Source of the DNA: Cryoendolithus antarcticus
Taxonomy: Eukaryota; Ascomycota; Dothideomycetes; Cladosporiales; Cladosporiaceae
Assembly (NCBI GenBank): GCA_002077065.1
Contig: NAJO01000022.1
Location: 310,001 to 374,000 of the forward strand
Direction of reading: 5' to 3'
Length of the DNA: 64,000 nt
Part shown: positions 1 to 64,000 of the stretch, in pieces
Position numbering within the stretch: the first letter of the stretch is position 1
How the letters are laid out: the number at the start of each line of letters is the position of its first letter
Notes under the pieces: generated by a model
What the model was told of the DNA's origin: nothing
The model's database searches: none
Seen by the model: the letters and a program-made list of their open reading frames with translations, nothing else
Program-made: the position numbers and the translations under genes

Positions 1-1
1 T

Positions 2-330
2 GCTGCAGGTGCTGCAACAGCCTATCTTAACGCGACAAGACGAGGGCCTGACGTTCTGGACGACTTCGTAAGTCCAGATTTTGCCACCTCAGAGCCTTGT
101 ACTCAGCTGACGTGACTCTTCAGGTCAATTCGCTCAGACACAGCCCATACGTCCACGTTGACCAGGGCCCTACCATGGAGGATGGTGAGGCCAAAGCCAG
201 ACGGCTGCGCGGTACGGTTATTCGTATGGGCGATGTGAGGCCAGACGATCCCGTGGGTTATGTTGCCATCGGAACACCCAATGAGCGGCAGCCAGTTCAC
301 CCACTGAATCATGGGAGACAGTATATATAG
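2..330 (+). CDS. Unknown protein, C-terminal exons only (gene runs off the left edge)
   Basis: Two exons can be read, 2..67 and 124..330, joined over a 56-bp intron (68..123) with donor GTAAGT, branch GCTGAC and acceptor CAG. The reading frame is open from the window edge, so the start lies outside. The visible tail of about 90 residues has a TRRGPDVLDDF stretch followed across the junction by a SPYVHV motif, and ends near HGRQYI. I have a faint memory of similar tails in large fungal membrane proteins of unknown function, but no transmembrane segment lies in the visible part. The role is unknown. The splice junction is the firm part of this call. Confidence 0.5.
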
Positions 331-698
331 CTCATGTGTACCATACCATCCTTTGTGACAACCTCAATGCCACGAGACCCATGATCTCGTACGAGCAGCA
401 TGCTCTCCGTGACCCGTAAGCTGGATTCGACATGCCTTAATCGTCAAAAGGTTCAAGACCTATACTGTACACGCATATGCAAGTTGTAAAGAGCAGTTCA
501 GCATAGAATGTCTTGGTGACTGGGGTACATGTACTGTGGCGCAACGGATCTACACCATCAACGTCATGTAGGTACATCGAATACAATTGCACCAGCCAAC
601 ATTTCTCCAACACCAATGCATGTTGTCTTGGTCTACAACAGTCATTCATACATCGTTGACTCCACATTTCAATAGGAATATCTGGCGTCGTAGCGATT
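331..698. other. Intergenic stretch, 368 bp
   Basis: This lies between the stop of the partial left-edge gene and the ATG of the SnoaL-like gene, both on the plus strand. It should hold the terminator of one and the promoter of the other. I see no conserved ORF or clear TATA box. Confidence 0.4.
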
Positions 699-2087
699 AT
701 GGGATCAATCGGCGAAGCCACAACATCGCTCCCAGCAACGAAGATCGAAGCGATTACAGATGGGATCTCCTTGATCCACCCACTATCGCGCAAAGGGACT
801 GGACCTGGCATCAGTCTGCTCGTATCGGAGTCTGGCATCACCGATGATACGCAGCTTAGGATCGAAAATGGCATTCCTTCAGCAACCATGAAATGGGCCG
901 AGGAGGGCTACTGTGTCATGGAGATCTTACCTGGAGCATGGTCAAGCGACGAAGATCCTCTGTCGCGAGCAGTCAATGCTCTGGAGCAGGCTACCACATG
1001 CCAGCCGAAGGAGAAGATTGGCATCGTCTGTGAGTCGCCGCTCGATCGATCGGATGACTTGATATATACTAACGATGAAGAGGCTATGATTATGATATCT
1101 GGAACCGCGCTGTTCCCTCCGCCGCCAAACTCCCCACCCTCGCAGGCATAGTACTCTACACCACCTCGTCCAATCTCGAATCCCTCGCGCCCTCACCAAT
1201 CGCCATAGCCATCCACGCAGCCGGCGCCCCGGTCTCCCCATCGACCGAACGCAGGAAGCGCGAGAAGGTTTACTCCTACGCCACCACCACATCCTACTTA
1301 TTCGCCACGCCCTTCCACCCCAAATTCTCGTATGCTGATGAAGCAGTCTCGCATTCAAGGAGTCTGACTTTCTTGAAGAAAGTCATGGATGGCCCGTATT
1401 TCGGGTTGGAGGCGATATGGGACGAACATACCATGTACGAGTTCGCCGAAAGAAGTGTGGAAAAGACCATGGCGACGATGGTACAGGAGCCATACGTGAA
1501 TCATTTGCCTACTGTCTGTTCATTTCTCGTTTCTTTTGCAAATGTCAATGCTGACGCAGTGTAGCTGACTGGCGGCATCGGTCGTGAGAACCTGACAGCG
1601 TTCTATCGAGACCATTTCATCTTCTCGAACCCAGCGGACACGGAGCTCGAGCTCATCTCTCGGACTGTAGGCATCGATCGCGTGGTTGATGAGTTCATTT
1701 TCAAGTTCACGCATGATACTATTGTCGATTGGCTGTAAGTTGCAAGCCTGAAGACGCTGCCATGTTCACCTAGCCTATGATACTGACACTCGGATTAGAT
1801 TTCCAGGTATACCGCCAACTGGCCACAAAGTTGCCATCCCGATGATGGCAGTAGTGAACATTCGAGGCGATCGATTATATCATGAGCACATCTCGTGGGA
1901 TCAGGCTACTGCTCTAGCGCAGCTTGGTTTGTTGCCCACGCATCCGGCCTACAGCCAAGTAGTAGCGAAGAACGGCGCGAACGGCGCAACGAATGGTCAC
2001 GCGAACCTCAAGCTGCCAATAGCCGGTGTGGCGACGGCAGAGAAGATGCGAGACAAAAATAGCGTGCCGTCGAATCTGATGTTTTGA
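699..2087 (+). CDS. SnoaL/NTF2-like fold protein (fungal 'carboxymethylenebutenolidase'-annotated family)
   Basis: Four exons are supported: 699..1029, 1083..1513, 1565..1734 and 1799..2087 (406 aa). Intron 1 has donor GTGAGT and a perfect TACTAAC branch site at about 1067-1073; using acceptor 1082 removes the stop codons in the continuing frame. The other introns have GTCTGT and GTAAGT donors. The C-terminal third has the hallmark SnoaL-like segment SRTVGIDRVVDE, then FKFTHD, PGIPPTGHKV and VVNIRGDRLYHEHISWDQA. Fungal relatives are often annotated as dienelactone hydrolase or carboxymethylenebutenolidase, but I see no convincing alpha/beta-hydrolase nucleophile motif, so the true reaction is uncertain. 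No signal peptide is visible; a cytosolic protein is likely. Confidence 0.8.
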
Positions 2088-2134
2088 TCGATGCATGGGC
2101 TGAGATATGTACATAGCCTTCGCCTACCTTGATT

Positions 2135-3892
2135 TCACTCAACGACCTCATTCTCTGCTTCAGCCAGACTGTCGGACTCTGTCGCTGTGCTAGTCTCAGC
2201 TTCAACGCCTTTCCGCCAGCCTGTACTCGCCTGCACGAGGATCATGAGTGCCGCGAGACCGGCGCCGCAGAGGAACAGCTTCCTGAGAGCTGTCTCGTAC
2301 GCGGTGACTGCAATCTGTCGTTCGATTCCATGCAGCTGCCCTACCAGAGCGGGCGACCCGAGTAGCCTCCTGATCAGATCATCATTCCTGATCCCTCGCT
2401 CGGCGAATTGCCTCGAAAGTGAATCATGCAGTGTTCTCGTGAACAGCCCGCCTCCTATAGCAGAGCCAAAGGATCCAGAGAAGCCGCGAAACGTCGCCAG
2501 CAGCGAAGTTGCCACATAGTGCGTGCTCTTCGGTGTCAGATGCAGTAGATGCGCCAGATTGTAGTTCAGCGCTGCTCCGGTAGCTGCTCCACAGAGCAAC
2601 ACATCAAGTATGAAAAGTGCCATGCTCGAGCTGTGATTCGCCAGCACTGCGAGAAGTATAAGTGTCGGAGGGAAGATGGCGTACACCACTAGCGTCGGTA
2701 CGTAGAATGAGCCTTGACGTCGGATGTGTAGCCAGCCTACCAGCAAACTACCGAGAGCAAAGCCGCCATTTGTGGGCACCAGGATTGCGCCAGCTGTTGC
2801 CGGTGACCACTGTCGTACTGCGATGGCGTACGTAGGTGTGTAGAACAGGACTGTCCAGCGAGCCATCATATAGCCTACTGTCGCAAGGCAGGTGAACAGG
2901 AGACCACGGGACTTGAGGAGGGTGATCGGGATGATTGGGTCGCGGGCGAGGTAGAGCTCATTGAGGATGAAGGTCGTGAGCGCAACAGGCGATAGAAGAA
3001 GAGGGAGCAGAGGAATGTGCTTCGAGGAGCCAAGACTGTACAGACAAAGTGTGATGGACGTCGTGAGGGTCAGTGCGCCGAAGTAGTCGAGCTGTGACAG
3101 ACTGTGAAGTAGGGAGGTTGTGTTCGCCTTGCCGCCGGATGTGAACGACCGAGGAATGCTGAATAGGATACAAGTGCCACCTATGAGGGCAATAGGTGCT
3201 TGTCCGAGGAACAGCCAACGCCAGCCGGTGTATGGCAGCAGGGCGCCTGCCAAAGTTGCACCCGCTGCCACACCAATCGTGAAGCCAGTGTTGAGCATAC
3301 CAATTGCAAGCCCGCGCCGCTTCGAACCGGTGAGCTCGAGCACAATGATGATCGAGACCGTGAAGATGCCTGCTGCGCCAATACCCGCGAATATGCGTCC
3401 AACTATGAAGTCTCGAAAGCCACTAGCCAGTCCAGATATCACCACGCCGATCGCGAGCATGACTGAAGATGCAAAGATCGTAATGCGAGGCGTGAAGACC
3501 GCTGCAAACTTGCCATTGAGCGGACCTAATGCGCTCATGGCTATCAGGTACGCTGACGTGAACCATGATGTAAGCTCGAACGCATCCAAGTCGGACGCGA
3601 TAGCCGATTGTGTCGTTGTCAAAATCGATATGTTGGTCGCTTGCAGAAGGATTAGACCACCTAGACCAATCGTGCTGAGTATGCCTCTTCCTAGAGTGAG
3701 CGACTGGTTCGCCCCGACATTGCTCTCGATGCGATCGACTGTGCCACCATCCTGGCTGTTGCCATTGGCAGGTCTACCAGAGTCGGTCGCCGAGTCGGTT
3801 TCGATGGATCCCTTCGCGCTCGATGACTCGGACGAGAGTAGAGGCGTTTGCTCAGTCGTGGCTGCTTGCCGTTCGAAAGCGTCCTGTGGCAT
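2135..3892 (-). CDS. MFS transporter, DHA2-like (drug or vacuolar amino-acid transporter type)
   Basis: This is a single-exon gene of 585 aa. The first ATG is at 3892; the frame is open two codons further upstream only from a GTG. An acidic and serine-rich cytoplasmic N-terminus of about 75 residues contains an EQTPLL sequence resembling a sorting signal. It is followed by about 14 hydrophobic helices. MFS signatures visible include the helix 1-2 region (LTSWFTSAYLIAMSALGPLNG), GRIFAGIGAAG in helix 4, and the antiporter-like motif C region GMLNTGFTIGVAAGATLAG, followed by GWRWLF. The layout resembles the DHA2 family, including Vba/Fnx1 vacuolar transporters and multidrug exporters. Substrate cannot be told from sequence. 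It is convergent with the SnoaL-like gene, with only 47 bp between stop codons. Confidence 0.85.
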   Translation of the reverse strand: MPQDAFERQAATTEQTPLLSSESSSAKGSIETDSATDSGRPANGNSQDGGTVDRIESNVGANQSLTLGRGILSTIGLGGLILLQATNISILTTTQSAIASDLDAFELTSWFTSAYLIAMSALGPLNGKFAAVFTPRITIFASSVMLAIGVVISGLASGFRDFIVGRIFAGIGAAGIFTVSIIIVLELTGSKRRGLAIGMLNTGFTIGVAAGATLAGALLPYTGWRWLFLGQAPIALIGGTCILFSIPRSFTSGGKANTTSLLHSLSQLDYFGALTLTTSITLCLYSLGSSKHIPLLPLLLSPVALTTFILNELYLARDPIIPITLLKSRGLLFTCLATVGYMMARWTVLFYTPTYAIAVRQWSPATAGAILVPTNGGFALGSLLVGWLHIRRQGSFYVPTLVVYAIFPPTLILLAVLANHSSSMALFILDVLLCGAATGAALNYNLAHLLHLTPKSTHYVATSLLATFRGFSGSFGSAIGGGLFTRTLHDSLSRQFAERGIRNDDLIRRLLGSPALVGQLHGIERQIAVTAYETALRKLFLCGAGLAALMILVQASTGWRKGVEAETSTATESDSLAEAENEVVE

Positions 3893-4374
3893 CGACACAG
3901 TTCAGTAGTCCTATCGGCGCGCTATTCGTGACAATGCTTGTTCGGATTCGCCACTCGACGTGACTGCCTATGGATTCTGATGCAGACTTGCAGACTAATC
4001 AATTGTCGCTATTCAATGACTATTGCAGCAGTCGTGTATTGTACGCAGTGATCATATACTGGGACGAGAGGATGATTGTTGAATTGGAGATTGTCCCATG
4101 CGTAGACTCGACAACGCTGACAAACGGCAAGTCCGACTTCCCCGATAGGGCGTCACGAACTCCGGCCACGCGCAAATCAGCTGGAACGACAACTATGATG
4201 GCCACAGCAGCTATCGCGCGGATGCTGGGCAGTGTAGGAAGGACGATTGATCGCAAGCATGCATGCCAATCGCACACATCTGCTTATTCGGTATGTACGT
4301 GCTCTCAGATTAGTCCTCCGAGGGTATCTGCCCACCCAACGCCTCGCTTGCCCAAAGACACTCCCTCAATCCCA
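3893..4374. other. Intergenic stretch, 482 bp
   Basis: This is the promoter side of the minus-strand MFS gene and the 3' side of TFG2. ORFs here are short or antisense tails of the neighbours. Nothing else is recognised. Confidence 0.4.
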
Positions 4375-5475
4375 TCAATCCATCTTCACGTCCTCCATCT
4401 CCCCAAAGTCGTCCTCATCGTCCGACTCCGCCCCAGTTCCTTCAGTATCGCCCGCACTCTCCACCTTCGCCACCTCGTCCTTGGGCACCAGCCCCTCCTC
4501 GCCCTTGATCTCAAGCAGCGAAGCATATTGCGGCTTCAGCGTATAGGTCATAGCAAAGTCTCCACTCCGGATCAGTACTCCAATCTCCTCCAGCTTGGCC
4601 TTGATAAACGCCTCGGGCTGCTTAAGCTCCTGCCTCAGCGCCTTGAGCGGCCAGTGCGTGTAGCGAGCAAAGCAGCGGTAGAGCGCATCGAGGAGTTCGG
4701 ACTCGGTCATGCGGACGAACTTCTCCTTCTGATTCTTCTTGGAGCGTTTGTTCAGAGGCTTGGAGGTTGTGGTGAAGGTGCTGAAGAGGCCGTGCTGTCG
4801 GCCGGGCTGTAGCTCGCGTTGGATACCCAGTGTCAAGGTGGTCCGGATTTGGTTCTGCATGGGTTTCGTGAGAGTGCGGTCTATGTATTTGTGGTAGGAG
4901 GCGTCTTGTATCGGAATGATGCTGGTCTCCGACGCTATTTGAGCGGCGAGAACGGTCTGCTTTGGGATGACAGATCGATAGCCGTTGTGCTTCTTGAACG
5001 GCTCGGCTGGGCCATTGTTGTAGCGGTCGTACTTGTTGACACCTGCTGACTTGGGCCCCAGGCGGCGATTGCGGCCGAAGCCTTGATTTCGGTGCCCAGG
5101 CAGGTCCTTCTCGCCGAACACCACAGAGTTGTTGTAGCCATGCACATCTGATATCTTGACATTATAGACTTGAGGTTGCTCGGATGTCTCTTCCAGCTCC
5201 GGGTTCAGATGTAGTTCTGCTTCTTCACCAGGTGCGCCGCCCTCGTTCTTCCAGATCTTGATCTGCCCTATCTTTATTCTTTCGCCCGGCGAGGCATCTT
5301 TGTACAGAGTGTTCCACTGCTGCCAGAGATCTACGGGTATCTTCGTGAGCCAGCTTTGGCCGGGGTTGGAGGGAATCTGGAGGCTCTGATCCTCCTCGAA
5401 ATCATCCAGGTCGCCGAGTGACTTGCTCTCCGCTTCGTCGATCTTGATCTCGGGCTTGATCGCAAGTTCGGCCAT
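4375..5475 (-). CDS. TFG2: Transcription initiation factor IIF subunit beta
   Basis: This intronless gene encodes 366 aa. TFIIF-beta pairs with TFG1, recruits RNA polymerase II to the promoter and suppresses non-specific binding; it acts in the nucleus. The N-terminal dimerisation domain is marked by SWLTKIPVDLWQQW (about residues 40-55) and the following KIGQIKIWKN strand. A middle section holds the IIPIQDASYHKYIDRTL stretch. The C-terminal winged-helix DNA-binding domain (about 250-315) includes ELLDALYRCFARYTHWPLKALRQ and reaches TYTLKPQY. The tail is acidic (DDEDDFGEMED), as in fungal orthologues. Length is typical for the family. It is divergent from CSN4, sharing a 555-bp intergenic region. 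Confidence 0.93.
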   Translation of the reverse strand: MAELAIKPEIKIDEAESKSLGDLDDFEEDQSLQIPSNPGQSWLTKIPVDLWQQWNTLYKDASPGERIKIGQIKIWKNEGGAPGEEAELHLNPELEETSEQPQVYNVKISDVHGYNNSVVFGEKDLPGHRNQGFGRNRRLGPKSAGVNKYDRYNNGPAEPFKKHNGYRSVIPKQTVLAAQIASETSIIPIQDASYHKYIDRTLTKPMQNQIRTTLTLGIQRELQPGRQHGLFSTFTTTSKPLNKRSKKNQKEKFVRMTESELLDALYRCFARYTHWPLKALRQELKQPEAFIKAKLEEIGVLIRSGDFAMTYTLKPQYASLLEIKGEEGLVPKDEVAKVESAGDTEGTGAESDDEDDFGEMEDVKMD

Positions 5476-6030
5476 GGCTGCGCGCTCCCAGATGAGGTGC
5501 TGTCTCTGTCGTACTCAAGAGCTACCGGCGGTCCGTTTGCATCTCCAGTCGCGTGTGATCATGCGCTGCAGTCTCAGTACTACACCCAACGGTCCTGTGA
5601 TGCTGTACGATACGCGACAGCAAGAATGAGAAGCGCTGAGCGAAAGTGAGATGACCTCCAGTCGTGCTTGCCAATTACATCTGACCTTGAGTAAATGACT
5701 TTAGAACATTGACATGTGAAGCACCCAAGCTTTGACCACTGTGCATGCGCGCCACATATGAGTTGACATCGGCTACGAAACGACAGACAACGAACTCAAT
5801 TCTGCCCTCTTTGCGTCAAAGTAGGAACGCGTAGGATCTTAGAATCTATTCGCACGACCTAAATTCCAGCGACAAGCGCTACTCGAATGCGGTATTGAAT
5901 CTCCACATCTAAACCTTTCCTTCAAGCCATCACTCAGCCCGGTAGTCTGGTTCGACAAACAGCCGAGTGTCGAAGAGAGGACTGAACGCTCTCAACACTG
6001 CAAGCCTGCACCTCGGTCGGCGGACTCAGG
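5476..6030. promoter_or_regulatory. Shared divergent promoter region of TFG2 and CSN4
   Basis: These 555 bp separate the start codons of two head-to-head housekeeping genes, so the region must contain both promoters. I see no clear TATA box, as is common for such fungal genes. No ORF of interest lies inside. Confidence 0.5.
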
Positions 6031-7278
6031 ATGGCTACCTCCAGTGATGTCTCGTCACAGCTCACTAAGCTCGAATCCTCAGCGTCCAATCCTCAACAAC
6101 GAGCCGAAGCGTACACAAGCACCCTCGACACGATCATCTCCTCCTTCACCGAAGATGACCTCTCAACAAATCTCGTCGCCTACGTCAACTCCATCCTCTC
6201 TGACAGCATCGGCGTCATTCATTCTCGACCCCTGCTATCCACCTTCCTCGATCGCTTCGGCACACTATCAAACGACTCAAAAGTCTCCGCCGGCTCAGAG
6301 ATCCTCGAGATCCTCGCACCAAAGACAGTCTCCTACGAGCAACAAGACACAGCTCTCAAGTTCCTCCTAGCAGACGCCTACGAAGCGGACGAAGACTTCG
6401 GCTCCTCAGCCAAGGTCCTTCAAGTGATCACGCTAGACTCTTCTCAGCGCGCAGTCTCCGATGACGAGAAAGCGAAAGTCTGGATGCGTATCTGCCGTTG
6501 CTACCTTGAGGAGGGAGACTCGACCAATGCGACTACGTACCTCAATCGCGTGAAGCAAGTGATCTTCAACGTTACTGATGCCGAGACACGCCTCTTCTTC
6601 GCCCTCAGCCAAGCACGCATTAGTGACTCTATGCGCAACTTCCTCGATGCCTCGGCAGCGTACTACACGCTCTCCAACGAGTCCTCGATAGACGAGGAAG
6701 AGCGTCTACACACTCTCCGTCAAGCCATCACAACTGCTGTGCTTGCGCCAGCTGGTCCGCAACGCGCACGTCAGCTAGGCAGACTCTACAAAGACGAGCG
6801 TGCCTCGGAGACACCTGAATACTCCATCCTCGAGAAGATCTTTCTCGACCGTCTCCTCTCACCCGCCGAAGTCAAGACCTTCGCGGCAGAGCTCAAGGAC
6901 CACCAGCTCGCCAAGACTGCCGACGGAAGCACAGTGCTCGACAAAGCTGTTCTCGAACACAACCTCCTCGCCGTGTCTAGACTCTACCAAAACATTGCCC
7001 TTCCTTCTCTCGGCGCTCTACTCGGTGTGGATGCAGACCGCGCTGAGGAGTACGCGGCCGGCATGGTCGAGAGCGGTCGCTTGGGCGGGAGCATTGATCA
7101 GATGGAAGGGGTCATTCACTTCGGTGCTGTGAAGGGCGAGAGCGGTGGGGAACGGACTGCAGGTGGGCTGAGGGCTTGGGATGTGAATGTGCAAGGGCTT
7201 GCGGAGGAGGTTGAGAGGGTCACGACGCTGTTGCAGAGGGAGGAGGCGGCGTGGTATGAGGTGCAGGTTGCCGGGTGA
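6031..7278 (+). CDS. csnD: COP9 signalosome complex subunit 4 (PCI-domain protein)
   Basis: This intronless gene encodes 415 aa. CSN4 is a scaffold subunit of the COP9 signalosome, which removes NEDD8 from cullin-RING ligases and in filamentous fungi links light, development and secondary metabolism. The N-terminal two thirds is helical TPR-like repeat (for example LADAYEADEDFGSSAKVLQ and RICRCYLEEGDSTNATTYLNR). The C-terminal PCI winged helix is marked by SRLYQNIALPSLGALLGVD, EEYAAGMVESGRL and the IDQMEGVIHF strand. Length fits the family (about 400 aa). The start at 6031 is the first ATG and gives a normal N-terminus. Confidence 0.9.
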   Translation: MATSSDVSSQLTKLESSASNPQQRAEAYTSTLDTIISSFTEDDLSTNLVAYVNSILSDSIGVIHSRPLLSTFLDRFGTLSNDSKVSAGSEILEILAPKTVSYEQQDTALKFLLADAYEADEDFGSSAKVLQVITLDSSQRAVSDDEKAKVWMRICRCYLEEGDSTNATTYLNRVKQVIFNVTDAETRLFFALSQARISDSMRNFLDASAAYYTLSNESSIDEEERLHTLRQAITTAVLAPAGPQRARQLGRLYKDERASETPEYSILEKIFLDRLLSPAEVKTFAAELKDHQLAKTADGSTVLDKAVLEHNLLAVSRLYQNIALPSLGALLGVDADRAEEYAAGMVESGRLGGSIDQMEGVIHFGAVKGESGGERTAGGLRAWDVNVQGLAEEVERVTTLLQREEAAWYEVQVAG

Positions 7279-7939
7279 AGCTGCTAAGGGATATGAATGA
7301 CGTGACAATGTTGTTACCTGCGCTGATGGGGGTGCTGCTCAATGGCAGTACTGCAGAGCTACGAAGGTCCACGATGCCGTGTGGAAGCATGAACGCTTGC
7401 GTCGCACGACGCGATGCCCGCAAAGTCGATGCAATGGCTACTAGGGTAGTGAGCCATAGACCGCTCAGAGCTGCACGTAGACAGACAGCGTCACTACAGC
7501 CGCGTCACCCTCAGGCGTGAGGCGTAGTGCTCCATTCGTATCGATATATTCCACGCTTTTAACTCACGTTGATCGGCCCCAATGTAGCAGTTGCTTAGCA
7601 ACGTCTCTCTCGGTGAGGTGTACTATAGTACGTACACTTACCACCTTGGCATTCGGTGCCTCGTTGCAGGCCCCGGAGTTCACATCGGAGTTCGATATGG
7701 CCCCGTACATTCAGTGATGGCCTGACTGCCTCGTATGCTACTATTGCCTGAACGCGTTGTGGGCATACGTGCAAGTAGCTTCCTGGCTGGTCAGACGGAA
7801 GAATCGATAACATCACAAGCGAGCCGCTCAATGGGGCCTCTTCCATCGAGCTAGGTATATAGTCTCAATCAAGCTACTATGAGTGACATGTTCCCTTTGA
7901 TCTACCAAGCATCTCAACCAAGTCTGACTGGCTTAGACA
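7279..7939. other. Intergenic stretch, 661 bp
   Basis: This lies between two plus-strand genes. Short ORFs are scattered on both strands, but none shows a recognisable motif or a plausible splice chain. It probably holds the CSN4 terminator and the promoter of the small basic gene. Confidence 0.4.
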
Positions 7940-8502
7940 ATGTCTGACAAGCCCTCTCAATCGCACAAGCATTCCAAATTCACCGAGAAGACCTCCGCTA
8001 CACCCAGCGGCACCCAATCGCGCCCCGTCACCAATCCTCAATCGAGTACTCGTCAGTCGCCGGAAGCCTGGAGGAGGTCCGTCGTCACGCCTTCCCCTTT
8101 CCGCCTCCCAGCAACATCCCGCTGAATCGCCCAGTCAGCTTCAGCGCATCGACTACAGCCTCTCTCCAAGCGTCCTCCACAGCTCCTGAACCCACACCCA
8201 CCATGTCGTCCCGAACCTCGCAGTCTACGTCCCGCGGCGGAAGCTCAGCGGGCTCCATGTCGTCGGCCAAACAACAAGAACGCCGGCGGTCTTCGCTTAG
8301 CAAGGCTGTCGACAAAGCCAAGGCGAAGCTGAGTCGTTCGCAAAACGGTGCTGAGATCCTGCCAGACGATGATGAGGCATTTGAGAAAGCTAAAGAAAAG
8401 GAAAGGAAGAGAGAGAAGAGGAAGGAGGAGTTCGAGAAGAGTGGGTTGAAGGAGCAGACTATGTTTGGAATGAAGGGAGCTGGGGGGTTTGGTAGTCTGT
8501 AG
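7940..8502 (+). CDS. Small basic Ser/Lys-rich hypothetical protein (frame change inside)
   Basis: The N-terminal frame starts at 7940 (MSDKPSQSHKHSKFTEK) and stays open to 8125. The C-terminal frame, one base different, is open to 8502 and carries NRPVSFSASTTAS, a serine-rich middle, a charged helix (FEKAKEKERKREKRKEEFEK) and a glycine-rich end (MKGAGGFGSL). The two halves look like one protein. They can be joined by removing 8077..8111 (GT...CAG), but that intron would be only 35 nt, below the roughly 47-75 nt seen in this window. The alternatives are a frameshift in the genome or assembly. The function is unknown; the composition suggests a disordered protein. Confidence 0.55.
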
Positions 8503-9788
8503 GAGATGGGTGGGAAGTTAATCTGAGACTTTGCTGCGGTTCGTGGAGTCTGGGACTGTCATTTGCTTTGATATGCGATCTTCGGGCTTTGCAAGGACAG
8601 GAGAGATCATACGGCGCGGAGCAGTAGCTTCAGCGGGCACACTCCTTTGAGAAGTCATTGATCGCAGAGAGATACCCTTTACGCTCGCAATAAAGTGCTT
8701 TGCGAACACGCGTCATTGTCACTTCTCAATGCTAAAGGTGACCAGAAATGAGCTCTCGTGGTTGACTTGGCTTCATCGTCAAGTGATCCACTGGAATTGC
8801 GAGTCAGCGCGAGTGCTTCTAGTGGCGGCTATCCGCTTGTTACGGCGGGCTGGCGATCTGACAGCAAAGCACACTTTCAAGTGCGGTGGCCGAGAGCTTC
8901 CAGAGCGGCCGCCACACAGCAAGGTAAAGGACTTCAGTAGTTGTGCAGGCTTTGTGCAAGCTGTGGATGGAGCGCAGCATGCCAGTGGCCTGTCCGTCTT
9001 TCATACCACCAATCTGACAGTCTTTGCCGATGATGTCCGTGATCGCAGACACTACCGCTCAAAGCTGAAGCTCGCCCGTCGTTTGGCAGCCGAAGTACCG
9101 GCCAAGCTTACGAATTGCTGGCCGTGGCCGTCCACCGTGACTTGTTATGCATGTACACATGTACATCTGAAACACCAGCTATGCATGGCAGATCCCAGTC
9201 ATAAGCGGCACTTGACGACACTCGACAGCTGAGTTGCTGCTATGATACTTGTAAGGCTGTCTTGAGAGGCTCAACAATTGGAACAGCAAGTCATTTGCGA
9301 ATGAAGTGAAGGAAAATAGGGAAACGTAAGGATGATCATTGATATTTGCCTTTGTTTTCAATGACACGCGGAAGTGCGGGCCGCAAGGATCCCACATTAG
9401 CGCGCAGAGACCACCCCGCTTTCTATTGTAGCGTAGGGTCACTTTAGCGAGTGTTACTTTCGCGATTGATGTTGGCACTGCGGTGAAGACCAGCGATGCA
9501 ATCGACGACAAGCCCAATTCATACCTCACTCATGACATCGATCTGAACCCTCGCTTTGCTTCAGGCGTCCCGCCATTGCCACTCTCTACTGGCGGGTGAC
9601 TTCACTTCCTTTGTGCGCGCAGACATCGCCCCCCGACCAACACCGCTCAGCAAAGACCCATCTTGATACCACATCATGATGGCTCTGCTAAAGATGGGAC
9701 GCTGGTAGCTGTGCCACGGCTGCTGCTCAGAGCATGCACGTGACGCAACAATTGAAGTCGAGAGGACTTGTGAAGGACGCCTGATACG
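8503..9788. other. Long intergenic stretch upstream of the RIM15-like gene, 1286 bp
   Basis: This contains several ORFs of 60-167 codons on both strands, but none has a recognisable domain. It most likely holds the promoter and a long 5' leader for the kinase gene. Long leaders are common for fungal signalling kinases, but no transcript evidence is available here. Confidence 0.4.
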
Positions 9789-12700
9789 ATGGCCGACACA
9801 CCACCAACACCGCCGCAGGGGTCACTACAGCCACCTGCGATTAGTGCGCTGAAGGAAGATGCTGCGAAAGACAGTCAATCACGTGCTCAGATGGAGCGGA
9901 CGATCAGTATGGACATCCGCGAGGAGAGGGAAGATCTCAAGAAAGCAGCCGAACAGTCTGTGAACGCGATCATGGAGATGGATCTGGAAGGGAATGTTCG
10001 ATGGCTCAGTCCTTCATGGCAGGATCTTACAGGTCATGCCGCGAGTGAACTGCTCGGCAAGCCAATTGGCGACGTGCTCTTGGGCAACACCACGATCTTC
10101 ACAACTTGCGTGGACAGCATTCGGAAAGACGACTCGAAAAGTCAAATCATACGCTTCACTGTCAGAGCTCCGGCAGAGTCTGACAGCAGTTTCACTTCGC
10201 CGATTGAAGTCCGAGACATGGCTGCAGACGTTCCGCTTGAGAATGAGGCACCGGTCGAGGAGACAGCTCCTGACTCAGTGGAGACTCCTGATTCAGCAGA
10301 GGCTCCCGACTCAGCCCAGGCTTCCGATCAGGAGGTCACTCAGGAACCCGAGGCCGCCGAGGAGGAGCAACCCCAAGGCATATTTCTGGAGGCGCAAGGT
10401 ATAATGGTGTACGACAGAACCTCGGGTGCTGAAAGTCACACCATGTGGATGATCAAGCCCGCGGTGTTGCGAGAGATTACCATCGATCTTCCGGATGTGT
10501 TGGTAGAGTCATTAGGCATCGGCGCGCAGATGTTGGCAAATTATCTGACGCTACTCGCTGAAGTCGGTGTGCACGATCCAGCAAGTCACCCGCCACCACT
10601 TCCGGTGCTGTGCCGTATCTGCGAGCGCTCCATCACACCTTGGTGGTTCGAAAAGCATACCGAGCTATGTTCACAGGAGCATCGCGCTGAGATGGAAGTA
10701 CAGATGGCACAGGAATCGCTCAACGAGCAGCGATCGGCACTGGTCAGAGTATTGGATGCATTAGAAGCGCAGTCTCGGCACGCTAAGACTGGACCTCAAG
10801 ACGTTGGTTCACCCGTGCCAGCACCCATCGCTGAGTACAAAGGCATGCCCATCGGTTACAGCTCTACGCCAACATCTGGTCCCTCGTCTGGCAGAGCTTC
10901 ACCCGCGATTGGTCCTCAACAACGGTCACGAGAGTCATCGGCAAGTGGCTTCGGTCATCATCGTGCACGCTCCTTTGCCGTCCGACGACCACTCGCGCGC
11001 ATTGTCGAGCTCGTCATGGACCTTTGCGACACGGCGATGGAGATTAGCACTCCCGCAATCAAAGACACCAAGGGCTGGGCACCTGGTGAGTTCCGCACTC
11101 AATCACCGCAATCCGAAGGCCGCATACAACAAGTCATGCAATGGCAATCGCCCAGCATAGCGACTCTCGAGAATGAACAAGGCCTGGCTGTACTATGTGA
11201 CGACACTTCAATGCTCGCGAAGGCGAAACTGGACGCCGTGTTCCGTCATCGCCAGATTCTGGAGTACTCTGAACGCATCAGGGTGGAGTACGATGTACTC
11301 GTCCAGGAGTGTATCGAGGCGGCGATGCAGAAGGCTGCGAGCATCACTGCTGGCGAAGTAAGCGATTCGAGTGAAGGGATGGACGAGTTTCAAACGCCTG
11401 ATGAGCAACCACTGGACATCTCGCCACGGGACCCGCAACAAGATTTACCGTCAGAGACTTCATCATTGGCTGGTTCATACCCGTCTGTGCCGCTCCCGTC
11501 GGCCATGGCTATGGCGCTGCGCAATGTGTCTGACCCCATGCTAAGCCGACGGACCTCTTCGGTGGGATCTTCGAGAGCTAGCAGCCCTGGCGGTGGTCAT
11601 GCCACGCCCAAATCTTACGGAACGATGTCCGTGACCGATTTGCCGTTCCCTAAGCGCGGATCACTCGCGCCCGAGAGCGATACTGGCGGTGACAGTGACA
11701 GCAGCATGCGATCTTCTGTAGCATCCGGTGGCCACCGTCGCAGTGACTCACCTAGCGCCGAGATGAGTCTGAGCCGAATGGCAAGCACCAGGTCACGCGA
11801 GCGGAAGCGCAAGAGTCTGGTGCTTCCGAGCCTGATGGCTGCGAGTCGTCAACCATCACCTGGCCGCGTACCTCCGGGGCCTTCATCACCTCTGCGTATA
11901 ATCAAGCCAAGGCTGCCGAGCGGCGCAGAGAGCATGCCCTCTCCCATCACTTCACCCATACTGCACTCAACGGATTTCACGTCGCCTATCATCCGAGCTC
12001 AAAGTCAACATCACCATCGCAGACAGTCTTCTGCAGCCATGTCGGACGCAATGGGCAGACCTGCTTCACCACGACTCAGCACTGTCCAGAGCAATCCGCA
12101 GCCTCGTGCCGTGCAGACATCGATCAAGGACTTTGAGATCATCAAGCCCATTAGTAAAGGCGCTTTCGGCAGTGTCTACCTCGCGAAGAAGAAGTCGACT
12201 GGCGACTACTATGCCATCAAGGTACTGAACAAGGCCGACATGGTCGCCAAGAATCAAGTCACAAACGTCAAGGCAGAACGAGCCATCATGATGTGGCAGG
12301 GCGAGAGCGACTTCGTGGCGAAGCTCTACTGGACGTTCTCGAGCAAAGACTACCTGTATCTCGTGATGGAGTATCTGAACGGCGGCGACTGCGCTTCACT
12401 CATCAAGGTCCTTGGTGAGCTGCCGGAAGACTGGACAAAGAAGTATATTGCTGAGGTGGTGCTCTGCGTTCAGCACCTTCACGCGCGCCAGATTGTACAC
12501 CGAGACTTGAAACCAGACAACTTGCTCATCGAGGCGAAGGGTCATCTCAAGCTTACTGACTTCGGCCTGTCACGCATGGGAATGGTGGGCCGTCAGAAGC
12601 GCATACTGAACGCCAAGCCTGGCGAGGCGCCTCCTGATCTTCTAAAACAAGGTCCTTTCCGCCGTGCGCCGTCTGTCACTTCGTCAAGGTCAACGTCGTT

Positions 12701-15700
12701 CGATTTCATGGCAAGCAATGGCTCTCCAGCGCAGACTCCTGCACTCACACCATATCCTGGTTCCGATTTGAGCCAGCCCTCGTACTTCAGTCTCAACCGT
12801 GACAGTTCGAGGGAAGGCAGGCGTAGATCGGGAGGTCTACGTAGCGACAGTGGCGAGAGCGATGCACTGAACAACATGTTCCGGCGGTTCTCTGTGATTG
12901 ACGGACGCACGCCCATCGAGGAAGAGACTGATGTTGAGGAGGAGAACGGAAGCCCCGATCCTTACGGATTCCAACCATTGAGCCAAGTTCCAAGTCACCA
13001 GCGGATTGACACGCCTCCAATTGCGAGCACAGCAATGCCTCCACCTCCCATGCATCTCTTCGATCCCGAAGATAGCAACAGGCGATTCGTGGGTACACCA
13101 GATTACCTCGCGCCAGAAACTATCAACGGCGCAGGGCAAGACGAGATGAGTGATTGGTGGTCTGTTGGATGTATCGTGTTCGAGTGTCTGTACGGACGGC
13201 CACCTTTCAACGCAGACTCACCTGATCAGGTCTTCGAAAACATCTTGGCTCGCAACATTCAGTGGCCGGAGGACGACGACGATGATAATGCGTCGCCGGA
13301 AGCGAAGGATCTGATCGACAAGCTGCTCTGTATCGACCCGAAAGACCGTCTTGGATCAAACAAGGACGACAAGTATCCAAGTGGTGGCGATGAGATCAAG
13401 GCGCATGCTTGGTTCTCCGAGATCAACTGGGACACCCTGCGCGAGGATGAAGCATCGTTCATACCCATGGCTGAGAACCCAGAGGACACCGAGTACTTCG
13501 ACGCACGTGGTGCAACAATGCAGAACTTCTCAGCTGAGTTCGAGGATCAGACTACATCACCGGCGCAAACGCCAGGAGCCGACTACCCTGACCGCCCGCA
13601 CGATGCACTTTCAAGAGTGAGGAGTCAGGTCAATGCGGCTGTCAAGCGCAGTCTGATGCCTCTACACATTCCGCCGCACGTCCGAGACCAGAAAGCGCGA
13701 CGACTAAGTGAGCCTGCCGTCGCTGATGACTTTGGCAACTTCTCGTATAAGAATCTGCCAGTGTTGGAGAAGCTCAACAAGGACGTCATCCAGAAATTCC
13801 GCGCAGAGTCGCAAGCACAGGGTCACGCGAAGTCCGCGTCGGTAGCTGGCAGTTCGTCGCCAGCGATCACATCTCCGTCTGTGGCGCCTTCGCTGGCTTC
13901 AAGTCCCGTACTGCCTATGCCGCTACACCGTACGCTGTCTGCCAATAAGGGTCACAATCGGTCACACTCGCCATCCACGCTCAGCCAAACCAACTCCTCG
14001 CCTAGCAGAGGCTCCCAGCCTGGGTCCCCATTGCTTGTGTCCTTCAGTACGGGACCGAACCAGGAGCGAAAGAGAACAACGAGTGGCGCCGCTGTTCTGT
14101 CGGGCCAAAGTAGTAGCTCACTTCAGCCGGGCAGCTTCTTCGAGCAAGTGCCACGCCTTCCAGTCACTTTCAAGGCCTCGGGTACACCCTCACCAGTCAA
14201 GAGCATGAAGTCCGGTTCTATCCAGATCCCGCTTTCGCAAGAGATGGCAAAGCAGAGGCAGTCAAGCGCCTCGTCGCCTCGACAGCGATCACACACTGTG
14301 GGTTCGCAAGATCAAGATGGCGACCTCGTGCCTGAGCTGTTGCCCAATCACCACAAACGCCGCAGCGGAGTGTTCGATATATCGCCGTCTTCCTCCGATA
14401 ACGAGGACACCAGGCAAAAAGCCTTACTTCGTGTGCAGCGCCGGCGCCAGAGCTCGAGGCGATCTTCTCAAGTCAGTCTCATGGATGGTCCAACATTCCG
14501 CACGCTGGATGTGCTGGTCTGTGAAGATCACCCAGTGTCGCGACTTGTAATGGAGCGCCTGCTCGAGAAGCTACGCTGCCGTACGATCACATGCAAGAAT
14601 GGATCGGAAGCCATGCGGTATGCTATGTCTGAGGTCAAGTTCGACATCATCATGATGGAGTACAAGCTCCCGCAAGTGAACGGCGCAGATGTTGCGCGGA
14701 TGATACGGGACACGAAGAACGCAAACTCGAGTACACCGATAGTAGCTGTGACTGGGTATCTCAAAGAGCTCCAAGCACCGCACAACTTCGACGCACTCAT
14801 CGAGAAACCACCGACGCGCGAGAAGCTCGAGAGTGCGATGGGTACGTTGTGTCAGTGGAAGCCTGCGCCTGACGGTTGGAAGCCTTCGCCTGCTCAGCAG
14901 ATCCCGATGAGCAACTTGCGGCAGGTACCGCAGTCGAGCTCATCTGCGGACACGAACAGTCCTACAAGCACATCTGTCTCGGGGGTCGGCAGCTTCGGCA
15001 CAGCGATGTCAAGTACTTGGAGCAATCCCACCCGCGGCAGCTCAATTGGCTCGCAGTCCTCCATGGGGTCACGCTTCGAGAGTATCCCACTCATCATCAG
15101 CCGCCAGGCTACAAGTGACTTCAGCGATCTCGACTTGGAGCGGAACTTCGGTGGTCTCGGCATTACTTCACCAACCTCTACCGTGCCTCCCGAGCTCGAC
15201 TCGAGCAAGGCCAAGTCGCCGCCTCCTATCTCCTTGATACACCAGACGTCAGCCCCAGCCAATCTCGAAACTCCCGAACCACCTGCGACGATCCGCAAAC
15301 AGCCATCTTCCGAAGCCATAGCCGCAAAGCGCGCGTCCCTCGAGCGTCAACCTCATGAGTCCACGGCCGAAAGCGGTGATGACGAGGACGAAGAGTTCGG
15401 TCACCCTTCTCACACTTCTTCCAGCTCAGCTTCAGCAACCTGGGCACAGCAGCCAGCTGCCATGCGCCAGCGCAGTCCTGCCAGAGCAAGGAAAGAGAAG
15501 CGGGCCAGCAAGCTGGGCATCGAAATGATGCGGACCAACAGCCAGGGTAGTGTCATCTCGAATGAAGATATCGCGGCTCTGAAGGATAGTTCGGCCAAGG
15601 CTGCCACGCACGTCACTGACGACACAAGCATCGCTGAGGAGTCGGCTGCCGAAGTTGAGAGGATCGGAGGAAGTTTGACGCCGCCTGAGATCTTCCCTCG

Positions 15701-15935
15701 CGTCCCTGGTGGCGAGAGCAAGGTCATCGATATGGACGCGAACGGCTACGACTACCTAACTGAGCCTTTGGCCACTGTGCGGACGAGGAGCCTGAGTCCT
15801 TGCGCGATTGATCCGGAGGCTACGCCGAGACCGAAGCAACCTCAGCAAGACAGTACCACTGACACGGGAACTGGGAGTGGCGAGGACTTTGACGAAGAGC
15901 CCACGCCGCGCGGCACGTTGTCGCCTTTGCACTAG
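9789..15935 (+). CDS. RIM15: RIM15-type PAS / AGC kinase / receiver-domain protein
   Basis: This is a single exon of 2048 aa. Rim15 integrates TORC1 and PKA nutrient signals and drives quiescence and stress programmes, in part through endosulfines. Domains in order: a PAS domain (about residues 50-130, NVRWLSPSWQDLTGH); a zinc-binding C-x2-C...H-x3-C motif near 273-295 (CRICERSITPWWFEKHTELC); a long serine-rich region; and an AGC kinase from about 780 with the KGAFGSVYLAKK glycine loop, AIKVLNK, HRDLKPDN near 900 and DFGLSRM. A roughly 165-residue insert separates DFG from the GTPDYLAPE activation segment near 1100, a Rim15/Cek1 trait. The kinase ends in an AGC tail. A receiver domain follows at about 1572-1690 (VCEDHPVSRLVMERLLEKL ... 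FDIIMMEYKLPQ). The usual phospho-acceptor Asp position reads Glu. Confidence 0.93.
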   Translation: MADTPPTPPQGSLQPPAISALKEDAAKDSQSRAQMERTISMDIREEREDLKKAAEQSVNAIMEMDLEGNVRWLSPSWQDLTGHAASELLGKPIGDVLLGNTTIFTTCVDSIRKDDSKSQIIRFTVRAPAESDSSFTSPIEVRDMAADVPLENEAPVEETAPDSVETPDSAEAPDSAQASDQEVTQEPEAAEEEQPQGIFLEAQGIMVYDRTSGAESHTMWMIKPAVLREITIDLPDVLVESLGIGAQMLANYLTLLAEVGVHDPASHPPPLPVLCRICERSITPWWFEKHTELCSQEHRAEMEVQMAQESLNEQRSALVRVLDALEAQSRHAKTGPQDVGSPVPAPIAEYKGMPIGYSSTPTSGPSSGRASPAIGPQQRSRESSASGFGHHRARSFAVRRPLARIVELVMDLCDTAMEISTPAIKDTKGWAPGEFRTQSPQSEGRIQQVMQWQSPSIATLENEQGLAVLCDDTSMLAKAKLDAVFRHRQILEYSERIRVEYDVLVQECIEAAMQKAASITAGEVSDSSEGMDEFQTPDEQPLDISPRDPQQDLPSETSSLAGSYPSVPLPSAMAMALRNVSDPMLSRRTSSVGSSRASSPGGGHATPKSYGTMSVTDLPFPKRGSLAPESDTGGDSDSSMRSSVASGGHRRSDSPSAEMSLSRMASTRSRERKRKSLVLPSLMAASRQPSPGRVPPGPSSPLRIIKPRLPSGAESMPSPITSPILHSTDFTSPIIRAQSQHHHRRQSSAAMSDAMGRPASPRLSTVQSNPQPRAVQTSIKDFEIIKPISKGAFGSVYLAKKKSTGDYYAIKVLNKADMVAKNQVTNVKAERAIMMWQGESDFVAKLYWTFSSKDYLYLVMEYLNGGDCASLIKVLGELPEDWTKKYIAEVVLCVQHLHARQIVHRDLKPDNLLIEAKGHLKLTDFGLSRMGMVGRQKRILNAKPGEAPPDLLKQGPFRRAPSVTSSRSTSFDFMASNGSPAQTPALTPYPGSDLSQPSYFSLNRDSSREGRRRSGGLRSDSGESDALNNMFRRFSVIDGRTPIEEETDVEEENGSPDPYGFQPLSQVPSHQRIDTPPIASTAMPPPPMHLFDPEDSNRRFVGTPDYLAPETINGAGQDEMSDWWSVGCIVFECLYGRPPFNADSPDQVFENILARNIQWPEDDDDDNASPEAKDLIDKLLCIDPKDRLGSNKDDKYPSGGDEIKAHAWFSEINWDTLREDEASFIPMAENPEDTEYFDARGATMQNFSAEFEDQTTSPAQTPGADYPDRPHDALSRVRSQVNAAVKRSLMPLHIPPHVRDQKARRLSEPAVADDFGNFSYKNLPVLEKLNKDVIQKFRAESQAQGHAKSASVAGSSSPAITSPSVAPSLASSPVLPMPLHRTLSANKGHNRSHSPSTLSQTNSSPSRGSQPGSPLLVSFSTGPNQERKRTTSGAAVLSGQSSSSLQPGSFFEQVPRLPVTFKASGTPSPVKSMKSGSIQIPLSQEMAKQRQSSASSPRQRSHTVGSQDQDGDLVPELLPNHHKRRSGVFDISPSSSDNEDTRQKALLRVQRRRQSSRRSSQVSLMDGPTFRTLDVLVCEDHPVSRLVMERLLEKLRCRTITCKNGSEAMRYAMSEVKFDIIMMEYKLPQVNGADVARMIRDTKNANSSTPIVAVTGYLKELQAPHNFDALIEKPPTREKLESAMGTLCQWKPAPDGWKPSPAQQIPMSNLRQVPQSSSSADTNSPTSTSVSGVGSFGTAMSSTWSNPTRGSSIGSQSSMGSRFESIPLIISRQATSDFSDLDLERNFGGLGITSPTSTVPPELDSSKAKSPPPISLIHQTSAPANLETPEPPATIRKQPSSEAIAAKRASLERQPHESTAESGDDEDEEFGHPSHTSSSSASATWAQQPAAMRQRSPARARKEKRASKLGIEMMRTNSQGSVISNEDIAALKDSSAKAATHVTDDTSIAEESAAEVERIGGSLTPPEIFPRVPGGESKVIDMDANGYDYLTEPLATVRTRSLSPCAIDPEATPRPKQPQQDSTTDTGTGSGEDFDEEPTPRGTLSPLH

Positions 15936-16337
15936 GCGTGCGTGCGGAGGGAGAGTTTTCTTTTGTACTAGTGTCATTTACAGTCGTCACACAATCTTGT
16001 CTTTCGTATAATATCAGCGGTAGAGCGAGCGAGGCGTTGGGGATACATGGTTGGGCTCCTGAGGGAGGGGACGGAATTGTGCTTCTACGTTGGCAGGCCA
16101 GAGACGGTTCCCGAGATTGGAAGGGCGATGGACAGGGAAAGATAAATGGGGTGAGACTCTGATTACGCGCTGAGCGCTGTGTATGAGCAGATAGCGGCAG
16201 ACTCCCAATCTTCCAAACTCAATCAGTCTCTAGTGCTCTCAGTGCCGTTCCCCAGATGACGAAGCTGCTCTGCAACACAGCGTGCGCCCAGCTCATTCCT
16301 CGAAGGCCGTCGGGTGTTGCAATGTGTCAGTTTTCCA
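15936..16337. terminator. Convergent 3' region between the RIM15-like gene and the CK-motif family gene, 402 bp
   Basis: Two genes end towards each other here, so both transcript ends must fall in or beyond this stretch. I see no coding signal and could not place exact polyadenylation sites. Confidence 0.35.
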
Positions 16338-17297
16338 TTACTCGCATTTGCCGTTGCTACCATCTTTCGCCGCGGCTTTCCGAGCCCTGATCGCTGCGAT
16401 GCGTGCATCAATCGAGCTCATGTCATTCCTGCGAGGCGCCTGCCTAGAGACATGGCCTCGTGTCTGAGGCCTCGGTCCTCCCGCACCAGCAGCATGTCCC
16501 TGCCTCTGCTCCGAACTCCAGTTACGCTCAGGGGTCCAAATGTGCTTTAGCACAACTTGTAAGAACTCGTTCTCCTTGGCTTCCTCTAATGGGAATGGCC
16601 TGGCTTTGACTCTTGCTCTCAGGTCTTCATAGGTGGCGAGTTTCTCGACTTTACCGCCCGTCTCCACCGCTTTGACGAAGGGGAAGATGTACGCGTAAAT
16701 CTGGTTGAGGTACTAGTGCAAAGTGTCAGCGTTGACTGCGTCTCCCACCTCTTGGACGGCTGTTCTTACTTCTTTGCACATTCTGATTGTGGTGCCAATC
16801 TCGACCTCTGCGTCCTGGCAAAGCTTCTGCCAGGCAGGCAGACTGGTGTTGTCGCCACCATAGCGCTTTTGAAAGAACTGATATATTCTCTCATGCTCTG
16901 CTTTCGCTGCGGCTCTCTGCTTTGCGCCTATGTCATAGCGAGTCTTGACGGGCGCTGTATCCGTGTTGCTGCCTGCGATCTATACGCACTTTACGTCAGT
17001 GAATGCCAGCGGTCGGAGAGCGTGGAGGCATTGACGGACCCTTTCACGTCCCTCTGCGACAGACCCATCGTTCGAAAGCGCCCACCATCCTGCCTTCCAT
17101 GCATCTGCTTCGCCCCCGGAACGTGCTTGTGGCGCCTCGCCTTTGACATCAGGTGACGGCGGCGTGGTCACGGGCTTAGAGACAGGCTTAGCGACAGTCT
17201 CGACGGGCTCAGCGCCGATAGTTGCCCTGTGCCAAAGCGCGTTGAATCGCTCCTTCCAGTCATCTGATTCTATCGCTGGGCGGTCTTGGGACGCCAT
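16338..17297 (-). CDS. Unnamed fungal family protein with WQxLC and CK motifs (paralogue 1)
   Basis: Three exons run on the minus strand: 17297 to about 17048 (or 17036), 16972..16770 and 16712..16338. The first donor is ambiguous (GTGAAA at 17047 or GTCAAT at 17035; both keep frame). Intron 2 (16769..16713) is clear, with GTAAGA, a GCTGAC branch and TAG. Exons 2-3 encode a compact domain: a charged helix, FQKRYGGD, AWQKLC, MCKE at the splice site, YLNQIYAYIF, GKVEKLATYEDLR, and PLEEAKENEFLQVVLKHIW. This domain recurs in several Pezizomycotina gene families of unknown function. A second copy lies at 26.1-27.0 kb with the intron in the same place. Exon 1 has a DWKERFNALWHRA helix. No signal peptide is present. 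Confidence 0.72.
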
Positions 17298-17682
17298 GTT
17301 TCTTGTGGCGAGTGAGGGTGAGATAGCCGGTCGAGTGAGTGATGCTGAATATGTCGTGGAGAGCGAAAGCTAGACAAAACCTCAGCGCGTTTGCCCGCCA
17401 TGGCTGCGCAGGTACGCGCTCGTCCTTGTCGGAAGGAAGGCACGACCTACACCATGTGGAGAGGTGGCGGACGACCAGTGTCATAGCGACAGTGTAGTAT
17501 GAATATTGGCTACAATACAAGAAGAAGATGGAATTATGCTCACCATCGCAACATCCGTGCGAGCACATGCCCTCATCTCATCCTCACTGACTACACAACG
17601 TCAACTCAAAGCCGCATCATGACCGTGACAGCCGTATTGTTTCATACTCAGCTCATAGTAGCGTTTCATTACCCGTCTCACT
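17298..17682. other. Intergenic stretch, 385 bp
   Basis: This lies between the start of paralogue 1 and the 3' end of the LRG1-like gene, both on the minus strand. No coding signal was found. Confidence 0.4.
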
Positions 17683-20600
17683 CTACGCCATCCCCGCGAC
17701 CCTCGTCTGTCCCCTCCCGTCCCACCCTCCCTTCGGCCCAGTACCTCTCACCGGACTCCCTTCCACACCTCCATGTCCGTCCGCAGCTACAGCCCTGACA
17801 CTGCTCTCCTGTCCCCAAGCCCGCGTCTGACTTGCATCACCATCGACTCGCATCGCTGCACTCCCGCCTCCGCCTCTCGATCCTCCCGGTGATTCAAGGT
17901 CCAGTGATGTAGGGTTCTGGTTGATCTGCGGAGCTTTAGCGATATCGTTGTAGCGCTTGAGGATCTCTTTTGTGGTGATGTCGGCGGTAGAGGAGAAGAG
18001 GGTGCTGTCGTTGAGTATAAGGGCGAGATCTTCAGGGACCTGGGTTGCGGTGTTAGTTAGGCCAGTGGATCGCGGGGGAGAGGAAATGGAAAGAACATAC
18101 CTCACACATGCTCTCGTTGCATTCGATCAAGCTGTGCACCGCCTCAATAGCCAGAAAACTCTCATCCACATCTCCCATGCTCGGTGGCTTCCCGGGGCCG
18201 CCGCTTTGTGGCTCCTTATAGGGTGACGAGAGGACATTGGGCGCAATGACTGTGGCCAAGTTGTGAACGTCCATCTTACTGCCACTCTCTTCGTCCACGT
18301 GGCTGAAGGAAGACACCCAGTTCATGAACGTGAAGAGCACTTCCATTGTGTCCCGGTGGCTCTTCGGTAGCAGACAGCATGTCAAATGCAGCAGCCGCCG
18401 TCGTTTGTCGGTGTCTTCGATCTTCTGCGAAACGATCCATAGCCGGAAGAGCTTATGGGTCAATAGCGGATCGGGTAGCTCGCGGAGGTAGCGTTTAAGC
18501 AACGCTGCGCATTGTACTGGGTTCTCCTTGCTGAGGTCGACGTCGACGACGCCTTTGGCATCGATCTCAGCCTTGGTATCATTCAATCTCTTAATATTTC
18601 CGTTGCTGCAAAATGATCAGTCTACTGGGTCCGCTACAAAGTGTTGAACTCACGCATGAACTTACCGTCTAAATACGCCTTCGACGGACATATCCATCGT
18701 CTTCATCGCGCTCACAGCCTCTTGGACCAAGCTCGGAACCTTCAGCGACCCTGGGCCGACGCAGTCGGTACTCTCCTCATAGTCCCGTTGCAGTAGTTCT
18801 TCCAGCGGCACGCCGAAGATAGCATTCTTCGGTACCTTCGATCGTTTCTCTTTTGGTACGAAAGCCTTCCCAAACTTCGACCAGAAAGTCGGCCGCTTCG
18901 TCTCGATGAGATCGAGGAGCTCTTCCTGGTTGAAGTGACCCTCGAGCAGCGGCTCCATGGATAGGACAGCGACATGTCGGACGATGAAGTACTCCAGTGC
19001 TGTGAGCTCGGAGAAGTACTTCTTTGTGCCTGGTGGGCGACCATCAGCATTGGTGAGAGGCTTGCCCTCTTCGGAGTATTCTCGGGCGTGGCCGCCGTTT
19101 ACCATCTTCGGCCTTGGATCCTGAGGCACCATCCGCTGCCTTGCGTATCGGGAGGCATTGGGTCGCTGTTCTCGTGTCTGCTGCGCTTGTACTATTCGCG
19201 GAATGTCGTCCAGGGTCATGGTGTCCTGTCTGCCGAAGGTGAGCTGGGAGGTGATCTCGCCGTTCGCGTCGCGGTCCTCAACGATCTGGAAGGTGCCTGT
19301 TCGTCGCCGATCTTTGCCGCCATCTGCGGAGTCTGGTCGAGAGCCTTCTGGTCCGTCAATGATTCGCGACTTGCGCGCATGCTTGCCAGCGTTCGAGAGA
19401 TGCTTGTCCATTCTTGTGCTGCGTAGTCGCCTGATGTCACCCATGGTATCTTCGTAGTTCGCGTCATTCTTCCGCTCTGATCCTGACCGGCCAGCGTAAG
19501 ACTTCGACCGGGTGTTAGAACGTAGCAACGGCGGATCGCCTTCATTGCTCGGCGTATGGCCATCACGTGAGTCGTAGTCCCGCAGATTAGGATCATCGCT
19601 CGTATGTGGAAGCGCGCCACTCGTCCTCAGCGTAGCGAGCAGCCTCGCGTGAGCGACGCGCAGCAGATGTACGTACTGCTGCAGTCTACTGACATGCACA
19701 AGACCACCAGCGCGTGCGTCTGGAGTGGCATGAAGCTCGCAGAAGACCTTGATCGCTTGCTCACTCCAGCGCGCGTTGATAGACTCGCCACTCATATCTC
19801 TGCTGCACTTATAGCACTTGACGCAAGGCGCGTGGATGACTCTGCCCTCGACTTTGAAGCACTTGTCCTCGACTGCCTTGTCGCATACTGCGCAGGTATC
19901 TGCCTTTCGATCAACATAAATCTGTGAGTCTAGGCGTGAGTCGCGATTCTCGTCTTCGTCCAGTCGGTCGTCCAGACTATTGATGTCACTGAGAAAGGTC
20001 TCAAGGCCTTCGCCACTGCTAGTATCTCGCTCCAGCTTGAGCGCACCAGACAAACAGATCCGGATCATCAGCTTAAGGTAGTGCGCCAGACCGGTGACAA
20101 GCGATAGCAGCTCTTGTGTAACACCAAGCCTCCGCACGCCATGATCCTGGCTCTCAGCCAAAAGCTGAAAGAACGCCACGACCTTCTTGCACAGAAGCTT
20201 CGCCTCGCGTCCGTAGCTCAGTCCGGGATTCGCGATGTTATCGAACGTTCTGACGCCCTTCTCCGACATCTTGTTTGACGGTCGCGCCATAAGCCTTCGA
20301 TCCAAGTCGTCTGCGGCGGTGAATAACACATCAACATGCGTAATGAAGTTCCTCGCAGCCACAATGCCTTCAACGTACGCTCCATTAGAGACGTGCAGCA
20401 GCATGTCCGAGATTCGTGTCGCCGAGCGCTCCTCAAAGCTGGACAGTGTCTGCCATATCCGATGCACTTTGTACTCCACTGCCTCCTCACCAGTCCTCAC
20501 GGTCCTTCGCAGCTCCTCGTTCGCCTCATGCTCCGCAAGCAGCTTCTCCTGCTGCTCCAAGGCCGTCTCTTTCATCTCGTCCCCATCCATGATCTTCGCC

Positions 20601-21420
20601 GGCGCATGCAGTCGTACATTCCAGTACTTGTGAATCATGTAGCATTCCGGATGCCAATGTTGATTGATGCCATTGCGGAAGATCTCGACGAATTGTTTAA
20701 GAATCGCTGTCTGACAGCCGTTGCACTTCTGCGCGAACTGCGTCGAGTAGTGGTAGTGGCAGTAGACGCTCCCCTCATGCTCGTAGTACGAGTCTTGAGC
20801 GCCGAAGACGGTCGGGCAGACGCTGCAGGTGAAGTGCTCGATGTGGTATTTCCGGTCGAGTGCTGTGATGTACGAGCCTCGCAGTGCTCCACCACAAGCG
20901 AAGCAAAGCAAGTCCAGGCGCTTGAAATAGTCGGTCTCGCAGAGAGGGTACTGATTGGGTGGCTGATCGGGTACAGGGAAGAACTTGGAGGCCACTATCT
21001 TGTCGCAGTCCTGGTGTTGTCAGTACTACAGATTTGAGATTAATGGCCTGGCCGACTCACATGACACGTGAAGCACTCGAGATGGTATGTGTCGCCCAAC
21101 GCGCGCACAAACTGCCCAGTGAGATGATTCTGGCATTTGCCACACACTCGCTGTTCCCTCCCAGACCCACTGGGTCGTCTGCTCCTCTCTCCGCCACCCA
21201 GCCGTGGCCTCTCAGCCAGACTCTGATCTTGACTCTCCGATGTCCTCGCCACGCGTTCTTGCGGCGGCGGTTGTGTCGCCATGGCGTTGCTGTTCGGTCC
21301 ACTGCCGTCCCGTCTATGCGCCCCATTTGCGCGTGGCGATCGCTGTTTTGGCACTGGGGCGTTGTTCGGGAAAGTCCCTGCCGCCGCACCCAGTGGTCTG
21401 TCCTCCGATGGGAGACCCAT
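17683..21420 (-). CDS. LRG1: LIM-domain Rho GTPase-activating protein, Lrg1 type
   Basis: Four exons: 21420..21061, 21010..18666, 18605..18101 and 18039..17683 (1188 aa). Donors are GTGAGT, GTAAGT and GTATGT, with clear branch sites. Lrg1-type GAPs inactivate Rho1 and control polar growth, septation and cell-wall glucan synthesis. LIM1 (C-x2-C at CGKCQ, ECFTCH) is split by intron 1. LIM2 follows (CFACGGALRG...HFTCSVC), then a third zinc module (CNGCQTAILKQF...HWHPEC), and a fourth LIM in mid-protein (CAVCDKAVEDKC...CVKCYKC). The C-terminal RhoGAP domain has VEGVFRRNGN across intron 2, the YLRELPDPLL segment and TVIAPNVLSS. An in-frame TAA lies just above 21420 once flanking codons are read, so this Met is the likely start unless an upstream exon exists. 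Confidence 0.9.
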
Positions 21421-22379
21421 CCCAGCGCTGTACTGGGCCTCCCTTCGCGTGTTGTTGTGTTGATTGCCCTGCTGCCAGTTGTGCCAATGCCTCCAGATGG
21501 TTTACTGGTCTCACCGCCTCTCGGTTCAGTCGCGCGTTTGCCACCAGATCGTGTTTCCAGTCCAGATGATACTATCTCAACCCAGATGCAGCATACACTG
21601 CTATGCAAACAATCGCGCTTGAGACTCGGCTATGCAATGTTATGATCCGTCCAGTCAATGGCTCCGGTGCAGCACTGTCGCACAACCTGCTTCCGCGCGC
21701 GACCCAACACTTTCCAATCCCAGTCACCTCGAGATTCCAAGCTCCGCTGTCGACTCCGCTGATCGTCGTGAATGGGTGGATGTATCGAGCCGGGGTGTGA
21801 AACGTGAACGGACGATGCCGTGACAGCGGCTACGCCCAAAATAACAGCACACTGCCGAACACGGTGCGGAAGGCTTTGTTGGTGACGCGGACGGTGGTGA
21901 CGGCAGGATGGGGCGGTGCAGAAGAGGGTGGGTGGAGGCCACGGTATCACGGAGACAGAGTCATTGATTATTGTACAGCGAGGTGCAAGGCTCGTCGCGT
22001 AAGGCTGGACTCGTTCTCCGCAAGCGCAACGGCAAGCCGTTGCATCTAAATGTAATTTCCGAGCACGATGTCACGGCGTCAATATGTTCTGCTTCTTCAC
22101 GTCTTGGACGTGACCCCAAACACCACTGAATGCGGTGTTATTGACATCCGGTAGAAGCCTTCAATGGTCACCCATCGGAAAGTTTGGCGTGCGAGTCTCG
22201 TGGTTGATGGTGACTTTCCAACTCTCCATTGTATCGGAACGGTGCTAGCACGCGGCAACGGGACTAGCCTTTCTTCCCGCAACTTCGAAGCTTCACCCAC
22301 TTGACGCAGGTACACATCAATAGCACACGACAGCAACCTCCACCTCTCAACACCTCTCATCCCCATCATCACCTCAGAC
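21421..22379. promoter_or_regulatory. Divergent intergenic region of LRG1-like and RPB4 genes, 959 bp
   Basis: Head-to-head genes flank it, so both promoters should be here. The first part could also hide a short 5' exon of the LRG1-like gene; I could not identify one. Overlapping ORFs on both strands show no domain. Confidence 0.45.
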
Positions 22380-22899
22380 ATGGCCTCCACACGCCCCACC
22401 GGTCCAACACCCATTCCCTCGCGCCGCCGCCCACGTCCCTCCGGCGATGAAGAAGCCGGTCCAACCCTCCGCCTGGGCGAAATGTCCCACAGCACACCCA
22501 TCTCCGTCGCCTCCGCCAACGAGATCCTAAAGTCCATCGCCACCTCCCGCGCTCAGCAAAACAAGGATCTGCCGCACAATGAGCTCACGAAGAAGATGAC
22601 GGATTACACCGAGACTTTTGCGCGCTTCAAAGGCGGGGAGATTGTGAGCAGTGTGACGAGTGAGGCGGGGACGTTGGGAGGTGTGCTGGGGGAGTGGGAG
22701 GTGGCGCAGCTGGGTGAGTGAGGCGAAGCGGATGGGGCAGTGAGACCTGGAGCGAGAGCTGACGAGGCGTACAGTGAGCTTGTGCTGCGATACACCTGAC
22801 GAAGCGAGGACCCTCATCCCTTCTATCGAGGGAAAGATCGAGGACGAAGAGCTGCGAGTTGTGCTGGACAACATCTCGCGCCTGCGCAATTTCACATGA
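22380..22899 (+). CDS. RPB4: DNA-directed RNA polymerase II subunit RPB4
   Basis: Two exons, 22380..22713 and 22775..22899, give 152 aa. The 61-bp intron has donor GTGAGT, branch GCTGAC and acceptor CAG. Rpb4 with Rpb7 forms the stalk of RNA polymerase II and helps initiation, mRNA export and decay. Typical features: a basic, disordered N-terminus (about 33 residues), a helical linker region (LTKKMTDYTETFARFKG), and the HRDC-like C-terminal domain spanning the intron with EVAQLVSLCCDTPDEAR, LIPSIEGKIEDEEL and a final RLRNFT. Length is typical for filamentous fungi. Confidence 0.88.
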
Positions 22900-23823
22900 A
22901 AGATGCACACGCGGACTGAATGTGAAACACTGGCCATGGATCACCACTATATCTGTTCAATGCAACGACGATGTCTTGGCCATGGCGACGCGCTACGATC
23001 TTCCAAGAGAAAATTCTAGCGACGGGGAATCGTAACCGACGCCGCAATCTCTCGAGCGCTGTGACACGACGATACGATCAAGACAACACTTCGACACTAC
23101 CGAGTCTTCTTCCTGAACATACACTGCTGCCGACAGACGATGACAGCACGCTCTCGGTTCCGTGACAGTTCGCAAGCGCGTTCGAACCAGCTGTGAAGCA
23201 CGCTCAGATCCACGCCCCCACGGAGATGAGAAATTGGCCAGTTCACGTCCACCAACAAGAGGAAGTCTGCAAAGCTGACTACGACATCTGGGCGTTCACG
23301 CGGCTTCTCCTGTACATTGAGAATGAAGAATAATGGGAGACGTGAAGATCAGCAGCGATGAAAGCTTCCCTGAGATCTGGAGCATGCTCGAGGGAGTCTA
23401 CGGTACCACGGAACGTAAGACTTCACTCCATTCGCGTCCCAACTTCTCCGAATGAGTCTACGGTATGCTATGGATTGTCTGTCAACGTCAGTCAAGTGGT
23501 ATACAAAATTTAACTTGTGTTGAGAGATCTCGCTTCTGCCCATGAATTTAGCCAAGCTTCGCTAATTTCCCCGCGTTCACGTCACAACGTGCAGCTCTCC
23601 AACCTGCGCTGCATCATCGCAATGCCCATACGAGAACTTGCTTGTAATCGTCCGACGCTGTCGCAAGTGATGTGCCGAATGGACCGATCTCCGCACGCGC
23701 AAAACTGTCATTGGGGTAAATACGATATAAGGTAAGGGTGTGTTCACGTCTTCACCTTCCAAGCTCTCATGAATTCTACATACTGATCTCGCGCGCCCAC
23801 CGATCGATGACCACTCCGTACCG
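22900..23823. other. Intergenic stretch, 924 bp
   Basis: This lies between RPB4 and the carboxylesterase gene, both plus strand. A TATA-like sequence (GATATAAGG) lies near 23724, about 100 bp before the esterase ATG, and may be its core promoter. No coding signal was found. Confidence 0.4.
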
Positions 23824-25648
23824 ATGAAAATCTCAATCTATTCTCTCTTGGGGTACGCAGCCTTAGCTGCTGCCCAAGCCACCCAGACTATATCCTCGAT
23901 TCCTTCTGGAGCGCCAGTGGTCGATCTTGGCTATGCCAAGTACCTAGGCTATGTGAACGACACCTCGCAGATCACGTATTACAGAGGCATCCGGTATGCA
24001 CAGCCACCTGTCGACGAGCTTCGGTGGCGAAAGCCGAGACCAATCGAAGCTGGTAACACCTTCAATGGCGCCACGCTCAACGCAACGGCTCACGCGCCTT
24101 CATGCTATCAAAGTGCGCCGTACTACGTGCTTCTGAAGTTTCCAGGCGTAAGGCAACACTCATTGAGCGTCTGGTAGAGGTCTTAGACTTACAGCGCAAC
24201 ACAGAGCGGCACACCCATCCCCTCCTCCGAAGACTGCCTCGTGCTCGACGTCCTGGTGCCAAATCATCCTCAATCTGATCGTCTCCCCGTCGTGGTCCAA
24301 ATCCACGGCGGTGGCTACACGCAAGGCAACACGGAGAGCTATCCTGGTGATCGTCTGACGTGGTCTTCGAATGGGAGTGTGATTTATGTCGCTATTCAGT
24401 ATCGCCTCGGTATCTTTGGCTTCTTGGGCGGGAGCCAGATCGCTGATAACGGCGTGCTGAATGCTGGGTTACTTGATCAGAGAGCCGCATTGGAGTGGGT
24501 GCAACGCAACATCGCCGCCTTCGGTGGCGACCCTTCTCGTGTCACAATTGTGAGGCTCCCTATTTTCGTGTCCCCTCTCCGCGGACCATCACTGACAGAC
24601 GATAGTGGGGCGGCTCCGCTGGCGGCGGCTCAGTCACCTACCAGCTTACTGCCGGCAATGCTTACGATGTACCGCCTTTCTCGGCGGCTATTGCGGAGTA
24701 CCCATGGTGGCAGCCATTACTCAATCAATCTCAACAGGACACACAGCTCTTCACGGCGCTCCGTCTAAGCAATTGCACGTCCGTCGCTTGCCTCCGAAGC
24801 CTCTCGGCCGTCGATCTTGGTACACTTGGTCAGCAAGTCCAAAACGTCAGCTATCCAGAAGCCCAGGGCTATGGCTCGTACTACTTCGGCCCTGTCGTCG
24901 ACAGGGAGTTCGTGCGCGACTTGCCAAGCCAAGCCTTCAAGAAAGGCAACTTCTATGACGTCCCGATAATGCTTGATAGAGATGCCTACGAGGGGTTTTC
25001 GTTCAGTAACGCAAGCGAGACGACACAGATGGAGCAGGTGATAGACGCGCAGCAGATCTTTCCGTACGCTGGACCGGCGTTCTTCAGCAGACTCTATCAG
25101 CTCTACCCGCGCGAAGCGTTCAACTCAACGTTCTACCAGCGCGTACAATGGTTCGGTGTAAGCACTCCTGCAGTCTGCTTTACAGCAAGAGCCTCCGTGG
25201 AGATGCTGATGATAATTCGCAGGACTTCATAATCAACTGCCCCACCGCCCTCATTGCCTCTCGCGCAGTCGACTCAGTCTCCAATTCCTCCGCAGTCTTC
25301 AAGTTGACATTCGCAGCCGGCACCGAGACCCACGCAGCTACTGGCGCTTTCCTCGCTTCCCGCGATATAGCGTGGAGCGCTGGCAACAATAATGCTACCT
25401 TAGCGCAGATCATGACAAGCTACTGGACGAGCTTCATTACGACGCATGATCCGAACCCCGGCCGGGTGGAGGGTGCACCGTTTTGGCCCAGCTATGCCAG
25501 TGGAGGGAATGGTAGTATAGCGGAGGGGGAGGGCGTGGGGTTCCAGACGCTGGGAGTAAAGTATAGTGAGATTGTGGTCGAGGGTGATCCGGATGTGTCA
25601 GCGAGGTGCGACTTCTTCAGCTCGAATGAGTACGTTGTGAGGAACTAG
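23824..25648 (+). CDS. Secreted type-B carboxylesterase/lipase
   Basis: Four exons: 23824..24147, 24205..24549, 24606..25157 and 25223..25648 (548 aa, typical family length). Donors are GTAAGG, GTGAGG and GTAAGC. The second and third introns have CTGAC/CTGAT branch sites; the first is weaker. A signal peptide of about 18-20 residues is present (MKISIYSLLGYAALAAAQA). The alpha/beta-hydrolase core shows YRGIRYAQPP, SEDCLVLDV, IHGGGYTQGN (oxyanion hole) and VAIQYRLGIFGFL. The nucleophile elbow GGSAGG is created across intron 2; many family members have GESAGG. The acid residue probably lies in DAYEGF and the histidine in FITTHDPN. It likely hydrolyses esters outside the cell; the substrate is unknown. 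Confidence 0.88.
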
Positions 25649-26097
25649 CTAGCGCACGGCAGCTCGAAATCTACTGCGCATGCGGATTCGTACTCTAGCG
25701 ATGATCCACATGCTGGCATACTTCCTTTGTTCCTCCAGATATTCGGATGAAGATGACGCTCTTGTCCGCATATCCAGGGCAGTGAAGCCCTAGACCGCCG
25801 TGACCGTGAGAACCCCTAGTTCTCAGCAAAGAGATTCGCAGTCATCGTGCTCTCTCCCACGGCTATCAAGCGGAATTAGCACTACTGCACGTGGGCTTAC
25901 AGTAGCACAAGAGCGTTCAGACTCTAGGAGAGACAAAGGTAGAAAGTCCGGTCGTGCCTTCCGACCACCAGACGGGAATGTGCACTAGTGCGGTCTTGTT
26001 CAAAGCAGCAAACGAGAGAAATGCGGCGACATCCCACTACAAGACCGCTGTTCCACTTGAATAGCGCCTCACTCCATCGATATTCGCTTTCACAGTC
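25649..26097. other. Intergenic stretch, 449 bp
   Basis: This sits between the carboxylesterase and the second WQxLC family gene, both on the plus strand. No motif or RNA gene was recognised. Confidence 0.4.
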
Positions 26098-27028
26098 ATG
26101 GCGCCGCCTGGCAGTAAAACGCCGAAACTGGACAAGTTAATGCAGCAGCTGAGGGGCCTGGGCATTGAGCCAGGAAAGACGGTGGCGGAGTGCAAAGAGG
26201 TGAGTCGACGACGAGTAAGAGGTGCTCATCGAGCTTCAGTGCTGACCTATTGTAACTGCTTCGCGTCGAGCGAAAGAAGGCTGAGCGTGCGAAGGCTCTT
26301 CGCAAGCAGCTCGAGCGCGAGAAAGCTGCTCTCAAGGAAGCCCAGCGCCAGGCTGAGCGCACTAAGCAAGCCAGATCCTCAAAGCCGAAGCACAAACGCA
26401 CCGCGTCCGGTTCTGAGAGCGAGGAGGATGAAGTGTACGAGCACTTCCAGCAGCGCTACGGCAGCGATGAGAACGACCTTGCTGCTTGGCAGCAGCTGTG
26501 CCGCGATCTGGAGCTGGAGCCGGGACCGTCAAAGACGCAGTGCAAGAAGGTAAGTCTAATGGCGCATCATCAGAGCGCTTACGAGAGAGTGACTGACAAT
26601 GACTGCAGCGTATTGCAGAAGTATACGTGTATATTAAGCAGATGGTTCTGGCGCAGAAGCACGGCGCCAAAATCGAGAAGCTTGCTAGCTTCAGTGCTTT
26701 GTACAAGACAATCAAGACATACGGCACTTACCCGCTGGCGGCGGCCATGGACAACTGCTACCTCAAAGTGATGCTGAAGACGCTCCCTGGCTCTGTCACG
26801 GGCGCCGGTAGAACAGGCGGGAGACCGCAGCCCTGCACTAGATCTGGAGCTCCACCGCCTGGCTCTTATGGCCAGCGCCCGGCCGCGCAAAGTGCAAATG
26901 GCTCGGACGATAACCGCAGCGACAGCGGCGCGTCTGAGGTTGAGGGGGCGGCCGTGGTCCAAGGCGATATTGATGACGATGTTGCTGATGCCGCGGGTAG
27001 ACTGGGCACCGTCGGATTGGATGATTAA
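26098..27028 (+). CDS. Unnamed fungal family protein with WQxLC and CK motifs (paralogue 2)
   Basis: Three exons: 26098..26199, 26271..26549 and 26609..27028 (266 aa). Introns have donors GTGAGT and GTAAGT, CTGAC branch sites and GAG/CAG acceptors. Exon 2 opens with a strongly charged coiled-coil-like helix (KKAERAKALRKQLEREKA). The family domain follows: VYEHFQQRYGSDENDL, AWQQLC, CKK at the splice site, VYVYIKQM, GAKIEKLASFSALYK, and YLKVMLKTLPG. Exon 1 also contains an ECKE motif at its end, so the domain may be partly duplicated. The C-terminal 90 residues are Gly/Ala/Asp-rich and look disordered. It is a clear relative of the gene at 16.3-17.3 kb. The role is unknown. Confidence 0.75.
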
Positions 27029-27562
27029 AGGAGGGTTGAGCAGTACGGTGGAACGCATTGTACCTGTCCGTGTCACTGCTCTTGGCGAGCATATTCGGCA
27101 TTTCAAGAGTTGGATCACTTGAGTTCTGGCCGCCTCCGCTGCAAGTATTGCGCCGCCACTCTGGTCTATGACAGCGATAGGATCGCAACAAGCGAGTTTA
27201 CGGAAGCCGGCTACCCTGCGGTTGGTCGTGTACACAAAAGGGATCGGTGTAAAGGCATTTATGTTCTCTTCTCATTCTGTTTCTCTGATGTGAGGTAAAC
27301 TTCCAAAAAGGGCAGGAAGTGAAGCCGAGTGACTTGGTCACGTGCAGCGCCGTCAGCAAAAGCGGTTAATTTGCGATCGAAGTCCACAGCTGACACATTT
27401 CTTCCTCATGAATCTCGGAGGAACTCCACCAAGGTCAAGAGCATACATGGCACAGCTAACAAATGCTTCATCAGCTTCTCTCAATCGAAGACATACACTC
27501 CAGCTAAGTCTCGTCTCTTCTCGCTCTCCTTTCCTTCCCTATAAGTAGCCGTCATCGAGTCC
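27029..27562. promoter_or_regulatory. Intergenic region upstream of the pirin gene, 534 bp
   Basis: A pyrimidine-rich run lies at about 27476-27542, followed by CTATAAG about 20 bp before the ATG at 27563. CT-rich tracts just upstream of the start are typical of well-expressed fungal promoters. No further gene was found. Confidence 0.4.
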
Positions 27563-28714
27563 ATGAAGACGGTCATAGCATTATCAAGTATCATCTGCAT
27601 CATAGCATTGGCATACACAGCAATCGACCAGACAATTATCACCGACTACTACCAACACATGCGATCAGTCTTTGGCAAGAACGCCATCAACAACATCTCC
27701 AAGACCCTTCGCACCAACAACACACGCACAGCGTCGACTATGGCACCTTCATCGACCTTCGTTGGCTTGCCAGTCATCCCACCCCAGGACCCTTCACTCA
27801 CAGCCAAGTCACCAAAGGCAAGAGGCATACAAAAAGTCTTCGAAGCGATGGAACAGAGCGAAGGAGCCGGCGCAACAGTTAGACGCTCCATTGGCACGCC
27901 TAAGCTCCGCAACTTTAGCCCGTTTCTCATGCTTGATCACTTTACGATCGGCGACGGAGCAGGATTCCCGGATCATCCCCATCGCGGTCAAGAGACGATA
28001 ACGTACCTCCTCTCCGGCGGCGTCAAGCATGAAGACTTTGCAGGGCATGCAGGAACCATACACGCCGGTGACCTCCAGTTCATGACCGCCGGCCGAGGTA
28101 TCGTGCATGCAGAGATGCCGGCCGAAAGCATCGATGGGAGCCCGAACGTTGGTATGCAGCTTTGGGTTGATTTGCCGAAAGACTTGAAGGCCTGTGAGCC
28201 ACGATACCGAGACCTGAGATCAGAGGAAATCCCAGTGTATAACAGCCCAGACGGCAAAGTCAGCGTAAAAGTCATATCCGGTCAGACACACGGTGTCGAC
28301 AGTCTACAAGAGCTAGCCTACACCCCCGTCTGGCTTCTCGACATCACGATCCAGCCAGGCGGAAGCATCGAGCAGCCTCTACCAGCCGGCTGGAATTCAT
28401 TCGCATATATTCTGAATGGTACGGTGACCTGGGACACCGGCGTCACAACTCAGCAAGTACCACAGTTCCACAACACAGTGTTCGAACAGAAAGGAGACGC
28501 GGTCAGTGCTTCGGTGCCTGAAGGCGAGAAGGAGGCGCGATTTATGCTTGTGGCTGGTATGCCATTGGATCAGCCGATCGTACAGTATGGCCCTTTCGTG
28601 CTCACGGACGCGAGCCAGGTCAGACAGGCACTGTATGACTACCAGACTTTCTCCAATGGATTTGAGAGGGCTCGGGATTGGGAGAGCGAGATTGGGAAAG
28701 TAATGGCGCATTAG
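27563..28714 (+). CDS. Pirin family protein with hydrophobic N-terminal extension
   Basis: This is a single exon of 383 aa. Pirins are bicupin iron proteins; some act as quercetinases and some as transcription cofactors. Iron ligands of the N-terminal cupin are visible in FPDHPHRGQET and GRGIVHAEMP. The second cupin contains VWLLDITIQPGG and the AYILNGTVTWD strand. The annotated start adds about 59 residues with a hydrophobic stretch (VIALSSIICIIALAYTAI) not usual for pirins. A second Met at 27740 (MAPSSTF) would give a normal cytosolic or nuclear pirin of 324 aa. Both products are possible through alternative starts. It lies just upstream of, and on the same strand as, the acetolactate synthase gene. 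Confidence 0.87.
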   Translation: MKTVIALSSIICIIALAYTAIDQTIITDYYQHMRSVFGKNAINNISKTLRTNNTRTASTMAPSSTFVGLPVIPPQDPSLTAKSPKARGIQKVFEAMEQSEGAGATVRRSIGTPKLRNFSPFLMLDHFTIGDGAGFPDHPHRGQETITYLLSGGVKHEDFAGHAGTIHAGDLQFMTAGRGIVHAEMPAESIDGSPNVGMQLWVDLPKDLKACEPRYRDLRSEEIPVYNSPDGKVSVKVISGQTHGVDSLQELAYTPVWLLDITIQPGGSIEQPLPAGWNSFAYILNGTVTWDTGVTTQQVPQFHNTVFEQKGDAVSASVPEGEKEARFMLVAGMPLDQPIVQYGPFVLTDASQVRQALYDYQTFSNGFERARDWESEIGKVMAH

Positions 28715-29121
28715 CTCTAGATGTACGGAGTAATGGGTATCAAATCTCAGTGTATTTAGCGCGGCGTAATGTAGGTACGCCAATGTTGGGACAACGTCGA
28801 TCATCTCATACTCACACTTCAGACTCACCTTACTTTCATTAGCCAACATGTTCCCTCCGCCAATGTTGCCCGACGGCATCATATCTCTCTCGCCAAATGC
28901 GTATGTACGCTCCACATTCGGATCATCAAGCGGCATGCACCGGCAATGCACGATGGTCGAACTTTACCTTACGAATATCTTTGAGAGCCAGAACACTCAA
29001 CGATGCTTCACCACTAATACATCGAACCCAGTATTCACTCGTTGGGAGATAACGTTTAGAGTTATCTGGACCTTGAGATTGAGGATTAGATCCGTTGGTT
29101 GTCCGGAGACTTCCTTCCACG
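28715..29121. other. Intergenic stretch, 407 bp
   Basis: This separates the pirin and acetolactate synthase genes, which run in the same direction, and presumably holds the synthase promoter. No coding signal was found. Confidence 0.4.
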
Positions 29122-30825
29122 ATGGCTTCCAAATCCAGCTCATCCCATAAGGTGGCCCAAATCATCGTCGACAGCATTCACAATGCCGGCGTCAAGCATG
29201 TCTTCGGCATTCCAGGAGCCAAGGTAGATAATATCTTCGATACGCTCTCTGATCATCCTGACATCAAGCTCATCATCTGCCGGCATGAGCAGAATGCGGC
29301 TTTCATGGCCGCAGCTGTCGGTCGGATCACCGGTGTACCGGGCGTGTGCATTGCTACTTCTGGCCCTGGAGCTGGCAATCTGACTACCGGATTGGTAACG
29401 GCAACTACTGAGGGTGATCCTGTGGTGGCGATCATAGGCAGTGTGCCGAGACTATTAAGTACGAAGCACACGCATCAGAGCATGCGGGCGCTTGAGATCT
29501 TGGAACCTACCACGAAGGGCAGTGCCACCAATGTCGAGGTTGAGGATCAGGCTGCCGAGGTCGTGCTGGCCGCATTCAGGGCTGCAGCGACGAACCCGAA
29601 GGGTGCGGCGTTAGTGAGTCTGCCAATGGACATCGCATCTGGGACATCTTCAATTGGCGCGTTCCCGGCGAGTGCTTTCAGGCCACCTCTCTACGGGCCT
29701 GCTCCACGAGAGAGTCTGGAGAAGGTGGCCAGAATGATTGAGAAGGCGAAGCTGCCAGTACTGTTCTTAGGACAGAGGGCATCCAGCAACATCGTGGTGG
29801 AGGCTGTCAGGGCTTTCTTGAAGAAGCATGCCATCGCTGTTGTAGAGACCTTTCAGGCCGCTGGAGCTGTGCCGGAGGATTTAGCTCCCAAAGTCTTCTA
29901 CGGAAGGGTGGGACTCTTCAGGAACCAGATCGGCGACCGACTTCTCCAGAAGTCTGATCTGGTCGTCACTTTGGGCTATGATCCGTCGGAGTACGATGCG
30001 TCTGCGTGGAATCCTTCCAGGGATCTAAACGTTGTTCATGTGGACTACACAAGCTGCGACTACGGTCAATACTACCACCCAGAGATCGAGCTACTAGGCT
30101 CCGTGCGTGAGAACATACGCGCTCTCGCAGACGAAATCAGCAACATCCACAGTCCTCTGGAGAACGACTATTGTAAGGCTCTCGTCCAAGACTCGATCAA
30201 ACTACGAAAGGATATGCAGTCGGTCAAGAACCCGGATAGTGGCAAAATTCATCCCTATCACTTCATCACTGCCCTTCAGAAGCGCGTTTCGAAGGACACA
30301 ACTGTCACTTGTGACGTTGGAACTGTGTACATCTACATGATGCGTCACTTCTACGCTTACGAGCCGCGCCACCTCCTCTGCTCGAACGGCCAACAGACCC
30401 TTGGCGTAGGCATGCCTTGGGCAATCGCCGCTTCGCTGGTCCAAGAGCCTCCATGCTCAAAGAAAGTCGTGTCTCTCTCCGGTGATGGCGGCTTCATGTT
30501 CTCGTCTCAGGAGCTGTCTACAGCAGTACAGCAGAAATGCAATATCACGCACTTCATTTGGAATGATGAAGCGTTCAACATGGTAGAGTTCCAGGAGGAG
30601 ATGAAGTATGGGCGGAGCAGTGGCATCAAGCTGGGAGGCATCGACTTCGTGAAGTACGCCGAAGCGTTTGGAGCTCGAGGGTATCGGATTAGCGAGTCAA
30701 GTCAGGTGGAGAAGGTCATGGAGGAGGCGTTGGCCTTCGAGGGCGTGAGCTTGGTGGATGTGAGGATTGACTACAGTCATGTCAAGGAGCTCGCGGGCAA
30801 TCTAGTGCAGGACAGCGTGGGGTAG
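29122..30825 (+). CDS. Acetolactate synthase, catabolic (AlsS/BudB) type
   Basis: This single exon encodes 567 aa from the first ATG at 29122. The enzyme condenses two pyruvates to 2-acetolactate and CO2 with thiamine diphosphate. The catabolic type is indicated by FGIPGAKVDNIFD, RHEQNAAFMAAAVGRITG (catalytic Glu included) and, in the TPP domain, GDGGFMFSSQEL with IWNDEAFNMVEFQEEMKYGRSSG; biosynthetic Ilv2 enzymes differ here. No mitochondrial presequence is seen, unlike Ilv2, so it is probably cytosolic. Its stop lies 66 bp from the stop of the convergent acetolactate decarboxylase gene. The two make acetoin from pyruvate. The bacterial-like sequence and lack of introns hint at ancient transfer, but this needs a tree. 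Confidence 0.88.
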   Translation: MASKSSSSHKVAQIIVDSIHNAGVKHVFGIPGAKVDNIFDTLSDHPDIKLIICRHEQNAAFMAAAVGRITGVPGVCIATSGPGAGNLTTGLVTATTEGDPVVAIIGSVPRLLSTKHTHQSMRALEILEPTTKGSATNVEVEDQAAEVVLAAFRAAATNPKGAALVSLPMDIASGTSSIGAFPASAFRPPLYGPAPRESLEKVARMIEKAKLPVLFLGQRASSNIVVEAVRAFLKKHAIAVVETFQAAGAVPEDLAPKVFYGRVGLFRNQIGDRLLQKSDLVVTLGYDPSEYDASAWNPSRDLNVVHVDYTSCDYGQYYHPEIELLGSVRENIRALADEISNIHSPLENDYCKALVQDSIKLRKDMQSVKNPDSGKIHPYHFITALQKRVSKDTTVTCDVGTVYIYMMRHFYAYEPRHLLCSNGQQTLGVGMPWAIAASLVQEPPCSKKVVSLSGDGGFMFSSQELSTAVQQKCNITHFIWNDEAFNMVEFQEEMKYGRSSGIKLGGIDFVKYAEAFGARGYRISESSQVEKVMEEALAFEGVSLVDVRIDYSHVKELAGNLVQDSVG

Positions 30826-30891
30826 AGCAGACGAGTGACAATCGAAGGCGAGGCATTGGTAGATATGCACGCGTCCCATGAGGAAGAAAAA

Positions 30892-31596
30892 CTACCCCTC
30901 TACCTTCTTCACTCCCTCATCATCCGTCACCAGACTGGCTGCGTTGAAGTCCTCAGTCGTCGGCAGCTCGATATGCAGATTCGATGCCACAGCCATCTGC
31001 ATCTGCACTTCCTTAGCCTTGACCTCAAGCACATGCCCGCCAGCACTCCTGTCGTCAGCTATGTAGTGCAGATGCTCTCCAGCAACGCCATAGCCTTGGT
31101 TATGCTTCGGCGTGCGGAAGCCAATGATAGTACCGACAACATCGTGATACTCCTCGACGGACTGCTTTTTACCCAAGTCGCTCAGAGGTTCGCCTTTGTA
31201 GCTCTGCCCTCGTACAGTCCGGCATTTCAGGTACTCTAACTTTCCGTGAATCCGATAGGTCATGAATAAGTTCTTTGCATGGTCGTTAAAAGCATCCAAT
31301 GCCTCATCAATGGTATCTTTGCTTTTCAACGCCACATCAACAGATCTCTGAGCCTCGAACTGCGTACTCACTGCGAATGGGATCTGCTCGTCTGGTCCAG
31401 CTTCCCGCACATTGCCCTCAGCTTGCAGTTGATACACTTTGCCGTCGAGCAAGAGTAGCTCGCCGTTCATCCGAGCGAAGGTGCCGAGGCCTTGATTGCC
31501 TTTTGTGAGGAGCTTGGAGACCGGGATACCTGTCTCGCTCACGCCGTCCATGAGTGCATTGAGGAGGGAGAACTGGTAGATGTGATTGGGCTCCAT
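30892..31596 (-). CDS. Alpha-acetolactate decarboxylase
   Basis: This single exon encodes 234 aa, using the first ATG at 31596; an in-frame GTG lies five codons upstream. It converts 2-acetolactate to (R)-acetoin. Family marks: YQFSLLNALMDGV, GLGTFARMNGELLLLDGKVYQL, PFAVSTQFE, and the core EYHDVVGTIIGFRTP. The zinc ligands sit in GEHLHYIADDRSAGGHVLEV, with three His in the expected spacing. There is no secretion signal, unlike Bacillus enzymes, so it probably works in the cytosol. Length matches the mature bacterial enzyme. It is tail-to-tail with the catabolic acetolactate synthase, which supplies its substrate. Confidence 0.9.
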   Translation of the reverse strand: MEPNHIYQFSLLNALMDGVSETGIPVSKLLTKGNQGLGTFARMNGELLLLDGKVYQLQAEGNVREAGPDEQIPFAVSTQFEAQRSVDVALKSKDTIDEALDAFNDHAKNLFMTYRIHGKLEYLKCRTVRGQSYKGEPLSDLGKKQSVEEYHDVVGTIIGFRTPKHNQGYGVAGEHLHYIADDRSAGGHVLEVKAKEVQMQMAVASNLHIELPTTEDFNAASLVTDDEGVKKVEG

Positions 31597-32331
31597 GATC
31601 AGTCCGTTCACCGGTTGTGTCTCGGCGTGAGGGCTGCACGCAAATCAGACTCTCGCAGCCTGAGCACCACCAGCTGATTTGATTTTGTGGGAGTAATCAA
31701 AGGCTTGCAAACCTTCCGCGATGTGCACATTCACGGGCCGGTCACAAACAAGGATCAAAGCGGACACTTTGATGATTTGTCTCGTGCCGTGATCTGAATA
31801 TGGCGGTACGTCTCGTACAGGTAGGGTCCTCCGGAGGGTTGTCGAGATGCTGCTCGAGAAGGAGTACTCGGAGCTCGTGCTTCGATGTTAAGGACAGCAC
31901 GTTAGATATCTTGGGTCGCGCTCAGAGACCTATGAGCAATAGTATTACTGTCGTGACCTGCCGGTACTTGTTCGAAATCACGGAGCGTCCTCCGCGAGAA
32001 TGTCAATCACGAAGTGGCGAGGCTAGTCCAGGAACACCCGCAAACCCAATGTACTAAGCGAGACTCAATCGTAGATAGGCTACCTTACTATATCTCCTCC
32101 AGATCGATCTACACAGCGTGATATTGTGGTGATGTCACAAACGCCATTGATGAGCATGGTATGTCACAGAAGCTAAGCGCAGGTGACGCCACATGCAGCC
32201 AATGCACGAAGAGATACAACATTCAGTACTGGGTAACTATCTCACAGCTTGATGCTGTCACTCGAGTGTGAGGTAACGAAAGTTTCGCAACCAGGTTCCC
32301 GCTATCTCTTGCTATTCCGTCCATATTCAGC
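31597..32331. other. Intergenic stretch, 735 bp
   Basis: This lies between the start of the decarboxylase gene and the DUF5872/HVA1 pseudogene. An 85-codon plus-strand ORF (31800..32057) shows no recognisable domain. No other structure was found. Confidence 0.4.
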
Positions 32332-33268
32332 ATGCCTCCAAAGGAGAAGCACACAGACCCGAGACTCCGTAATGACGTGAAAGAAGAGATCCACGGAGGC
32401 GACAAAAACGGCGCGCCTTGTCAATGGACAGCTAGCAAGGCCCAGATGATGGCTTCAGAGTATATATGCCTATGAATTCATCGATATTATCCGTACCTTG
32501 CCCAAATCTGTAGGATCCCAGGTACAAAAAGCGAGGTAGCGACTACAACCAAGATAAATCACAGAAGGACGAGTCGCAGGAGAATCTGTCGAAGCGAAAT
32601 TGGGACGGACAGCAGGCCGAGGGCGAGAAGAGTGGTCAGAGGAGCGACGGAAAGAAGCAAGCCGCAGGACGAAAAGGTAACAAAAGTAATAGTGGCAAGA
32701 AGTCTGACAGTGAAGCCAAACCGACCACGCACTCATCCGATGCGTAGGAGAATGGCAACTCCAAGAATTGCACCAGCGAATCAAAGGAAGCATCAGGCTC
32801 GAATGAAGACTCAGATGCAGTTGCGAGCGCGCATGAGATATGAGAAAGGACAAGACGCAGAAAACGGCGACGACAGCCAAGCCAAGGCTGGTCAGAAGCG
32901 CACTCGTAGCAGCACACGCACCGCAAGCAATAAAGCCCAGAAGTCAACGGAGGCTGATGATGCGAAGTCCAAGACCACGTCAAAGGCCGGGAAGAAGTCC
33001 GCAGGCACTGTCGGATCGAAATACATGGAACGCAGAGGAGCCAGGTCCACGCGGATCTGCAGAACGGCTGCCGAAGGTAGGGACTAGAGCCACTGGAAGG
33101 CCCTCCCGGGACATGTGGACGGCGAGGTTGTCGAGTCTCTAACCAGAGGCCTGAAAACTCGACAGGAAGCAGGTCAAAGCCAGCGAAAATGATTCAAAAG
33201 TTGTGCTGAAGAACAATAAGAGTGGAAAGATCTGTGTCCACAAACCAGAGGCGTGCTTCTACGAGTAG
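32332..33268 (+). pseudogene. Decayed DUF5872 / HVA1-Tudor (DUF2945) gene
   Basis: The 5' part is intact: exon 32332..32459, a good 62-bp intron (GTATAT...CAG) and an exon from 32522 carry the DUF5872 hallmark (start MPPKEKHTDP, then KAQMMASEY joined to KKRG). A TAG at 32745 and TGA at 32841 follow. Beyond these the family sequence continues in changing frames: a Lys/Ser-rich linker (about 32842-33020), GSAERLPKVG, the Tudor piece HWKALPGHVDGEVVESL (from 33091), then a one-frame shift to DSKVVLKNNKSGKICVHKPEACFYE ending at 33266-33268. At least three frame changes and two stops point to a broken gene. The family is linked to stress tolerance and named for a hypervirulence-associated protein. 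An alternative is that only the 117-residue N-terminal part is still made. Confidence 0.75.
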
Positions 33269-35320
33269 AGTAGACAATCCGGCTTCGCAGGGGTGAGTCT
33301 CTGCTTTCTTGAAATTCTCAAGAACATTCTCCTTGGCAGATACTCATTGCCAAAGCGTCTCTGCGTTCTCCTGCAGCAAGAGAAAATCAATAAACGTACT
33401 TACGAGAGCTTAGGCCGTAAGCAATAACCCTGAGTCTCAGGGATCCTCTCTACTCGGCTAAGGAGGCGCAACCAGACGGGCACGCGTGCATGTCCCTAGC
33501 ATCAGGACTTCGGGACCTCGAGCAGAGCGGAGGTAGGTGCGGTGTACCATGCGGTGGCGGATTGAGTGCGACGGTCATTGTAGCTGGTCCACATTTCCCC
33601 CAGGTCAGCATGTACACTATAGATTGCGTGACAGAGAGTAAGGCTCGTACGGATATGGAAGCGAACATGACCCACTGATGGAGTAGATCTTCGGTCGATG
33701 GCGATTTCGCGTCTGCAAGCTGTACTCATTCGCTGTGGTGGACTTGCAATATGTCGCCGTGTAGTCCGGCGTCCGAGTGAGGCCGGTATAGCCTGCTAAC
33801 GCGCCTCATCGTCAATACGATAGTGGGCCGCACAGCTCTTCGTGCCATGGCCGTATGCATATGGCGCTCCAGTCTGTAGCCAGCGCATGGCAATCATCAA
33901 ATACGCGGCATGGAATAGCTCGCTACCATGCCATTGCCACTTCTCCAGTGCCAACCCTCAAAAGCCGCTGCAGGTTCGAACGTTCGAGTGGTGGCTTCAG
34001 GCTGACAGACTGGGGTAGCCTTGCAGACCACGCTGAGTTTGTTGCACAGCAGCCTGCATGGCGCGCATGTCACCAGGCATGGAGTGAGAAAAATCACCGT
34101 GTTTTGTGTGCTGTGCTCTTATTGTGCAGTGGTACTCGAGCGGGCCGCGCTGCCAGCTCCAGCGTACATCGCTGCATGCGTGATTGTTGAGGTCATGTTC
34201 AAATGGTTAGTGCACACGAGTACAGAACCTCGTTCGCGAACGTACTGGCCGCAACGGCCACCCGTGCTGCCCGCGCCCGAGCTGCGCCGTAGTGTGTGGG
34301 CAACGCAGGTACACAACTCCGAGCAAGTATCAGGTGCATGTAGCTAGCGCAGTGCGCTCTCTCTCGGCGGTAGTATTTGCATGGGTCAAGCTGCAGATGT
34401 ACATCTCACGGCAGGACGTTGCTTTGGTACGCGCATCGCCTTGGTGTTGTGTAGCCAGCAGCAGACCAGCAGAGCTACGCGGAGGACTCTGCCGTGTCAG
34501 CTGCGGATCTTTGCTGTGATGACTTCGTGAAACACAACGGTCAGCAACGGCGCGCCAACTATCATCATCGAAGTAGAAGGTCAGGCGGGCCAAGCCAAAA
34601 TTGCCGCGAGTCTGTTCGTTGATTGGTTGGAAGTGCGACATGTTTCTGGAATGACTTTGATCAAGTCCGGGGCCGTGTGTGATAAGTGCCAAAAGGGTGC
34701 CAGCGTCGGTTCACGACCCTCTCTCTCGTTGGTGACGCGAACCGCCGAGGTCTTGCGCATGGGCGTAAGCACTTGTGCATCAGCCAATCTTCGCATCCTG
34801 CAAGAACTAGCTGCACCAGCCTGCAAGAGATGGCTGCTTCAGCAAGCCGGCTTCGACTGCAGCGATGAACGAGCACCCGGGCATGCCGCTGTCGAAGAGC
34901 TGTTTGCCATGTCAGTACCCGACGGCAATGACTCCGCTACCCAGCACTATAGCAGCCGCCCTAACACCCTCTCGTTCACGTAGCGCGGACGATCTTCAAG
35001 ATCCTAGCGCCGAAGTCAAGTGTGCAATACGATCGCGGTGCGCCTTGATCAGCCTCGCGATGGGGCCGAAGAGGCCCTCCCCACTCACTCTCATCTCACT
35101 CGTCATGGTATGTGCGACGGTTTGCGCGGACTTTACCGGTCGAGAGATACATGTTCGTGTACTTCTGCACTTCCTACAGTAGCACTCTAATTTGGCGCAC
35201 TGCACTTTCCTTTTCGTCGCACAAACACCACGCCAACTACGCCAGTGCCACGGGACTGGGTCGCACGCATCACTAGTCACGGAAAGCACCTGCGCTCCGG
35301 CTGCAAGGCATTGCATTGAA
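33269..35320. other. Gene-poor stretch, about 2.05 kb
   Basis: Many overlapping ORFs of 60-120 codons occur on both strands, but none has a known domain or a consistent splice chain. Base composition is not AT-rich, so this does not look like RIP-degraded transposon DNA. I cannot exclude a long non-coding RNA or an upstream exon of the following gene. Confidence 0.35.
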
Positions 35321-37186
35321 ATGTCAAGCCTGCGACATGCCGCAGATGACGGGCACCTCAGACTTGGGCCAGCTGCAGAACGCCTTGGTTGCTCTGGTGT
35401 CACTGAAAAGGGCCCGCCTGCTGCACTTCTCCGCCGTGCTGCCACACGCTCCTTGCCTGACCTTCGTGGCAAGCAAAACAAACGAGTCAGCTTTCGACGA
35501 CGCTGTGCTAGCAGTGGCGAGGACGACATGAAACTGTCAGTGGATGAATATGAAGCATTGCCAGTCTCCGTTCGGTATGTATACTTACGCTCCACCGCTG
35601 AATACCCTTTCCCTTCAGCTGTGTGTCGCTGGACACAATTTGCTCGTTTCAAGAAGCCTCGACTCTGCAGAAGAGCGGTCAGGCAGGCGACATGAGGATA
35701 GCAGTCGTTCACGCAAGCAGGCCCATCACACTGAACCCACTGCTATCGACATCCCTATGTAGCAAACGCTGATTCGCATCACAGGCGGAAGTACTTCTCC
35801 CAGCATGAGCGCCTCCAGATCGTGCAATGGCACGCCGCCGAGAAACGCTCAAGAACACGGCCCAAGAGCTCGTGGCTCGATCCTCCGTCTCCGATCGAAG
35901 AGCCAATCAGACACGACAGTGTTGTCGACTCGTCCATTTCCAATCCGACATTTCCAGTGACCCATTCGACCCAGAACTTACTACAGTGCGACGTCCCTGG
36001 CACTAACACTTCGTGGTACCTCGCATTGCCGGAGAAAGTGAAGAAGCAGCGCTTTAGTCCGGAAGAGCGTGCTCTACTCGCTGCGGGTTGCGAAGCAGGA
36101 GCAGCTTATCAAGCACCGTGGCTTGCAACATCACCTGCTGTCGACGCGTTCCGTTTCACTAGACCCGTGTCTTCTGCGTGTGCCCGGCGGCAGCCGTCAG
36201 TAAGCTCTTCTGAGATCCTTGACGATTCCGACGACTCCACCAGCGCGCCCCGATTGGCTTCGGCGCAGGGTATGCGACAGCTGGAGACTGGTGAGGTGGC
36301 AAAAGTCACAATGCTCAGACCAAGGTCACGACGTCAGTCAGAGCCCGCACGCTGCGCACAGGCGGTCTCACCACCGGCTTACATGGCGATTGGAACCGCT
36401 AAAGAGCGACGCAAGAGGTCCTTCCGTCGCTCATTCGCACTCCGACCGTTGCCACTCCCAGCGCCTGCGCTCACGCCGTTGCCCTCGGTGCCAGATTTCG
36501 CAACTTCGGCTGAGCTTGAACCAATCAAGACGCCTCGCAAGCTGTCTCGCAAGTCGATGAGCAACGACAGCGAGCTCGCGCCCGATGCTCAATACTTCCA
36601 CAGCCCGGAAGTACGCCAAACTCTACGTTCCCTGGCCTCGCCTCAGCTTTTCGACGAAGCCGTCAACTTTGGTTTCCCAGTCGTGGACGAGCTTGCTGCC
36701 CTGCCCTCCACTGCAGATACCTCAGATCATGCTCGGAAATGCTCTCTTACCTTCAGCTCTTCCGGTGAGGAGAGCACGATGCCCAACAGCCCTGTCACTC
36801 CCGCGAGGTCGATCTTCGGCGATACTACGATGTTCATCGATCACCCTTCTTCGCTACACTCGAGCTCCAGTGCTTCGATGCGACAAATAGCAGAAATGAG
36901 CGAGAAGACTCCGGATCATTTTCGCTCGCTCTCGATCTCCAATAGGGAAATGACACTTCGGATGACGCTCACGAGGCCTGATCTTAGACTGCCAGACGTG
37001 CACTCGTACAGCTCGGAGGGACACAGCCCCACTGAGAAGATCGCATTGCGCGATGATCCACTAGCGTTGCGGGAGCTGCCCGTATGCGATGATCCGACTG
37101 GTTCTCATGGAGCCTTTGCTGTTGTCGACGCACCGCCTGCCAGAAAGGGATTGAAGAAAGTGTGGAAGGGATGGAGGAAGCGCTGA
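35321..37186 (+). CDS. Conserved fungal hypothetical protein with RKYF/KQRF repeat motif
   Basis: Two exons, 35321..35574 and 35785..37186, give 551 aa. The 210-bp intron has donor GTATGT, branch GCTGAT and acceptor CAG. Joining them completes a motif ALPVSVRRKYFSQHERLQI. A related copy occurs about 65 residues later (ALPEKVKKQRFSPEERALL). Near the middle is YFHSPEVRQTLRSLASPQLFDE followed by FGFPVVDE; near the end are NREMTLRMTLTRPDLR and a basic tail (KKVWKGWRKR). I recall similar proteins across Dothideomycetes with no known function. Most of the chain is Ser/Pro-rich and probably disordered. No signal peptide is present. The start codon is the least certain part. Confidence 0.7.
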
Positions 37187-37448
37187 CCGATCACGCAGAG
37201 GAATTGGGTGCAGGGATCGAATTGTAAGATGTCTCGAGCACGCGGTCAAGTGCTAGCTGCGTCTACTTCTGCGACGTGTACATGTACAAACATTGCAGCC
37301 CGGCAAGGGTCATTGAGGGTTCGTCGACAATTTCGTCGCGAATAGGCTTGACGTAGATAGCAGTATATGATACCCCAGTTTACCTTCGAGCGTAAATGCT
37401 TTTCTTATATACGTCAAGTTGCACTCAAGATACCGTAGCAACGTCACA

Positions 37449-39277
37449 TCAGAGCTTCGTCGATTGCGCAGCCTCCTGCTCATCCCCCTCGAGCACGCTC
37501 TCGAACCTTTGCCTCCACTGCTCCACAAGCACTGGGTCAATCCTGGTCACATCCACACTGACGTTCGCCCATAAGCCATCCTCTGATCCGCCAACGCCCA
37601 CCAAGAATTCGCCTTCCCTCGCTCTCACGCCGGCGTTCGAGTGTCTGAAGTCAGCAGCGAAGTCCTTACCGTCCCTCTTCGCAGCCTCCAGGTCATACAT
37701 TCCTCTCAGCGTAGCCTGTTTCCCTACACTACTGACGCCGCAAGTTTGTACTGTGGCATTTGGTCGCATTGAATACGCGCCTTGAGGTCCAGGACCTGGT
37801 CGTCGGTGTTCAGGTGGGAGGATCAAATTTATTCGTTCGAGGCTCGAGAGGTATTGGATTGCCAAGACACGGCCGGGACCGCGAGAAGACATGTAGTGGA
37901 GGGCTGAGGTTTGCGAGGGCAGCCGAGTACGCTTCTGGTACGAAGAGAGTTGAGCGTCGGCACGGCGAGCAAGGATGCGGAGACGGCCTGCTAGGGGAAG
38001 GTGAGACGGAAGGAAGGGAAGCAGAATGCCGTCGGAGAAGGCGAGCATGAGGCTGTTGGGTTTGCCGGGGTGAGATAGAAAGCTGAGATGTGGGACGTCA
38101 GGCGATCTCGTGTGAAAGGTGCTGAGATTGGGAAAGGAGCAAGAATGACTTACGGACGAGGATTTAGAGGGAACCCGGTGATGAAAGGCTCACGATTTTC
38201 AAGGGGAACGTCTGGCTCGAGACGCTCGTAGAACTCCATCATCAACAGCGCTGCCAGCGCGAAGCACCCTGCACCCACACTCACAGTAGGAGCAATGCGG
38301 CATATGTCTTGCAGTCTCTCGGTGGCCTTCCTGGACGTCTTCGCCACGCAAAGGTATGTATTGAGCATGGGTGGGCGACTGTAGTCGAGAGCCGGACTAT
38401 ATACCGAGGACAAAGTGGTAGCACTAGTGGGTATACTCTTACGAAGTAACGGGTTCGGGAAGCCCGCAGGAAGAGGCGATCGGACATGTCGCAGGATCCG
38501 AGTCAACAGCCAGTACCATCTTTGCCGCGCTCGAGAGCCGGAGACCGGAGGGTAGAGGCTCTCTTGTGGCAACGGTAGGGACGTTTGCCACTGTACTGGG
38601 CGGATTGCATCGTTCAGCTGTGATATCAGACCTGGAGGTGGGACGTTGAGGAGCTTGATGAACTCTTGTAGCCAGACGTGATTGCTCAGTCCGTCCTGTA
38701 TCTGGTGGCTTCCGATCAGGGCGAACCGCAGCATGGTTTCACCAGTGACTTGGACATCAACAGGAAAGACGAAGAGCTTCATCAGGCATCGGTCGGCATC
38801 GACTACACGAGCACAATTCTGTGCATGCAAGTAGAAGTCGAAAGCATCGACATCAGTGAAGTGATCGTCCAGGAAAATGATACTCCCTCCAGTCTGAGCG
38901 ATCGCATCTTGTGCACTACTCGGTAAGTCGATAGCGAAGTAGACGTCCTGATCAGATCCGGCAGCATAAGGCATCCAGGTCGCTCTTTTGACAGCTCTCG
39001 AGCGGATCAATGGGTTCTGGCACCCCAATGTCGCCCACGCGAGCCGGATCCTGTCATGCAACGCGTCCTTTGAGAGCGTCGAATGTATCGAGAGATCGAG
39101 TCGTATATTCATGTCTGCTCGCCCTTCGTAGTATCGCCCATCAGTGTCGAATGTAAGTTCCACAAGGCCCAATGGCCGGTGAAATATCGTTCGACCATCG
39201 TGAAGAGAGCTTTGCCACCTGTAATGCTCCTTGTTGCCGTAAAGATCCAGCCAGTGGTTCTGTTTCACGGCGGTCAT
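37449..39277 (-). CDS. Condensation-like acyltransferase (15-O-acetyltransferase/Tri3-like fold)
   Basis: Two exons, 39277..38154 and 38082..37449, give 585 aa. The 71-bp intron has donor GTAAGT, branch CTGAC and acceptor CAG. The junction restores NPRPFLSHPGKPNS before LMLAFSDGILLPFLPS, a block typical of this fungal family. The catalytic HxxxDG motif is GSHQIQDGLSNHVW (about residue 195). The family belongs to the chloramphenicol-acetyltransferase/condensation superfamily and includes enzymes that acylate secondary metabolites. Substrate is unknown; no polyketide or terpene synthase is in the window. It could belong to a cluster only partly visible, or act alone. Confidence 0.72.
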
Positions 39278-39617
39278 GTGTATGAGCAGTGGAAACTCTT
39301 GATAGATTCCCTGAGATACGTCGTTTCTTCAAATACGCAACCGAAGACCGTTAGCGAGGCTACCAAGAACGAATGCTGTTCTTGAAGTGCCGGCTGAATG
39401 TGAGCCGAGGTGTAGGTGCACGGACTTGGCGTCAGCTGTGTGCATTAAAACACTCCACTATGGAGCGGAGGACTTTATCAAATATGGACACGCCCAGAAA
39501 CACGCCAAAAGCCCGTCTCACCGTCAGCTTATATCAAACATCCGTACAGGCGAACTTTGTCTAGCCACGCTGTCTAACACTCAACATCGTGAACACACCG
39601 TGCAACAGCATCTGGCC
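39278..39617. other. Intergenic stretch, 340 bp
   Basis: This sits between the acyltransferase start and the last short exon of the DUF7580-like gene, both minus strand. No coding signal was found. Confidence 0.4.
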
Positions 39618-41378
39618 CTATTGTTCTGCTTGATCAATCAGATCCTTGATAGCTCGGGCCCTGCAAGAAAGTCAGCATAGGAAGCGCGACAATCGACTAA
39701 CAAGGCAATCGCGACTTACGGATCCAACAATCGGTCCTCATACTCTTGCGTGAAGTCTCTCTGCTGTATCATCCTCCGATCTTGTAGTGTATTGAGACAG
39801 AACTCCACGAAGCTTGCGTACGTCTCTCCGGCAACGTCCTCGACCGCACCTGCAATATCGCCCGCATCTAGACGTTCACCTGGAGCGTAGTCTCGCATCA
39901 CAACACTGACGCCTGGCGCGCGTGGATCGGAGCTGGCATCCGCGTAAGTCACAAGGGATCCCAACGCAAGCTCGGCAAGCACGATGCCAAGACGATACAG
40001 CTGTGTGTGCTGCCTGAGATCTCTCCTGCGGTTGGAGGCTTGGCTAGAGAACTGTGCAAGTGCTTGCGTCACATTACGATTGCCAGGAGCCGCTGCGAGC
40101 ATCACAGTCCACGCCTTCGAATCTGGATCTTGCTCCCCTCGCACGTTGCTCGAATCCAGATGATTCAGCCAAGGAGTACCGAGGAAGCGGTGACAACCCT
40201 CGACTAGAGAAACGGCAACGGCAAGCATTTGTCTAGCATTGAATCTTGGCTGACTAGCAAGCAAAATGCTGAGTGGTGAGATGCGATTCAGCGCTACTAA
40301 CGACGAGCGCTGAACAACACGAAGTTCGAAACCTTCGCCTGGCTGTGCATCCGGCGGTATGAGATCGGTGGCTTTATCGCGTCGGGCAGTTGTTGTCGCT
40401 GTGTAAGCCTCTGCGAGACTCTTGGAGGCGCGACGGATATCGCGCGCGTTCAAAATGTCGACCGGCTTGACGTGTATCTCTGTCGTGCGCAGACTGTTCG
40501 CGAGAAGGAGGTAAAGCTGTGAGGTGGGCGCACTGAGTCGACGGGCAGCTGGGTCCACTCGAGCTAGCGCGAGGTGGCAGTCCAGATTCTCGCATCCTAG
40601 GAAAGCGTTGTGCAAGCTACCAGCATCTTTGCGATTACCTTTGATAATATTACGCTCCTCCTGGCGGATTCGGACCTCTACCCGACGCCGTGCCTGTATA
40701 GGTAAGGTATGCACTGCTTCGCCCTCAAGTGTGGGATGCACAGTCAAGACGTGACCGATCGATAGTCTTTCCAATGTTGTGATCTTCTTCTCAAATCGGG
40801 ACAGCTGTTGGTCAAGTGCATCGGCCTTGAACATTACAGCACTTAGGAAGCGTTTTCGGCGGGACATGTGACGATCTACTCGTTCCATGGCTTTCTTGAA
40901 GCGAGCGGAGTTATAATTCCCGTTGTAGCGTTCGCGATGGGCATGACCTTGGTGCAGGAAGGCTGTCCCGATCATGCCATTGACTTGCAGGTGCAGCAAT
41001 TTGCTGATCTCATCCACACCACCTAGACAGTGCTGGATCGCTTGCCAGCCACGTTGACTCCAGAGATACTCGTAGAATGCATCTTTACCTCAAGGTCAGC
41101 GGTGGCCGGATAGTATGCAGTCAGTCGAGCCTCACGAGAAGTCTCATCTCTTATGCACCATCGAGACTTCCACACCGAAAGCGTTACCTCGCATGCCTCG
41201 AGAGCCTCTGCGATGTCCACAAGTCGGTAGCGAAGGTCTCGGTATCTCCCCGTAAGTTCCCAGACCTTCCAACTATAGCGAGTCAGCGATAATCTTGAAC
41301 GATATCAAGAGGAGGCTCATACACGACGTCCACCAAAGCCGAAACAGTCTTGATTGCCGTTACTACTTCTGCTGCCAT
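39618..41378 (-). CDS. DUF7580-like fungal protein
   Basis: Four exons: 41378..41323, 41272..41136, 41088..39720 and 39660..39618 (534 aa). Introns are 47-59 bp with donors GTATGA, GTGAGG and GTAAGT; the last exon is only 43 nt and supplies the stop. The N-terminus starts with a helical stretch (MAAEVVTAIKTVSALVDV), then RYRDLRYRLVDIAEAL and YEYLWSQRGWQAI. The C-terminal half resembles a degenerate kinase-like fold common in fungal DUF7580 proteins: FLGTPWLNHL, QLYRLGIVLAELALGSLV and a final helix. Relatives sit in heterokaryon-incompatibility or prion-inhibition-like families, but no HeLo domain is sure here. Function unknown. The domain name is from memory and not searched. Confidence 0.7.
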
Positions 41379-42089
41379 CCTGCTACAGTGAATAGTGGGC
41401 TTGATGCGAAGTTGTGCACGAGTCCTCCAGAATGATGAGGGGCGTGCTGCGGCAGTAAAATACTGCGTGCGATCGACCGATGTAATGATATTTGTCCCTA
41501 CAGTGAGGCAGCAGACTCAGATTGGAACAGTGAGAGCAAGAGGCAAAGGAGGCAGATCGTCATGAAGGAGAGAGAGATCACATATTACCTGATCTTGCCA
41601 AGCGTGCAGTGAGGCCGGTGAAGGTCCTCAGGCACAGCCCGGGCGCGTGGACTCGACGTCGGGACGAGCCACTGGGGCAGCTGTCGACATACGTCAATTC
41701 CAATGGCCTAAGCCACGGACTGCGGACAGTTTGGTATTGACATGCCACGCGCAAAAGAGGAGGGAAGGTGGGAGTTTGGCAGCCGAAGAGGCCGCGGAGG
41801 ACCGTGCGCCAGCTCGAACGATTGTACAGCCCCAAACACCTGCACGTCAACCTGCAGGCGTTCTCACTATCGTACCGTCCCAACGCTAATGGGACTAGGC
41901 TGCAGCCACTATGCTGGCGTGCTCAGAGGATGTGGTACTCTGCAGAGGCGCAGCAATGCCCTGGAATGATATGGTATTGGTAAGTGAGTTGTACATTTCT
42001 AATTTGTTATACTCGCGACAAATACTCCGTCGTCATCTCTTGCAAGACGCGACATCTTCTTTCCCATCTGCATTTTACACGTCGAGACC
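41379..42089. promoter_or_regulatory. Divergent intergenic region, 711 bp
   Basis: Head-to-head genes flank it, so it should carry both promoters. Overlapping short ORFs at 41578-41983 show no domain. Confidence 0.4.
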
Positions 42090-43480
42090 ATGGCAGCCAG
42101 AACCGCCGTCTATGAGAAGACGCGACGCAGCGGGCGGAGGACGAAGTCGCCAATAGATCGCTACGGATCTTCCTCGGCCCAGACCTTCTCAAGGCCAGGA
42201 GGATTCGACTACGACGAGATCGAAGCACGAGACGCACATTACAGGGAGCATTACCAAGTCGCTCAGCCGCGATATCATAATTCACGGCGACGATCTACTG
42301 AGGACGGGCTGCGTACCCCGAGAGAGAAAAGTCAAACCACTTCGCGACAGGATGGCCGATCTGCCACCATGTGTCGACCCGGGCTATCGTCTTCGCGAAG
42401 CCGAGATCGGACTCCGCAGTTTGCCAGTCGAGTGGACCACTCACCAGAGCCGATGGCCACCTCGAGAGCGCCTCAAATGCAGCAGGTCAGATTCGAGGAG
42501 CCTTATCGTCGACCTTCGCCACCGACAGGAGAGGCGTGGACGATAGCCTCGGACCAATCTGACAGGACTCCTGCATTCTCCTCCGACAGAACGAGAGACG
42601 TTTTCGAAGACTACTTCGTGCCACAACCTGCGACTGCACGGCGTGCGCCCTCATTTTCGTACGAGGCGAACTCGACATCGCCTTTGAGCGCACGTAGCGT
42701 GCGTCGCACGCCATCGCCAGCTGTTGATGGTCTCGAGGATCGACCCGCAAGCGACCAAATAGAACACAGCGCCAGATGTGTGGCTGAAAGCAGTTACTAC
42801 CTTCGCTATGCTGCCAAGCACTTGCAAGGCAAGACTGGCGGTTCCGCGAAGGCGCATAAGGTGGCTGAAGCTAGCGATCGCTTACTGGATCAGGCGTTCC
42901 GACTCGACCTCTGGAAAACAGAGGTCGACCTAAACCACCTCCTCCCATTCGCGGACTCGGGCATGCGACCTCTAGCCGTCATGGGGCGCACTCTGAGTCG
43001 ACTCAAGGAGCTGACGAGAACGCTCGAGCTTCAATGTGAACGGTACGATACCTCGATACCTCCGCCGAGTGCGGCATATCGAGACAAAGATGCGTACGAC
43101 TCTGGCACGGGCGAGTCTGACGGCGAAAGCAGATCTATAGCCGGACTGTGGTAAGTCTCGGTGTACGAAGGGCCTGATGATGCGCGTACTTATGCAGTCG
43201 CAGTGATCCCGATAATCCCGACCAGGTCTATTCACTTGAGCAGTCGTTACACTCGGTCGATGCCAAGCTTTCGACACTACGTCGCTTGACCCGTAGCGTA
43301 CGTAGCGCTGGCCCAGATCCTGGCGCGCAGGCTCTTGACATGCATATTCTCGAGATGTTTGATATGTTTGGTACTGCAGAAGCGATGGCAGAGTCTGGAG
43401 TGGAGCCAGGTACGCCAGGGGACGCGGCGTTGAAAGCTGCACGTCTTAGACATGGAGTGAGGGAGCGCATCAAGTACTAG
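42090..43480 (+). CDS. Hypothetical protein, disordered N-terminus and helical C-terminus
   Basis: Two exons, 42090..43150 and 43198..43480, give 447 aa. The intron is 47 bp (GTAAGT...TATGCAG). The first 220 residues are rich in Arg, Ser and Pro. The second half is helical: AESSYYLRYAAKHLQ, VAEASDRLLDQAFRLDLWKTEVDLNHLLPF, then across the intron SLEQSLHSVDAKLSTLRRLTRSV, a possible coiled coil. I do not recognise a family. The absence of signal or membrane segments suggests a cytosolic or nuclear protein. Confidence 0.68.
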
Positions 43481-45478
43481 GTAGCTGGGGTGGCTTCTAT
43501 GTGAGCTCTTCACGAAGTCGTACAGCACATCATATTAATTGAGGACGCCGTGGAGGAGGGTAGCTGACCATAGCACGAAGGACGCTACTCTGGAGATATT
43601 GGACGCAGTGCTAAACAACTAGCACGATCCAGGCGTCCTCAGCGCCTTTAGAGATAGCTACCCTAGGGAGCCTGGGGTTACTGCGACGCATAGAAAATGA
43701 GCCCAAGTCTGTCATGGACGACATAACTTTCCTCAAAGCAAAGCTCGATCCGTCGTTGTGCTTCTGGATCTATCGCATGACGGGCGGGATGGGGTTCGCC
43801 ACTGCAAAGAGTCACAGCGTTAGGCAGAGGCACTGCACTAACGTCCAAGACGATGCACATGGCATACTACGGCAGCATGAAGCGCTTTGCATTGGCATGG
43901 CCGACGAGAAATTGACGCCCGTACACCTCGGATCCCGTATTCAGCAGTTCTTTGCCAGCCTGGGCGTGCGAAGAGTTTCGCACGCTATTCTGTATCAATC
44001 GGAGCACTCACATCAGTGAACGCCGCCAGACTAGGCCGTGTAGAGGCTGACGTGAGCTCGTGCTGTACCTCTCTGTCAACTGTATTCGTCTATTTCTCGT
44101 GCGTATGCTAGAGCGCTTTCGTAGCGATGGTGATCTGCAGCGGCTCTCGCTAAATTCTATACCACACACGAAGCGGAAGACCGCAGTGGCCTATGGGATA
44201 GTCTTTTAGATACAAGATAGCTTCTTGTCAGATGCAGCTACAACGTGGTGCAATACAGCCGCAATCCGAGAGCGTGCCTTCACGTGATGTATGCAAGGAT
44301 CGGTTCGAGACGTCTAGATGACCATGCATCGAGGAGAAGCATGCATGCGTAAGGTCTCCACTTATCTGGTGCCGCATACCGATCTTCTAGACCTATCATA
44401 ACTACCTTCTCACATGTACCAAGGCATGAACCACTGATTCTCATGACTGCACTCGCGCACTGACCATGAGCAAACACAGCTGCTAAAATGTCTCCAAACG
44501 CGTACCTTTGCATCTGACAACGGCCAGTCCACCTGTCATCGCCAAGATTACGAGTGCAATACATACATTGCACGTATCGAGTGTCATCCGACAGGGATCT
44601 GGCCATGCAGACTGCAGCCAACCATGGCGCGACACCAGTTCTACTGCTTAACCTCCGTGCGGCAACGCCAACTCCGACGAATAACATCATCGTCCTGGGC
44701 ACCGCGCAGCAGTCTCTGCGCCACTCATCCTCTATCCGAAATCGCTCGAATCAGGGCCCCACGAATTCACGGCGAAACTCGCCTTTGCTATCAGTGCGTA
44801 ATTTCCTACAATATGCTCACGGCCAGCTTTCTCGGCAATCCCTTCTTGGAACAAGAGGAACACACACGAAGCAAGCGTGGTAAGCTATGTCTCATGAGTA
44901 AATTCAGCCGAGTGTTATTGATCGCGAGATAGCTGATTAGGAGGATGATACGTGCACGCACGGTCATCTTACAGCCAATCTCAACGCCTCCTCTCGCAGA
45001 ACCTTGCTGCACATGCGTTGGCCCAATCTAGTCGTGCATAACCCTGTACTTCTATACTTTTAGAGGCGGCTTGCCGCGCCCAAGGGCCCCTCTTCATGCG
45101 CTAAGACTCGTTATACCTAATCTTTTTCTCGTGCTTCGTAATGAGACTTTACATCCTGATTCCACTACTTCCGCCGCCGGCCGCGTCGCTGGATTCACTG
45201 TGATTTACTGCGGCGCTGACGGGTAAGCATCACTACATTTGTGACTGTATCTGGAAAGCTTTTCGCTCACCAGCGAGCACAAGTCTGCAGATGTGTTCGA
45301 TTCGGGCAGGTCTTACATGATGTGAAACGTTAAGCTGATGATCGCCCAGATTTAAACTGCTGTTACACACCTGCCAAGTCGAAACACCTCTGTTGAGACC
45401 GCCGTCTGATTCTTTGTCATTCACCTATCCTGTCATTGACGTGCTGGCGGTTTGTTGTCGCATGGTATTGCCAGCGCA
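43481..45478. other. Gene-poor stretch, about 2.0 kb
   Basis: ORFs of up to 140 codons (for example 44280..44702 minus and 43714..44019 plus) lack recognisable domains or matching splice sites. No tRNA cloverleaf was found by eye. It should include the promoter of the RGG-rich gene. Confidence 0.35.
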
Positions 45479-47914
45479 ATGGAGCCAGATAGGGAAGCAG
45501 ACGCCGCCGGCGGTCAGCCTGGGGCTGCGCCACCTAGAGATGCTGGCTTTCGAGAGTCGGTCCCACAAAGACCTCACGAACACAGTCGCGTCTCCTCAAT
45601 GACTGGCCAAGAGCAGCAACAGCTCAATGGCCACACCTACCGTCAGCCAACGGACATGGAAATATCTGTGCTCACGCGCCTCGAGCAGCAGGTTGCGTTC
45701 AATTACAACATGATTCAAGGCCATCATCAGGAACTGACCCGTATGAGTGAGGTCGTCACACGACTCCAGCACGATATGGGTGCTGTCATTAGACTTGCCG
45801 AGGAGATGCGCGCTGATGTGCAGAGAGGCCAGCTACGTCCGCCGCCATCGGAGCCGAATCGATACGATCCTCGAGATGTCGAGGTGTTGGCCGCGCAGAT
45901 AGCTACTGTCACCACCCGAGTCAGCCAAGTTGATAATCTCGCTGTGCAACTTGATCTCATGAAGCATCGAATGCATCGCATGGAGCACACGGACCGTGAT
46001 CCTGGCCCTACTCACCGCCCTCCTACTGCACCTGGGCATGGCGACGCGACCCCACATGAGGGTCCGCATGGTCTACCTGGACAGCCTCAAGGCGTACCGA
46101 CTCTACGTGCGAGTGCAGTGCTGGCGCCTGAGCACACACGGCATCCATCGTACATGCAAGCGCCACCGCATCTCGACACGATTTCAGCAACGAGTCAGCA
46201 ACCAGTTCGAGGGCCACCAGGTCAAGACCCACACGCACCACCACCACAGCATCACGGCAACTTCAGGCCTGTTGAAGCTCCACCTGCACCCTCCGGATGG
46301 CGTCCAGCAGAATCGTTTGGTAATCTCGCAGTGCCACCTCCACCATTATCAGGCCAGCCTCTCCGTCCAAGCGCTCTCGATCCCGAAACCGCCTCAAGCG
46401 GCTGGGCTTCCATCAATCACACCCAAAATATCAAACGCGCCTACGAAGACCGTCGCTCCCCACACGAAGGCTCTCATACCGACTCGCCTAAACGGCCCAA
46501 GCTCGCGCCGCTCAAGCCAAGAAGCAGCTACGGCGACGAGACGCCCCAGCACAGCTACCCTCACTCTGCCCAGCCAGGCGAATACACTTCCCAAGCTCGT
46601 CCTCGTCTCGGTTCTGGTGACGGACAGGCTCATCTCATGCCCACCCCAGCTTCAGCTAACAGCGCGATGCCATCCCATTCGTACCGCTTCATTACTTCCA
46701 CTGGTCAACCGCCAGATCACCTGCAACAAGACCCATGGCGCCATCAGGAGATCAAACAGGAGCCAGTACCTACGTCCTCAGCCCGCCTCGCAGCCGAGCC
46801 ACCCGCCCCGCCAACCCGCGGTCGAGGCAGCAGAGGTGGCGGACGTGGCTCCCGAGGTGGGCGAGGCGGCAAAGGAAGCCGCGGTGGTGCAGGTGCCAAC
46901 AGCGCCTCTGCTACCCGTGCAGCTCCAACACCAGAGCAGGTCGAGCTAGCCGCCAACGTCCCGCCAGAGTGGCGAGAGATGATACAATCCGGCACTCACA
47001 CCTCGCCGACGAATGGTGGCAAACTCATCGCCCGGCATCCATTTTCACCTTCGGAAGCTGCGCGCGGCGTGCCGCTTGAGCTCGTCTCGCAACCTCCAAT
47101 GCCTGGCCACCAGTCTCAGCCCCTCTCAGCGATGGACATGGAGTCGCCAGCAACTCCGCTCGGTGGCTCAGCGGATGGCGGTGAAGGCAGTATACACAGC
47201 GCTAGCAAGAAGTCCCGGAGTAAACCAATCCGCAACTCCGAAGGTGTGCTCATCCGGAAGGACGGCCGTCCGGACATGCGCTCCGTATCGTCTGCTAACA
47301 ACTTACGCAAAGTTCATGCGAAGAAAGAGGCTGAGCGTATTTCTGGCGTTCGAGGCTCTTCTGAGGAGGGTGAAGGTGAGGGAGACGTGGAGGAAGGTTA
47401 TGAGAGTGGAGAGGACGTTGTTGACAGGGAGAGACGTGCGGACGGGATTGTCGGCGAGAAGAAGGCAGAAGAAGCTGAGAGTTATGATCCCGCTACGAGG
47501 GACAAAGTGGAGAAGCACCGCGAGATGATGAGTATGATGTTTACGCATCCGCAGAGGAGTGCTGAGACGTGGTTCCCAAGAGGTGGTGAGGAGGCAGCGA
47601 TTCTCGGTGCGGAGGCACACGAAGCCGAAGCCGAAGCCGACGACACTACGGCTCAAGTCGAGGAGATGGAAGAAGAGGGCGCGGACATCTCAGATGGGAG
47701 TGGTGAGAAGGCTGATGTTAGTGCGAGTGCTGGGGCTAGCGAGCTTACGCCACTTGAAAGTGCAGAGGAGACTGCAGTGCCGACCGAAGCTCCCAAACAC
47801 GATATGTCGGACCACACTCGCGAGGAGGAGCTCGCGGTGAAAGAAAGTGGGCCGCATGAGAGGCCAGCAGTGGAAGCTGAGAGGATTGAGGAGGCGATCA
47901 TGCAGGATGTCTAG
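45479..47914 (+). CDS. RGG-box hypothetical protein, probably nuclear
   Basis: This single exon encodes 811 aa from the ATG at 45479; the open frame extends nine codons further only from a TTG. Residues about 55-170 form a coiled-coil region (ISVLTRLEQQVAFNYNMIQ, VVTRLQHDMGAVIRLAEEMR). A long Pro/His-rich linker follows, then an RGG/GRG box near residues 450-470 (TRGRGSRGGGRGSRGGRGGK), a typical RNA-binding and arginine-methylation segment. Downstream are VPPEWREMIQSG, a conserved-looking basic block (IRNSEGVLIRKDGRPDMRS), and MMSMMFTHPQRSAETWFPRG. The tail is highly acidic. I recall unnamed Dothideomycete proteins of this layout; function unknown. The G/C-rich RGG stretch gives long ORFs in other frames that are not genes. 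Confidence 0.78.
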   Translation: MEPDREADAAGGQPGAAPPRDAGFRESVPQRPHEHSRVSSMTGQEQQQLNGHTYRQPTDMEISVLTRLEQQVAFNYNMIQGHHQELTRMSEVVTRLQHDMGAVIRLAEEMRADVQRGQLRPPPSEPNRYDPRDVEVLAAQIATVTTRVSQVDNLAVQLDLMKHRMHRMEHTDRDPGPTHRPPTAPGHGDATPHEGPHGLPGQPQGVPTLRASAVLAPEHTRHPSYMQAPPHLDTISATSQQPVRGPPGQDPHAPPPQHHGNFRPVEAPPAPSGWRPAESFGNLAVPPPPLSGQPLRPSALDPETASSGWASINHTQNIKRAYEDRRSPHEGSHTDSPKRPKLAPLKPRSSYGDETPQHSYPHSAQPGEYTSQARPRLGSGDGQAHLMPTPASANSAMPSHSYRFITSTGQPPDHLQQDPWRHQEIKQEPVPTSSARLAAEPPAPPTRGRGSRGGGRGSRGGRGGKGSRGGAGANSASATRAAPTPEQVELAANVPPEWREMIQSGTHTSPTNGGKLIARHPFSPSEAARGVPLELVSQPPMPGHQSQPLSAMDMESPATPLGGSADGGEGSIHSASKKSRSKPIRNSEGVLIRKDGRPDMRSVSSANNLRKVHAKKEAERISGVRGSSEEGEGEGDVEEGYESGEDVVDRERRADGIVGEKKAEEAESYDPATRDKVEKHREMMSMMFTHPQRSAETWFPRGGEEAAILGAEAHEAEAEADDTTAQVEEMEEEGADISDGSGEKADVSASAGASELTPLESAEETAVPTEAPKHDMSDHTREEELAVKESGPHERPAVEAERIEEAIMQDV

Positions 47915-48094
47915 GCAATGATGAGAATCATCGCAGAACTAGTCAATGCGAAGGCTTGGCCACTGCACTTGTTCGAATCTATGCGTACATTCTCCCCGGT
48001 GAGCTACGTCTTCCACATCACGTCACGTGCGTCTTTGTAGCGAACTTCATACATCACCCTTTTTCGAGCCGACAAAGCCAACCTTCTCTTATGC

Positions 48095-50314
48095 TTATTT
48101 GACCACCAAGAACCCCACTCCCCGCCTAGCCTCCGCAGCTGCCTCCCTCAACTTCTGCTCCTCCACATCTGTCCACCGGACACTCAAATCATCCCACTTC
48201 TTGACTTTGTACTCCTCCTTGAACTGCTTCTGCAACTCCTGCATCTCTCTCAGCTCTTTCGGATCGCCAGACCCAGAGAACACTATCAAAGCCGTACAGG
48301 GCGGGAGTGAGTCGCAGAGTTGCTGGATGAGTGTGGTGGTTTGTGCGACGACGGCGGCGAGTGAGGCGTGCGGCGATGTTGTCTCAGAGGGAGACCAGCC
48401 GCGGAAGTATTCGAGCTCGCGGAGGCGGCCGAAGACAAAGTCCACGCCGTTGCGGATCGCTGTGTCTGGCGACTCCAGATCGCCGGCTACCGCGCGCTGA
48501 ATGCCAGCTATGACCTCTGCGTCGTTTGAGCAGGAGATCGCCAATGCCGCGTGTTGGCCGAATCCGCGGGAGAGAACGCCATGATCTATGTAGGCGCCAG
48601 AACGGAACTCATCCGGACCCATTGGGTTGGCCTTGTCTCTCTTCGGCCTCAGAGCACGGCCGAGCCGTTTATAGAGGCTCTCGGCGGATGCTTCGGGTGT
48701 GCCCCAGAGCTTGCCTTTCTCGCATTTCTGTTTCACAAGATCGAGACAAGCTTTGGCATCTTCAATGCTGTCGTGTCCGGTCTTGCCATGGCCAGCTTGG
48801 ATCTCGCGCGAAAGGTACTTCTGTGACAGCCATTTTAGAGACGACTTTAGTGGTGGGCCACGTGGGTGAGGGTACAAGAGTGACGTGTCGATTATGAAGG
48901 GGTGGGTGAGGTGGAGGGCGTTGAGATCGGCGTTTAGGCTGTGGCCTATGAGGATTGTGTAGGGAGTGAGGACCTCAAGCAGCTTGGTCTGGATATCTGA
49001 TAGGGTGGTTGTGACCCCAGAGAGGAGCTCAGGAGTGATACCGGAGTAGGGCGTGAGGTAGTTGGTGATCGGATCCGAGGGTTTGACGAGCTCGTCGAGG
49101 ACTGCGGTACCGTCCCAATCTACTACAGAGACGCGAGTGAGGCTAAACACTTGTGGAGTAACGCCGACAGGAGACGTGATGCACATCTCGCAGTCCATAG
49201 CCAGAATGTGACGGCCGGCTGTTACTGCGCCGGCTTCTATGAGGTGCTCTGGAGGATTGCCGTCTGCGAGGGTCGCTAATTGACGTGTGTCGACCCAGCC
49301 GTGATCTGTGGAGGTTTCGTGCTTCTCTCGTAGTGCACTATGAATGGCGGCAAGCTTCTCGTCATCTGCGAAGTGAGCGGGGTGCACCACGTACCTCTCA
49401 TCGAGCAGCTCGTCTGTAGTAGCAAGAAGTTCGGTCACGAGCGTGCGCTGGTTCTTCCAGGTCTTGCTTTCGGCGGGTGGCTTAGCACCCTTCCAGTCCT
49501 TCTCCTCCTTAGGCTTCGGTATTGGTGCAATGAGTAGCGAGTGCATTGGTGAGTGCATCTTGGCGTACTTCTCATCACCCGGAGTCTTCACGGGCCAGAT
49601 GTGCTCGAAGACACGACCAAGAGGCTGCAATGGCTGAGGTAAGCTGTCGGGCTCCAATCTCGTCGGGTAGTAGTCATCAGGCGAGTTATTGAGCTTGCGA
49701 CGCTTCTGCGGTGGCTGGGACGATGGATATGCGTGCTTCACTTCAACGCCATCTGCTGGCAGGTCTGTCGCCAGACTCGACATGTCTTTCTGCAGCTGAT
49801 CGCCGTCACCACCGCTGGCAGGGATGTGAAGGCCATTCGAGGAAGTTGAGTCCTCGCCAGCCACCGCGTGTGCCTCTGGCTCAAGCGCTATCGAGCCATC
49901 AAACATGCCAGCTTCAAGACCCGGCACCATGAGCACCACCACTCGCCTCAGATTCGCGTGGTGTCTAACAGAACACCATTGTGGTCCAGTGCCGTGGGCA
50001 AGCGTGTACAATATCAAGTTCTGCAAGTCACTGATCTTGACCATACTCTGCAGTCTGGCCTGCGACGAATGGGTGATGGAGGGATAGTTGCCCTTCTCCT
50101 TAGTCGGCTCTTTCTTCAATCTCTTCTGCCGCTTCGAGCCAGCGACCTCCCAATCGCCACCATCGTCCGCCTTGCCATTGAGCTGGACGTCCTCGTCCAT
50201 GGCTATTGAGGACTCGGCTGGCAATTGCTGAGAGTCGCGGACTTGCGCAAGCGTCTGAGCCACGCCACTGTTATGCGCGCGCTCTTCCCTATACTCTCTC
50301 TTGCGTTTCGCCAT
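48095..50314 (-). CDS. REX1: RNA exonuclease Rex1/Rnh70, DEDDh family
   Basis: This single exon encodes 739 aa from the ATG at 50314 (MAKRKREYREE); the frame is open 38 codons upstream, but the basic, nuclear-targeting-like start at 50314 fits orthologues better. Rex1 trims the 3' ends of 5S and 25S rRNA and some tRNAs in the nucleus. Exonuclease motifs: ExoI LAMDCEMC (about residue 371), ExoII ILIGHSLNADLNAL, and ExoIII HDSIEDAKACLDLV, completing the D-E-D-D plus His set. SLLYPHPRGPPLKSSLKWLSQKYL is a family block. The N-terminal part has a nucleolar-like basic stretch (KRQKRLKKEPTKEK). The 3' end is convergent with the RGG-rich gene, 180 bp apart. Confidence 0.92.
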   Translation of the reverse strand: MAKRKREYREERAHNSGVAQTLAQVRDSQQLPAESSIAMDEDVQLNGKADDGGDWEVAGSKRQKRLKKEPTKEKGNYPSITHSSQARLQSMVKISDLQNLILYTLAHGTGPQWCSVRHHANLRRVVVLMVPGLEAGMFDGSIALEPEAHAVAGEDSTSSNGLHIPASGGDGDQLQKDMSSLATDLPADGVEVKHAYPSSQPPQKRRKLNNSPDDYYPTRLEPDSLPQPLQPLGRVFEHIWPVKTPGDEKYAKMHSPMHSLLIAPIPKPKEEKDWKGAKPPAESKTWKNQRTLVTELLATTDELLDERYVVHPAHFADDEKLAAIHSALREKHETSTDHGWVDTRQLATLADGNPPEHLIEAGAVTAGRHILAMDCEMCITSPVGVTPQVFSLTRVSVVDWDGTAVLDELVKPSDPITNYLTPYSGITPELLSGVTTTLSDIQTKLLEVLTPYTILIGHSLNADLNALHLTHPFIIDTSLLYPHPRGPPLKSSLKWLSQKYLSREIQAGHGKTGHDSIEDAKACLDLVKQKCEKGKLWGTPEASAESLYKRLGRALRPKRDKANPMGPDEFRSGAYIDHGVLSRGFGQHAALAISCSNDAEVIAGIQRAVAGDLESPDTAIRNGVDFVFGRLRELEYFRGWSPSETTSPHASLAAVVAQTTTLIQQLCDSLPPCTALIVFSGSGDPKELREMQELQKQFKEEYKVKKWDDLSVRWTDVEEQKLREAAAEARRGVGFLVVK

Positions 50315-50622
50315 GTTGTGTGCGTGTGTGTGAAATTCTCTATACAACACGTCAAGCCTCGGACTGCAAATCATCCAAATCGGTAAGCTCGATCTAGCCG
50401 ACGCTAGCGAAAGTCGCCCACCCACCACCGCATATCTATCTTAGTGAAATGAGTTCCATGAACCTCACAACCCATCGCCATGCAAGTGATGATGCACTGA
50501 TCACAGTAAAATGACCAGGGGTGTGTGATTCGGGCTGACTGGTAGTGAGGCTCTGGAAATCTCCTACCGTTGGTCTACGCAAGACACCTCAAGTACAGAG
50601 TTGTTGGAGGGAGCTTATCATT

Positions 50623-52215
50623 CTATGTCTGTCCGCTATACAACGCATCCATACGAATCTTCCCGAGCTCTCCATGCCTCTCAGACGTCCCGGCATGCCT
50701 GATACCATCGCGGATATCTCGTCACTTGTCTCCCCAGTACAGCTTTTCGACCTTCCCCACACCCCAATCATCGATCAAGTCAGCGAGCGTCTGGATGTGA
50801 CCCCACGTGGAAGGTATGGCGCCCTTCGGACGATGCCATGCCAACACTGTAGCAAAGACCGCGACCACTAGTGCTCCACCGGCAAGGCCGGCGGTGTATG
50901 GTGGATCCATGAGACCGAATACGTACCCGGTGTCATCGCCGTACAGTTCTGAGACACTGTTGCCAAATAGCCAATGGATGATGGGTTTGAGCAAGTACAA
51001 GCCCACGGACTGCCAAGATGTTGCGGCAGCTCTGATAGAGTTGTAGGCTTTTGGCGCGCCTGTCGCAGACTCGCGTTGACTCCTGTCGCGAGGAGAGGGG
51101 TATGCATGCCGCCAAGTCACTTCATCGCGCGAGCGATTGACGAGCATTTCCACGCTATGCAGGCCGAGAGTGGCAAATATCTGCATTGCGCCGATAAGAA
51201 GCGTGCCGCACAATAGAGACACTGCAGGATTCGTGGTGAGATATACCGAAGTAAAACCGTCTGGCCATCCGTTCAAGTTTGTGAGGGAGGTACCGATAGT
51301 CCAGGCGACGACTGCGGGACAGAGTAGCCACACTAGTAGTAGGACGTAGTGTGCGGACGGATCAGTCATTCTCAGGGAAGGCTGTACTGTCTGAGGCTGT
51401 GTTGGCTGACAGTCGGTATATTTAGTGGCGTGCGTAGAAAGCATGCAACGCTGGTCTCGATGACGAGTCCGAGGCTCGGTCTGCAGACAGGCAAGCGTTA
51501 TAGTCAGAACATTAGAGCTCCACGTCGGTATCCTTGCGCCATGCTGGTAGAAGCAAAGATGAGCTATGCCTGCCTGTGTCAGTAGACCGAACGCCATGAC
51601 CAGCAAAGCCATGCCGTTGACCATGACACCTCGGGCAGGTATCGGGCTATAGTAGCGAGGATCCGCTACTACCAGGAGTACCTGCGATGCGGCCGTATAG
51701 GTGGTTATGAGCGCAGCGCTTGAGACGCCGTTGACGTACCAGATATTGGCGGCGGAACTGTTGGCTTGTGTAAACAATCGTAGATTCGAGCTATATCTAA
51801 GACGTCCTTGTCTGTGCAACGCCCAACGCAGGGACACGGTGTGGATGCAGCCCAGGATCTCAGTGCATATCGTGATAGCGCCATTCAAGATGAGATCAAT
51901 GACTGTGCGTGAGACTGGCCCGATACCTGCGACGTGTAACAGCCAGGGAGCGTGCTCGTAAGATACCGACTGGTCTTGCTGCTTGTCACCCCTGGTGCTA
52001 GCGTATATATACATCGATAACGCGAAGCACAGCAAACTCAAGCCATAGCTGATCGCTACGCCTAATATGCATAGCTTACGGATAGAGAGGGATTGGTCGT
52101 AGGGCGGTAGCGTTCGAGTCTGCTCGGACGAAGTATGTCGGTCGGCAAGTGGCTGTTGCTCGTCCAGCTCGGCACTGTCGTGAATGACCTGTCTTTTCGT
52201 GGTAGCCACATACAT
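50623..52215 (-). CDS. Fungal multi-pass membrane protein; TGA before a conserved-looking tail
   Basis: The main frame runs 52215..50722 (497 aa, ending YWGDK then TGA). It has six or more hydrophobic helices, including a first near residue 50 (LCILGVAISYGLSLLCFALSM), and an AGTCxxP-less C-terminal loop with IDDWGVGKVEKLYWGDK. After the TGA at 50722-50724 the same frame continues for 32 codons to a TAG at 50623. This extra part includes IRHAGTSE and KIRMDALYSG, which match my memory of the normal C-terminus of this fungal membrane family (WGDKG...RHAGTS...IRMDALYAG). So the protein looks truncated by a single nonsense codon or made by readthrough. Molecular function is unknown. Confidence 0.7.
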
Positions 52216-52964
52216 CTTGGTCCATGGGTCCCATAAAGCGACGAGCGATTAGCATACCGTTGTCAATACTTGAATGATGTTGAGATGTTCAGGCGCTTGA
52301 AGGATGCGACCTGCATCATCGTGGCTGAACTCTATGAGGCATAAGATCGGCGTGTCGGGCTTCTGTGCGCCAGATGATCTTGCAGGGATCTTCTGGGAGG
52401 TGATGTTGACACGCGCTGCTCGTGTGGCTGTTGAATAGCTCGACCGTGAGAGGTGATCCTACATACTTGATTGTACCCTACAGTCGCTAGGCCTTGATCT
52501 CGCGGACCGTTTCCGTGTCGATCCCGAAAGGCCAAGGGTCAACACGCTACAACCCAACAACAGGATATCGATCCTCCTGATATGTAAGGCTTGACTATTG
52601 TGTACCTCGCTCCGCGTGTCTCTCAGTGACTTTCTCTAGTCAATTTCGCTTACGCAGCTCGGTTTACACGCGCAAAAGCGCTCTGACGAAGCTGAGGAGA
52701 AGAGTACCCACACAGCTCCGTGGTCACTATCGGACTGTATGCCATTGAACAATGGGCCGTCAGTTTCCATGGCACAGGCTACGCATGTTGAGACTTCTGG
52801 AACAAATGCACTGGAGATCGATCATGCTCGCCGACGTCTGCTGTCTTGAAATTGTTACTACAGATCGCGAACGCCTGGCAAACGATCATCTGCTGCACGC
52901 AGCCCCCGGCCATCACTACCGTACTGCAATGTCACCATAACCTGCCCTGCTTCGTAGCAGTCGC
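52216..52964. other. Intergenic stretch, 749 bp
   Basis: This lies between the membrane protein start (minus) and the 3' end of the micro-exon gene (minus). It holds the membrane-protein promoter and the peptide-gene terminator. No coding signal was found. Confidence 0.4.
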
Positions 52965-53956
52965 CTACTCCGCTGGTGCTGGTGCCGCCTCAGGCGCAGC
53001 TTCGGGAAAGGCCTCAGGCTCGGCCTCGCGAGGGTACGATCCGTAGCTGGACTCCTGGTCAGTACGATGCGCGTCCGTTACAGCCTGGGCACTTAGATGA
53101 CCACTTACCTGCCATATTTGCCGTATGCGCCGTAGTTGCCTGGACACGAAGATTCAGCAGTTGCACACCTGCACTACACGGCGTAACGCTGACCGTAGTT
53201 GCCTGCACGGTTCGTCAGCGTCCGACGCTCTCTGCTCGTGTATGATCACTCACCATAGTTGGCTCGCTTGGACTTGATGCTGAAGATAAGGTCCTCGAGG
53301 GCCGCCAAATCGGCATCCGCCTCGGCCTCAGGATTTGGCGCGGCTTCACGGACGGCGTTCTTGGGATAGTTGCTGTCTGTGCAGCAGGATGTCAGCCTCC
53401 CGGTCTGGAAAGCAACCACAGGTGAAGTGCTCTGGAAATCAGCTCACATGTGCCATATTTGCCGTCTATCGTCTGATGTTAGCCTTGTGCGCCTGGTCCA
53501 GTGCGCGGAGCAAGCGATTGCGAGGGTCTCTTACAATTTCCATACTGTTCACGCCAGGCGAGTGATTAGCGATGCTCGGTGCCCGTCGCAGCTAGGACCT
53601 TACATTTCCGTACTGCACAGCGAATGGTCAGCAAATTCATAATCGGTTCCGCATGGGAGCGCTAGACTCACATTGCCATAGCCTGGTGCTGGAGCAGCCG
53701 CTGCCTCGCGGGCGGCTAGCTTCGGGTAGGTGCCATCTGCCGGTGGTCACTCAGCATCGCTGCATGTGAGAAAGAGAGTCGGAAGCACTCACAGCTGCCG
53801 TATTTTCCGTCTGTTTGCCACAATTTAGTGTCGGTTCTCGATTCGCTGGTCCTGCCAGGATTTACTCACATTTGCCATACTGTTGCGGTCCGATCTCATG
53901 TCAGATGGCCTGTATTTCCTGGGCCTCGACGAATGGTGCGGACTCACGTTGCCATA
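52965..53956 (-). repeat. Tandem micro-exon cassette, two full and one fused copy
   Basis: Exon lengths repeat in order. Unit 1 (53956..53672) has 9, 10, 18 and 65 nt. Unit 2 (53612..53254) has 9, 10, 18 and 123 nt. Unit 3 (53202..52965) has 9, 31 and 82 nt, as if the 10- and 18-nt exons had fused. Intron phases match between units 1 and 2 at every border within the cassette. The encoded units share the order YGN, YGx, YGKYGx, YxxYP(K), then Arg-Glu-Ala. The introns have diverged strongly in sequence while the exons remained alike, implying old duplication with selection on the peptide. Confidence 0.75.
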
Positions 53957-54105
53957 CTGGGCCGGACGTCAGTTCCACGCTAGACAGGAGACCGGATTAA
54001 GTATCCACATACATTTCCATAGCCCTGTGGCTCGGCTGCTGGGACTGGAGACGCAAGTGCGCCAACGCCAAGGGCGAGCGCGATGATCGAGAAGCTAGCC
54101 TTCAT
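52965..54105 (-). CDS. Secreted Tyr-Gly repeat peptide precursor with micro-exons (candidate RiPP/Kex2-processed repeat precursor)
   Basis: Twelve exons fit one frame: 54105..54013, 53956..53948, 53879..53870, 53810..53793, 53736..53672, 53612..53604, 53544..53535, 53465..53448, 53376..53254, 53202..53194, 53139..53109 and 53046..52965. They sum to 477 nt (158 aa plus stop). The eleven introns are 51-71 bp; ten donors are GTRNGN types such as GTGAGT, one is a weaker GTCAGC (intron 10), and several show CTGAC/CTAAC branch sites. Exon 1 encodes a signal peptide (MKASFSIIALALGVGALA). The micro-exons encode YGN, YGK, YGKYGS and YGKYGT pieces; longer exons add YPK followed by an R-E-A and Glu/Ala/Pro-rich spacers, and one Lys-Arg site (SKRANYG). 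This is the layout of Kex2-processed repeat proteins and dikaritin-type precursors. It is divergent from a UstYa-family gene. The product and bioactivity are unknown; a structural or adhesive peptide is the alternative. Confidence 0.78.
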
Positions 54106-55502
54106 TGTAGCGTTGCGTGGGATCTTGATGGGATGAGTACAGCTGACTACGACAGGGACAATGAGCGAACAGTGTAGCCCACACAAGACTGCTGTCCGAC
54201 TATGTACTTCTTGCGCACAATTCTAGACCCGCGGAGTAAGACGAAGAGCTAGTGTGATGTGTCGGCACTGCTCGTAAGCCTGCTTAATGCATTCACGGCT
54301 CGCCACGCTATCGATCACGCTATCGGTTGCACTCTACGACGGCGGAGTCAGCCCTGCGCAGCAAGTTTCAAAGGAAGTTGCCCTGCCGGATAGCTACTGT
54401 GCACCTTGAGTGGTCACACATCGGCCACATCGAGGCAAACTAGGCCGTACTGAATCAGTACACTATGGTGGCGCCGGATCACATTGCCCTGCCCTGCATC
54501 ACCGGGAATACAGGTGCTCGGAGAGTAGCATGCTTGACAGCAATCAGACAGCCCAATGCCTTTTCAGCCGAGAGCATGCATTGCTTTGTGTAACATCTCG
54601 CGATGACTGGAGATATGGTGTGAGCGTGGCTTGCTCTTGCGTGAGTCGGTGGCTTGCTGATGGAATAGGTCCAGCGTGACACCGCTCAGCGAACTCGCCT
54701 TCTGTCCGGATCCGCAGTCATACGCTCGAAGGGCCGATGGTACTGATCACAAGCCTGCGAGCGCCGACCCGTGTCGCTGTATTTCCCGACATAACCCAGC
54801 CATTCCACACGTACACTCGCGAGCGATATATGAGCTGAGCCCAAAGCTTGCCTGATCTGGCGAACTCTACCCCGCAAAAGCATATTGCCAAGCAATGGTG
54901 ACAGCGGTCAGCTCGCCTTCTTTGCACTACATCTGCAGGTCCTGTGCTACTACAACCTCGTATACGCCCGATCGAGTCGTGGTAGCTGTCGTATGACCCT
55001 CTGACACTGCTAAAGTGCGCAGCTAGCAATATATCTGCACGCCGCTAGTGGTACGAGATCTTGGGTCAGCTGAACGCAAAAGCTAGACTCATCGAGACCA
55101 CAGATGACGGCCTTGCCCTTGAAGGGCATATGCAAGCGAGCAGAACACTGTCAAGTAGGCATTCAAGAAGTAAGAATAGCTGCTGCCAAATATGTGAACT
55201 CCGGCTCGATCCATTGGCGTACAGGATCTCGGCAGTCCGCATTTCTCTTGTCAGTTTCTCACTCATGCATTTGTCGAGGACCATCAACTCCTCTGGCTAT
55301 CTGAGCGTTCTCATACACCTACCGCGATATCCATAGTAGTCCAAAATTGAAATATCGGCCTGCTTATAGCGTTCAGTCCACATTCTCGTCACTTGCTACA
55401 GCACACAAAAATCGCCTCTCACGGGAAGAACAGTAGTAAACTTCCCTACTGTGGCGCGACGAACAGGAGCAATACCAGAAAGCACCGAGATCTGGAAAGG
55501 CC
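54106..55502. promoter_or_regulatory. Divergent region between the peptide precursor and UstYa-like genes, 1397 bp
   Basis: The two genes start away from each other here, so a shared control region is likely. I see no obvious palindromic Zn-cluster site or TATA box that I can defend. ORFs in both strands look random. Confidence 0.45.
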
Positions 55503-56593
55503 ATGCAGTCCAGTCTGAGAAGTTTCAAAGCCATCTTCTCAATACCACTACCACGAGAGTCAAGATCGCTGTATGTCCCACTAAACGCGGGCGACTCCTC
55601 GGAGTCGTTCGACCAGGCATCCGAGAAAGTATGGAACGGACGTTCGATAGAGGGGCTCATCACAAGGTGCCATTGTCAGCAGCGGAGGCAATCCTGGACA
55701 ACTGCACAGAAGTTGCTATGGGCGGGTGTGACACTCAGCACCATCGCGGTCCTGACTGCAGTGATCGCACTTACAATACAGCCGTCGTGCATAAGCCAAG
55801 TAGCGCAACCCTCGCCTTTACTGCATGATTTGGAGATCACATATCACAACCAGCTATACAATGGGTCCTTCCTGAAAGAGAACGTGTATCGAGGATCTGC
55901 TGGGCCGAAGACGGATGCAGCATGGGAGGCGTTGGGAGTGAATTGTACGAGGCCTGACCTTCGAAGACCTCGCAGATGCTGACATGGTCCGTAGATCGAG
56001 CAGCAGTAGTACCCGAGGCTCAAGCCGAAGCCGCTGGTATGAGTCGGGACAAAGTGCGGATCAGTCCAGAGTTTGGGGGTGGCTACCCTGCGAACGTGGA
56101 AGGACTGCACCATCTGCATTGCCTTGTAAACGATTGCATAGTCTAGACCATCCCGAGACAAAGCAATACTGACAGATACTGCAGAACCTCCTTCGGCAGT
56201 CCCTCTACTACAACTTCGAGCACTATCAAGCTCTTGGCAAAGGCGCCTTTATGAACCCGCCTCACATCGTGCAAAAGCACGTCAGTACGTCGGCCCCGAT
56301 CCCCTTTTCTTTTTGGCTGCTCCCTCCTAATCTTCCGGTCAGCCCACTGCCTCGACATCGTCCGCCAACAATTGATGTGCACCGTCGATGTCGGTCTGCT
56401 CGGCCAAGTCTGGTATCAGCCACCTGATAAGCAATACCCTGAAGCGTTTGTAGACTTCAACACGAAGCATACCTGTCGCAACTTCGATGAAGTGCGCGAG
56501 TGGGCAAGAGTCAGGCAGGTACCCGAGGAGCCGCCGAGAGATTATCTGGCGCCGCCGGAGGAAGGGCAGAGGATTTGGAATGAGATACCTTAG
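55503..56593 (+). CDS. UstYa-family (DUF3328) oxidase-like membrane protein
   Basis: Four exons: 55503..55944, 55995..56125, 56185..56284 and 56343..56593 (307 aa). Donors are GTACGA, GTAAAC and GTACGT; two introns show GCTGAC/CTGAC branches, and each join restores a family motif. UstYa proteins are membrane oxidases that catalyse cyclisation or other oxidations in fungal RiPP and some other pathways. One transmembrane helix lies at about residues 75-98 (LLWAGVTLSTIAVLTAVIAL). Then come LYNGSFLKENVYRG, DAAWEALGVNYR and GGGYPANVEGLHHLHCL with the first HxxHC, and HVTHCLDIVRQQLMC with the second. The end has FNTKHTCRNFDEVREWA. Both copper/iron-binding-type motifs are intact. It is 1.4 kb from the micro-exon peptide gene. 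Confidence 0.88.
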
Positions 56594-56650
56594 ATGTCGA
56601 TGCAACCGTCCAGTATTATCTAGCAAGGCAGTGCCTATTCTTTCAATGCT

Positions 56651-56944
56651 TCATCTATCGAATAACCACAAAGTGGTTCCCACGCATGTCAACAGCCACG
56701 CAAGCCCTAGTGCGAGGGCCTTGATGCAAGTGTCTATCATGACTTGCCTCCGTGTCTCGGAATCTCCGTCCGCGCTTGAGTCGTATAACTTGCAGAGCAG
56801 CCGAATGGCCGGGAAGTCATAGCCGCGAAAGGTAACTTCGTGGCGAAGTGGAGCGGTAGGAAATTGGGTGCAGACATGGAGGCAGATGGAGTAGAAGAAG
56901 AGCACGAGAACGACGCAGAGGAGATCGTGGAGGAAGGCAATCAT
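56651..56944 (-). CDS. Small membrane protein, 97 aa
   Basis: This is a single open frame with its first ATG at 56944; the open frame extends 21 codons upstream without an ATG. Two hydrophobic helices are visible, near the start (LLCVVLVLFFYSICLHVC) and near the end (ALALGLAWLLTCVGTTLWLF), separated by a short soluble loop with charged residues. I do not recognise a family. Its stop is 57 bp from the stop of the UstYa-like gene, convergent. An upstream exon is possible. It may be a real accessory gene of the peptide locus or a chance ORF. Confidence 0.42.
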   Translation of the reverse strand: MIAFLHDLLCVVLVLFFYSICLHVCTQFPTAPLRHEVTFRGYDFPAIRLLCKLYDSSADGDSETRRQVMIDTCIKALALGLAWLLTCVGTTLWLFDR

Positions 56945-57165
56945 GGAGTCGATGGTGGGGTGATCCGATCTGGATGAAAGGTTGTGGACTGTGTTTGTTA
57001 CGTCCAATTAAATACAGTGCATACTACTGCCATCATCTCGCCGCAGACACTGGCTGTCACGCTCGGTGTGACCGGCATAATTACCTGCTCTATGATCATG
57101 CAATCACCAAGCAGTGTACTGCCGGTCACTGCCGCAGCCACATCATCAATATACCACCCTACCAT

Positions 57166-57510
57166 TCAAGCCACCAATACCCTCACCATCAGCCAAAAGC
57201 AACCGATCGCGAAGTGCCATAACGACATCTCATTGAAGCGCAAAGGCCTCTGAATTAGGTCCTGGATCGCCCGAATCTGGTGGGACCGCCAGAACAGCAC
57301 CAAGATTATCGCAATCCAGCCGATCGCATTGACACAGTCCGAGATCGGCGTACCAGTCATGGCGGCGGGCCCGAGAAAGAAGGCGATGTGGCAAGCCAAT
57401 GTGAGCATGATGCTGATGATGTTGTTGAGGAAGATGAACCAGCTTGTATGGTGTAGCGTGTCGTGGCAAACATCGACTTCAGGCTTGTAGGTGGCCAGAT
57501 CGGAGGCCAT
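57166..57510 (-). CDS. Small membrane protein, 114 aa
   Basis: This is a single open frame starting at an ATG at 57510. After about 25 soluble residues it has three hydrophobic helices: FIFLNNIISIMLTLACHIAFFL, AIGWIAIILVLFW and LWHFAIGCFWLMVRVLV. A family is not recognised. It lies on the same strand as, and 221 bp upstream of, the 97-aa membrane ORF. They may be two genes, or two exons of one larger membrane protein, though I found no convincing splice pair. Confidence 0.45.
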   Translation of the reverse strand: MASDLATYKPEVDVCHDTLHHTSWFIFLNNIISIMLTLACHIAFFLGPAAMTGTPISDCVNAIGWIAIILVLFWRSHQIRAIQDLIQRPLRFNEMSLWHFAIGCFWLMVRVLVA

Positions 57511-57932
57511 AGTGAGGTGCTCGCGAGCTACGTCGTGATGTCTTTCAGAGATTGATGCCCAAGATCAAGCGCGGGTTGAGAGAGTGCGCAAGTAGTGATG
57601 TCGTCGAGCAAAAAGACCATCGCATGCAGTTCAGTAGGCAACGATTCCCACCGTGTGAGGTGCTGACTACTGCGGATAGCCATAAACATCAGCGCGGTCA
57701 AAGGCTCTTGCTCGTGCGCAGCAGCTCGAGGTCTTCCTCTGCTTCGCGTAACGCACCCGCCATAGTGACCTTGATACAGCGGACTCTGGAGAGGCAGCCT
57801 GTAGCTTCTCTTGTAGGACTTTGCTTTTAACTTCAGCCTCTTGCTGTTGCTATAGCTGTGCAATCCGCTGCCACGAGTGCATCGATAGTAGCGTTTCCCA
57901 GCTCTCGCGAATGTGGAGAAGCCAATATTCTT
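57511..57932. other. Intergenic stretch, 422 bp
   Basis: A 111-codon minus-strand ORF (57528..57863) has no recognisable domain and probably is chance. The stretch holds the end of the dipeptidyl aminopeptidase transcript and the promoter of the 114-aa ORF. Confidence 0.35.
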
Positions 57933-60647
57933 TCACCCATCAAGCGCCATCGGCGTCGGATTCTCCGTTCTCAACCACTCCCCATTGAACGCGTTTACCA
58001 ACCAGTCGCTCAGCTTCTCGTAAACAACGGCATTAGCGTTGTGGAAGTAGATGCTGTGATCACTGTCCGGGAAGACGTGGACGTCGTAATTCCGTACGTT
58101 GGCTTGATCCAATCGATCGAGCAGCTGCAGCGTATTCTGAAAGTGCACGTTATCGTCACTATACCCATGCATGACCAGGAACTTCGCATTCTGGCCTAGC
58201 GCAGTCATATTCGAGATCGTGGCATTGTCGTAGCCCTCGGGGTTGTGCTGCGGCGTATGCATGTACCGCTCCGTATACACCGAGTCGTAGAACCTCCAGT
58301 CCGTGACCGGAGCAACAGCCATACCATACTTAAACGTCTCACCTGCATCAGTCTCAAGCGTCTTGAGCGTCATGAAGCCACCGTAACTCCAGCCCCAGAT
58401 AGCCAGCTTCTCGGGATCAACGTACTTCATCTGCTTGAACATCTTCGCCACAGCGATCTGGTCGTGCGCTTCCCAATAACCCATGTTGCCGCGTATGATA
58501 CAGCGGTGTTCGCGGCCTAGGAAACCTGTGCCGCGGCCGTCGACCGTGACGACGATGTAGCCTAGTGTGCTGGCGACGTAAGACTGGAAGTTTATCGTGA
58601 AGCGGCGGTCGACTTCTTGGAAGCCCGGGCCGTTGTAGAGGTAGAAGAGCACTGGGTATTTTTTTTTGCCGCTGTCATCAAAGTGCGGAGGGCGGCGCTC
58701 GACAACGTTCAGATCAAAGCCTTCGACGTTGTAGGTCTTGTATATCTCAATCGGAAGCTCTGTCTCCTGGGCGAGTGTAGCAAGAGCTTTGTTCTCCTCG
58801 ATCGTGATGTCTGTCAGATCAAGGTAGTTCCCTGGAGTTGCCTTGACTTTCTGCCAAGGTACCTTCGGACCTTGATACGATAGCAGCATGAAGCCTGCGC
58901 CGTCGGAGAAGCTGGCACCGTAGTAGCCGATCTCGTTTTGGTCTGTGACGTCCTTGATGCTTGAAGAGCCAGCGTTGATGTCGACGCTGTAGACATGGCG
59001 TTCCATGCTGTCAGCCCTGGTGGCGATGAAATAGACAAGGTTGTTCTTCAGGTCGACACCGGAAGGGGCCTTAACGACTTCCCAGTTGCCCTCAGTAAGC
59101 ATCCTTGGCTCGGGATTGTCCAGAGGAGTGAAGTATGCGAGGTGATCGAAGCCGTTGTGGATGACCGTGTCGATGTACCCATCCTGTGATCGAGCGTAGT
59201 CTTTGCGAGACTCAGAGTTGGCGTTGTTTGGGATGAACGTGGTAGTCTCGGAGACCTCCATCCAGCCACCGTCAAGCTTCTGCACATCACGCTCGCGCGC
59301 TATATTGCCTGTGCGCTTGACAGCGTCAATCAGGATGAGCTTGAGTATGTCACTCTCACGGTTGGTGGAGCGCACAATCAACTTTCCCGTCTTGCCAGCC
59401 CAGAGCACTTCAGTGATCAAGCGGTTGTCATCTTCGAAGTCGCCGTCAATTGGTACCTCGAAAACCTCGCCCTTCTCCACATCATAAATCTGCAATGTGA
59501 CCACACTCATCGGCGCGCCAGCTTTGGGATACTTGATCTCGCTTGTTTCTGGGTACTTTTCCTCGCCAGGCGCCGGCTTCTTTCCCGAGGGCCGCGAGAA
59601 GAAGTACTGCACCGGGAACACAGGCACTTTGCTCTCATCAGTCCGCAGGAAGGCAACGTACTTTCCGTCGCCGGCCCACCAAGTCACACTCGATCCGGCA
59701 AACACTTCCTCCTCATACACCCAGTCAGGAACGCCGTAGAACAGGTTCGGTCCACCGTCAGTAGTGATGGCCTGCACCACATCGCTGTCCAAATGCCGAA
59801 TGTACATGTTGTTGTCTCTCGTGAAGACTACAGCGTCACCCGTCGGCGACCAGCTCGCGCTCTGCACCCGTCCATGTATGTTCGCCGGGTCCAGCGGCTC
59901 CCCTCTTTGAGACTCAACGTCGAAGATCCAGTACCGCCCAAAGCTACTGTGTCGGTACAGCTTCTCATAGTCACTCTGCACGAGCACTTTCTTGTGGTCC
60001 GCACTTGGCCACGTCTCTGAAGGGTACACAGTATTCTCGCCGACCTTGAAAGTCGCAGCCTTCATCAGTGTGCTGCTGTGTTCCTTCTGCACCTCAATGG
60101 TCTGTTCTCGGTACCGTACGTCTTCAACAACGAGGTAGTCCCTTCCCTCCTGCCCTCCTCGTTCAAGTAGTAGTCCATCCTCTCCAGCGGGTCCTGCGAT
60201 CCACCGAATAGCATGGCTGCGAGCGTACCACTTCCCCTCTAGCACCTGCTGTAACGTAACTTTCTTTCCGCTGCCCACTGTGTTCGTGGCATGCGGATCA
60301 TGAGGCCTGCTAGCACGGCTGACATGTCGTTCCTGCCCGATAAACAGGCCCAATGCAGCCAGCCAGCCCACGATCCCAATCGCAATGAGGATATAGAACA
60401 CCCGTCGTGCCTTCTTGTCGGCAGGTTTTACGCTTCGTTTCCAGGCCAATTGATCCTCCATATCCAACTCATGCTCAGGGCCGGGATGATCGCGGTATAG
60501 TGCCTCGCGTGCGGCCTTATCGGACACGTGCTCTAGTACCATTGACATCGTAGACGCAGACGACGCGGATTGTCGCCGCTCGTCCTCTTCGTCATGTTCA
60601 GCCAGTGGTTGTGACTGCTCAAAGAACACCTGATGCTGCATCTCCAT
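57933..60647 (-). CDS. dapB: Type IV dipeptidyl aminopeptidase (DapB/Ste13/Dap2 type)
   Basis: This single exon encodes 904 aa. It removes X-Pro or X-Ala dipeptides from N-termini; yeast Ste13 does this in the Golgi for alpha-factor spacers and Dap2 in the vacuole. It has a type II topology: an acidic cytosolic N-terminus of about 84 residues, one membrane anchor (VFYILIAIGIVGWLAALGLFI), then a luminal beta-propeller (DPPIV_N, with FYGVPDWVYEEEVF carrying the Glu-Glu substrate clamp). The C-terminal S9 hydrolase has catalytic Ser in GWSYGG (about 753), Asp in HGYSDDNVHF (about 830) and His in DSDHSIYFH (about 862). Length and order are normal. Vacuolar or Golgi location cannot be decided by eye. 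Confidence 0.92.
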   Translation of the reverse strand: MEMQHQVFFEQSQPLAEHDEEDERRQSASSASTMSMVLEHVSDKAAREALYRDHPGPEHELDMEDQLAWKRSVKPADKKARRVFYILIAIGIVGWLAALGLFIGQERHVSRASRPHDPHATNTVGSGKKVTLQQVLEGKWYARSHAIRWIAGPAGEDGLLLERGGQEGRDYLVVEDVRYREQTIEVQKEHSSTLMKAATFKVGENTVYPSETWPSADHKKVLVQSDYEKLYRHSSFGRYWIFDVESQRGEPLDPANIHGRVQSASWSPTGDAVVFTRDNNMYIRHLDSDVVQAITTDGGPNLFYGVPDWVYEEEVFAGSSVTWWAGDGKYVAFLRTDESKVPVFPVQYFFSRPSGKKPAPGEEKYPETSEIKYPKAGAPMSVVTLQIYDVEKGEVFEVPIDGDFEDDNRLITEVLWAGKTGKLIVRSTNRESDILKLILIDAVKRTGNIARERDVQKLDGGWMEVSETTTFIPNNANSESRKDYARSQDGYIDTVIHNGFDHLAYFTPLDNPEPRMLTEGNWEVVKAPSGVDLKNNLVYFIATRADSMERHVYSVDINAGSSSIKDVTDQNEIGYYGASFSDGAGFMLLSYQGPKVPWQKVKATPGNYLDLTDITIEENKALATLAQETELPIEIYKTYNVEGFDLNVVERRPPHFDDSGKKKYPVLFYLYNGPGFQEVDRRFTINFQSYVASTLGYIVVTVDGRGTGFLGREHRCIIRGNMGYWEAHDQIAVAKMFKQMKYVDPEKLAIWGWSYGGFMTLKTLETDAGETFKYGMAVAPVTDWRFYDSVYTERYMHTPQHNPEGYDNATISNMTALGQNAKFLVMHGYSDDNVHFQNTLQLLDRLDQANVRNYDVHVFPDSDHSIYFHNANAVVYEKLSDWLVNAFNGEWLRTENPTPMALDG

Positions 60648-61483
60648 GGCTGACCAGGGTCAGATTGGTTGCTCCGGAGTGGCATACATGAGCGTAAGCC
60701 ACAGTGTAGGTTTCAGGAGAAACAGCTTGCGGACAATGCTATACTACCATTGTACTGAGTGGAGGTTGGAATTGTACCTTTGGAGACTGGACTGGAGACT
60801 CGTGGCGCAGTCGCTACCCGAAGTGATCTGAGGTCACAGCAACGCGCCAAGACTCATCCAAGGGTCCTTTGTTGACGCGCCTTCACCAAAGACATCTTCA
60901 TTGATTACCGAATGCAGCAATAACGCACACAAGGGGACGTCTCCTCTCCGGAATCTACGCACTGCACAGTGCTCTGATCTCCGCGACCGCAATAGCGCGC
61001 TGTCCCCAACCTGACAATGAGAGACCGAATCAATCTTGTTTTACGAGGTCTGCCTTTCCACGATGCTATCGTTCTCAACTTCACTGTTGCGGTCACCTGT
61101 ATAGAAGCAGAAGAACATTTCAATTCTTGAAGAGAAGTGAAGCTGATGCGTGCTAATCTATAGACCCAGTATCGCACTGCATCTGGAATCGGTCTCCATG
61201 TGCTTTGGAGGGTCTACATGTATGGAGTCTCCGGCTTGCGAACAATACGAGCTTGTCATTAGTGCCGCTTTTCTATCTCTATGTGCAGTATAGTGTACCT
61301 CGTACCAGTTCTGTCCATGATCTCCCTCTGGAGCACATCCTGGGAACTGGTCTGCGCATCAAATAGTTGGATTACTGGAGCTGCTGCTCCTTAACGGGAC
61401 GTCAGCAGAGTGATGGTATCGGTATCGCGCTCCATCGCCGCTGGTCATGACGCCAAGAAGATTACTCGAGCATCCTGTCCGTC
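60648..61483. other. Intergenic stretch, 836 bp
   Basis: This lies upstream of the aminopeptidase start and downstream of the subtilase end, both minus strand. The ORFs here are short and without domains. Confidence 0.4.
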
Positions 61484-61760
61484 TCAATGATGCTTCTTAT
61501 TCCCTCCGCCGAACAAGTTGAGGAATCAGGTCCCCAGCTTCGACAGCCCATCTGCCACACCTCGCCTGATAAGTTGCGGTATCGGACCGCTGGTCACCTC
61601 ATCGGGACTGTAGGTAACGGCAGTGTCAGCAGATCTGGGAGTGTCTTCGAGGTCTTGCAGAGAGCGGCTGTGCTTCTTCCTCCCGCCGTGAAAGAGGTTG
61701 AGGAACCAGGTCGCCAGCTTCGCCAGCCCGTCAGCAGCGCCGCGCTCCAGGAGGGTCGTT
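61484..61760 (-). repeat. Two copies of an ADGLxKLxTWFLNLF motif at the subtilase C-terminus
   Basis: The first copy is at about 61680-61755 within the subtilase. The second spans the annotated stop: ADGLSKLGT, TGA at 61526-61528, then FLNLFGGGNKKHH and a second TGA at 61484-61486. The Trp codon of copy 1 (TGG) is TGA in copy 2, a single base difference. The frame stays open for 13 more codons past it. Confidence 0.75.
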
Positions 61761-63190
61761 CCTGGGATATCGTGATCGGCAGATATTACGATGTCGTCGA
61801 AGATTCTGAAAGCCACACTGTTAGTCTCCACCTGCGCGCCGCGGCTATGATGATGCTTGTGCTTACCGAGTCCCTGCAACCACGCCACAAGACTGTTGAA
61901 CCCCTCCCCAATGCCCCTCCTCTTCACCCCGATGAGTCCGCTCGGGGTACCACCTAGCACCCCGTTATTAGCCAATACCGTGCCGTCAGCTCTCGGTAAT
62001 CCTTGCATGCGGATCCACTCCTTCATCTTCGCCGGATCATTAGCAAGCGTAGTGTTTGCCATCGCGTAGGCGACGATCCCAGTGACATGTGGTGTAGCCA
62101 TGCTAGTTCCAGATAGCACGTTGACCATATCCGGCGCACCGAGCCAGGCGGAGATGATGTCCTCGCCTGGTGCGTATACATCAACGCAATCCCCAAAGTT
62201 GCTGAAGGAACTACGCTCGCCCGTAATCCCGACGGAGCCGACTGTGATTGCGCCGCCATGGGTACCACCGGACAGAGAAGGAGAGGTAGAGCAAGCATCC
62301 TCGCCTGCATTGCCAGCTGCCACGACAGCGTGAACACCCGCCGAGATGGCTGCCGAGACGGCTGTGTCTATCGCCGTCACTGTGCCGCCTGAGGCAAGTG
62401 ACATGCTGAGCACGGAGCCAGTGTGGCCGAAGTAAGACTTGCGTTTGTCGTGTTGCTGGATCACCCAGTCGATCCCTGCGACGACATTGGAAGACCACCC
62501 GGAGCCTGTGCCGCTCAGCGCGCGCACGCCGAAGACGTTGGCATTCGAGGCAACACCTAGAGTCTCGCCTGCGGCTGTGCCGGCCACGTGCGTGCCGTGG
62601 CCGTCTACTACGGTCATGTTGTTGTCATACGACCAGGGTTGGGACGCGCGATTGCCGAACACGACGTGCTCAGTGTATAAACCCGTGTCAATGATGTAGA
62701 TGTCTGCGCCTTTGCCGAGGCCGCCGTTGGAGAATGAGTAGGTGTAATCTAGAGCTTTCGGATCGCCGGCTGCGAAAGAGGCCGTAGAGATGCGCTGTAG
62801 TCCCCAGGGTGCCGAAGAGCGAGTGTCCCAAGTCTTGGCTGTGGTGACTACGCGTCGTTGTTGTCGGATAGGGAGGGCGAGGGCGTGGGTAACAGTTGCG
62901 GCCTGCTCTACCATGGAGACATCGGACATGTTCGCGAGCAAGTCTAGGCAATGTGACTTCATGCTTGCAGCGAAGCCGATGAAGGCGCTGTTGTTGAAAA
63001 CATGGCGGACATCGGGGTGGGACTCGTTAAGCTCGAGACGTTGAAGAACTTCTGCCACTCGAGGTGGAGTGGGATGGTTCTTGTCGATGATAACGATGTG
63101 TTCTGCGCCGCCGGACCGATGCGAGGTCTCTGCTACGGCTTGCGTGCAGGCGCAGGCCGCGAAGGCGGTCAAGTATGCTAATAACTTCAT
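61526..63190 (-). CDS. Secreted subtilisin-like serine protease (S8, proteinase K-like) with C-terminal extension
   Basis: This single exon encodes 554 aa. A signal peptide (MKLLAYLTAFAACACTQAVA) is followed by an I9 propeptide (HIVIIDKNHPTPPRV to about 110) and a proteinase K-type catalytic domain from about residue 130. The triad is Asp in IYIIDTG (about 168), His in GHGTHVAG (about 200) and Ser in SGTSMATPH (about 360). The oxyanion Asn is in AAGNAGED. A 150-residue extension after the catalytic domain contains a repeat: GAADGLAKLATWFLNLFHGGRKK, and at the very end GVADGLSKLGT, where the frame stops at a TGA in place of the Trp codon. It likely degrades extracellular protein. The short His/Lys-rich pieces in the extension have no known role. 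Confidence 0.9.
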   Translation of the reverse strand: MKLLAYLTAFAACACTQAVAETSHRSGGAEHIVIIDKNHPTPPRVAEVLQRLELNESHPDVRHVFNNSAFIGFAASMKSHCLDLLANMSDVSMVEQAATVTHALALPIRQQRRVVTTAKTWDTRSSAPWGLQRISTASFAAGDPKALDYTYSFSNGGLGKGADIYIIDTGLYTEHVVFGNRASQPWSYDNNMTVVDGHGTHVAGTAAGETLGVASNANVFGVRALSGTGSGWSSNVVAGIDWVIQQHDKRKSYFGHTGSVLSMSLASGGTVTAIDTAVSAAISAGVHAVVAAGNAGEDACSTSPSLSGGTHGGAITVGSVGITGERSSFSNFGDCVDVYAPGEDIISAWLGAPDMVNVLSGTSMATPHVTGIVAYAMANTTLANDPAKMKEWIRMQGLPRADGTVLANNGVLGGTPSGLIGVKRRGIGEGFNSLVAWLQGLGKHKHHHSRGAQVETNSVAFRIFDDIVISADHDIPGTTLLERGAADGLAKLATWFLNLFHGGRKKHSRSLQDLEDTPRSADTAVTYSPDEVTSGPIPQLIRRGVADGLSKLGT

Positions 63191-64000
63191 GATGGTCGTA
63201 ATGAGTGCCGTAGCGCTATCGAAGCGCTGTTACTGCAGTAGCGAATGCTGATCGTGCCTGCACGATTAGTATGATATAATATTGGTGATCAGAGCGAGCG
63301 TATGTAGATTAGCGACTAGAAGCGAGAGCTTGAGACCGTGAAATGAAAGAGCGAAAGACAATAGGGACAAAGACAATAGACAAAGAGACACAATAGCGAT
63401 GCTGAGGAGATGGTGAACGAAAGGTCGCCTCGCGTTCACCTTCTGTATGCCTGCAGTCAGTGAGACCGCCGCCATGGCCAGTCACTAGGGGTGTTGAGGA
63501 GTGCTCCCGGCCGTCGCAAGCAACACGCGCCAGTGCCAACCTGACACCGCGATGCGACGGTTCAGCTGCGGCCCATGGCCTGTGTGAAAGCTTTCTTGTG
63601 GTGCAGCTTGACTTGACGTGCTATTATTCTGTACCTGCGACCAATTGGCAGATCTGAAACGCCTTGGCCGAAACACGCCGGGCGCTGTCAGTCGGCGCTT
63701 GGGGTGAACGCGTTCCACGCGACCGGGAGTCTAGACACGATGAAGCTCGGACGAGGACTGCAGGTGATACAGTACATCTGGCCCAGTAGCTGGCGCGATG
63801 TGCCTTGTGTATGGCCTGCGCGAACAGATCGATCGCTTCAACAGAGGCCTAGAGTCGGCGCTCTTCCATGCGAACTTCCTATGCGTCGTAACAAGCAGCT
63901 TCATGTTGTACATCTCCTCAAGCAGTCTGTTGTCATGGCTAACAGAAGACACGACTGCGGTGATCAAAGGTCATCCCGCTGTGATCAACACTGCTTTCGC
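63191..64000. other. Right-edge stretch, 810 bp
   Basis: This contains the subtilase promoter. A 78-codon minus-strand ORF near the edge (63731..63967) shows no recognisable motif, and could be the tip of a gene beyond the window or chance. Nothing else is supported. Confidence 0.35.

What the first reader, a model, noticed from the sequence alone, without database searches (positions are those of the whole stretch)
52965..56593. Candidate ribosomal-peptide locus: micro-exon Tyr-Gly precursor divergent from a UstYa-family oxidase
Seen: a secreted peptide gene with repeated Tyr-rich units, Arg-Glu-Ala spacers and one Lys-Arg site lies 1.4 kb from, and divergent to, a DUF3328 gene with both HxxHC motifs intact. 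Known: dikaritin-type RiPP clusters (ustiloxin, phomopsin, asperipin) pair a Kex2-processed repeat precursor with UstYa oxidases that crosslink Tyr-containing cores. Inferred: these two genes form a RiPP pathway. The precursor is unusual in having YG-repeat cores, mostly monobasic Arg-Glu-Ala borders and many micro-exons, so a new subtype is possible.
Basis: partly seen in the sequence, partly recalled or inferred. Interest (0 to 1): 0.92.

Follow-up and report, generated by a model that had tools for sequence, protein, structure and literature searches.

The report
Tyrosine-glycine peptide precursor beside crosslinking oxidase
A fungus, probably an Antarctic rock-dwelling one, carries a gene built from tiny exons that encodes repeated tyrosine-glycine peptides, next to a gene for an oxidase of a type that ties such peptides into rings and close to a gene for a peptide-trimming enzyme, which together look like a small peptide pathway not yet described.

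Summary
On the minus strand (54105..52965) lies a 12-exon gene whose inferred spliced product (158 aa) has a signal-like N-terminus and three Tyr-Gly cores of about 22 residues; seven exons are 9-18 nt. A homeologous copy keeps all 12 exons (exons 91.4%, introns 79.4% identical; dN/dS 0.13). A complete UstYa gene (PF11807, both HxxHC motifs) is divergent, 1.4 kb away.

Two additions. The Arg-Glu-Ala spacers are X-Ala/X-Pro dipeptide ladders in register with the basic site, as trimmed by Ste13 in alpha-pheromones; the register recurs in 50 further relatives (176/264 even, 59/290 odd positions). Beyond the UstYa gene sits the only membrane-anchored Ste13-type dipeptidyl peptidase I found in the genome.

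Relatives of the precursor occur in several fungal classes. In Endocarpon pusillum a relative and a UstYa carry consecutive locus tags on one contig; in Tothia fuscella both lie on a contig of the same length. In Acephala and Oleoguttula the listed pairs are on different contigs. The papers searched do not describe this family. Most likely: a peptide processed in pheromone style and modified by UstYa, a new variant of a known kind. Crosslinking is inferred; there are no transcript or product data.

The parts
52965..54105 (-). Tyr-Gly repeat precursor gene, 12 exons: 54105-54013, 53956-53948, 53879-53870, 53810-53793, 53736-53672, 53612-53604, 53544-53535, 53465-53448, 53376-53254, 53202-53194, 53139-53109, 53046-52965
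   Evidence: model; homeolog comparison, dN/dS 0.131, branch points
54013..54105 (-). exon 1: signal peptide (MKASFSIIALALGVGALA by eye), then SP-VP-AA-EP dipeptides and start of core 1
   Evidence: signal peptide judged by eye, no predictor run
53672..54105 (-). core 1 GYGNYGNYGKYGKYGSYGTYPK (22 residues), coded by exons 1-5, then LAAR and ladder EA-AA-AP-AP
53254..53736 (-). core 2 GYGNYGNYGNYGKYGTYSNYPK (22 residues), exons 5-9, then NAVR, ladder EA-AP-NP-EA-EA-DA and pro-region ending in the only Lys-Arg
52965..53376 (-). core 3 (A)NYGNYGNYGAYGKYGSYGSYPR (22 residues plus Ala), exons 9-12, then C-terminal ladder EA-EP-EA-FP-EA-AP-EA-AP-AP
55503..56593 (+). UstYa-family oxidase, exons 55503-55944, 55995-56125, 56185-56284, 56343-56593; 307 aa; HHLHC and HVTHC; hydrophobic N-terminal segment (by eye)
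57933..60659 (-). type II membrane dipeptidyl peptidase, DPP IV family (Ste13/DapB-like); GWSYGG, DWVYEEE; the only membrane-anchored DPP IV found in the genome

Best explanation
This is a small peptide pathway. SHOWN: a precursor with three Tyr-Gly cores is encoded by a 12-exon gene under purifying selection; a complete UstYa gene lies beside it; a Ste13-type peptidase gene is the next sizeable conserved gene beyond that; X-Ala/X-Pro ladders run in register with basic sites across the precursor family. INFERRED: the precursor enters the secretory pathway; Kex2 or a related endoprotease cuts after Lys-Arg or single Arg; a Ste13-type peptidase strips the dipeptides up to the core; carboxypeptidase trims the basic C-terminus; the membrane-bound UstYa protein, in the same compartment, oxidises the Tyr-rich cores, probably crosslinking Tyr residues. 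The product would be a set of about 22-residue Tyr-Gly peptides, exported for signalling, defence or surface function.
For: Gene models and constraint. UstYa identity. Ladder register, counted without asking for a ladder: 18 relatives (32 sites in 16 of them), even 103/147 against odd 42/168; 50 new relatives (58 sites in 41 of them), even 176/264 against odd 59/290, p 6e-29; control 120 UstYa proteins (63 sites in 61), 8/101 against 9/151. PF00930 gave 4 matches, read as two loci in homeolog pairs; of the two loci, only the one here has a membrane anchor in the copy whose N-terminus I read. A Kex2-type gene pair is elsewhere (PF01483, 2 matches). Endocarpon pusillum: precursor relative GJ744_000526 (P0148) and UstYa GJ744_000525 (P0107), both on a 107,020-base contig. 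Tothia fuscella: P0179 and P0073 both on a 368,983-base contig. PF11807 gave 9 matches, read as 3 loci in homeolog pairs, so chance adjacency of a given gene is about 0.06% (with 18,781 genes from PMC5502844). The precursor protein matched nowhere else in the genome, other UstYa loci included (8 of 8 matches on C65 and C59 at E up to 10). [quoted passage not shown]
Against: No RNA, peptide or mutant data. Listed pairs lie on different contigs in Acephala macrosclerotiorum (848,192 and 377,916) and Oleoguttula (17,415 and 26,588); in Rachicladosporium CCFEE 5018 the tags (07261, 06508) are not consecutive and no contig is shown. The homeologous block is collinear over a longer stretch, so conservation of the pair there is not independent evidence of a functional link. 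The UstYa relatives are broad and their tree partly follows taxonomy, which could mean a role unrelated to this precursor. Two of the 120 UstYa hits shown are named for cyclochlorotine biosynthesis, a non-ribosomal product (its nature recalled). The Ste13-type gene is probably a general enzyme (recalled), and its closeness was noticed after the fact. On the window precursor alone the register is not significant under the strict rule (one site, 4/4 against 3/5, p 0.44), and the relatives were found with a profile made of ladder-bearing sequences, so they are not an unbiased sample. Two of the three internal borders in the window copy lack a dibasic Kex2 site.
Confidence: 0.5

Rival explanations
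1. The precursor yields linear, unmodified Tyr-Gly peptides trimmed by Kex2, Kex1 and Ste13 like alpha-pheromones, acting as signals; the neighbouring UstYa serves another pathway.
For: Ladder register; Ste13-type gene nearby. Le Marquer 2019 (PMC6339444, passages and section 10) says the Ste13 signature in Ascomycota is generally dedicated to alpha-pheromones; the abstract of Umemura 2020 (PMC7329392) says that almost all pheromone precursors, with three exceptions, lack a DUF3328 neighbour.
Against: UstYa next door here and, by locus tags, in Endocarpon. Cores lack the Cys and Trp of known alpha-pheromones (recalled).
Confidence: 0.25
2. The Tyr-Gly peptides are structural: they assemble into an amyloid-like or oxidatively crosslinked surface layer of the cell wall, as Rep1-derived peptides do in Ustilago maydis; UstYa, if involved, cures the layer.
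For: Seven Tyr per 22-residue core, mostly alternating with Gly. Rep1 amyloid-like fibrils are mentioned in PMC9769878 (passages read).
Against: Cores are bounded by processing ladders, as expected for released peptides; no structural data.
Confidence: 0.18
3. Chance neighbourhood of three unrelated genes: a repeat secreted protein, a conserved oxidase and a general vacuolar or Golgi peptidase.
For: Different contigs in two of four species with data. The Ste13-type gene is probably housekeeping (recalled).
Against: About 0.06% chance of direct adjacency for a given gene, repeated in Endocarpon by consecutive locus tags.
Confidence: 0.07

Closest known systems
Asperipin-2a type RiPP (precursor plus a single UstYa homolog)
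   Same: Secreted repeat precursor with Tyr-containing cores near one UstYa gene.
   Different: Cores here are about 22-residue Tyr-Gly repeats, not short peptides (short cores recalled); dipeptide ladders; micro-exons. Of that cluster's reductase and transporter (named in PMC12048977, section 21), neither was among the ORFs scanned near the pair; the one MFS gene found in the window (2135-3901) is about 50 kb away.
Ustiloxin/phomopsin dikaritins
   Same: UstYa family member with two HxxHC motifs; signal peptide; repeats.
   Different: No tyrosinase or methyltransferase among 20 proteins scanned; one UstYa rather than two or five (numbers from PMC7329392); no EDYxI core (motif from PMC6339444).
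Ascomycete alpha-pheromone precursors
   Same: Signal peptide, repeated cores, basic cut followed by X-Ala/X-Pro ladders for Ste13.
   Different: Core sequence unlike pheromones (recalled); UstYa neighbour, which pheromone precursors almost never have (PMC7329392).
KEX2-processed repeat proteins (KEPs; Le Marquer 2019, Umemura 2020)
   Same: General architecture; many relatives of this precursor carry dibasic sites.
   Different: Window copy has one Lys-Arg only; the Tyr-Gly family is not among the conserved motifs named in the sections read; supplementary tables were not read.

Membership tests
KEX2-processed repeat protein (KEP) | N-terminal signal peptide | tested here: inconclusive
   Hydrophobic N-terminus ending ALA judged by eye; no signal-peptide predictor run
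KEX2-processed repeat protein (KEP) | Repeated, nearly identical peptide cores | tested here: met
   Three Tyr-Gly cores of about 22 residues
KEX2-processed repeat protein (KEP) | Dibasic (KR, RR, KK) site between the cores | tested here: not met
   Only one Lys-Arg in the window copy; other borders single Arg. Many relatives carry KR, RR or KK. Filed as a homolog of such proteins, not a strict member
Ste13-signature (alpha-pheromone-like) precursor | X-Ala/X-Pro dipeptides in register after the basic site | tested here: met
   Family-wide; in the window copy seen at three sites, but not significant on its own under the rule
Alpha-pheromone | Known pheromone core sequence | tested here: not met
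   Core is a Tyr-Gly repeat; no Pfam match for the precursor; not compared with pheromone sequences directly
UstYa family (PF11807, DUF3328) | Domain above curated cut-off and two HxxHC motifs | tested here: met
   177.3 bits against cut-off 25; HHLHC and HVTHC
Dikaritin RiPP | Precursor gene beside a UstYa gene | tested here: met
   homeolog; Endocarpon
Dikaritin RiPP | Tyrosinase and methyltransferase in the cluster (Ding 2015 criteria as cited in PMC12048977, which adds that working clusters can lack some) | tested here: not met
   None among 20 proteins scanned with Pfam; smaller or multi-exon genes not covered
Dikaritin RiPP | Tyr side-chain cyclised by the UstYa enzyme | not testable with these tools
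   Needs mass spectrometry
DPP IV / Ste13-type peptidase | DPPIV_N plus S9 domain, catalytic motifs, type II membrane anchor | tested here: met
   (motif meaning recalled; anchor by hydropathy)

The most novel reading that the evidence does not exclude
An ancient peptide system across Pezizomycotina, overlooked because gene finders break its micro-exon precursors: pheromone-style processing (basic cut plus Ste13 ladder) joined to UstYa oxidation gives crosslinked Tyr-Gly peptides, with symmetric 9- and 18-nt exons acting as cassettes that add or drop Tyr-Gly units, by exon skipping within a gene and by duplication over time.
Probability: 0.25. Interest if true: 0.85.

Novelty: new variant of a known kind. 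Interest (0 to 1): 0.62.

Why it matters
It links two peptide-processing logics that the papers read treat as mostly separate in Ascomycota: Ste13 ladders (pheromones) and UstYa oxidation (RiPPs). Named relatives of the precursor fall in several classes, so it may be a conserved peptide rather than a sporadic toxin. The deposited model in a close relative looks broken: the Rachicladosporium CCFEE 5018 protein P0001 reads what is intron 8 here as coding (by eye), and the Oleoguttula model P0002 looks garbled too, so surveys based on annotated proteins may miss or misread such genes. A 2025 lichen study (PMC12048977, passages and sections 15 and 21 read) found UstY clusters without a recognisable repeat precursor; precursors of this type are one testable answer.

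Tried and rejected
Paper searches: Tyr-Gly strings (21 papers, all listed; no title on a fungal precursor), Tyr-rich KEPs (2 papers, titles and start of abstracts only), micro-exons (15 of 1,560 listed, no relevant title), gigA introns (15 of 9,266 listed), Ste13 with RiPPs (15 of 36 listed), UstYa mechanism (15 of 111 listed). No solved structure matches the UstYa by sequence. Intron similarity between repeats 1 and 2 was tested as a sign of recent block duplication and not found: none of 5 intron pairs stood out from its shuffles, though exon lengths (9, 10, 18 nt) and phases repeat. A six-frame scan for repeat ORFs around the other UstYa loci showed none like this one, but the same scan also missed the known precursor copy on C59, so it has no power for micro-exon genes and is not used as evidence; one search is. 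A wider synteny survey was not possible: by the tools' descriptions the other genomes held are prokaryotic and metagenome scans are capped at zero (not tried). Structure prediction was not run because it would not decide the question. In one search the ladder count used 16 proteins (window, homeolog and 14 of the 18 hits; P0001, P0003, P0006, P0015 left out), dropped 5 of 40 sites with spacers of 25 or more, and required Ala or Pro in the first dipeptide, which favours the result (170/213 against 64/233); one search repeats it on all 18 and on all 50 new proteins without that requirement and is the one relied on. It takes spacers of 3-24 residues that lead to a Tyr-repeat, so 2 of 18 and 9 of 50 proteins gave no site; a few sites overlap (P0182).
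Full report
Where it is. The window is contig C65:310001-374000 of a 47-Mb assembly in 149 contigs. Best protein matches are Rachicladosporium sp. CCFEE 5018 and Oleoguttula; the published R. antarcticum assembly is 47.4 Mb in 267 contigs with 18,781 genes (PMC5502844, first of two parts read). That this is a Rachicladosporium is therefore an inference. The genome is duplicated here: six blocks between window 21660 and 63989 align in order to C59 at 83-87% DNA identity (only C59:591000-640999 was fetched, so the first 21 kb of the window was not compared).

The precursor. Reading the minus strand, 12 exons with GT..AG borders give 158 residues: signal-like N-terminus, core 1, LAAR, EA-AA-AP-AP, core 2, NAVR, EA-AP-NP-EA-EA-DA and a pro-region ending in Lys-Arg, core 3, then a C-terminal X-Ala/X-Pro ladder. 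Each core has seven Tyr. Seven exons are 9 to 18 nt. Several tests say that the gene is real. The homeolog keeps all exons; exons match at 436 of 477 positions and introns at 520 of 655 (Fisher p 2e-8). Exons of 18 nt or less match at 76 of 83 (p 0.007). dN/dS is 0.131. Eight of 11 introns carry a branch-point motif, never reached in 1000 shuffles. Unspliced frames carry 14-15 stops. Related proteins from other sources show the same uninterrupted core string, such as GYGNYGNYGNYGKYGTY in P0004. Exon lengths 9, 10, 18 and their phases recur in repeats 1 and 2, which suggests an old block duplication, but the introns no longer resemble each other. The deposited model of a relative is faulty by eye: P0001 continues through intron 8.

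The oxidase. Four exons give 307 residues with PF11807 at 177 bits, cut-off 25, and HHLHC and HVTHC. Against its homeolog dN/dS is 0.072. Genome-wide, PF11807 gave 9 matches, which I read as three loci in homeolog pairs. A tree of 42 proteins (40 of the 120 listed, chosen by me for named species, plus the two copies) places the window gene with Rachicladosporium and Oleoguttula; deeper forks are often weak (14 of 39 inner branches open) and partly follow taxonomy; the Endocarpon and Tothia proteins do not group with the window gene.

The third gene. The next sizeable conserved gene, 57933-60659 on the minus strand, is a DPP IV family peptidase with a hydrophobic segment near its N-terminus, GWSYGG and DWVYEEE, 97% identical to its homeolog. 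PF00930 finds two further matches, on C128 and C35. The C128 frame has, at its first Met in reach of the hydrophobic segment, a signal-peptide-like start rather than an anchor behind a cytoplasmic tail; for C35 only a 473-residue piece was read, not its N-terminus. So the gene here is the only Ste13-type candidate found. Two small ORFs of 97 and 114 residues lie between; their C59 counterparts are 44% and about 62% identical, the second in two pieces with a stop, so they are poor genes. A Kex2-type pair is present elsewhere.

The ladder. In alpha-pheromone precursors Ste13 removes X-Ala or X-Pro dipeptides after the Kex2 cut (PMC6339444 and PMC9769878, passages read). If the spacers here serve that, Ala or Pro should fall on even positions after the basic residue. 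In the 18 proteins: 103 of 147 even against 42 of 168 odd. In the 50 new proteins: 176 of 264 against 59 of 290, p 6e-29. In 120 UstYa proteins as control: 8 of 101 against 9 of 151. The window precursor alone gives one site under this rule, 4 of 4 against 3 of 5, not significant. Related sequences are not independent, and the 50 were found with a profile of ladder-bearing proteins, so the p-values overstate. Shown: the register. Inferred: trimming by this peptidase.

The pair in other fungi. The profile search listed 64 proteins, with names from Dothideomycetes, Eurotiomycetes, Lecanoromycetes, Leotiomycetes, Sordariomycetes and Geoglossomycetes (class assignments recalled). The UstYa search found 539 and showed 120. 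Four species appear in both lists with contig lengths. Endocarpon pusillum: GJ744_000526 and GJ744_000525, both on 107,020 bases. Tothia fuscella: both on 368,983 bases. Acephala macrosclerotiorum and Oleoguttula: different contigs. For Rachicladosporium CCFEE 5018 no contig lengths were shown, and its locus tags (07261, 06508) are not consecutive. For the other 13 named species no UstYa was among the 120 shown. So linkage is indicated outside the genus at least once, but is not universal in these listings.

What it most likely is. A secreted peptide precursor processed in pheromone style and, with moderate likelihood, oxidised by the adjacent UstYa. Crosslinking, compartment and role are inference. 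Linear signals or a structural surface peptide remain open. It is a new variant of a known kind: the parts are known; the combination, the Tyr-Gly family and the micro-exon make-up were not seen in what the searches listed (several lists were cut) or in the passages read. Supplementary tables of the two KEP surveys were not read (look-ups are capped at zero), so the family may be listed there without comment.

Noticed in passing
31943-41788: About 9.8 kb absent from the otherwise collinear homeologous block on C59 (about 85 bases there); single copy in the genome, three long ORFs without Pfam match.
   Followed up: partly
50722-52248: 508-aa ORF, membrane-protein-like by eye, without Pfam match, next to the precursor; absent from C59 (45 bases there) and single copy in the genome.
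   Followed up: partly
61526-63229: Subtilase (Peptidase_S8) gene beyond the dipeptidyl peptidase, also kept in the homeolog (89% over residues 1-543), so two peptidase genes in a row follow the pair.
   Followed up: partly
L037 (C35:248500-255500): The C35 copy of the other DPP IV gene carries an in-frame stop, while its C128 partner is open.
   Followed up: no
C59:620719-620821: Homeologous precursor uses a GC donor at intron 11 and has one extra Tyr-Gly-Ala unit in exon 11.
   Followed up: yes
9774-15935: 2053-aa ORF with PAS, protein kinase and response-regulator domains on one chain (Rim15-like by recall).
   Followed up: no
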